From the NCBI GenBank assembly GCA_021647715.1, contig JAKIUE010000009.1:1-37859 (forward strand): 37,859 nt of DNA. Reading direction: 5' to 3'. Below, piece by piece: positions 1 to 37,859 of the stretch (its first letter is position 1; each line of letters begins with the position of its first letter). Source of the stretch: Sulfurovum sp. (GTDB taxonomy: Bacteria > Campylobacterota > Campylobacteria > Campylobacterales > Sulfurovaceae). The notes below the pieces were generated by a model. That model saw nothing but the letters and a program-made list of their open reading frames with translations. It was not told the DNA's origin and made no database searches. The translations under genes were made by a program, and so were the position numbers.

Positions 1-1835
1 CTTTGTGTAAAGACTACTTTATCATTATTTTTAAGTTTTTCTAGAAGATTAGTGCCTGATGCAACTTCTATCATATTTTGATATTTTGGCATACCTTTCA
101 TGAATTGGTATTTTGGAAGGAGTTGGAATTTTAATTTATCTTTAGAATTTTTAAGACCTTGAAATGTTTGAACCAAGCGAATGAGTAACTTATTTGCATT
201 TTTTTCATCAAAATCATTTTGTAAAAACCCTTTTGCCATATACATAGGGTTTGTAATACTAATAGTCTTTTCTTTTTTATCTATCAATAGGCGTAAAGAT
301 GCCATAAAGCCTCTATTTTCTTTATTTGACATAGCTTGTAGCGATTTATCTGTAAATACAATAGAGAGTAAATCTTTTGCTTTATTGAGTGCTGAGATAG
401 AGACTATCTCAAATCCTGCAGATTTAAGTAACTCTTTGGCTTTTTCTACAGAGATAAGTGCACCTCTTAGATAAGCAGAAACTGTACCACTATGCACTTC
501 ACCTACTTTTGTATTGCTTGTAGATTTAGTTTTATGTGATTTACCAAAGCTATGAGGTACATATCCTGGAGGTACGCGTTTTGAAAATTTAATGCTTCTA
601 TCTGTGTTCGAAGTACTACTTGATGCGCATTTGATCACCTTTGGTACGGAAGGGATGGTTATTTTTACTACTTGATCGACTATCTTAATATCTTGTACAG
701 ATTCTTTATTTTTTGTAATTGATTGATCTTTTGGTGCTTGTAAAATTTCTCTCTTTTTTGCGGGTAAGGTATTTTTTGGAGCCGTTTGTGTATCTTTTGT
801 GTTTGTATTTGTTTTTGAGTTTAGTGTTAATGGATTGACATTAGGTGTGGGTTTCATATGTAGACTTTTTAAAATTTTTGGAATTTGTGTATCGAGTTTA
901 TCTATAAGAGATAATCTTGTTTTATCTGTAATATTAAGCGTAGTAGACCAGTTCTCCAATCGGTACATACCAAGGACAAGTTTATTACTCCCTTTTCTAA
1001 TATACATATACATAGTACATGGTGCAAAAAGTCCCGCTTCTGGTCTACCTCCTGGGTTATCAAACATGTGATATGAGAATTCTAAATGACAAAGAGAATA
1101 CGTCCAAAAAGCATCATACTCTGAGAGTACTTCTTCTGCATTGTCTGTTGCCTCCATAAAGTTATGAAAACCTGCTATGAGGTAACCTTTATCTATGAAT
1201 GCTAGTTCAAAGGTGTTTTGAAATTCATCGATAAAATCATCCATGTCTTCAGGGGCATCAAATGTATACTCATAATTTATCATTCTTTTTTCAGGAAGTT
1301 TTTTGTAGGGGATAGTAGCTACATGTCCTCCAAGCTCTTGTGCTATAGTTGCATCTAATGCCTTAAATGTAGCAGAAAATTTGCTTCTTACCTCTTGGTT
1401 TTCAATACCTAATATATCTAACATCACATCGGGAAGAAGATGACCTATATGTGTTACATTTTCATCAAGTTTTTTGTGAATGACAAGATTAAATGGTGCA
1501 AACCCTGCGATACGAGGGTCGATATTAAGTAGAGGTAAAATACTTTCATCTTTTACAATGGGCATGAATGATAATACATCAAGTACAGTTGAACCATATT
1601 TGACTTCATATTGGTCATTGACTCTTTTATGAGGATCTGTTAAATTAAATCCGATACTTTTTAATTTCTTCTCAACTAAACTATTGTACTCTTTTTCTAT
1701 GTTTCCTTTAAAGGTATAATAAATGGCAAGTTCTGTTTTTTCTTTTGTTGGTAGTTGTGTATTATTTGTTGCACAAGCGTACAAAGGAAATACAATGGAG
1801 AAGAGTATAGCTATATTTTTTAAGTAGTTTGGCAT
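1..1835 (-). CDS. DUF302-like multi-module lipoprotein, C-terminus truncated by window edge
   Basis: Manual reverse-strand reading: ATG at 1835, MPNYLKNIAILFSIVFPLYACATNN (lipobox LYAC), open to position 1. Contains LLNIDPRIAGFAPFNL and WTYSLCHLEFSYHMFDNPGGRPEAGLFAPCTMYMYIRKGSNKLVLGM, closely matching the ORF at 5385..6407. Missing from the ORF track because it has no stop in the window. Confidence 0.85.
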   Translation of the reverse strand, partial: MPNYLKNIAILFSIVFPLYACATNNTQLPTKEKTELAIYYTFKGNIEKEYNSLVEKKLKSIGFNLTDPHKRVNDQYEVKYGSTVLDVLSFMPIVKDESILPLLNIDPRIAGFAPFNLVIHKKLDENVTHIGHLLPDVMLDILGIENQEVRSKFSATFKALDATIAQELGGHVATIPYKKLPEKRMINYEYTFDAPEDMDDFIDEFQNTFELAFIDKGYLIAGFHNFMEATDNAEEVLSEYDAFWTYSLCHLEFSYHMFDNPGGRPEAGLFAPCTMYMYIRKGSNKLVLGMYRLENWSTTLNITDKTRLSLIDKLDTQIPKILKSLHMKPTPNVNPLTLNSKTNTNTKDTQTAPKNTLPAKKREILQAPKDQSITKNKESVQDIKIVDQVVKITIPSVPKVIKCASSSTSNTDRSIKFSKRVPPGYVPHSFGKSHKTKSTSNTKVGEVHSGTVSAYLRGALISVEKAKELLKSAGFEIVSISALNKAKDLLSIVFTDKSLQAMSNKENRGFMASLRLLIDKKEKTISITNPMYMAKGFLQNDFDEKNANKLLIRLVQTFQGLKNSKDKLKFQLLPKYQFMKGMPKYQNMIEVASGTNLLEKLKNNDKVVFTQ

Positions 1836-1925
1836 AAATGACCTTTTGATTTTATATAAATATTTTAGCATAAAGTTTATATATATAATAAAAAAAAGTT
1901 ATAATTAAGTAGATAATATGTAGAA

Positions 1926-1950
1926 ACGCTACCAAAAGAAATGGTAGCGT
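1926..1950 (-). terminator. Hairpin ACGCTACC-N9-GGTAGCGT downstream of the 1974..2594 gene
   Basis: Perfect 8-bp inverted repeat between two minus-strand genes; followed on the minus strand by TTTC. Confidence 0.6.
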
Positions 1951-1973
1951 ATTATTTAAAGTATGTAAGAATA

Positions 1974-2594
1974 TTATTTTTGTGAAGCTTCTTTAAGTTT
2001 TAAGTATTCTTCATATTCATCTAATGATATGGTTCTTACTGCATCATTTGCACTATCTGCTACAGTTTTGACTGATGTCGTTGCATCATCAGCAACAGTC
2101 TGTACCGATGTTGTCGCACTGTCAGTTGTTGTTCTTACTGATGTTGCTGTATCGTTCGAAAGAGTTTTTGTTGTATCTGTCATATCTTTAGACACTGTTG
2201 TTGCAGATTCTCTCATCTCCGTAGTTGCTACATTCGCAGAATCTTTTAAATCTGTCGTTGTGCTATGTACAGCTTCTTTTGTATCACTTGATACATCTGT
2301 CACCACTGTTTTTGCATCTGAAGATGTATTTACTTCCATTGTTTTAAGGTCATCAGACATTTTAACAGTAGAGTCTTTAGCGTCTGAACTTACATTGGTT
2401 ACAGTTCTTTCAGCAGATTTAGTAGTCTCAACCATGCCGTCTTTCATAGAGACTACAGAATCTTTAGCATCTTTACTCATGCTAACAGCCGCATCTTTCA
2501 TGTCTTTAAACATATCTCCAAAGCTAAACTCAGCTTGTACACTCGTTAGTAACGCTGTAGCTATTATAGAGGTAGTTATAATTCTTTTCATCAT
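1974..2594 (-). CDS. Secreted 11-residue-repeat (LEA/apolipoprotein-like) helical protein, paralogue A
   Basis: Signal peptide MMKRIITTSIIATALLTSVQA; tandem 11-mers DTATSVRTTTD/SATTSVQTVAD/DATTSVKTVAD/SANDAVRTISL; no Cys. Confidence 0.85.
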   Translation of the reverse strand: MMKRIITTSIIATALLTSVQAEFSFGDMFKDMKDAAVSMSKDAKDSVVSMKDGMVETTKSAERTVTNVSSDAKDSTVKMSDDLKTMEVNTSSDAKTVVTDVSSDTKEAVHSTTTDLKDSANVATTEMRESATTVSKDMTDTTKTLSNDTATSVRTTTDSATTSVQTVADDATTSVKTVADSANDAVRTISLDEYEEYLKLKEASQK

Positions 2595-2623
2595 TTGTCC
2601 TTTTATTTATTTATCTAAATTTT

Positions 2624-3241
2624 TTATTTAGAAAGCTCTTTCAGTCTCATATATTCAGCATAATCTTCAGCAGAGATTGTTTTTACTGCGTCATTTGCAT
2701 TGTCACTTACGGTTCTTACTGAAGTAGTAGCATCCGTAGAAAGTGTTTTTACAGAAGTATTTGCATTGTCACTGACTGTTTTAACAGAAGTAGTGGCATC
2801 AGTAGAGACTGTTTTGGTTGCATCATTTACATCTTTAGAGACTGATATCGCAGAATCTTTCATGTCTTTAGAGGCAATAGTTGCTGCATCTTTCATGTCT
2901 TTAGTGGTATTTGTAACTGACTCTTTTGTATCTGTTGATACTGAAACAACAGAATCTCTTGAATCTTTTGAAGTAGATACTTCAGCAGTTTTGAGGTCAT
3001 CTGACATTTTCACTGTAGAGTCTTTTGCATCTGAACTTACATTAGTAACTGTTCTCTCGGCAGACTTTGAAGTCTCAACCATTCCGTCTTTCATAGATAC
3101 AACAGAATCTTTGGCATCTTTACTCATGCTAACAGCAGCATCTTTCATGTCCTTAAACATATCTCCAAAGCTAAACTCAGCTTGTACACTTGTTAGTAAC
3201 GCTGCAACAATTGCAGAGGTTGTGATAATCTTTTTCATCAT
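2624..3241 (-). CDS. Secreted 11-residue-repeat (LEA/apolipoprotein-like) helical protein, paralogue B
   Basis: N-terminal ~85 aa nearly identical to paralogue A; 11-mers DATTSVKTVSD/NANTSVKTLST/DATTSVRTVSD/NANDAVKTISA. Confidence 0.85.
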   Translation of the reverse strand: MMKKIITTSAIVAALLTSVQAEFSFGDMFKDMKDAAVSMSKDAKDSVVSMKDGMVETSKSAERTVTNVSSDAKDSTVKMSDDLKTAEVSTSKDSRDSVVSVSTDTKESVTNTTKDMKDAATIASKDMKDSAISVSKDVNDATKTVSTDATTSVKTVSDNANTSVKTLSTDATTSVRTVSDNANDAVKTISAEDYAEYMRLKELSK

Positions 3242-3504
3242 TTAATTACTCCTATATAATTAGTTTGTATGCAAATTCTATGATTATTTTTATTAAACAT
3301 CACTTAGAATTGATGATATTGTATAATATCATCAGAATTACTAATATAAGATATTCAAATGGTAACACCATGACTTTACGCTATTTAAGCGTTATATAGT
3401 AACATCTTTATAGTATAATGATAAATAATATTGCAATTTTGACATAATTTTGATTTATTTTGTATATGATGACACTTACAGAAATAAGATGAAGGTTGAT
3501 AAAG

Positions 3505-3915
3505 ATGAAATTTTTTTTAATAATAGGTATATTTTTTTCTCAAATCTTACTTGCAGATGAATATACGCAAGCAAACAGAATACTAGATATGCAAAAAATG
3601 GCACATGCAATGCAAGATATTCAGTCTGGATTTTTTTATAATAATCTTGATATTGTTAAAGCTGGGGTTGAAGACTTAAAATCAACTGTTGTAAAGATTG
3701 GCCCTACTAAAGCTGAAATAAATACAAAAGATGTGTACGAAAAATGGATGAACAATGCTACAACAATGACAGGTCGTACACAAAAGAGAATAGAAAAATA
3801 TTCAGAAACAATGTTAGAACGTTTTCAAGACGGTGATGTTAAGCAAGCACTTAATGTTTATAATCGCATTACGGCTGAATGTTTGAAGTGTCATACGAGT
3901 TTGAGAAAATGGTAA
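3505..3915 (+). CDS. Small monohaem c-type cytochrome, class II (c'/c556)-like
   Basis: ATG at 3505 after AAGG (track start 3496 is TTG); signal peptide; single CXXCH at the C-terminus (AECLKCHTSLRKW); predicted helical body. Confidence 0.75.
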   Translation: MKFFLIIGIFFSQILLADEYTQANRILDMQKMAHAMQDIQSGFFYNNLDIVKAGVEDLKSTVVKIGPTKAEINTKDVYEKWMNNATTMTGRTQKRIEKYSETMLERFQDGDVKQALNVYNRITAECLKCHTSLRKW

Positions 3916-3923
3916 GGTATAGT

Positions 3924-4745
3924 ATGAAAAAGACAATATTTGTTTGGTTGCTAATCTCTTTATCGTTATGGGCATCAGAGATGAACCCTGCATCATTAAA
4001 AGAGAATAAAATAAATTTAACTGGTACAGTGGTCTCTGATGGACAACAGATGATTGGATCTAGGTTTATGGGGTATGTAAAGAAAGTATTTGTGAAAATT
4101 GGTGATAAGGTTAAAAGAGAAGATGACCTTTATGAGATGGAGTCTGCAGAATTTGATATGATGAAAATGCAAGCAGACCTTATGTTAGAACAAACAAAAG
4201 TGATGGTTGATTTTTGGAGAGATAAACTTAAACGTGTCAATGACAAAAAAAGACGTCTAGCTTTTGAGTATAAACATAGTAATAAAATTGATTTTTTTGA
4301 TTTGGCTGATTTGGATGCACAAGCTGAAAATGCAAATAGTATGCTTGAAGCGATGCAAATTATGGTAAAAGAGGCGACAATACGTGCCAAACAAATGGCA
4401 AGTACGTATAATTATATTAAGATGAAAGCACCATCTGATGGTGTCGTGGTCAAACGTAATATTAAGGTAGGTGACATGGTGATGCCTGGTATGCTTACTA
4501 TATTACTTGTGGACATGGAAAGTTTAGAGATAGATGTATCTATTTCAGAAAGTATAATTTCTAAGGTACATGTTGGGAAAAAGGTCTCTGTTGAAATTCC
4601 ATCATTAAAATATAAAACGCAAGGAGTGATACATGCTATTGTTCCTGATGCCAACCCTATGACACATAAAATAAAAATGCGTATACGTTTTGATAGAGGC
4701 AAAGAAAATATATTCCCTGGAATGTATGCAAAAATTACTATATAA
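3924..4745 (+). CDS. Periplasmic adaptor / membrane fusion protein (HlyD/CusB-like)
   Basis: Signal peptide from ATG 3924 (MKKTIFVWLLISLSLWA); lipoyl-like GYVKKVFVKIGDKVKREDDLYEME and IKMKAPSDGVVVKRNIKVGDMVMPGMLTILLVD halves around a helical hairpin. Confidence 0.8.
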   Translation: MKKTIFVWLLISLSLWASEMNPASLKENKINLTGTVVSDGQQMIGSRFMGYVKKVFVKIGDKVKREDDLYEMESAEFDMMKMQADLMLEQTKVMVDFWRDKLKRVNDKKRRLAFEYKHSNKIDFFDLADLDAQAENANSMLEAMQIMVKEATIRAKQMASTYNYIKMKAPSDGVVVKRNIKVGDMVMPGMLTILLVDMESLEIDVSISESIISKVHVGKKVSVEIPSLKYKTQGVIHAIVPDANPMTHKIKMRIRFDRGKENIFPGMYAKITI

Positions 4746-4771
4746 ATGTTAAGAGTCCTAAATCATTAAAA

Positions 4772-4785
4772 TTGATGTATATCAA
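4772..4785. promoter_or_regulatory. Perfect CRP/FNR-family-type palindrome TTGATGTATATCAA
   Basis: Matches the TTGAT-N4-ATCAA FNR consensus; lies 56 nt upstream of the ATG at 4841. Confidence 0.6.
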
Positions 4786-4840
4786 TAGTTATTTTAAATT
4801 TAATTGTTACACTTATATCACAATATAAGGAGTGTAACAG

Positions 4841-5245
4841 ATGATAAAGTTAAATAAAGTATGGCTGATAATGGTTCTCTTAGGTGGGGTTACGTATGCA
4901 CAGGAACATTTCCAATTAGATAGAATGCAAAATATGCGTGAAATGGAAATAGCAATGTCTACTATACAAAAAGGGTTTTTATATAATAATATTAATGTGG
5001 TAAAGAATGGTGTTAATGACCTTAAGAAAACAGCATCGCATACGGAGTCCTTTATTAAAGAAGGTGTATCTAAAAAAGGTATAAATACTTTAGTCTATGC
5101 TAAAAAAGAGACTGAAAATATTACTAAACTTGCAGATGAAATTTTGCTATCTTTTGAAAAGGGTGATAGATATGAAGCTGCCAATGGGTATCTCAAGATA
5201 TTGAGTAAATGTTTGTCTTGTCACCAAACGATTAGATCTTGGTAA
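4841..5245 (+). CDS. Small monohaem c-type cytochrome, class II-like, paralogue of 3505..3915
   Basis: Shares R..M..M..AM..IQ.GF.YNN..VVK.GV.DLK; C-terminal CLSCHQTIRSW. Confidence 0.75.
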   Translation: MIKLNKVWLIMVLLGGVTYAQEHFQLDRMQNMREMEIAMSTIQKGFLYNNINVVKNGVNDLKKTASHTESFIKEGVSKKGINTLVYAKKETENITKLADEILLSFEKGDRYEAANGYLKILSKCLSCHQTIRSW

Positions 5246-5258
5246 TGCAATAAGAAAC

Positions 5259-5281
5259 AATAGCGTATAATTTACGCTATT
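5259..5281 (+). terminator. Hairpin AATAGCGTA-TAATT-TACGCTATT
   Basis: Perfect 9-bp stem, 5-nt loop, just after the cytochrome stop codon. Confidence 0.6.
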
Positions 5282-5384
5282 ATTTCACAACTCATTCTAC
5301 ATCTACTATTTTTTCTCTTCATTTATTTATTTTTTTAATTTACATGTTATACTTAATTATAATTTATTAAAAAAGGAAGTAAAC

Positions 5385-6407
5385 ATGAAAAAAATATTTG
5401 GGATTACATTGATCTTTGCGTTGTGCAGTATGGAGACTTTTGCAGTGGAACAAGTGAAAATATCTGTGATGGAGGATAGTACTAAAAAATCAGTTATTGT
5501 CTATACAATAAAGGGTAATGCAGAAGAAAAATATAATAAAATGATGAAAGAGCAGTTGAAACCTATAGGTTTTCTTGCCCCTGATCCACGATCTGGTGTG
5601 AATAAAGTGTATAAAAAAATGTATGGAAAGACTACACTTGATGGATTATCGTTTATGACTATCGTAGATAAAAAAGGCATCAAACCATTACTCAATATAG
5701 ACCCAACTATAGCAGCCTTTAACCCATTTAATCTTTTAATGTATAAACATAAAGATAAAAATGAGACTATTATTTCTCACTTGACCACTGACGCGGTATT
5801 TGAGATGTTGGGTACAACAAATCAAGAAGTAAAAGATGGTTATAGTAAAAGTATGAAGAAGATAGATGCACTTGTGATGAAGAATTTTCCAGATGCAAAA
5901 ATATCTTATTCAACGTATGAAAAACCTGCGGCTGATACCATGATGAATTTTGAATATGAGTTTAAAAGACCAGAAAAACTTGTAGACTTTATAGACGAAA
6001 TTCAAGAGAAAGTAGAAGATACTTTTGATGAAAAAGGCTATATCATGGCTGGTTTCTTTAACTTTAAAGAGACCTTTGATGGTTCAAACTTACTTCCTCA
6101 AATGGATGAGTTTTGGACATTTTCGCTTTGCCACTTTAAATACTCTTATGCCTTTTTCGATAATGAAGGTGCGAGACCAGATGCCGCAGTATTTGCACCA
6201 TGTACGATGTATATGTATATACAAAAAGATACAAATAAGTTAGTTGTGGGTATGCCAAGATTGCAAAACTGGTTAAGTATGTTTGATATAAAAGATAAAG
6301 CGCGTATAGAATATAATCAAAAATTAGATAAAGAGATTGTAGAGATTTTTAAAGAGATGGGATTCAAAGAGGTTGAATCGACACCATTTACACCTATAAA
6401 ACTCTGA
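5385..6407 (+). CDS. DUF302-like two-module secreted protein
   Basis: Signal peptide; LLNIDPTIAAFNPFNLL and FWTFSLCHFKYSYAFF...VFAPCTMYMYIQKDTNKLVVGM; similar to 1..1835 and 13637..15592. Confidence 0.75.
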   Translation: MKKIFGITLIFALCSMETFAVEQVKISVMEDSTKKSVIVYTIKGNAEEKYNKMMKEQLKPIGFLAPDPRSGVNKVYKKMYGKTTLDGLSFMTIVDKKGIKPLLNIDPTIAAFNPFNLLMYKHKDKNETIISHLTTDAVFEMLGTTNQEVKDGYSKSMKKIDALVMKNFPDAKISYSTYEKPAADTMMNFEYEFKRPEKLVDFIDEIQEKVEDTFDEKGYIMAGFFNFKETFDGSNLLPQMDEFWTFSLCHFKYSYAFFDNEGARPDAAVFAPCTMYMYIQKDTNKLVVGMPRLQNWLSMFDIKDKARIEYNQKLDKEIVEIFKEMGFKEVESTPFTPIKL

Positions 6408-6425
6408 TTAAGTAAAGGAGAAAAT

Positions 6426-6986
6426 ATGGCAGCAGTATTATTACCTTTGGCAGCAGGATTTGAAGAAGTAGAAGCGGTAGGACTCATAGACGTGATGCGT
6501 CGTGGAGGCATAGAAGTACGCGTGGTTTATCTAGAGGATGAAACACATGGAGCACTTGTAACAGGTGCAAATGGCATTACGCTACAAGCAGATATGTCTA
6601 TAAAGAATGTCATAACAGATGATTTTGACATGATGGTACTTCCTGGGGGTTGGGATGGTACGTATGCATTGGCTGAAAATAAACGTGTCATTGAACTTGT
6701 GCAAGAGTTTAAAGAGAAAAAAGTGATTGGTGCTATGTGTGCTGCTCCTTTTGTACTCAAAAAAGCAGGGGTACTTGGTAATGATTATACATGTTATCCA
6801 GGAGCAAAAGATGAGATAAATCATCCAGGCTACAGAGATGATGCTAAAGTTGTTATCGATGGGAATGTGATGACATCTCAAGGCCCAGGAACTTCTGTTT
6901 GTTTTGGGCTAGCTATTGTAGAACGTCTTGTAGGAAAAGAGTCTATGCAAGCTGTTAAAGATGGGATGCTTTTAGACTACTGCTAG
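6426..6986 (+). CDS. DJ-1/PfpI (ThiJ/YajL) family protein
   Basis: MAAVLLPLAAGFEEVEAVGLIDVMRRGG; nucleophile-elbow Cys VIGAMCAAPFVLKKAG. Confidence 0.92.
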   Translation: MAAVLLPLAAGFEEVEAVGLIDVMRRGGIEVRVVYLEDETHGALVTGANGITLQADMSIKNVITDDFDMMVLPGGWDGTYALAENKRVIELVQEFKEKKVIGAMCAAPFVLKKAGVLGNDYTCYPGAKDEINHPGYRDDAKVVIDGNVMTSQGPGTSVCFGLAIVERLVGKESMQAVKDGMLLDYC

Positions 6987-7304
6987 ATGAAAGAGAAAAT
7001 AAAAGAGATACAAATACGTATGGACAATGATCCTAAGCTTAAAGAAGCAGTGGAAAAGATAAAACCCAAAAGGAACCTATGGGGAATTACAGGGATTATT
7101 CTTTTTTTCTTCGTGCCAGAGATTGTTACTTATATTTGGAATGCAGAACTTATATCATGGGCGCATGAACATACACTCACAGAGCCACTAGAGATACAGC
7201 GATGGCTCTATACACAACTAGAAAAGATGTTTATCTCAGGGGTAAGTTGGCTCAACATCTCTTTAGGTGTTGGACTCTTGGTCTGGGTGTTACGGTCTAA
7301 GTAA
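6987..7304 (+). CDS. Small membrane protein of unknown function
   Basis: 105 aa, two hydrophobic segments; ATG directly abuts the DJ-1 stop codon. Confidence 0.65.
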   Translation: MKEKIKEIQIRMDNDPKLKEAVEKIKPKRNLWGITGIILFFFVPEIVTYIWNAELISWAHEHTLTEPLEIQRWLYTQLEKMFISGVSWLNISLGVGLLVWVLRSK

Positions 7305-7322
7305 ACCTCTTTTGTAGGTTTA
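7302..7322 (+). terminator. Hairpin TAAACCT-N7-AGGTTTA
   Basis: 7-bp perfect inverted repeat in the short gap before the YchJ-like gene. Confidence 0.4.
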
Positions 7323-7337
7323 AAATAAAGGAATAGG

Positions 7338-7799
7338 ATGCAACAACTATGTCACTGCAAATCAAATAAAGCATTTTCACAATGTTGTGAACGATTTTTA
7401 CGTGTACATGAAGTTCCTAATACAGCTTTGGAGCTTATGCGGTCACGTTACTCTGCGTATTGTTTAGGAGATGTAAACTATTTGCAGGCTACCACCCATG
7501 ACCACACATGGAGAGATGAAGAGCTAAAGTTCATACAAGACTGGGCTGACAATAGTTTTTGGCAGCATCTTGAGGTAATTCAAAGTTCTGAGGAAATGGT
7601 GGAGTTTAAAGCCTATTATATCTTTGAAAGTAAGCAGCATATGCACCATGAGAAGTCTAGCTTTTTGAAGGTGGGTGACATGTGGAAGTATGTTGATGGT
7701 GAGGTGTTTGAGGATAAGGTAGAGTTTTTGCGTAACAGTCCGTGTATATGTGGTAGTGGAGACAAATATAAGCGTTGTTGTTTTAAGAAACTCAAATAA
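7338..7799 (+). CDS. YchJ/UPF0225-like SEC-C motif protein
   Basis: N-terminal CHCKSNKAFSQCCERFL and C-terminal CICGSGDKYKRCCFKK SEC-C motifs. Confidence 0.88.
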   Translation: MQQLCHCKSNKAFSQCCERFLRVHEVPNTALELMRSRYSAYCLGDVNYLQATTHDHTWRDEELKFIQDWADNSFWQHLEVIQSSEEMVEFKAYYIFESKQHMHHEKSSFLKVGDMWKYVDGEVFEDKVEFLRNSPCICGSGDKYKRCCFKKLK

Positions 7800-7805
7800 G
7801 TTGTT

Positions 7806-9038
7806 CTATGTTTTATCTTTGTTTTTTTCTGCTATCCATTGAGACATGTATTTTGTACTCATCATGCTGTGGTGTTTTAGCATGGCTCCTGTGAAGTTAT
7901 GTAATCGGTGTGCTTCGAGATTTTCTTCTACTTCCTTTATCTTTTTTATGAACGACTCCCCTAAAAATTTCTCATCATAGTGAGCATGTAAAAGGGTAGT
8001 GCCATGCTTTTGTGCTTGATGCCATGCATCTTCATCACTATAGAGTTTGATAGCAGCTTGTACAAAGGTTTCTATTTCATCGGCTATGACACCAGCCCAA
8101 GGTTCATCTTTTTTATGCATGCCTTCACTGCCTAGAGATGTGGTGATGCTAGGTGTTTGGACTATCATTGCATCTAGGAGTTTCCCTTTTATGCCTGCAC
8201 CAAAACGTATGGGTGCTAGACAGATGCGTGTATCTTCCATGACAGTTAAAGCATCTTCTGCCCATCCTTTGATGTGGAATCCTGTTTTAGGGTTGTGAAG
8301 TGCAGTGGCTTTGGGAGGAGGGTAGGCACCATAGATATGTAGTTGGGCTTGTGGTAGTGCTTTACGAATATGTGGCCATATTTTCTGTAAGTATAAAACC
8401 ATATCCCAGTTAGGAGCATGTCTGAAGTTACCTATAGAGATGAAGTGTTGTCGTTGGTTAAACGTTTTTGTTTTTTTGGGAAATTCAGACAAGTTTAGCA
8501 TAAAGGGCAGATGATGAAGTAAAGAACTATTGATATGAAATGTTTTTTCAAGTAATTCCATCTCATAACTGGAGATGATAAGTGAAATGTCTGAGCGTAA
8601 AATACTGGCAATCTCACGTTTGGCTAGATCTGAATATAAATCTTTTTGGGTCATGGGACGGTTTGCTTTATGGGCTTGATGCCTAGCGTGACGTAGGCAC
8701 TGTAAGTCTTCTGTGTCTAGTATCTTTAGGGCTTCTGGACAGTTCTTTTCGACTCTCCAGCCAAACTGTTCTTCCATCATGAAGCGGTCAAAAAGTACGA
8801 TATCGGGTGCATAGTTTTTGATATAGGTATCAAAACTGTCACAGTTTAAAGTGATGCTTTGTGTACTTATGCCTTCGTTTTCTAAGTTTATGGCATGTTC
8901 AGATGTTTGTGCAGGTGTTGAAAATTCTACTTGCCAATTTTGCTTTTTAAAAAGTCTTAAAATGGACATCATATGCGAACCTGCAGCTGATGAATTGGGT
9001 TCTGGCCATACGTAGCCTATGATTAGGATTTTTTTCAT
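7806..9038 (-). CDS. Glycosyltransferase (GT4/group 1-like)
   Basis: GYVWPEPNSSAAGSHMMSIL; ISIGNFRHAPNWD; CLAPIRFGAGIKGKLLDAM...TTSLGSEG donor-site region. Confidence 0.85.
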   Translation of the reverse strand: MKKILIIGYVWPEPNSSAAGSHMMSILRLFKKQNWQVEFSTPAQTSEHAINLENEGISTQSITLNCDSFDTYIKNYAPDIVLFDRFMMEEQFGWRVEKNCPEALKILDTEDLQCLRHARHQAHKANRPMTQKDLYSDLAKREIASILRSDISLIISSYEMELLEKTFHINSSLLHHLPFMLNLSEFPKKTKTFNQRQHFISIGNFRHAPNWDMVLYLQKIWPHIRKALPQAQLHIYGAYPPPKATALHNPKTGFHIKGWAEDALTVMEDTRICLAPIRFGAGIKGKLLDAMIVQTPSITTSLGSEGMHKKDEPWAGVIADEIETFVQAAIKLYSDEDAWHQAQKHGTTLLHAHYDEKFLGESFIKKIKEVEENLEAHRLHNFTGAMLKHHSMMSTKYMSQWIAEKNKDKT

Positions 9039-9193
9039 TTATATACTGTAGAAAAAGTGTGATATTTCATATATTACTCGCTTGTAATTTTAATTTCATT
9101 AGAATATAAATTATAACCAAAATATTCAATTAAATTTTATCTAATCTTTGTTATATTGGAAGCATTTTTTACGAAAATAGCAAAAGGTTATGC

Positions 9194-12100
9194 ATGTCTG
9201 AAGAACCAAAAAATATTCCACAGTTTACCCACCTCCACCTACACACTGAGTACTCCATGCTTGATGGGGCAAACAAGATAAAAGTGCTAGCAACAAAAAT
9301 AAAAGAGCAGGGTATGACATCTGTGGCGATGACAGATCATGGGAACCTTTTTGGATGTATTGATTTTTATAATACGATGAAAAAAGAGGGTATCAAGCCC
9401 ATCATTGGCATGGAAGCATATGTACATAACCAAGATGAACTTGATGATAAGTCAGTACGTCAGCGTTTTCACCTTTGTCTGTATGCGAAAAATGATGTAG
9501 GTTACAAAAACTTGATGTATCTAAGTTCACAAGCGTATATAAAAGGGTTTTACTACTATCCACGAATCAACTGGGAGTTGCTTAAAAATAACTGTGAAGG
9601 GCTTATTTGTTCAAGTGCATGTTTGCAAGGTGAGATTAACTGGCAGTTGAACCTTAGTGAACGAAATATTAAGTTTGGTGCGAAGGGTTATGAAGAAGCT
9701 AAAAAAGTTGCCTTACGCTACAAAGAAGTCTTTGGTGATGACTTCTATTTAGAGCTTATGCGTCATGGTATAGGTGATCAACACCGTATAGACAAACAAA
9801 TCATACAAATTTCACAAGAAACTGGCATTAAGATAGTGGCTACGAATGATACGCACTATACCGAACAAAAAGATGCTGATGCACATGAGGCGTTTATGTG
9901 TATCGCGATGAACAAACTCTATGATGACCCAAACCGTATGCGTCACTCTGTACATGAGTTTTACGTGAAATCACCAGAGCAGATGGCAGCACTTTTTGCA
10001 GACATCCCTGAGGCACTAGAAGCTACCCAAGAGATAGCTGATAAATGTAATTTAGAGATAAAACTAGGAGATCCAACGCCACCTAACTTTAAATTTGCCA
10101 GAGAGAGAGCTAAAGAATCTGGTATTGAGCTTCCTCATCCTGATGTAGAGTACTCTTTAGAAAACGATATTGTGTTATTTGTAGAAGAGTCTAAACGGGG
10201 GCTAGAAAAACGTCTCAAGATTGTACCTGAGGAAAAGCACCAAGAGTATAGAGATAGACTGCAAGTAGAGATGGATATTATTAACTCTATGAAGTTCCCT
10301 GGGTATATGCTCATCGTTTGGGACTTTGTAGATGCTGCAAAGCAGATGGGGATTCCTGTAGGGCCTGGGCGTGGGTCGGCTGCTGGTTCATTGGTAGCAT
10401 ATTCACTAGGTATCACAGATATAGACCCTATGCCTTATGGATTACTCTTTGAGAGATTTCTAAATCCTGAACGTATATCTATGCCAGATATCGATATGGA
10501 TTTTTGTCAAGCACGTCGTCAAGAGATACTCGACTACGTAGTAGACAAATATGGACGTGTGAATGTGGCGCAGATTATTACCTTTGGTAAGCTTCTTGCT
10601 AAAGGAGTCATTCGTGATGTAGCACGTGTCCTTGATATGCCTTACTCCAAGGCTGACGCAATGGCGAAACTTATACCTGATGAACTTGGTATTGACCTTA
10701 AGGGTTCGTATGAAAAAGAACCAAAGATTAAAGAACTTTTAGAGTCTGATCCTCAAGCTAAACGTACATGGGAGTATGCATTGGCACTTGAGGGTTTGAA
10801 TCGTAATGCGGGGACACATGCTGCAGGTGTGGTAATAAGCAACGAGCCTTTATGGGAAAAAACACCACTGTTTAAACCTACAGGGCTTGATACACTTGCA
10901 ACACAGTATTCAGGTAAATATGTGGAAGATGTGGATCTTATAAAGTTTGACTTTCTTGGACTTAAAACACTGACAGTTATCGAAGAAGCATTACAATTGG
11001 TTGAGCGTAGATACGGTAAACGTATCAACTTCGTAGAAGAGAATATTGAAGATAAAGAAGTCTACGAGTACATAGGTACAGGTGAGACGCTGGGAATATT
11101 CCAGATAGAATCTGCAGGCATGCAAGACTTGGCTAAAAAACTTAAGCCAAATGGCTTTGAGGATGTGATTGCGATGATTGCTCTCTATCGTCCTGGACCT
11201 ATGGAGTCAGGGATGCTAGATGATTTCGTAGAGCGTAAACATGGACGTCAAAAAATCACTTATGACTTCCCAGAACTTGAACCTATACTTAAACCTACCT
11301 ATGGAGTGATTGTCTATCAAGAACAGGTTATGCAAATAGTGCAGACTATCGGTGGATTTAGTCTGGGTGATGCAGACTTGGTACGTAGGGCTATGGGTAA
11401 AAAGATTAAAGAGGAGATGGACAAACTCCAAGGTGAGTTTGTTGATGGTGCAGAGAAAAAAGGTTTTGACAGACAAAAGGCTTTTGATTTGTTTGATCTT
11501 ATTGTAAAGTTTGCTGGGTATGGATTTAACAAATCACACTCTGCTGCATATGCGATGATTACCTTTTATACTTCATACCTCAAATACTACTACCCTACAG
11601 AGTTTATGGCAGCTATCTTGACGTTAGAAAAAAATAATACAGATAAAGTGGTACGTTATGTAGATGAGGTAAAACGTATGGGTATGAAACTCTTGCCACC
11701 AGATATCAATAAATCAGGACTTGTCTTTGAAGCACGTAACATTGATGGTGAAGAGGTCGTTATGTTTGGTATGGGTGCACTCAAAGGGGCAGGGGATATT
11801 GCGATTAATAGTATGCTTGAGGCCAGAGGTGAGGGTGAATTTAAAGATATATCTGATTTTGTCTCTAGGATAGACTCGAGTAAAGTCAATAAAAGAGTCA
11901 TTGAAACTTTGGCTAAGGCAGGGGCATTTGATAGTTTTGGATACAGCCGTAAAGCGGTGCTTTCACAGATAGATGACATTATAGATATGGCTAAAAAAGC
12001 AGGGGATGCAAAGAAGCAAGCAGTCAACTCTTTGTGGGGTGATGATGAAGAGATGACTACTGTAACGCTAGAACTCAGCGATATGAAAGAGTTTGAAGAT

Positions 12101-12760
12101 ATGGAAATTTTAGAGATGGAAAAAGAGTCTCTAGGTTTTTATGTATCAGGACACCCACTAGATAAATACCGTGAACAGCTCGATGGTATTAACTATACAC
12201 TAAGCTCTGAGATAGACGATTTAGCGGATGGCTCTCAGGCGATGTTTATAGGAAAGATAGAAAACATTACAGAAAAGATATCTAAAAAGGGTAATAAGTT
12301 TGGTATAGCCAATATCATGGACTTACATGGGAACATTGAGCTTATGCTTTTTGAGAACCGTCTTAAAGAGCTGGATGAAGACTTTGACCTTACTAAACCC
12401 ATAGCCTTTAAAGTCAAGATTACCAAAGATGGTGATTTTACGCGTATGAACATTATGAAAATATCTAATATTAAAGATGCTAAAAAAACCAAAGTAAAAG
12501 TAGAAAAAGAGGTCAAACATATACCTGAACCAGAACAACCGCCACTTATACTAGCATTGAATCTTATGCCCGATTCTAAGACTGTGGAGGAGTTGATGTG
12601 TCTAGTAGAACGTCACCCAGGTAAACGTCCACTTGAACTGCATATTAAGTCTAAACTAGCAGATGTGATTATAGAGAGTAAATTTAAGGTGAGTGAACTT
12701 ATACTTGAAGAGGCAAAAGAGTTGGGTGTTTTTTTAGAAGAGCGTTTAGTTGTTAGCTAA
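9194..12760 (+). CDS. dnaE: DNA polymerase III subunit alpha
   Basis: PHP domain FTHLHLHTEYSMLDGANKI; VGPGRGSAAGSLVAYSLGITDIDP; PDIDMDFCQARR; 1188 aa. Confidence 0.97.
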   Translation: MSEEPKNIPQFTHLHLHTEYSMLDGANKIKVLATKIKEQGMTSVAMTDHGNLFGCIDFYNTMKKEGIKPIIGMEAYVHNQDELDDKSVRQRFHLCLYAKNDVGYKNLMYLSSQAYIKGFYYYPRINWELLKNNCEGLICSSACLQGEINWQLNLSERNIKFGAKGYEEAKKVALRYKEVFGDDFYLELMRHGIGDQHRIDKQIIQISQETGIKIVATNDTHYTEQKDADAHEAFMCIAMNKLYDDPNRMRHSVHEFYVKSPEQMAALFADIPEALEATQEIADKCNLEIKLGDPTPPNFKFARERAKESGIELPHPDVEYSLENDIVLFVEESKRGLEKRLKIVPEEKHQEYRDRLQVEMDIINSMKFPGYMLIVWDFVDAAKQMGIPVGPGRGSAAGSLVAYSLGITDIDPMPYGLLFERFLNPERISMPDIDMDFCQARRQEILDYVVDKYGRVNVAQIITFGKLLAKGVIRDVARVLDMPYSKADAMAKLIPDELGIDLKGSYEKEPKIKELLESDPQAKRTWEYALALEGLNRNAGTHAAGVVISNEPLWEKTPLFKPTGLDTLATQYSGKYVEDVDLIKFDFLGLKTLTVIEEALQLVERRYGKRINFVEENIEDKEVYEYIGTGETLGIFQIESAGMQDLAKKLKPNGFEDVIAMIALYRPGPMESGMLDDFVERKHGRQKITYDFPELEPILKPTYGVIVYQEQVMQIVQTIGGFSLGDADLVRRAMGKKIKEEMDKLQGEFVDGAEKKGFDRQKAFDLFDLIVKFAGYGFNKSHSAAYAMITFYTSYLKYYYPTEFMAAILTLEKNNTDKVVRYVDEVKRMGMKLLPPDINKSGLVFEARNIDGEEVVMFGMGALKGAGDIAINSMLEARGEGEFKDISDFVSRIDSSKVNKRVIETLAKAGAFDSFGYSRKAVLSQIDDIIDMAKKAGDAKKQAVNSLWGDDEEMTTVTLELSDMKEFEDMEILEMEKESLGFYVSGHPLDKYREQLDGINYTLSSEIDDLADGSQAMFIGKIENITEKISKKGNKFGIANIMDLHGNIELMLFENRLKELDEDFDLTKPIAFKVKITKDGDFTRMNIMKISNIKDAKKTKVKVEKEVKHIPEPEQPPLILALNLMPDSKTVEELMCLVERHPGKRPLELHIKSKLADVIIESKFKVSELILEEAKELGVFLEERLVVS

Positions 12761-12796
12761 AATTCATCAATTAAACTCAATTTTATATAGAAATCT

Positions 12797-12802
12797 TATA
12801 AT
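12797..12802 (+). promoter_or_regulatory. -10-like TATAAT upstream of the short DUF302 gene
   Basis: TATAAT about 28 nt upstream of the ATG at 12830. Confidence 0.4.
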
Positions 12803-12829
12803 GCTAACTTATTAAATCAAGGAGATACA

Positions 12830-13426
12830 ATGAAATTAATTAAAGGTTTACTCACACTTATTGGGTTTATAGTCATAGTAGCAGGGATAATAGGGGCTGT
12901 AATGTTTGGCTCTAAAATAGCAAAACTTGATTCTCAGGCATTACCAGAATACATGAAAATGTTTGATAAAGTTTTAACTACTGGTGATCCAGCAAAAGGT
13001 ATGGTACATAGAGTAAAAATGGTGATACCAGAAGGCATGACAAAAGAAGAAGCTTTTGAAAATGCTATAGAGATTATGGATGAAGTAGGCGAAGAGTATG
13101 GGCTTGCAATGGTTGACTCTAAAACAATGCCAAGAGGTGGTAAGACATTTAGTGACGGTGGATTATTGACGCATATTCGTTCTTACTGTTCTCCACATAT
13201 TGCAGATAAATTCTTATCACACTCAGGTGAATTTATAGGATTTATGCCTTGTAGAATTGGTATCATAGAAGAGCCAAATGGTGATATTTATGTATATACA
13301 ATGGGCTTAGAACTTATGATAAATGGTGGGTATCCTTTACCTGATGAGCTTCTTACTCTTGCAAATGAAGTGAAAAAGGGAATGTACGCAATGATGAATA
13401 AAGGTGCAGCACTCGAAGACGAATAA
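12830..13426 (+). CDS. DUF302 domain membrane-anchored protein
   Basis: N-terminal TM; IRSYCSPHIADKFLSHSGEFIGFMPCRIGIIEEPNGDIYVYTM. Confidence 0.75.
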   Translation: MKLIKGLLTLIGFIVIVAGIIGAVMFGSKIAKLDSQALPEYMKMFDKVLTTGDPAKGMVHRVKMVIPEGMTKEEAFENAIEIMDEVGEEYGLAMVDSKTMPRGGKTFSDGGLLTHIRSYCSPHIADKFLSHSGEFIGFMPCRIGIIEEPNGDIYVYTMGLELMINGGYPLPDELLTLANEVKKGMYAMMNKGAALEDE

Positions 13427-13436
13427 TTTATACATT

Positions 13437-13467
13437 AAGTCTTTTCTTTAATAAAGAGAAGACTTTT
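13437..13467 (+). terminator. Rho-independent terminator
   Basis: AAGTCTTTTCTTT-AAT-AAAGAGAAGACTT followed by TT, 10 nt after the stop codon. Confidence 0.7.
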
Positions 13468-13636
13468 CCTCTCAATAATCATTACACTTTACTCTTACAA
13501 TCATTTAATGCTTCATCTTCATATACAAAATTTACACACTTCTATCAAATAATAAATATTATTGATGCTTATTCTATATGTTCTTAATTAGAATAGGATA
13601 AGATAATTAATCTAGTAATCAAAATAGGGGAATAAA

Positions 13637-15592
13637 ATGAGATATTATAAAATAATTTATTTAGTATTGATAAGTATGGTGTTTGTTCAAGCTAAAGAGG
13701 TAAACTCAAATATGGCTGATGTATTACTTACAACAGAGTTACAAGGTTCTGGTGGTAATAAAGAAAAAGCGATAGATGCATTGGTAAAAAAACTTGATAC
13801 TATAGGGTATTCAACAGTCTCAGCAAATAAAAATATACAAGTACATTATTATAATAAATTTCAAGAAAAGAATGTAGAGATGCTCTCTTTCTTTTCTATG
13901 GTGAATAAAGATAAAATAAGACCTCTTCTCCTTGCTAATCCTAACTTTGGTGCGTATGCACCTTTTAATTTTTTAGTTTACAAAACGTTAGATAGACAAA
14001 ATGATGACAATACTTGGTATGGACATCTTGATGCTACAACGATGCTTGACATCATGGGTATAGCAGATGAAAATAATAGAAAGTCATTTAAGTCAATGGT
14101 GCAGTCGTTAGATAGTATGGTAAATAAAGAGATGACTCCAGCATTAAGTAAAAGATTTGAGCATACAAAACCACTACCTACAAATGGTTTGACTAAGTTA
14201 GTGATGAAGTTTGAAAAAACAGATGATTTAGAAACCTTTGTTGAAGATTTTATAGCAGATCATGATGGACGTTTTGCGCAACATGAGTTTATCATTGCAG
14301 GTTTTATAGACTTTAAATTTGAGTATGATGATATGGATTTAGATTTTGACAAGTATGATGCATACTGGGTTTCTCAACTATGCCATTTTAAATTTTCAAA
14401 TGCAATCTTTAATAGAGGCATCCCTGAAGCAGGGGTCTTTGCCCCATGTTCGGTTTATTTTTATATTCCTAAAGGGACAAATGAATTACATGTGGGTTAT
14501 GCAAGTGTAGACAACTGGGTAAATGCGCTTAATTTTAGAGATCAAAGACGTATAGACTACATGAAGGCTATAGATTCGGAAGTGGTATCTATATTTGAAG
14601 AGATGGGTTTTGTACGAGAAAGTCAAAATACTTCTTCGAAAAAAGATATGCACACAGAAGTAGATACACTCAAAGAAGAACTAGCAAAAGTAAAAGCAGA
14701 ATTGGCATTATTAACAAAAGGAAAAGAGACTAAGAAGGTATCTATACCCAAAGAAAAGACTATAAAAAAAGAAAGAACTATAGAAAAAGAAAAGCAAGTC
14801 TCCACTGCTAAAATTCATAAAAAAACATTTAAAACTGCAAAATATGTTATAGGGACAACAGCACCTAAAGCTATGTCAGCTTACTATGCGGCAGAAGCAC
14901 AAGATGTAGAGAATGTGAAGAAAAAACTTGAAAGCAATGGGTTCAAAATACTTTCAGTCATCGAGCCACTTGAAGGACATACTGTCTTAAGTGTTACGAA
15001 TAAGGAACTACAAGAGACTAATACATTCATGGCTGTACTTAATATGCATATTGATTTAAAAAATGAAATACGTGTACAAAACCCATCTTACCTAGGGGCA
15101 GCGTATCTTCAGAAAAATTATAAATATGGTCAGTTTAATCAAACACTTAAATCATTACAGAGTGTTTTAGGTAATTTGTACGAAGTAAAAGATGCATATG
15201 ATACTGAATCATTAGGAAATTTCCAATTTATGATGGGTATGCCTTATTTTGATGATACAATGGAAATAATAGAAGGAAAAAACCTTGAAACAAAAGTGAT
15301 GGGTGACAAATCAAAAAAATATGTTGCATATACACTAAAATTACCTAATGGTTCTATGCTAGTAGGACATAAACTTAAAAAAAGAACCAATGCTTTTCTT
15401 ACAAAAATTTCTGCGGAAAGGAATACAAACTTATTACCTTACCAATCACTTATCTATCAAGATAAAGTGGTTATCTTAGATCCTAAATATTATTTAGCAC
15501 TTGCATTGCCTCTTTTAGAAATGACCGATTTTATGAAAATTGCATCAGCACCTGGAGATATAGAAAAAGATATAAAAAGAGCATATAAATAA
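13637..15592 (+). CDS. Large multi-module DUF302-like secreted protein with charged linker
   Basis: N-module LLLANPNFGAYAPFNFLVYK and YWVSQLCHFKFSNAIF...GVFAPCSVYFYIPKGTNELHVGY; Lys/Glu-rich linker; C-module GFKILSVIEPLEGHTVLSVTN...VQNPSYLGAAYLQ. Confidence 0.75.
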   Translation: MRYYKIIYLVLISMVFVQAKEVNSNMADVLLTTELQGSGGNKEKAIDALVKKLDTIGYSTVSANKNIQVHYYNKFQEKNVEMLSFFSMVNKDKIRPLLLANPNFGAYAPFNFLVYKTLDRQNDDNTWYGHLDATTMLDIMGIADENNRKSFKSMVQSLDSMVNKEMTPALSKRFEHTKPLPTNGLTKLVMKFEKTDDLETFVEDFIADHDGRFAQHEFIIAGFIDFKFEYDDMDLDFDKYDAYWVSQLCHFKFSNAIFNRGIPEAGVFAPCSVYFYIPKGTNELHVGYASVDNWVNALNFRDQRRIDYMKAIDSEVVSIFEEMGFVRESQNTSSKKDMHTEVDTLKEELAKVKAELALLTKGKETKKVSIPKEKTIKKERTIEKEKQVSTAKIHKKTFKTAKYVIGTTAPKAMSAYYAAEAQDVENVKKKLESNGFKILSVIEPLEGHTVLSVTNKELQETNTFMAVLNMHIDLKNEIRVQNPSYLGAAYLQKNYKYGQFNQTLKSLQSVLGNLYEVKDAYDTESLGNFQFMMGMPYFDDTMEIIEGKNLETKVMGDKSKKYVAYTLKLPNGSMLVGHKLKKRTNAFLTKISAERNTNLLPYQSLIYQDKVVILDPKYYLALALPLLEMTDFMKIASAPGDIEKDIKRAYK

Positions 15593-15673
15593 GAATTTAT
15601 AGCACATGATTATCTATAATGCTTAAAGTATTTACAACATAAATAGATCTATGTAATGCTTCATGTGTAAGAT

Positions 15674-15710
15674 AGAAACATCTAGAGAATATATACTTTA
15701 TTATGTTTCT
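15674..15710 (+). terminator. Terminator-like hairpin AGAAACAT-N21-ATGTTTCT then CTTTT
   Basis: 8-bp perfect arms with a T-rich tail between the DUF302 gene and icd; the long loop lowers confidence. Confidence 0.35.
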
Positions 15711-15785
15711 CTTTTCAAGATTTTAAAACAAAACAAGTGTTACTATCTGCGTACAAGAAAATAAAAAAATTTCAAGGAATATTTA

Positions 15786-17969
15786 ATGTCAAAACTACCA
15801 AAGATCATATGGTCAAAAATCGATGAAGCGCCAGCATTAGCTACATACTCACTGTTACCAATCGTAAATGCATTTACACAAGCAGCAGGCGTTGAAGTTG
15901 TTGAAAGAGATATTTCTCTTGCAGGTAGAGTTCTAGCGAGCCAAGGTCTTGCAACAGATGAGCTTTCTAAACTAGGAGAGGTTGTTTTAGAAGCAGATGG
16001 AAATATCATCAAACTTCCAAACATTTCAGCTTCAGTGGGACAACTTATAGATTGTATTACAGAACTTCAAGGTCAAGGTTACGACATTCCTAACTACCCT
16101 GAAAACCCAGAAAATGCAGATGAAGAGGCTACACAAGCTAAATATGCAGGTTGTCTAGGATCTGCTGTTAACCCAGTGCTTCGTGAAGGTAACTCAGATA
16201 GACGTGCAGCAAAAGCTGTTAAGCGTTTTGCACAGAAAAACCCACATAGACTAAAAGCATTCCCAGAGAATCCAAAGTCTTATGTAGCACACATGGAAGG
16301 CAAGGGAGATTTTTATGCAAATGAAAAGTCTGTTGTTTGTGACAAAAACCAAAAAGTGACTATTGCACTTAATGGTAATACATTAACAACGATTGATGCT
16401 GTTGCCTCTGAGATTTTAGATGGTACATTTATGTCAATCGCTGCGTTGAATACTTTTTATGCAAAAACTATCGCTGATGCAAAAACAAATGATGTTTTAT
16501 GGTCACTACACCTTAAAGCAACCATGATGAAAATCTCTGACCCTATTATGTTTGGTTATGGTTTTACTGCATTCTTTAAAGATGTATTTGCTAAACATCA
16601 AGATACGCTTGACTCACTCAATGTGAATCCTAATATGGGTATGTCAGACTTAGAGAAAAAAATAGAAGGTCACGCAAAAGAAGCTGAAATTAAAGCAGAC
16701 TTTTTAGCAGCGTTAGAGTCTGACTCTCCTGCATTGGCAATGGTTGATTCTGATAAAGGTACAACAAACTTCAACGCATCAAATGATGTAATCATCGATG
16801 CTTCTATGCCAGTTGTTGTTCGTGAAGGTGGTAAACAATGGGACAGAAATGGTGATGCTTTAGAGTGTGTAGCTGTTATCCCTGACAGTACTTACGGTAT
16901 GTTCCATGCTGAAATGGTAGCTGATTGTGTTGCTAACGGTCAGTATGATGTTACAACTATGGGAACAATGCAAAACATTGGTCTTATGGCACAAAAAGCA
17001 GAAGAGTATGGTTCTCACCCAACTACCTTTGAGCTAGAAGAAGCTGGTACTGTTACAGTAACTTCTGAAGATGGTACAGTGCTTATGAGTCATGAGTGTG
17101 AAGCTGGTGATATCTGGAGAATGAGTAGAACAAAAGACATTCCAATCAAAGACTGGGTAAGACTAACAGTGGAAAGAACAAGAATCGAAGGAATTCCTGC
17201 AGTATTCTGGTTGGATGAAAACAGAGCACATGATGCTGAGGTGAAGAAAAAAGTAGATGTGTACCTAAAAGACCATGATACATCTGGGCTTGATATTCAA
17301 TTTATGAATGTAACTAATGCTACTAGATTTACCAATGCAAGAATTAGAAAAGGTGAAAATACAATCGCTGTAACTGGTAACGTACTTCGTGACCACCTTA
17401 CAGACATGTATCCAATCTTAGAGCTTGGAACATCTGCTAAAATGCTTTCAATTGTTCCTTTACTTGCTGGTGGAGGTCTTTATGAGACTGGTGCTGGTGG
17501 TTCTGCTCCTAAGCACGTTGACCAATTTTTAGCTGAGGGTCACTTAAGATGGGATTCACTAGGTGAAATTCTTGCACTTGCTGAGTCGTTGAGATTTATC
17601 GGTAACAAACATGATGATGCTGACCTTAAAGCACTTACCGAAGCTTTAGATGCTGCTAACAATGCTTACCTTGATAACTCAAAAGAGCCGGGTAGAAAAG
17701 TAGGACAGCCAGACAACAAAGCGTCTCACTTTTTCGTAGCTCAGTACTGGGCAGAGGCTCTTTCTAAGGGTTCTAGCCCTAAGCTAGCAGAGAAATTTGT
17801 TCCAGTTGCAAAAGCACTGAAAGACAATGAAGACAAAATCATTGAAGAGTTGCTTGCAGTTGAAGGTAAAGCACAAGATATCGGTGGGTACTTCCATCCA
17901 AATGATGAGTTAGCTTCTAAGGCAATGAGACCTTCTGCTACTTTAAATGCTATTATTGATGCTATTTAA
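15786..17969 (+). CDS. icd: NADP-dependent isocitrate dehydrogenase, monomeric type
   Basis: 727 aa; KIIWSKIDEAPALATYSLLPIV; NPVLREGNSDRRA; monomeric IDH signatures throughout. Confidence 0.96.
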   Translation: MSKLPKIIWSKIDEAPALATYSLLPIVNAFTQAAGVEVVERDISLAGRVLASQGLATDELSKLGEVVLEADGNIIKLPNISASVGQLIDCITELQGQGYDIPNYPENPENADEEATQAKYAGCLGSAVNPVLREGNSDRRAAKAVKRFAQKNPHRLKAFPENPKSYVAHMEGKGDFYANEKSVVCDKNQKVTIALNGNTLTTIDAVASEILDGTFMSIAALNTFYAKTIADAKTNDVLWSLHLKATMMKISDPIMFGYGFTAFFKDVFAKHQDTLDSLNVNPNMGMSDLEKKIEGHAKEAEIKADFLAALESDSPALAMVDSDKGTTNFNASNDVIIDASMPVVVREGGKQWDRNGDALECVAVIPDSTYGMFHAEMVADCVANGQYDVTTMGTMQNIGLMAQKAEEYGSHPTTFELEEAGTVTVTSEDGTVLMSHECEAGDIWRMSRTKDIPIKDWVRLTVERTRIEGIPAVFWLDENRAHDAEVKKKVDVYLKDHDTSGLDIQFMNVTNATRFTNARIRKGENTIAVTGNVLRDHLTDMYPILELGTSAKMLSIVPLLAGGGLYETGAGGSAPKHVDQFLAEGHLRWDSLGEILALAESLRFIGNKHDDADLKALTEALDAANNAYLDNSKEPGRKVGQPDNKASHFFVAQYWAEALSKGSSPKLAEKFVPVAKALKDNEDKIIEELLAVEGKAQDIGGYFHPNDELASKAMRPSATLNAIIDAI

Positions 17970-17984
17970 ATAGTGGTAACCTCC

Positions 17985-18006
17985 GTAAGGGAAATTTCCC
18001 CCTTAC
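17985..18006 (+). terminator. Hairpin GTAAGGG-N8-CCCTTAC after icd
   Basis: 7-bp inverted repeat 16 nt after the stop; no U tract. Confidence 0.4.
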
Positions 18007-18063
18007 ACACTTCTTTGTATCAAGGGTAAATAAGATACACTAGAGATATTCATCTCACATAAC

Positions 18064-18148
18064 ATAGGGTTGATGATAACCTCTTTTATTGCAAAGCATA
18101 ATTGATAATAGATGATTATGATTTATGTTTTGCTTGAGGTTTCCCTAT
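18064..18148 (+). promoter_or_regulatory. Predicted structured leader upstream of mdh
   Basis: Three nested pairings: ATAGGG(18064-18069)/CCCTAT(18143-18148); AACCTC(18078-18083)/GAGGTT(18136-18141); GCAAAGCATAA(18091-18101)/TTATGTTTTGC(18123-18133, one G-U). Confidence 0.5.
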
Positions 18149-18171
18149 AGTTCTCACTTTAAGGAATTAGT

Positions 18172-19122
18172 ATGAAAAAAGGCAAAAAAGTCACTGTAAT
18201 AGGTGCTGGAAATGTAGGTGCAACTGTAGCATATTCTTTGGCAATGAGAGGTGTCTGTCATCAAATAGTATTGCGTGATAGAAATGTTGGTGTAGCAAAA
18301 GGTAAAGCTTTAGATATGTCTCAATCAGCAAATGCCGCACGTACGCATACAATTGTCTCTGTTGCAGAAGATGCCTCGGATATGGCTGGTTCTGATGTAG
18401 TTGTTATTACTGCAGGTAGTCCGAGGAAGCCAGGTATGAGTAGAGATGATTTGCTGATGATAAATGCAGAAATTACCAAAGAAGTCGTTTCTGACGTAAA
18501 AGAACATGCACCAGATGCAATTATTATCATGGTTTCTAATCCTCTTGATGTGATGACATATGTTGCACTTAAAGCTTCTGGTTTTCCAAAAGAGAGAGTT
18601 ATCGGTATGGCTGGGATCTTAGATTCTGCACGTATGGCACACTTCATTCATGAGAAAATTGGTTACGGAGCAGGGCAAATTAGAGCTTCAGTGATGGGTG
18701 GTCATGGGGATGATATGGTACCATTACCGAAATTTTCTACTGTTGCTGGTGTTCCCCTTACAGATGTACTTGATGAAGAAGAAATCCTTGAAATAGTTGA
18801 AAGAACAAAGAGTGGTGGGGCTGAAATAGTAGGATATCTTAAAACGGGATCTGCATATTATGCACCAGCAAAATCTACAGCACTTATGGTTGAAGCGATA
18901 CTTAAAGATACAAAACAGATACACCCATGTGCCGTTTTGCTAGATGGACACTATGGACACTCTGATGTGGTATCTGGTGTACCCGTAGCTCTTGGCGCAA
19001 ATGGTGTAGAGAAACTTTTTGAAATGACATTGAGTGATAACCAAAAAAGAAAATTTGCAAAAAGCGTAGAGTCGGTAAGGAGCATGATTAATGTACTTAA
19101 AGATAAAAATTTTTTTGATTAA
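18172..19122 (+). CDS. mdh: Malate dehydrogenase (LDH/MDH family)
   Basis: VTVIGAGNVGATVAYSLAMRG; SNPLDVMTYVALKASGFPKERVIGMAGILDSAR; VMGGHGDDMVPL. Confidence 0.94.
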   Translation: MKKGKKVTVIGAGNVGATVAYSLAMRGVCHQIVLRDRNVGVAKGKALDMSQSANAARTHTIVSVAEDASDMAGSDVVVITAGSPRKPGMSRDDLLMINAEITKEVVSDVKEHAPDAIIIMVSNPLDVMTYVALKASGFPKERVIGMAGILDSARMAHFIHEKIGYGAGQIRASVMGGHGDDMVPLPKFSTVAGVPLTDVLDEEEILEIVERTKSGGAEIVGYLKTGSAYYAPAKSTALMVEAILKDTKQIHPCAVLLDGHYGHSDVVSGVPVALGANGVEKLFEMTLSDNQKRKFAKSVESVRSMINVLKDKNFFD

Positions 19123-19163
19123 TCATAAAGTTTGTTAGAGTATAAATAATAAAAAGGAAAAAT

Positions 19164-20558
19164 ATGTCATTTAGAATAGAAAAAGATACGATGGGAGAGA
19201 TGAAAGTTCCCTCAGATAAATATTGGGCAGCTCAGACACAAAGATCCATTCAAAATTTTGAGATAGGTACTGAGACGATGCCTTTAGAAGTAGTGTATGG
19301 ATTTGCAAATTTGAAAAAAGCATGTGCTTTAGTAAATAATGACCTTGGACGTATGAATGACGACATCTCTGGTGCTATTGCAAAAGCGTGTGATACTATT
19401 ATATCAGGAGAATTAGATGACAATTTTCCTTTAGTGGTATGGCAAACGGGTTCAGGTACACAGTCAAACATGAATATGAATGAAGTTGTTGCAAACAAGG
19501 CTACTGAGATACTTGGTGGAGATTTTACAAAAGAGAATTTGGTTCACCCAAATGATGATGTAAATAAAGGGCAAAGCTCTAATGATACTTTTCCAACAGG
19601 TATGCGTATAGCAGAAGTAGTGGGTGTGACGGATAATCTTATCCCTGCATTGAACAAGTTAAAAGCAACACTTGATGCAAAATCAAAAGCATTTTCTGAT
19701 GTAGTAAAGATAGGTAGAACACACCTTCAGGATGCTACACCACTTACACTGGGACAAGAACTTTCAGGGTATGTTGCGATGCTAGAGACTAACCTAAAAC
19801 AACTCAATGATGCACTTGTTTATTGTAGAGAGCTTGCTATTGGTGGTACTGCTGTAGGTACCGGACTAAACTCTCATCCAGAGTTTTCACAAAAAGTATC
19901 GGCTAAACTCAATGACTTTATGGGTAACTATGGTTTTGTCTCTCAGCCAAATAAATTTCATGCACTTACTGGGCATGATGCTGAAGTCGTATTAAGTGGT
20001 GCACTCAAAGCACTAGCAGCTAACCTTATGAAAATTGCAAATGACATTCGATGGCTAGCATCTGGACCTAGATGTGGGTTAGGTGAGATAGAAATCCCTG
20101 CAAATGAACCTGGTTCGTCTATTATGCCTGGAAAAGTAAATCCAACGCAAGCTGAAGCGATGACAATGGTCGCTGTGCAAGTCATGGGTAACGATGCTGC
20201 TATTGGATTTGCTGCATCTCAAGGTAACTTTGAGCTTAATGTATTTAAGCCAGTGATTGCGTATAATATTCTTCAGTCTATTAGACTACTCACTGATACA
20301 ATGAACTCATTTGATACGAACTGTGCAGTAGGGTTAGAGCCAATTAGAGATAATATTGATAAGTTTTTAAATGATTCACTTATGCTTGTAACTGCGCTTA
20401 ACCCTCACATAGGATATGAGAATGCCGCAACTATTGCGAAGACGGCACATAAAAATGGTACAACGCTAAAAGAAGAAGCAGTGGCACTTGGCTTTATGAC
20501 GGCCGTTGAGTTTGATAAAAATGTAAAACCTGAAGAGATGATTGCAGCTAAAGCGTAA
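19164..20558 (+). CDS. fumC: Class II fumarate hydratase
   Basis: [43 protein letters not shown] signature. Confidence 0.94.
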
Positions 20559-20619
20559 AACCTTTATTTCTTACTGTGTGTTGTGTATAAACATGACACA
20601 TAGTACACTTTAACCTCCT

Positions 20620-20641
20620 TAAATTAACCCTAAATTAACCC
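20620..20641. repeat. Tandem 11-bp direct repeat TAAATTAACCC x2 upstream of sucC
   Basis: TAAATTAACCCTAAATTAACCC, about 20 nt upstream of the TATAAT at 20661. Confidence 0.8.
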
Positions 20642-20660
20642 AATATACTATCTTAAATGC

Positions 20661-20666
20661 TATAAT
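20661..20666 (+). promoter_or_regulatory. -10-like TATAAT upstream of sucCD
   Basis: TGCTATAAT about 28 nt upstream of the GTG start. Confidence 0.5.
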
Positions 20667-20693
20667 AATGTCATTATATAAAAAGGAGTACAA

Positions 20694-21866
20694 GTGAACG
20701 TTCATGAGTATCAAGCAAAAGAAATTTTTGCTCAATATGGTGTACCAACACCAAAAGGTATAATGGTAGAGAGTGTAGATGCTGCTGTTGATGCTGCAAA
20801 AGAATTAGGTGGCCCTATATGGGTTGTTAAAGCACAAATACACGCAGGTGGTCGTGGTTTAGGTGGGGGTGTAAAACTTGCTAAATCACTGGATGAAGTA
20901 AGAGCGCTCGCAGACGAGATTCTTGGTATGACACTAGTGACACACCAAACAACTGCCGAAGGTAAATTGGTTCAAAAACTCTACATAGAAGATGGTGCAG
21001 ATATAAAAGATGAGTTCTACCTCTCTGTTGTACTTGACAGAAAACTAGAAATGCCTTTAATCATGGCATCTACTGAAGGTGGTATGAACATTGAAGATGT
21101 TGCAGAAAATACACCGGAAAAAATCATCACTATTCCTGTAGACCCTGCTGTTGGTTTTCAAGGTTTCCATGGTCGTGAACTTGCATTTGGTTTAGGGATT
21201 ACGGATAAAGCAGAACAAAAAAACATTATTTCTTTTGCACAAAAACTTTTCACCCTTTATATGGATAAAGATGCAGAAATGATTGAAATTAATCCACTTG
21301 TCCGTACAGGATCAGGTGAATTTTTAGCACTTGATGGAAAAATGGGCTTTGATAATTCAGCACTTGGACGTCAACCAGAAATTGCAGCAATGAGAGATTT
21401 AACTGAAGAAGATGCGGATGAAGTAGAAGCTGCTAAATATGGCTTATCTTATGTCGCACTTGATGGTGAGATAGGATGTATGGTAAATGGTGCAGGTCTT
21501 GCAATGGGTACCATGGATACGATTAACTATATGGGTGGAACCCCTGCGAACTTCTTGGACGTTGGTGGTTCAGCTAATGCAGAAACCGTGGCAAAAGGTT
21601 TTGAAATCATTCTTAAAAATCCAAATGTAAAAGCTATTTTTGTCAATATCTTTGGTGGGATTGTAAGATGTGACAGAATCGCAAATGGTATTATAGAAGC
21701 GACTAAAATCACAAATGTAAATGTGCCGGTAATTGTTCGTCTTGATGGTACCAATGCTCCAGAAGCATCGGAGATACTTAACAATGCAAATATTGATAAT
21801 TTAATTGTTGGTAATGATTTAGGTGACGGTGCAGCAAAAGCAGTCGAAGCAGCAAAAGGAGCATAA
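20694..21866 (+). CDS. sucC: Succinyl-CoA synthetase (ADP-forming) beta subunit
   Basis: GTG start; [34 protein letters not shown]; 390 aa. Confidence 0.96.
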
Positions 21867-21868
21867 GA

Positions 21869-22738
21869 ATGAGTATATTAGTAAACAAAGACACAAAAGT
21901 AATCGTTCAAGGTTTTACAGGTAAAGAAGGCTCTTTCCATGCTGAGCAATGTATCGATTATGGTACAAATATTGTTGGTGGTGTTACACCAAATAAAGGT
22001 GGACAAACACACCTTGGTAAACCAGTATTCAATACTGTATCTGAAGCTGTAAAAGCAACAGGTGCTACAGTATCTATGATATTTGTTCCTCCTGCATTTG
22101 TTGGAGATGCTGTGATGGAAGCTGCTGAAGCAGGTATTGAATTAGCAGTAATCATTACAGAAGGTGCACCAGTAAAAGATATGCAAATGGCGAAAGCACA
22201 TGCAACGAAGCATGGTATGAAAACACTTGGACCAAACTGTCCAGGTATCATCACTGCTGAAGAGTGTAAAATTGGAATCATGCCTGGTATGATTTTCAAA
22301 AAAGGTAATGTTGGGCTTATTTCTAAGTCTGGTACATTAACGTATGAAGGTACAAATCAAGTGGTTCAAGCTGGATATGGTATCACTACGGCAGTTGGCA
22401 TAGGTGGAGACCCAATCATCGGTCTTTCTTATAACCAACTTCTTCCTATGTTTGAAGCAGACCCTGAGACTAAATGTATCGTTATGATAGGTGAAATCGG
22501 TGGAGATCTTGAGATACAAGCTGCAAAGCTCATAAAAGAGCAAATCACTAAGCCAGTGGTTGCATTTATTGCAGGTCAAACTGCACCTAAAGGTAAAACG
22601 ATGGGTCATGCTGGGGCTATCGTAAGTGGTAGTGCAGGAACGGCAAAAGAAAAAATGGAAGCACTAGAAGCGGTAGGTGTGAAAGTGGTAGTTTCACCAG
22701 CTGAAATAGGTAAAGCAGTAAAAGAAGTCCTTGGATAG
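21869..22738 (+). CDS. sucD: Succinyl-CoA synthetase alpha subunit
   Basis: [56 protein letters not shown]. Confidence 0.97.
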
Positions 22739-22755
22739 TCTTGCGTTATCGCACC

Positions 22756-22802
22756 TTTGAGGGAGTACGCTCAATTACATACAGAATGTATGCTCCCTCA
22801 AA
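22756..22802 (+). terminator. Inverted repeat TTTGAGGGAG...CTCCCTCAAA downstream of sucD
   Basis: Perfect 10-bp outer arms plus inner CATAC/GTATG; no U tract. Confidence 0.45.
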
Positions 22803-22853
22803 TCAAAACCATCTCTATATATAAACTTATTTTTAATAAACTATAGAATAAAA

Positions 22854-22881
22854 TTTCTAATTTCTAATTTCTAATTTCTAA
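22854..22881. repeat. Heptanucleotide tandem repeat (TTTCTAA)x4
   Basis: TTTCTAATTTCTAATTTCTAATTTCTAA read directly. Confidence 0.9.
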
Positions 22882-22892
22882 TGCTATTGTGC

Positions 22893-22898
22893 TATAAT
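22893..22898 (+). promoter_or_regulatory. rnpB -10 element TATAAT
   Basis: TGCTATAAT ending 7 nt before the predicted RNase P RNA 5' end. Confidence 0.65.
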
Positions 22899-22905
22899 TC
22901 AATCA

Positions 22906-23248
22906 AGGTGCAATAGGTAGTTGCTGGTGGTCTTAAAGCCACGAGAGGAAAGTCCGGGCTGCACGCAAAGCAGGGCTCCATCTAACAGATGGCCAGAGTA
23001 ATCTGAGGGCAAGTGCAACAGAGAGTATGAAAATCACTTCGGTGGTAAAAGGTGAAACGGTGGGGTAAGAGCCCACCAGTGGGTGTGGTAACACACCCAG
23101 CTAGGTAAACCCTTCCCGCAGCAAGAAGTATATGGTATAAGCTTTGTAAGCTGTTAAATCAGCAAAACATACTTCGCTTGAGCATATGGGTAACCATATG
23201 CCTAGATAAATAACTACCCACGACAAAACCCGGCTTATCGTTGCACCT
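22906..23248 (+). ncRNA. rnpB: RNase P RNA, bacterial type A-like
   Basis: P1 pairing AGGTGCAA/TTGCACCT; GAGGAAAGTCCGGGCTGCACG; CAGGGCTCC; GGTAAACCCTTCCCGCAGCAAG; ACAAAACCCGGCTTATCG. Confidence 0.95.
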
Positions 23249-23307
23249 TTATTCTTTCCATATCTTAGCAATATTAACTACATTTTGCTATAATCAATCA
23301 AAAAGAA

Positions 23308-24105
23308 ATGATAATGAAAATATTAATAATCTTGATGGTACCATTGTTGCTTCTGTCTAAAGTGCATTATGCTAAAGTTGAACCTTATGAATCGGTTACG
23401 TTAAAATCTTCTGTGAGTGGATTGGTGACTCATGTCGAACTTGAGCTTGAAGGCAGTGAAGTACTATCTAAACGGGTGATACATATCGATGATAAGCTTG
23501 ATATCTTCAATTTGAATGATAGTAAACAAAATGTTGTATTACTCAATGATATGTTGACACTCAATAAAAATTTGGCTTCAACTTTAGAAAATTCTATGCA
23601 ACGTAAAGAAGAATATTATAAGCGTATTTCAAGGTTATCTACAGCTTCCAAAACACAAAAAGATAATGCATATAGTACGTTCAGTGCTGCTAAAACACAA
23701 TATCTGTCAACAAAAGAAAAAATAATTTCTTTACAAAAACAGATATTAGATATGCAATTTAAGGTTTCACGGTTAAAAGATAATATAGCTAAAAAATCAG
23801 TTGTTCTGAAAAATAAATATCTGTATAAACTCTTAGTTAGAGTTGGTGATTTTGTCGCACCTGGGACACCTTTAGCAAGAGTAGATGATGCTAGTCGTGC
23901 AAAACTGGTTCTTTTTTTAGAACCTGAAGAGATAGAGGGGATAGAGGATAAAAGTATTTATTTTGATGGAAACAAGACTCAGTATACACTAAATAAAATT
24001 TGGAAAATTTCAGATGAAAAATATATATCTTCTTACAGAGCAGAGATAGTGATTCCTGCACCTAAAGATTTTTTTTCAAAACTTATTAAGATTGAGATAA
24101 AGTAA
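23308..24105 (+). CDS. Periplasmic adaptor / membrane fusion protein (HlyD-like)
   Basis: Signal peptide; barrel halves KSSVSGLVTHVELELEG and LLVRVGDFVAPGTPLARVDD flanking a long coiled coil. Confidence 0.75.
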   Translation: MIMKILIILMVPLLLLSKVHYAKVEPYESVTLKSSVSGLVTHVELELEGSEVLSKRVIHIDDKLDIFNLNDSKQNVVLLNDMLTLNKNLASTLENSMQRKEEYYKRISRLSTASKTQKDNAYSTFSAAKTQYLSTKEKIISLQKQILDMQFKVSRLKDNIAKKSVVLKNKYLYKLLVRVGDFVAPGTPLARVDDASRAKLVLFLEPEEIEGIEDKSIYFDGNKTQYTLNKIWKISDEKYISSYRAEIVIPAPKDFFSKLIKIEIK

Positions 24106-24117
24106 AATATAAATAAA

Positions 24118-25314
24118 ATGGAAATGGAAATGACATTAGAACAACAAGATAAACAGTATATACTACAAACATACACACGAAGCTATGTGAACTTTGTAAA
24201 AGGTGTAGGCTCAACGATTTATGACGAGAATGGTAAGGATTATATAGATTTTGCATCGGGTATTGGTGTAAATTCTGTTGGACATGCAAATAAAACACTT
24301 ACAAAAGCTATTTGTGAACAAGCTAATAACATTATACATATATCTAATTTGCAGGTGATAGAGCCACAAGTAAAACTAGCACAAAAAATAGTAGAACTGA
24401 GTGGATATGATATGGGTATTTTTTTCGCAAATTCTGGAGCAGAAGCCAATGAAGGTGCGATAAAGATAGCACGAAAATATGGTGAGATACAGTTTGATAA
24501 AAAGCGTTATAAGGTGATTACATTAGAACACTCTTTTCATGGTCGAACGATTACAACAGTCAAAGCTACAGGACAGGAGAGTTTTCATACCCCTCATTTT
24601 TCTCCATACCCCGATGGCTTTAGTTATGAGAAGTCTATAGATGATATATATAAGGCTATTGATGATGAGACCGTAGCTGTACTCATAGAATTAGTACAAG
24701 GTGAGGGTGGTGTGCAACCTTTTGAAAAAGAAGCCGTACAAAAATTAGCACAGTATTTAAAAGAAAAAGATATTTTACTTATTGTAGATGAAGTACAAAC
24801 AGGTGTGTATCGAACAGGTGAGTTCTTGGCTTCAAACTTGTATGAAATAGAGCCAGATATTATTACCCTAGCTAAAGGTTTAGGTGGAGGTGTGCCTATT
24901 GGGGCTGTGATGACAAAGCATAAAGAGGTGTTAAGTGCTGGTGATCATGGTAGTACATTTGGTGGTAACTATTTGAGTACGACTGCTGGTTTGGCAGTAT
25001 TAGAGGTGCTAAGTGGACTGTATGACAATGGGCTTATAGATGAAACACTGCTTTATTTTTCAAATAAATTAAGAATGATAGCTGCTAAGTACGAAAATCT
25101 CTTTGAAAAAGAGGTAGGACTAGGACTCATGAGAGGGCTTCGTGCAAAGAGTGCCCAGATACAAGGAAGTATCATTAAAAATGCTATGGCTGAAGGCTTA
25201 GTAGTACTGAAAGCTGGTCGTAATACAGTACGTTTTTTACCTAGTATTACTATTACAAAAAAAGAGATAGATGAGGGGTTTATACGTTTTGAAAAAGTTA
25301 TTTCTTCTTTGTAG
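24118..25314 (+). CDS. argD: Acetylornithine aminotransferase family (class III PLP aminotransferase)
   Basis: FFANSGAEANEGAIKIARKY; HSFHGRTITTVKATGQ; LIVDEVQTGVYRTGEF; LAKGLGGGVPIGA. Confidence 0.9.
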   Translation: MEMEMTLEQQDKQYILQTYTRSYVNFVKGVGSTIYDENGKDYIDFASGIGVNSVGHANKTLTKAICEQANNIIHISNLQVIEPQVKLAQKIVELSGYDMGIFFANSGAEANEGAIKIARKYGEIQFDKKRYKVITLEHSFHGRTITTVKATGQESFHTPHFSPYPDGFSYEKSIDDIYKAIDDETVAVLIELVQGEGGVQPFEKEAVQKLAQYLKEKDILLIVDEVQTGVYRTGEFLASNLYEIEPDIITLAKGLGGGVPIGAVMTKHKEVLSAGDHGSTFGGNYLSTTAGLAVLEVLSGLYDNGLIDETLLYFSNKLRMIAAKYENLFEKEVGLGLMRGLRAKSAQIQGSIIKNAMAEGLVVLKAGRNTVRFLPSITITKKEIDEGFIRFEKVISSL

Positions 25315-26491
25315 TTTTGTTGTAGTCACTCTTGGTTATGCAGATGAGTTAAGTGATATACTCTCAAACAATAAAAAATCACTTTTTGATTATCAGTTTC
25401 AGGATAATGAGGCTAAAAGTAATACTCTTGAGAACTCATGGATTAATCCTATAATGTTGCAATATCGAAAAAATTATTCCAAACAATTTACAGATAAGAC
25501 GGTTAAAACTGGAAGTTTTACAGTAGGTATTGATCAGCCTATTTTTCGTTCAGGAGGTATTTATTTTGCCATTAAGTATGCTAAAGCCTTAAGAGGTGCC
25601 AATGAAGCAGAAATAAGATTAAAGAAAAGAGAGATGATAATGCAAGCAGTGAAGATTCTCTTTGAGATAAAAAAATTAAGATTGGAGAAAAAGAAGCTAG
25701 CAAGGCTTATAAAAAATGATTCCATTGATATACGACAAAAAAGTGAAAGTTATGAAGCTGGGCTCATAGACAGTAGTTTTTTAGATCAAGCTCTTTTGAA
25801 TAAACATAAAGACGAAACGAACTTACTTGAATTAGAAACTTCATTGATGACACTTGAAAAAAACTTTTCACTTTTAAGTGATAAAAATCCTTCGTCTTTA
25901 AAACTACCCAAACTTAATATAATACCTCTATCAAAATATAAAGATAATAATCTTGAGTTAGCACGTGATAGGCTACGTGCAGAAGAAAAAGCGTATAACT
26001 CTAAAATGACATGGGCTAAATATATGCCAACTATATCAGTACAAGCAAGATACACTGATGAAGATTTAAATCCACTTTTTGCAAGGCCAGGCATGGGTAT
26101 AGAAGAGCAGTATTTTACGTATGGCTTTAGCATATCCATGCCTTTGAATATTAATATGTTCTCTGATGTTGAAGCCAGTAAAGTAGAACATCTAAAAGCA
26201 GAAACTGAAGTTATTGATCGCAAGTATACTCTAGGTAAAGAATACAAACTTATTAGAAGTAAACTTAACTTAATTGATAAGAAAATAATTTTAGCTAAAA
26301 AAGGTGAAAAACTTTATCAGAGACTTTATAAAAGTACGTATAACTTAGAAAAAGTAGGAGAGAAAACATCATTTGACACATCACTTATGAGGAATTCTTT
26401 GGAGATAAAAAAGATAGATAAACAAATTTATGCTATTGACAAACAGATACTGCTCCTTGATTTGTATACTAAGGTTGGAGATGACATTTAG
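25289..26491 (+). CDS. TolC-like outer membrane efflux protein
   Basis: TTG 25289 gives MKKLFLLCSFVVVTLGYA (track uses ATG 25271); helical repeats; QARYTDEDLNPLF strands. Overlaps the argD 3' end. Confidence 0.72.
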   Translation: MKKLFLLCSFVVVTLGYADELSDILSNNKKSLFDYQFQDNEAKSNTLENSWINPIMLQYRKNYSKQFTDKTVKTGSFTVGIDQPIFRSGGIYFAIKYAKALRGANEAEIRLKKREMIMQAVKILFEIKKLRLEKKKLARLIKNDSIDIRQKSESYEAGLIDSSFLDQALLNKHKDETNLLELETSLMTLEKNFSLLSDKNPSSLKLPKLNIIPLSKYKDNNLELARDRLRAEEKAYNSKMTWAKYMPTISVQARYTDEDLNPLFARPGMGIEEQYFTYGFSISMPLNINMFSDVEASKVEHLKAETEVIDRKYTLGKEYKLIRSKLNLIDKKIILAKKGEKLYQRLYKSTYNLEKVGEKTSFDTSLMRNSLEIKKIDKQIYAIDKQILLLDLYTKVGDDI

Positions 26492-27476
26492 TAAATATAT
26501 GCAAGAATGGCTTTATGGTAAAGATGGTTATTATAAAGATTATAAAGAGATAGGTAAAGGTGGTGATTTCTATACAGCTGTAAGTAGTAGTGCCTTTTTT
26601 GGGGCAAGCATTGCCAATTATTTTTATAAACTTATACAAGAGAATAAAGCCAAAAGAGATGGTTGGTTAATTGAAATAGGAGCACATCAAGGGTATTTAC
26701 TTTGTGATATGATTCAGTGGCTGTATACATGCGATGCAAGTTTAGTCAAGACATTAAAGTTTGCAATTGTTGAAAGACAAGAAAATGTACGTAAAGCACA
26801 GTTGTCATATATTAAAGAACGTTTTGGTGATGATATAAATATTGTTCATTTTAGTGATATATCAGAGCTTAATATTGATTATGCTTTTGTTGTAGCCAAT
26901 GAAATTTTTGATGCTTTCCCTTGTGAATTGATTAAAGATGAGAAAATTGCAGTGGTTGATGATAATCATATTATCAGTTGGGAAGATGCACCCAAAGATA
27001 TATTGACTTGGGCAAATGGGCACTCTTTAAAACAAGGGGAAATGGCTATTGGATATGAAGAGTTTGCTAAATATATGTCTCAAGGTATTCAAAAATGTGA
27101 TTTTGTAACATTTGATTATGGAGAAAAATATGTACGAAATGATTTTTCAATACGTGTGTATAGAAAACATGAAACATTTCCTTTGTTTGATGAGGATTTG
27201 AAATTGTCTGACTCCTATCAGTCTGATGATATTACATATGATGTAAATTTTGAACATGTTAGTGAAGCTTTTTTAAATGCAGGATTTTCAGAAGTGCTTT
27301 ATGAGACACAAGCAAGGGCACTTATACGTTTTGGAATTATTGATATACTTGAGCAGTTTGCTAAGCAAACCACCCAAGCAAATTACTTAAGAGAGACCGA
27401 TAGGATTAAAACATTGATATCTCCCACAATTATGGGTGATAGATTTAAAATGATCCATTTAAGAAAAGAAGGTTAA
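26481..27476 (+). CDS. SAM-dependent methyltransferase, MidA/NDUFAF7-like
   Basis: MTFSKYMQEWLYGKDGYYKDY...GGDFYTAVSSSAFFGASIANYF; VVANEIFDAFPCEL; FVTFDYGEKY. ATG 26481 overlaps the upstream stop. Confidence 0.85.
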   Translation: MTFSKYMQEWLYGKDGYYKDYKEIGKGGDFYTAVSSSAFFGASIANYFYKLIQENKAKRDGWLIEIGAHQGYLLCDMIQWLYTCDASLVKTLKFAIVERQENVRKAQLSYIKERFGDDINIVHFSDISELNIDYAFVVANEIFDAFPCELIKDEKIAVVDDNHIISWEDAPKDILTWANGHSLKQGEMAIGYEEFAKYMSQGIQKCDFVTFDYGEKYVRNDFSIRVYRKHETFPLFDEDLKLSDSYQSDDITYDVNFEHVSEAFLNAGFSEVLYETQARALIRFGIIDILEQFAKQTTQANYLRETDRIKTLISPTIMGDRFKMIHLRKEG

Positions 27477-27934
27477 TGTTTCATTGCTTTTAGCATGGCA
27501 CATCGTTTAATAGATGCAGCTTCATTTCCAAACATTTTTGTATATTTATTAAATTTATCTTGACCAATCATGGTAATACATGATTCTTTTGTCATACTTG
27601 GACTTGTAGAAGTTGTTTGCGTAGGTGTTTTTATTGTTGGTTCTACTTTTTTTGTTTTATGCTTTGTCTGTGGATACATATATTCTGAATCAAAATTATT
27701 ATCTTCTACTTTTTTGAGTTTTATATTTTTTTTAGGTGGGGTAGGTAATTCTTGTGAATAAGGTATGCTTCTTCTAGAGTTACTTCTTTGTGAGAGTGCT
27801 TCAATTTGTATTTGTTGCTGCTCAATAAGGAGGGCTTGTTGTGCATTTCTATTTTGTAATTGTATATTTTGTTGAGTACTTTTACATCCTGAGAACAAGA
27901 AAAGTACAAGTGTTGGAGTTAGCCACCATTTCAT
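27473..27934 (-). CDS. Putative lipoprotein of unknown function
   Basis: Lipobox FLFSGCKS; Q-rich and P/T/K-rich low-complexity middle; two Cys in the C-terminal domain. Confidence 0.7.
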   Translation of the reverse strand: MKWWLTPTLVLFLFSGCKSTQQNIQLQNRNAQQALLIEQQQIQIEALSQRSNSRRSIPYSQELPTPPKKNIKLKKVEDNNFDSEYMYPQTKHKTKKVEPTIKTPTQTTSTSPSMTKESCITMIGQDKFNKYTKMFGNEAASIKRCAMLKAMKH

Positions 27935-28014
27935 TAATAATCCTTTTTATATTTATCTATATATTGTAGTATAATTTGAGAATAATTACAATTAAAATGT
28001 GATTTTCTGTATCA

Positions 28015-28371
28015 TTAGTTATTTTTTACTATTGCGACAACAGCGATAGCAAAACCTCCATCATGACTTATGGAAAGAGATGCACTTTTGATCTTATGTT
28101 TATTTTGAGCTGCGACACTTAAAACAAAAGATGGTGCACCTTTATCACTTTTAGATAAGTGTATATCGTGAAATGATAATTCACTTCCAATACCACAACC
28201 TAGAGCTTTGGAGATAGCCTCTTTTGCTGCCCAAAAACCAGCAAGAGTTTCTATTTTTTTTATTAGTGTTATTTCATCATCGGAAAGAAACTTTTTTTTA
28301 AAATGCAAGTTATATTTATCGTCAATCTTCTTAATGCGATTAATTTGTATAATGTCTGTTCCAATATGCAT
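28015..28371 (-). CDS. acpS: Holo-[acyl-carrier-protein] synthase
   Basis: MHIGTDIIQINRI; FWAAKEAISKALGCGIG; SISHDGGFAIA. Confidence 0.93.
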   Translation of the reverse strand: MHIGTDIIQINRIKKIDDKYNLHFKKKFLSDDEITLIKKIETLAGFWAAKEAISKALGCGIGSELSFHDIHLSKSDKGAPSFVLSVAAQNKHKIKSASLSISHDGGFAIAVVAIVKNN

Positions 28372-28382
28372 AAAGCATTATA

Positions 28383-29729
28383 TCACATCCATTCAACAAC
28401 TTTAGATACTTCATCAGCAATAAAACACTTAATAGCTGTTTTTTCACTAGCTTTATTAGGAATAACAGCTTTTTTAAATCCTTGTGTTTCTATTTCTTTG
28501 AGTCGCTGTGAAAGAGAAGATATCTCACGAATTTCTCCTGTAAGACTTACTTCTCCTAAGAAAAGTGTCTCTGAACTTAATTCTCTGTCTCGATACGAAC
28601 TGAGTATTGCTGCAATGATAGCTAAATCAGCAGAAGGATCATTGACTTTAATCCCTCCAGAAATATTAATGAAGACATCATAGGTGCCTAAAGGTAAATC
28701 TAATTTTTTCTCTAGTAATGCTAAGAGCATACCTAAGCGGTTATTATCAAAACCAGTTGAGCTTCTTTTTGCATGTCCATAAGCCTCTGATACTAAAGCC
28801 TGAACTTCAATAATAATAGGACGTGAACCTTCCATTATGACTGTAAGTGATGATCCTGATTGTAATTTATCTTTATTGAAAAATTTACCAGCCATAGATT
28901 TTGCATCGTTTAATCCTTCTTTATTCATCTCAAATATACCTACTTCATTGGTCGCACCAAAACGATTTTTGAAGCCCCTTAAAAGTCGTAAATCAGAATT
29001 TGTATCTCCTTCAAAGTAGAGTACTGTGTCTACCATATGCTCTAATACTCTTGGTCCTGCGATAGAGCCGTCTTTGGTAATGTGCCCTATGATAAAGATA
29101 GGAATATGTAATGACTTAGCGATGCGCATCAAATCAAAGGTTATAGTACGTACCTGTGTCACTGATCCAGGGGCTGAAGGAGTATCTTCAGAGTAGAGTG
29201 TTTGTATGGAATCTATGATAATAAGTTTATAAGGTTGGTTTGTTATTTCAGAAATTACTGTGCTAAGGTTAATTTCTGGGAGGAGATATAGATTGTCATG
29301 GTTGGCTTCAAGACGGTTGGCACGTAGCTTGATTTGTCCTGCTGACTCTTCTCCTGAAACATAGAGTACTTTTTTGGAAACTCTAGCTAGGTTTCCAGCA
29401 ATCTTAAGTAATAATGTTGACTTTCCCACGCCAGGACTTCCGCCTATAAGGGTAAGTGAACCTGGTACGATACCTCCACCTAAAACTAGGTCAAGTTCTG
29501 TACTACCTGAAGTAAAACGTGTGATGTTGTCTTCTTCTATTTGGGTGATGGGTTTTGCTTTCATTGTCGATATATTTGATGTACTTGCTGTTTCTTTTAA
29601 ATATTTTATCTGTTCTGTACTAAGCTCAATCATGCTTTCCCACTCATTGCATGAGGTACACTTTCCCATCCACCGTGGAGACTGAAATCCACAGGATTGA
29701 CATTCAAAGAGGGTTTTTTTCTTTGCCAT
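28383..29729 (-). CDS. radA: DNA repair protein RadA (Sms)
   Basis: Zn finger CQSCGFQSPRWMGKCTSC; Walker A GGSPGVGKST; KNRFG motif; Lon-like C-terminus. Confidence 0.96.
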   Translation of the reverse strand: MAKKKTLFECQSCGFQSPRWMGKCTSCNEWESMIELSTEQIKYLKETASTSNISTMKAKPITQIEEDNITRFTSGSTELDLVLGGGIVPGSLTLIGGSPGVGKSTLLLKIAGNLARVSKKVLYVSGEESAGQIKLRANRLEANHDNLYLLPEINLSTVISEITNQPYKLIIIDSIQTLYSEDTPSAPGSVTQVRTITFDLMRIAKSLHIPIFIIGHITKDGSIAGPRVLEHMVDTVLYFEGDTNSDLRLLRGFKNRFGATNEVGIFEMNKEGLNDAKSMAGKFFNKDKLQSGSSLTVIMEGSRPIIIEVQALVSEAYGHAKRSSTGFDNNRLGMLLALLEKKLDLPLGTYDVFINISGGIKVNDPSADLAIIAAILSSYRDRELSSETLFLGEVSLTGEIREISSLSQRLKEIETQGFKKAVIPNKASEKTAIKCFIADEVSKVVEWM

Positions 29730-29813
29730 AAAAGTTACTCCTTATGATTTATTGTTTGTATTGTAGACTAAACTTTTTTATTTTAATTAAAATATGTCAA
29801 ATTGTCATATTTT

Positions 29814-30545
29814 ATGCTTTTAGTTCTTTTGGTTATAATTTTATTCTTATTAGCTGGAGGAAAAATGACGTTTAATATAATAAAACAAGCACTTTATGGC
29901 TTGTATTTAACCAATAGTTTTGGGTTACGTTTATCACGAACAGATGATCCTAAAGAGATAAAAAGATTACGTCATGCATATTCTGCTACGCAGTTAGAAA
30001 TGTTAAATATTACAGTGAAAATAGAAAATAGAGAGAAACTACCTAAAATAGGGCAATACCTTGTAGTCTCTAATCATAGGAGTATCATTGACCCACCTAT
30101 CATTGAAGTTGCGTTGGAAGAGACAGAAATATTTGGTCCTTGGATTTCAAAAAAAGAACTTTATAATTCATTTTTCTTTGGGCTTTTTGTTCGCAATGCA
30201 GGGTCTATTTTACTTGACAGAGATAAAAACCAAATGTCTGGTTTTTTTGCAGATATTAAAGAAGCTGTGAAACGTGGAGAATCAATTTTTATTTTTCCAG
30301 AAGGTACACGAAATAAAACAGAAGAGTCTTTGACAACATTTAAAGAAGGGGCTCGGATTATTGCTCTAAAAAATAGACTACCTATTTTGCCCCTTTATGT
30401 GAAAACAAATGCAGACAGCATATTAAAAAATGCCCTAGCAGATAAGGGCTTCAGTCAAGAAGTTGTGTTAGAGGTAGGTGATATTATAGACTATAAAGAT
30501 AGAACAGCTTTGGAAGAGCTTTATAGAAAAAATTTTCATCTTTAA
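29814..30545 (+). CDS. 1-acyl-sn-glycerol-3-phosphate acyltransferase (PlsC-like)
   Basis: NHRSIIDPPII and FPEGTRNKTEE motifs. Track start at 29802 is TTG; ATG at 29814 also possible. Confidence 0.88.
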   Translation: MLLVLLVIILFLLAGGKMTFNIIKQALYGLYLTNSFGLRLSRTDDPKEIKRLRHAYSATQLEMLNITVKIENREKLPKIGQYLVVSNHRSIIDPPIIEVALEETEIFGPWISKKELYNSFFFGLFVRNAGSILLDRDKNQMSGFFADIKEAVKRGESIFIFPEGTRNKTEESLTTFKEGARIIALKNRLPILPLYVKTNADSILKNALADKGFSQEVVLEVGDIIDYKDRTALEELYRKNFHL

Positions 30546-30554
30546 ATAATCATT

Positions 30555-31421
30555 TTAAATAAAAATTTCATCTAAAATTGTATTGATATAGGCATTGGCT
30601 TTAAATGTAATGAGATCTTTAGGTTGCTCACCTGTACCGATATAAAAAATAGGCATTTGTAGCTCATCAGCGATGCTTAGTACTGAGCCACCCTTTGCCG
30701 TTCCATCTAGTTTAGTGATTATTATACCATCTATGCCTATGAGCTCATCAAATACTTTGGCTTGGTTAATCGAAGAACTTCCTTGTGTGCCATCAAGAAT
30801 AAGCATTTTTCTATGTGGTGCATCTGGGAGGGCTTTTTTTGCCACACGTAGCATTTTTTTGAGTTCTTCACTTAGGTTACTTTGTGTATGGAGTCTTCCT
30901 GCAGTGTCGATGATAACATGGTCATAATTTTTTGCGATAGCAGACTCGATAGTATCATAAACTACAGCAGAGGGATCATGACCTTGTTTTGTTGCAATAA
31001 TGGGTATATTTAGCTTTACAGCCCATCTACTTAGTTGTTCTATAGCAGCGGCACGGAAAGTGTCTCCTGCACCTAAAACAACTTCTTTACCTTCTTGTTT
31101 ATACAAGTAGGCTAACTTTGCTATGGTGGTTGTTTTTCCTGCTCCATTGACCCCTATAATCATCTCTACAAAAGGCTTTGTATCACTTTTTTTCCATTTA
31201 ATATCATATTGAAATACGGAGATAAGTGAGTTAAAAGCTTGTATTCTTGAAATAGTATTGGGTAGTCCTTCTAAGAGCTTTTCTACAAGAGAATAGTTTA
31301 CATCAGATTCAAGTAAAAGCTCTTCAAACTCTTCTTTTGTGATACTTTTTTTCTTTTGAGGTATAACTTCTTTAATGGCATCATTTGTTTTGCCTAAAAC
31401 TTTTTTGAATATATTAAACAT
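30555..31421 (-). CDS. ftsY: Signal recognition particle receptor FtsY
   Basis: GVNGAGKTTTIAKLA; GDTFRAAAIEQL; DTAGRLHTQ; TKLDGTAKGG. Confidence 0.95.
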   Translation of the reverse strand: MFNIFKKVLGKTNDAIKEVIPQKKKSITKEEFEELLLESDVNYSLVEKLLEGLPNTISRIQAFNSLISVFQYDIKWKKSDTKPFVEMIIGVNGAGKTTTIAKLAYLYKQEGKEVVLGAGDTFRAAAIEQLSRWAVKLNIPIIATKQGHDPSAVVYDTIESAIAKNYDHVIIDTAGRLHTQSNLSEELKKMLRVAKKALPDAPHRKMLILDGTQGSSSINQAKVFDELIGIDGIIITKLDGTAKGGSVLSIADELQMPIFYIGTGEQPKDLITFKANAYINTILDEIFI

Positions 31422-31432
31422 TAGGTAAGCCT

Positions 31433-32059
31433 TTATTTTTTGATAGTCTGTTTTATATCGTGGGTTATCATCTCTATGGGAGCTGCTCCCTCAAAGTGAC
31501 TGTAATATTTTTCCTCTTTATATATAACAGTTAGAGGTATAGGTTTATCTTTTGTATGAAGAGCGGTATAGAGTAGGTTTGCAATTACTTCATTTTCTTT
31601 AGAAAATGAGACAAAATGGTATATATGATGTTTATTTAAAAATATATTTGGTGTAGATATTTTTTGGGTATCCCCAAGGAGAAGACTTATCACGATGAGT
31701 TTACTTTGATATTTTCGTTGTAGTTTAGATAGGGACTCCATCTGATCGAATGAGGAAGGTGAGGAGATATGAGAAATATTGAGTACAATGGTTTTTTTAT
31801 GAAAAGATTTAGAATAAATATTTTTATCTAACATAGAAAATGTATAATATTTTTTTTGGGTACTTTCTAAGGTGAAGGTGTGAGGATATTGGCTGTGGTT
31901 GACATCAGATGTATGTTTCTCTAAATCTTTTTGGGTAAATATTGTTGTGATATTTGTTTCTATCTCTTGTGTGAAATGGTTTTCCAACTTTTTTTTCTCT
32001 TCACATGCAGCGAAAGTAAGTAAAAGCATACTGAAAAGTAGAGTAGCTATTGTACGCAC
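31433..32059 (-). CDS. Thioredoxin-fold-like lipoprotein lacking CXXC
   Basis: Lipobox LTFAACEE; KKTIVLNISHISSPSSF where a TlpA-type CXXC would be expected; PIPLTVIYKE resembles the cis-Pro strand. Confidence 0.55.
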   Translation of the reverse strand: MRTIATLLFSMLLLTFAACEEKKKLENHFTQEIETNITTIFTQKDLEKHTSDVNHSQYPHTFTLESTQKKYYTFSMLDKNIYSKSFHKKTIVLNISHISSPSSFDQMESLSKLQRKYQSKLIVISLLLGDTQKISTPNIFLNKHHIYHFVSFSKENEVIANLLYTALHTKDKPIPLTVIYKEEKYYSHFEGAAPIEMITHDIKQTIKK

Positions 32060-32123
32060 ATAAACCCTTTAGCTATAATTTTGTAGAATGATTATAGCTA
32101 AAGAGCATTAATAATAATGGATA

Positions 32124-32744
32124 ATGATGAAAAAATCAACAAGAAAAAAACTATTTAGAAGTGATTGTTTGCAACGTTTAAAAGATATTTCCACTTATAG
32201 AAAATATAGCATTGATAAAAAAATAATTGAAAAGATGTATAGAATTATCAAAGAGAATAATGCTAGAGAGATAATGCTTTATTTACCTCTAAAGTCAGAA
32301 GTAGATATTTATTTTCTTATTCAAGCATTACGAAAAGAAAAGAAAAACTTATATGTTCCTTTTATGGAAGGTAAAAGTTTTAGGTTGGTAAAATATAGAT
32401 TGCCACTTAAAGAAAAAAAGTTCGGTATTAAAGAACCAAATGATTCAAAACAATTTAGAAAAAAAAGTATAGATATAGCTATTGTACCTATGGTTGGAGT
32501 AGATTGTACACAAAGACGTGTAGGATTTGGAAAAGGCATGTATGATAGATTTTTTGAAAAAAATATAAAAAATATAAAAAAAACAGTTTTTGTAGCGCGT
32601 GAATTGTGTTACAGTAAAGAGGTTGTAACCGACCATTATGATGTAAAATCAGACATAATTTTAACGCAACAGAAACGTCAAAGGATGAAGTATGTTCGAA
32701 ATTGTCGTAGGAGTAGGGGGCGTAGTATCAGGAACGATTATTAG
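32124..32744 (+). CDS. 5-formyltetrahydrofolate cyclo-ligase
   Basis: MLYLPLKSEVDI; IVPMVGVDCTQRRVGFGKGMYDRFF signature. Confidence 0.9.
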   Translation: MMKKSTRKKLFRSDCLQRLKDISTYRKYSIDKKIIEKMYRIIKENNAREIMLYLPLKSEVDIYFLIQALRKEKKNLYVPFMEGKSFRLVKYRLPLKEKKFGIKEPNDSKQFRKKSIDIAIVPMVGVDCTQRRVGFGKGMYDRFFEKNIKNIKKTVFVARELCYSKEVVTDHYDVKSDIILTQQKRQRMKYVRNCRRSRGRSIRNDY

Positions 32745-34212
32745 CTATATATGGCTTAATAATGTTTCTAAAAATAAGTTCATGCATTATGAACTTGAGG
32801 CCAAGGCAAAAGCAAAAGCGATTGAAAATGAGATAGAAATTTCATTGAAAGAAGCGGATGTAAAAATAAAAGAAAAAGAGATAGAACAAACAAAAATATT
32901 TCAAAAAAGGCTTACTGAGGTAGATGAACGAGAACGAAGTCTTATGTTGCAAGGTAAGGAATTTACTGCAAAAGAAGAGAAGTTAAATATTTTAGAACAA
33001 AGCGTTTTAGATAAAAGTGGGCAATTGGAGAAACTAGAAGCTCAAAAGCAGATAGAGATTGATAAAACAATAGAAAAAATGCAACATGTCGCTTCTCTGA
33101 CAAGGGAAGAAGCTAAAGTATATATTTTAGAAAAGGTAGAAGAACAGAGTCGTTCTGAAGTTGCAGGGATTGTTCGTAAGTATGAACAAGAGGCTAAAGT
33201 AGAAGGGAAGAAGAAGGCAAATTATATACTGGCACAAGCAACTACTCGGTATGCAGGAGAGTTTGCGGGGGAGCGTCTTATAAATTTAGTAAACTTACCT
33301 AGTGATGAACACAAAGGCCGTATTATAGGTAAAGAAGGGCGAAATATTAAGACGCTTGAGATGCTTTTGGGCGTTGATATTGTGGTAGATGAAACACCTG
33401 GAGTGATACTGGTTAGTTCTTTTAACCTTTATAGAAGGGCCATTGCTACTAGAGTCATAGAGGTACTTGTGGAAGATGGTCGTATACATCCAGGGCGTAT
33501 AGAAGAAGTACATGAAAAAGTCCAAGCAGAATTTGAACAAAAAACCTATGAAGAGGGTGAAAATGTATTGATAGATTTAGGGTTATTTCCTATGCATGAA
33601 GAGTTGGTGATGCTTCTTGGTAGAATGAAATATAGAGCAAGTTATGGACAAAATGCTTTACTCCATACACTTGAAGTTGCAAAACTAGCACGGGTAATGG
33701 CAGCAGAGATGGGAGGTGATGAAAAGTTAGCACTCAGAGCAGGCTTACTGCATGATATAGGTAAAGCACTTACGCAAGATATGGGTGGGTCACATGTAGA
33801 TATAGGTGTAGATGTCTGTAAAAGACATGGAGAGCATCCTACCGTTATCAATGCCATACTAGCCCACCATGGACATGAGGAACCAGACTCTGTTGAGTCT
33901 GCTGCTGTCTGTGCAGCAGACACGCTTTCAGCTGCACGTCCAGGAGCAAGAAGAGAAGTTTTAGAGAGCTTTACAAAGCGAGTTAAAGACATAGAGGACA
34001 TAGCACTTTCAAAACCAGCAGTGAATAAAGCCTATGCGATTAATGCAGGTAGAGAGATTCGTGTTATCGTAAATGCACATAAAATTTCAGATAATGAAAC
34101 AGTACTTCTAAGTAAAGAGATAGCCAAAGAGATTGAGAGTAAAGTACAGTATCCTGGAGAGATAAAAGTCAATGTCATACGTGAGACACGTGTGACAAGT
34201 TATGCTAAATAG
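32692..34212 (+). CDS. rny: Ribonuclease Y
   Basis: N-terminal TM; coiled coil; KH domain GRIIGKEGRNIKTLE; HD domain LLHDIGKALTQD. Overlaps the upstream CDS by 53 nt. Confidence 0.96.
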   Translation: MFEIVVGVGGVVSGTIISYIWLNNVSKNKFMHYELEAKAKAKAIENEIEISLKEADVKIKEKEIEQTKIFQKRLTEVDERERSLMLQGKEFTAKEEKLNILEQSVLDKSGQLEKLEAQKQIEIDKTIEKMQHVASLTREEAKVYILEKVEEQSRSEVAGIVRKYEQEAKVEGKKKANYILAQATTRYAGEFAGERLINLVNLPSDEHKGRIIGKEGRNIKTLEMLLGVDIVVDETPGVILVSSFNLYRRAIATRVIEVLVEDGRIHPGRIEEVHEKVQAEFEQKTYEEGENVLIDLGLFPMHEELVMLLGRMKYRASYGQNALLHTLEVAKLARVMAAEMGGDEKLALRAGLLHDIGKALTQDMGGSHVDIGVDVCKRHGEHPTVINAILAHHGHEEPDSVESAAVCAADTLSAARPGARREVLESFTKRVKDIEDIALSKPAVNKAYAINAGREIRVIVNAHKISDNETVLLSKEIAKEIESKVQYPGEIKVNVIRETRVTSYAK

Positions 34213-34218
34213 TTGATG

Positions 34219-34244
34219 GGTAAATAGAATCTGTGTATTTTACC
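34219..34244. terminator. Possible bidirectional hairpin GGTAAA...TTTACC between convergent rny and norF-like genes
   Basis: 6-bp inverted repeat in the 31-nt convergent gap. Confidence 0.35.
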
Positions 34245-34507
34245 TAGTTGGTTTTATAGTATGTTGCAGCTATGACTATAATAACTATAGTTAACCATAG
34301 AGTTGGAATAAGTCTATATTTTAATTTTACTTGTTTCATGCCCATAAAATAGTCAATGATTAGTTGTCCTTTTATGAGTGTCCCTAGCAGTAATAATATA
34401 CTAAATAATTTAGGAAAATATTCTACCTGTCCCATGATATACGCAAAAAGTGAAAGTGCTATAAGGCTTAGCCAAATGAGTTCTAATTTATATTTTATAT
34501 GGTTCAT
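34244..34507 (-). CDS. NorF-like / cytochrome c oxidase subunit IV-like small membrane protein
   Basis: 87 aa, three hydrophobic segments, immediately downstream of the norE-like gene. Confidence 0.7.
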   Translation of the reverse strand: MNHIKYKLELIWLSLIALSLFAYIMGQVEYFPKLFSILLLLGTLIKGQLIIDYFMGMKQVKLKYRLIPTLWLTIVIIVIAATYYKTN

Positions 34508-34510
34508 GTT

Positions 34511-35113
34511 TTACCTCAATATATATACAAGTGGGAAAAGGACTATCCACAATAAGTCTACCAAATGCCAGTAAGAAGCACCTGTTTCTAGTCCGATATG
34601 GTCTTCCAAGCTGTAGCCATCTAGACGCATTTTTTGCCTAATGTTAAACAAGATGATGAGACCCAGCATCACATGCATAAAATGAAACATCGTGAGCATC
34701 AGGTAGAACATGAAATAGATGTTGGTACTTAGGGTAATGCCCATGGAAAAGATGTTGGAAAACTCCCATACTTTGATGACTAAAAATACTAGACCCAAAA
34801 ACATGGCTGAGAGTATCCACTTAGAGGCTAAGATGTTGGCTTGTGCTTGATGCTCTTTTGCCATAGTTTTGATGCTTTGTACCGCTTTTACGATGAAGTA
34901 AGAGCTTGTGATAAGTATGAGTGTGTTGATGAAGCCTGAGGTTTGGTTGAGTACAAGTTGTGAGGCGTTGAAGAGTTCAACATCTGAGCGTCTTGAAAAA
35001 GCGTAGCCCATAAAAAGTAGCCCAAAAGTTAGCAATTCCACATAGATAACAATCCAAATGGAAAAATCCCCTGGGGGATGGGAAAGTTTTTTTGTACTAA
35101 CTTGTTTAGTCAT
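34511..35113 (-). CDS. norE: Cytochrome c oxidase subunit III-like protein, NorE type
   Basis: PPGDFSIWIVIYVELLTFGLLFMGYAFSRR; ETGASYWHLVDLLWIVLFPLVY. Confidence 0.88.
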   Translation of the reverse strand: MTKQVSTKKLSHPPGDFSIWIVIYVELLTFGLLFMGYAFSRRSDVELFNASQLVLNQTSGFINTLILITSSYFIVKAVQSIKTMAKEHQAQANILASKWILSAMFLGLVFLVIKVWEFSNIFSMGITLSTNIYFMFYLMLTMFHFMHVMLGLIILFNIRQKMRLDGYSLEDHIGLETGASYWHLVDLLWIVLFPLVYILR

Positions 35114-35936
35114 GAGAAGCTTTTGTAAAGTGAAGTGCTATGAGCTTTTCTAGTACTTCTAACACTTCCTCCTCATCACTTAGTGACTGCACGATAGTAT
35201 GCATACATGCTTCATAACTGTCAAAACCTTTGACGATGAGCTTTGCTGCGTACACTAAGAGTCTAGTAGACACGGCTTCTTGTATGTCTGTATCGCTTAG
35301 GTTTCGTATGTCGCTTGCTATGGAGACCAGTTTTTCAGCTACTTCTTCATCTACACCACTCTCTTGGATGATGATGCTTTTTTCTGTCTCTGGTTTAGGG
35401 TAGGTAAACTCTAAAGAGATGAAACGTTGTTTGGTACTAGGCTTCATGCCTTTGAGGACATTTTGGTAGCCTGGGTTGTAAGAGACTACGAGCATAAAGT
35501 CAGGATGTGCTTCTATGACTTCGCCTGTTCTGTCTATGGGTAGTACACGACGGTAGTCTGCTAAAGAGTGAAGGACAACCGTAGTGTCTTTTCTAGCTTC
35601 TATTATCTCATCTAGGTAACAAATCCCACCGTCTCTTACTGCTTTTGTCAGTGGGCCATCTTGCCAGTAGGTGCCACTTTCATCTATGAGGTGTCGTCCT
35701 ACGAGGTCAGCGGCTGAGAGGTCATCATGACAGACCACCGTAGTTACCTCTCTACCTAGCTTCTCTCCCATGTACTCTATGAATCGTGTTTTACCACAGC
35801 CTGTTGGACCTTTTATGAGTACGGGTAGGTGCATCTCTGCAGATGCCTCAAAGAGTTCTACTTCATTGCCTTGTGCTGCATAATATATGTTTCGAGGAAA
35901 GTTTCCTTCGGAATCGTTATTCACTACTTTTGACAT
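35106..35936 (-). CDS. norQ: MoxR-type AAA+ ATPase, NorQ/CbbQ
   Basis: PVLIKGPTGCGKTRFIEYMG Walker A; ICYLDEIIEARKDTTVVLH Walker B. Confidence 0.9.
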   Translation of the reverse strand: MSKVVNNDSEGNFPRNIYYAAQGNEVELFEASAEMHLPVLIKGPTGCGKTRFIEYMGEKLGREVTTVVCHDDLSAADLVGRHLIDESGTYWQDGPLTKAVRDGGICYLDEIIEARKDTTVVLHSLADYRRVLPIDRTGEVIEAHPDFMLVVSYNPGYQNVLKGMKPSTKQRFISLEFTYPKPETEKSIIIQESGVDEEVAEKLVSIASDIRNLSDTDIQEAVSTRLLVYAAKLIVKGFDSYEACMHTIVQSLSDEEEVLEVLEKLIALHFTKASHD

Positions 35937-35954
35937 ATGTTTTCCTTGTATTAA

Positions 35955-37748
35955 TTATTTCGTTAAATTGATATAGACTTCTGGTATGACTTTGGGTAAC
36001 TTTTGTCCATCTCGTACCAGAGCAAAGCCATTGCGTCCAAAGAGATAAGAAAGATACTCTTTTGCATCCATATCAACGGTAATGCAAAAAGGAGTAATGC
36101 CTTTCTTTTTCACTTCTTCTATGGCTTTTTTAGTGTCTTCTATGCCGTAACGTCCGTCATATCTGTCTTCATCATTGGGCTTACCGTCACTTATGATAAG
36201 TAAGAGTTTGTTGGCTGATGGTTGTCTGTCTAGTATCTTGGCAGACTCACGTATAGCAGCACCTAGTCTTGTGTAGTACTGGGGTTGCATGGTGTCTATG
36301 CGTCCACGTATGAGGTCTGAGTATTTGTCATTAAAGTTTTTAATGATGTTAAAGTAGACCTTTTTGTTTTGTAAAGATGAAAAAGAGTAAATGGCAAACT
36401 TATCATTTAGCTTTTCCAAGGCCTCTGAGAAGACCATCAACCCATCTTTTATCACATCGATGATACGCACCTCTTGGGTAATGCCACCTTCAGTGGAGAG
36501 GGAGACATCTGCTAAAATAAGTGTTGCCATATCTCTGTTTTTTTTCTCATAGCTGGTATAGAAGTTTTGATGGTGCATGGACTTATTGAGATGACCTTTA
36601 TAGTCTATCCAAGTGTCCATATTTATCTCATCGCCATAAGGAAGGCGGTCATTTTTGATGTGGTCAAGTTCAAGTAGGTCTAACTCGCCTTGTATCTTTT
36701 TAACGGTTTTCTTTAGCCTTTTTGGTAGTTCTATAGGTGTGACATTTACAGTGACTTGTGGCTTAATGCGTACATAGTTGATGAGATAATCAGTTTTTCT
36801 GTAGTCCCACTCGTCTATGAGATGCCCTTTGCCTAGAGGGTAAATCTCCGTCATGTCTGGCTGCATATCTAAGTCCATTTTGATGCGTGAGGCTAGGTTG
36901 GCTTGCTTTTTACCAATGGTAATCTCATCTAGGTCTTCTGCATGATAGAGGGCATCCTCATCAAAACTGTCATCTTCCATTCTATCTACATTGACTTGTT
37001 CAAACATACTCATGAGAGATTCGGGTAAAAAAGCCAAGAAGCCATCGGTTTCTCTATCATCATCGATGGTATTACTCTGTTTTTTCATCTCGAGTGTTTC
37101 TGTTTTGTCTTTGTCTTGGGCTCTTTGGGGTTCCTCTTCATCACTTGGGGTGTTTGTTTGGCTGTTTGTCAGTACGGGAGGGTATATCCACAGAGGGTTA
37201 GGGTAGTCATGTATCAAGGCTTCATTATTGGTTTCTTCTGAAGCATTCATAAATGACAACTGTACAAATTGTTCTGATAGATAGTGGGATGCATAGCGAT
37301 AAAACTCTTTAAATCCCTTGTATTTGGATGTGAGTAAGGTAATTGCTTGGCTATTTTGTTCTATAAGGTTGTTGGAGTTTACATTTACTCTAGTAAGCAT
37401 AGCGATGAGCCAATAGTACAACATTTCATTGTGTTTTTTACTTGGAAAATATGCAAATGATGCAGGGAGGTAGATGGCTTTTTCATCTTGCCAAGTAAGG
37501 TAAAACTCTTTACCTAAAAATGATACTTTTTGAAGCATCGTTCGTGTTGTATCGACGTATCGTTTGTCGGTTATATGTAGCTCTTTGCCTTGTTCACCAC
37601 CTAAGAGGTGATGAAAAAGCATGAGTGATTTGGAGATGTCAGCAAAGTAAACACGCTCCTCTTCATGGAACTTGTTTACCTTACGGTTGAGATACTTGTC
37701 CCAAACCCTGCCGATACTCTCTTCAAACTCAAGCCAATAGTTAAGCAT
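35955..37748 (-). CDS. norD: VWA-domain nitric oxide reductase activation protein NorD
   Basis: MIDAS-like LADVSLSTEGG; LLLIISDGKPNDEDRYDGRYGIEDTKKAI; next to norQ. Confidence 0.9.
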   Translation of the reverse strand: MLNYWLEFEESIGRVWDKYLNRKVNKFHEEERVYFADISKSLMLFHHLLGGEQGKELHITDKRYVDTTRTMLQKVSFLGKEFYLTWQDEKAIYLPASFAYFPSKKHNEMLYYWLIAMLTRVNVNSNNLIEQNSQAITLLTSKYKGFKEFYRYASHYLSEQFVQLSFMNASEETNNEALIHDYPNPLWIYPPVLTNSQTNTPSDEEEPQRAQDKDKTETLEMKKQSNTIDDDRETDGFLAFLPESLMSMFEQVNVDRMEDDSFDEDALYHAEDLDEITIGKKQANLASRIKMDLDMQPDMTEIYPLGKGHLIDEWDYRKTDYLINYVRIKPQVTVNVTPIELPKRLKKTVKKIQGELDLLELDHIKNDRLPYGDEINMDTWIDYKGHLNKSMHHQNFYTSYEKKNRDMATLILADVSLSTEGGITQEVRIIDVIKDGLMVFSEALEKLNDKFAIYSFSSLQNKKVYFNIIKNFNDKYSDLIRGRIDTMQPQYYTRLGAAIRESAKILDRQPSANKLLLIISDGKPNDEDRYDGRYGIEDTKKAIEEVKKKGITPFCITVDMDAKEYLSYLFGRNGFALVRDGQKLPKVIPEVYINLTK

Positions 37749-37757
37749 AGTTTCTGC

Positions 37758-37859
37758 TTAAGCTGTTTGCTCTTCTTTCACAAAGAAAGAAGTAAAGTAA
37801 GTGATGAGACCAAGGAACACCAAGACACCAAATCCAGCACGTACAGTGTACACACCAGC
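37758..37859 (-). CDS. norB: C-terminus of nitric oxide reductase large subunit (partial, runs off right edge)
   Basis: Reverse strand reads AGVYTVRAGFGVLVFLGLITYFTSFFVKEEQTA-stop; identity is mainly from context with norD/Q/E. Confidence 0.6.
   Translation of the reverse strand, partial: AGVYTVRAGFGVLVFLGLITYFTSFFVKEEQTA

Follow-up and report, generated by a model that had tools for sequence, protein, structure and literature searches.

The window, a 37,859-nt stretch of DNA from a Sulfurovum-like, sulfur-oxidising member of the Campylobacterota, encodes four DUF302-type envelope proteins (P1 to P4; Table 1) in the company of small c-type cytochromes. What might such a set of proteins do in this organism? 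Campylobacterota are important oxidisers of sulfur at hydrothermal vents and in redoxclines. How they activate the sulfur of S0, polysulfide and thiosulfate in the periplasm, and pass it on, is an open question (PMC10045233).

DUF302-type proteins of the window

P1, P2, and P4 each contain a tandem of DUF302 domains, the first without cysteine and the second with a C..(22-24)..A-P-C pair; P3 has a single domain and is membrane-anchored. The core motifs quoted in the initial annotation are present in all four, as is one of the export features proposed there: judged by eye, P2 and P4 have signal peptides, P1 a possible lipobox (LYAC), and P3 an N-terminal transmembrane (TM) segment. The P1 gene, first placed at 1..1835, is real, but is on the minus strand and extends over 3..1871; 1835 corresponds to an internal ATG.

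Table 1. Genes discussed in the text, with positions in the window; cysteine codons are given for the DUF302-type genes.
Gene	Position	Strand	Cys codons	Remarks
P1, two-domain DUF302 + C-terminal extension, possible lipoprotein	3..1871	-	1089-1091, 1017-1019	Cut at contig end
Apolipoprotein-like amphipathic-helix repeat protein (c14)	1974..2594	-		Recurs beside P1-type genes
Second c14 helix-repeat copy	2624..3241	-		Neighbour of P1
Small secreted c-type cytochrome, cytochrome c'-like (c17)	3496..3915	+		C-terminal CLKCH
Periplasmic adaptor, HlyD/CusB-type membrane fusion protein (c10)	3879..4745	+		PF16576 E 1.4e-28; TIGR01730
Second small secreted c-type cytochrome	4841..5245	+		CLSCH
P2, two-domain DUF302	5385..6407	+	C249, 6129-6131; C273, 6201-6203	Cys pair in domain 2
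DJ-1/PfpI family protein (c20)	6426..6986	+		TIGR01383; conserved neighbour
P3, single-domain DUF302, N-terminal TM anchor	12830..13426	+	C120, 13187-13189; C141, 13250-13252	
P4, two-domain DUF302 fused to c15-type C-terminal region	13637..15592	+	C249, 14381-14383; C271, 14447-14449	

By sequence comparison P2 is related to both P1 (48% identity, E 2.4e-89) and P4 (31%, E 1e-47), far above chance level. Against the PF03625 profile (cut-off 23 bits) P3 scores 31.1 bits and P2 24.2, the only two-domain protein of the window above the cut-off; P1 (18.3 bits) and P4 (20.4 bits) fall below it, and are counted as DUF302 proteins because of their homology to P2. In all three the match is to the first domain, not the cysteine-bearing one. 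In hhalign comparisons each of the tandem domains matches single-domain DUF302 with about 97% probability, and it is this, together with its profile score, that groups P3 with the tandem proteins. The proposed mutual relationship of the four proteins is thus borne out.

The predicted fold leads to the same family. The AlphaFold model of P2 (pTM 0.75) matches 1Q9U (probability 1.00, TMt 0.74), and both 1Q9U and 1J3M (TT1751), PF03625 proteins of solved structure, carry the same cysteine pair as the window proteins, as CNP..LPC. In the models and alignments the first cysteine is at the end of a strand, before a short helix, and the second follows a proline, where the next strand begins. These known proteins have a single domain of about 130 aa, while P1, P2, and P4 have two (the first lacking cysteine) as well as export signals, and two of the three also have a further C-terminal region. 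A phmmer search of the PDB with P3 gave no real match; the shorter cysteine-pair DUF302 protein encoded on another contig of the host (C132) finds 1Q9U and 1J3M. The P4 model is poor overall (pTM 0.44). The first half of its C-terminal region appears weakly DUF302-like (72% in a profile comparison, moderate support); the second half of this c15-type region was also considered, and resembles DUF302 in predicted topology, but was rejected at a profile-comparison probability of only 0.7%.

Two clades, one of them at the end of sox clusters

A tree of the two-domain family separates two clades, A and B, with 100/100 support. Clade A genes are the final genes of sox clusters, following either DsrE in a soxXYZAB cluster or MOSC in a soxCDYZ cluster. 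P1, P2, and P4 belong to clade B, where each falls into a separate, supported subclade together with proteins from other genomes. The initial annotation's local expansion therefore holds as a description of gene position, but not as a recent event: it is old. On the evidence of the tree, the three proteins are paralogues within a two-domain DUF302 family whose other clade belongs to Campylobacterota Sox clusters. This association with sox genes, the strongest of the family, lay outside the view of the initial annotation.

Among high-quality genomes of the genus to which the window belongs, all 32 encode the two-domain family. Sox genes lie within 7 kb of 48 of 89 family genes, and SoxB or SoxC is found in 36 of 44 genomes with the family, against 28 of 254 without it (raw counts, ignoring kinship). 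The family is not indispensable for Sox, since eight genomes that encode it lack both SoxB and SoxC, and 28 carry sox genes in its absence. The host has its own clade A gene, on contig C152 beside soxC/D/Y/Z; P1, P2, and P4 have no sox genes adjacent at their loci, so a sulfur role for clade B would rest on paralogy. Relatives of the single-domain P3 also adjoin sox genes, at loci L183, L198, and L199 and in the Methylosinus cluster described below. At the first of these a P3-type gene occupies the slot of the two-domain gene, after soxC-D-Y-Z-MOSC; a two-domain gene was not found in that genome.

DUF302 genes within sox clusters have already been published: in Acidithiobacillia a gene for a 191-aa protein lies between soxA and soxB (PMC5037610), and in Sulfitobacter one lies between soxF and soxH (PMC11034169). 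Clade A shares this location inside the cluster, but its proteins have two domains, their genes come last in two kinds of sox cluster, they belong to another phylum, and there is a second clade outside sox. Neither the two-domain family, nor the coupling of its cysteines (see below), nor the paralogue split was found in the literature searched.

The cysteine pair

Conservation was examined in an alignment of 94 two-domain copies (56 from sox clade A, 38 from clade B). The two cysteines are kept in orthologues, as the initial annotation supposed: C249 and C273 (P2 numbering) are each present in 93 of 94 rows, as is W296, while A271 and P272 are in all 94. In 89 of the 94 the mature protein has exactly two cysteines, and the sole row without the pair (L113) has lost both. 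Single-domain DUF302 proteins, counted in a profile alignment from which three unrelated ORFs brought in by a loose profile were excluded, show the same pattern: 29 have both cysteines, three the first only, none the second only, and 35 neither (these lineages are not independent). The pair is thus coupled, kept or lost together, in both kinds of protein.

One reading of this is a structural disulfide only, in a ligand-binding or scaffolding protein with its active site elsewhere. Exactly two cysteines, either both there or both missing, are what it predicts, and the other invariant residues (P272, W296, P114) could make another site. The cysteine pair is also found, however, in short DUF302 proteins of 125-130 aa that lack a signal peptide, where such disulfides are unusual, and the genes are concentrated in sulfane-sulfur loci; we consider this explanation unlikely.

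A second possibility is a metal or haem ligand: the cysteine pair (plus H250 and H132 in clade B) would bind Cu(I)/Zn or haem, while the neighbouring RND/adaptor genes would serve metal efflux. Both histidines are invariant in clade B (38 of 38), but only there. H250, the histidine of the CHF/CHL motifs that had been included in the invariant site, directly follows the first cysteine; at this position 49 of 56 clade A proteins have lysine, with both cysteines kept. A general Cys-Cys-His haem or metal site is therefore ruled out as the common function. Two kinds of neighbour could still point to metals. The adaptor beside P2 is of the CusB/HlyD type, but scores well below curated metal-efflux models (66.3 of 319.3 bits for TIGR00999, 35 of 390 for a CusB model). 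The host's cytoplasmic cysteine-pair DUF302 gene on C132 adjoins a P-type (copper-type) ATPase and multicopper oxidases, and two others (L235, L236) are likewise near copper-type ATPases or multicopper oxidases; other cytoplasmic cysteine-pair genes are next to housekeeping genes. Across the family, recurrent neighbours are mostly sulfur genes, and a metal or haem role seems quite unlikely.

Sulfur loci with cysteine-pair DUF302 genes are not restricted to Campylobacterota. A Methylosinus plasmid has the order soxZ-soxB-DsrE-DsrE-DUF302, and on Bacillota plasmids such genes accompany a CsoR/CstR-type regulator, rhodanese, TusA, DsrE, an MBL hydrolase, and TauE. The DUF302 proteins of these cst-like Bacillota sulfane-sulfur operons are related to the cytoplasmic cysteine-pair type, and differ from the two-domain proteins of the window in being single-domain and lacking an export signal.

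A possible role in sulfur transfer

Because close relatives regularly end sox clusters, it is probable that proteins of this family bind reactive sulfur or transfer it. Our preferred reading, to which we assign a probability of roughly 0.4, is that it is a periplasmic sulfane-sulfur- or thiol-binding accessory to Sox, with clade B duplicated in Sulfurovum. The cysteine pair in domain 2 of the exported protein would capture sulfane sulfur or a thiol, retain it, or deliver it onward; a persulfide or polysulfide might form on one cysteine and be resolved by the other through a disulfide. Clade A proteins would work beside DsrE, thioredoxin, a SoxH-like hydrolase, and SoxYZ/CD. SoxYZ, a periplasmic carrier of sulfur on cysteine, is proposed as a functional analogy only: SoxY is unrelated in sequence to the tandem domains (0.1-0.2% in hhalign), and carries sulfur on a C-terminal GGCGG arm, where the DUF302 pair is inside the fold.

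In Sulfurovum the second clade was duplicated; its genes have left the sox clusters and keep company with small c-type cytochromes, an RND/adaptor export system, and a downstream gene that in the window is fused to the clade B gene (P4). Clade B proteins probably act there on a sulfur or thiol ligand like that proposed for clade A, and cytochrome c might accept the electrons. The two cytochromes of Table 1 are paralogues (36% identity), each with a C-terminal CxxCH motif; their earlier placement in class II is not clear by profile (PF01322 E 0.046 and 0.23; 15.1 and 12.9 bits, under the 26.5 cut-off). S. indicum induces HlyD/TolC genes on S0 (PMC10045233), but these could not be matched to the clade B RND locus and are left out of the argument. 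The earlier suggestion of an uncharacterised periplasmic redox or ligand-binding system is supported as a broad description.

A bolder form of this sulfur-transfer reading, which we regard as unlikely, makes the two-domain protein an overlooked standard part of Campylobacterota Sox that carries or relays sulfane sulfur in the periplasm by means of a redox-active cysteine pair. Sulfurovum would then have re-deployed clade B as the soluble component of a system, linked to cytochrome c and RND, for transport of sulfur or thiols across the envelope. With its presence throughout the genus, its place at the end of either kind of sox cluster in the class, and its single coupled cysteine pair, the family is a testable missing part; a function, if found, would also suggest what DUF302 does more generally, a widespread domain whose structures have been solved but not explained.

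Alternatively, clade B might form a Sulfurovum stress or thiol-homeostasis module apart from energy sulfur metabolism, clearing a toxic thiol or electrophile together with DJ-1, the c-type cytochromes, and RND export. Its recurrent neighbours are indeed conserved (DJ-1, c20; RND, c23/c26; the adaptor, c10; and c17 cytochromes), but their functions are guesses. We think such a module distinctly improbable: clade B is paralogous to the sox clade, and a c17 cytochrome also occurs within a sox locus, in the order soxY-soxZ-...-c17-DUF302x2 (L106).

DUF302 proteins of the window

The window, contig C110, comes from a Sulfurovum-like draft genome of 2.15 Mb. The four putative envelope proteins named in the initial annotation (here P1 to P4) are all present, with the motifs quoted for them; the first was real but misplaced, and is encoded on the minus strand. 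The long proteins P1, P2, and P4 are clearly homologous, as had been proposed, and P3, a single-domain DUF302 protein, exceeds the profile cut-off of 23 bits.

DUF302-type proteins encoded in the window
Protein	Position	Strand	Evidence
P1	3..1871	-	Homologous to P2 (E 2.4e-89)
P2	5385..6407	+	Homologous to P1 and P4
P3	12830..13426	+	PF03625, 31.1 bits; N-terminal TM segment
P4	13637..15592	+	Homologous to P2 (E 1e-47)

In P1, P2, and P4 the Pfam DUF302 match covers residues ~95-145, ahead of the Cys motif. When an alignment of 94 copies of this family was split by domain for hhalign profile comparison, domain 1 matched domain 2 with 98.7% probability, so that there are two DUF302 domains (DUF302x2); each matched single-domain DUF302 at ~97%, vs. 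≤0.3% for seven control families. The Cys pair of these proteins is confined to domain 2. In an AlphaFold model of P2 (11 sequences, pLDDT 74, pTM 0.75) the strand/helix order occurs twice; its top PDB match is a DUF302 structure, 1Q9U (probability 1.00, TMt 0.74), with another, 1J3M (TT1751), within the top four.

P1 and P4 have an additional C-terminal region, which in many Sulfurimonas-type genomes is a stand-alone gene (c15) immediately downstream of the two-domain gene; they therefore look like natural fusions of the two. With 72% hhalign probability, the first half of this region probably represents a degenerate third DUF302 domain. At five other loci (L135, L136, L144-L146), P1-type genes of about 1,030-1,070 aa combine the C-terminal region with two full tandem modules (four DUF302 domains, two Cys pairs). 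A 410-aa lipoprotein-like protein (L200:4216-5448), with a Cys pair in each of two DUF302 domains, is a separate double-domain architecture.

Distribution and phylogeny

Of 61 genomes in the window's genus, 59 carry DUF302x2 (among them 32/32 high-quality ones), as do 44 of the 298 high-quality genomes in the class. SoxB or SoxC accompanied it in 36 of these 44, vs. 28 of the 254 without it, a count not corrected for phylogeny. In a maximum-likelihood tree of the 94 copies, two clades separate with 100/100 support. Clade A comprises 56 rows, almost every one sox-linked; P1, P2, and P4 belong to clade B (38 rows). Clade A includes a copy from the window's own genome, found with soxC/D/Y/Z on contig C152 (L009; G000). 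No SoxB match was found in this draft at the threshold used, reflecting either real loss or a draft gap.

The cysteine pair

C249 and C273 (P2 numbering) are each present in 93/94 copies, the sole copy missing one being the one that lacks both; A271, P272, and W296 are as fixed, and 89/94 have exactly two Cys in the mature protein. In single-domain DUF302 proteins of the class the pair is almost always either complete or absent (complete in 29, one Cys in 3, neither in 35, in lineages that are not independent). It occurs in cytoplasmic proteins of 125-130 aa, TM-anchored P3-like proteins, tandem domain 2, and the double-domain L200 protein, and also in 1Q9U and 1J3M. The TBP-like fold class of TT1751 would presumably place both Cys at the same end of neighboring strands. 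The His suggested earlier as a ligand at this site proved to be a feature of clade B, not of the whole family: residue 250 is K in most of clade A and H in all of clade B, and H132 is found in all clade B rows.

Gene neighborhoods

Earlier papers note a DUF302 gene within sox clusters and leave its function open (PMC5037610, PMC5248467, PMC11034169); a Sulfurovum transcriptome study describes dsrE, soxW, and soxH adjoining soxABXY1Z1 and does not mention DUF302 (PMC10045233). No open-access paper found assigns DUF302 a function.

Sox genes lie within 7 kb of 48/89 DUF302x2 genes inspected, several others being near contig ends. Two orders are stereotyped: soxX-soxY-soxZ-soxA-soxB-porin-SoxH-like hydrolase-thioredoxin-DsrE-DUF302x2, and soxC-soxD-soxY-soxZ-(thioredoxin)-MOSC-DUF302x2, the latter copy adjoined in Sulfurovum by a DUF3373 outer-membrane protein. 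P3-like single-domain genes follow MOSC in one soxC-D-Y-Z cluster (L183), lie near soxC at two other loci (L198, L199), and at L186-L188 and L196 adjoin what we read as putative flavoprotein sulfide dehydrogenase or SQR-like genes. In one single-contig genome (L131; G051:C1:1757500-1777000), a thioredoxin-thioredoxin-DsrE-DUF302x2 cassette behind the sox cluster is present as three identical tandem copies of a 3,883 bp unit, which could reflect recent amplification or faulty assembly.

Clade B genes are accompanied in Sulfurimonas-type genomes by a FadL-like outer-membrane protein and c15, and in Sulfurovum by small c-type cytochromes, a periplasmic adaptor, helix-repeat proteins, DJ-1, and often an RND pump.

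Possible roles

Beyond Campylobacterota, a tblastn search with P3 identified the gene order soxZ-soxB-DsrE-DsrE-DUF302 on a Methylosinus trichosporium plasmid; a second match, on a Rhodobacteraceae plasmid, had no sulfur gene nearby. A cytoplasmic Cys-pair protein of the window's own genome (contig C132), used as a tblastn query, led to Bacillota plasmids. Six of eight annotated loci there carry a CsoR-family regulator and/or rhodanese, TusA, DsrE, MBL hydrolase, and TauE with DUF302, a cst-like sulfane-sulfur operon; at the seventh locus a metal-sensitive regulator accompanies rhodanese and FAD oxidoreductase genes, and the eighth lacks every gene of this set.

Since sulfane-sulfur chemistry is the commonest denominator of the Cys-pair DUF302 genes examined, in two phyla besides Campylobacterota, gene context favors a putative sulfur/thiol-binding or relay role for the pair. 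Members of the family may occur in copper as well as sulfur contexts; copper or haem binding is a possible alternative, as is a purely structural disulfide. On this sulfur/thiol reading, the Cys-pair protein would have been exported and doubled in Campylobacterota Sox and copied into the second, Sulfurovum-expanded clade B, where c-type cytochromes and export proteins would be its partners; for clade B itself, such a role would be favored through paralogy with clade A.

Other observations

The C132 gene (L011:7249-7641) adjoins a copper-type P-ATPase and multicopper oxidases. Beside P1, at 1974-3241 (minus strand), are two adjoining secreted proteins of repeated amphipathic helices (apolipoprotein-like); these vary in length and number (1-4 copies) between Sulfurovum genomes, usually beside P1-type genes. 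Apart from the DUF302 genes, 23308-26491 encodes a short HlyD-like adaptor (265 aa), an aminotransferase, and a TolC-like outer-membrane protein.
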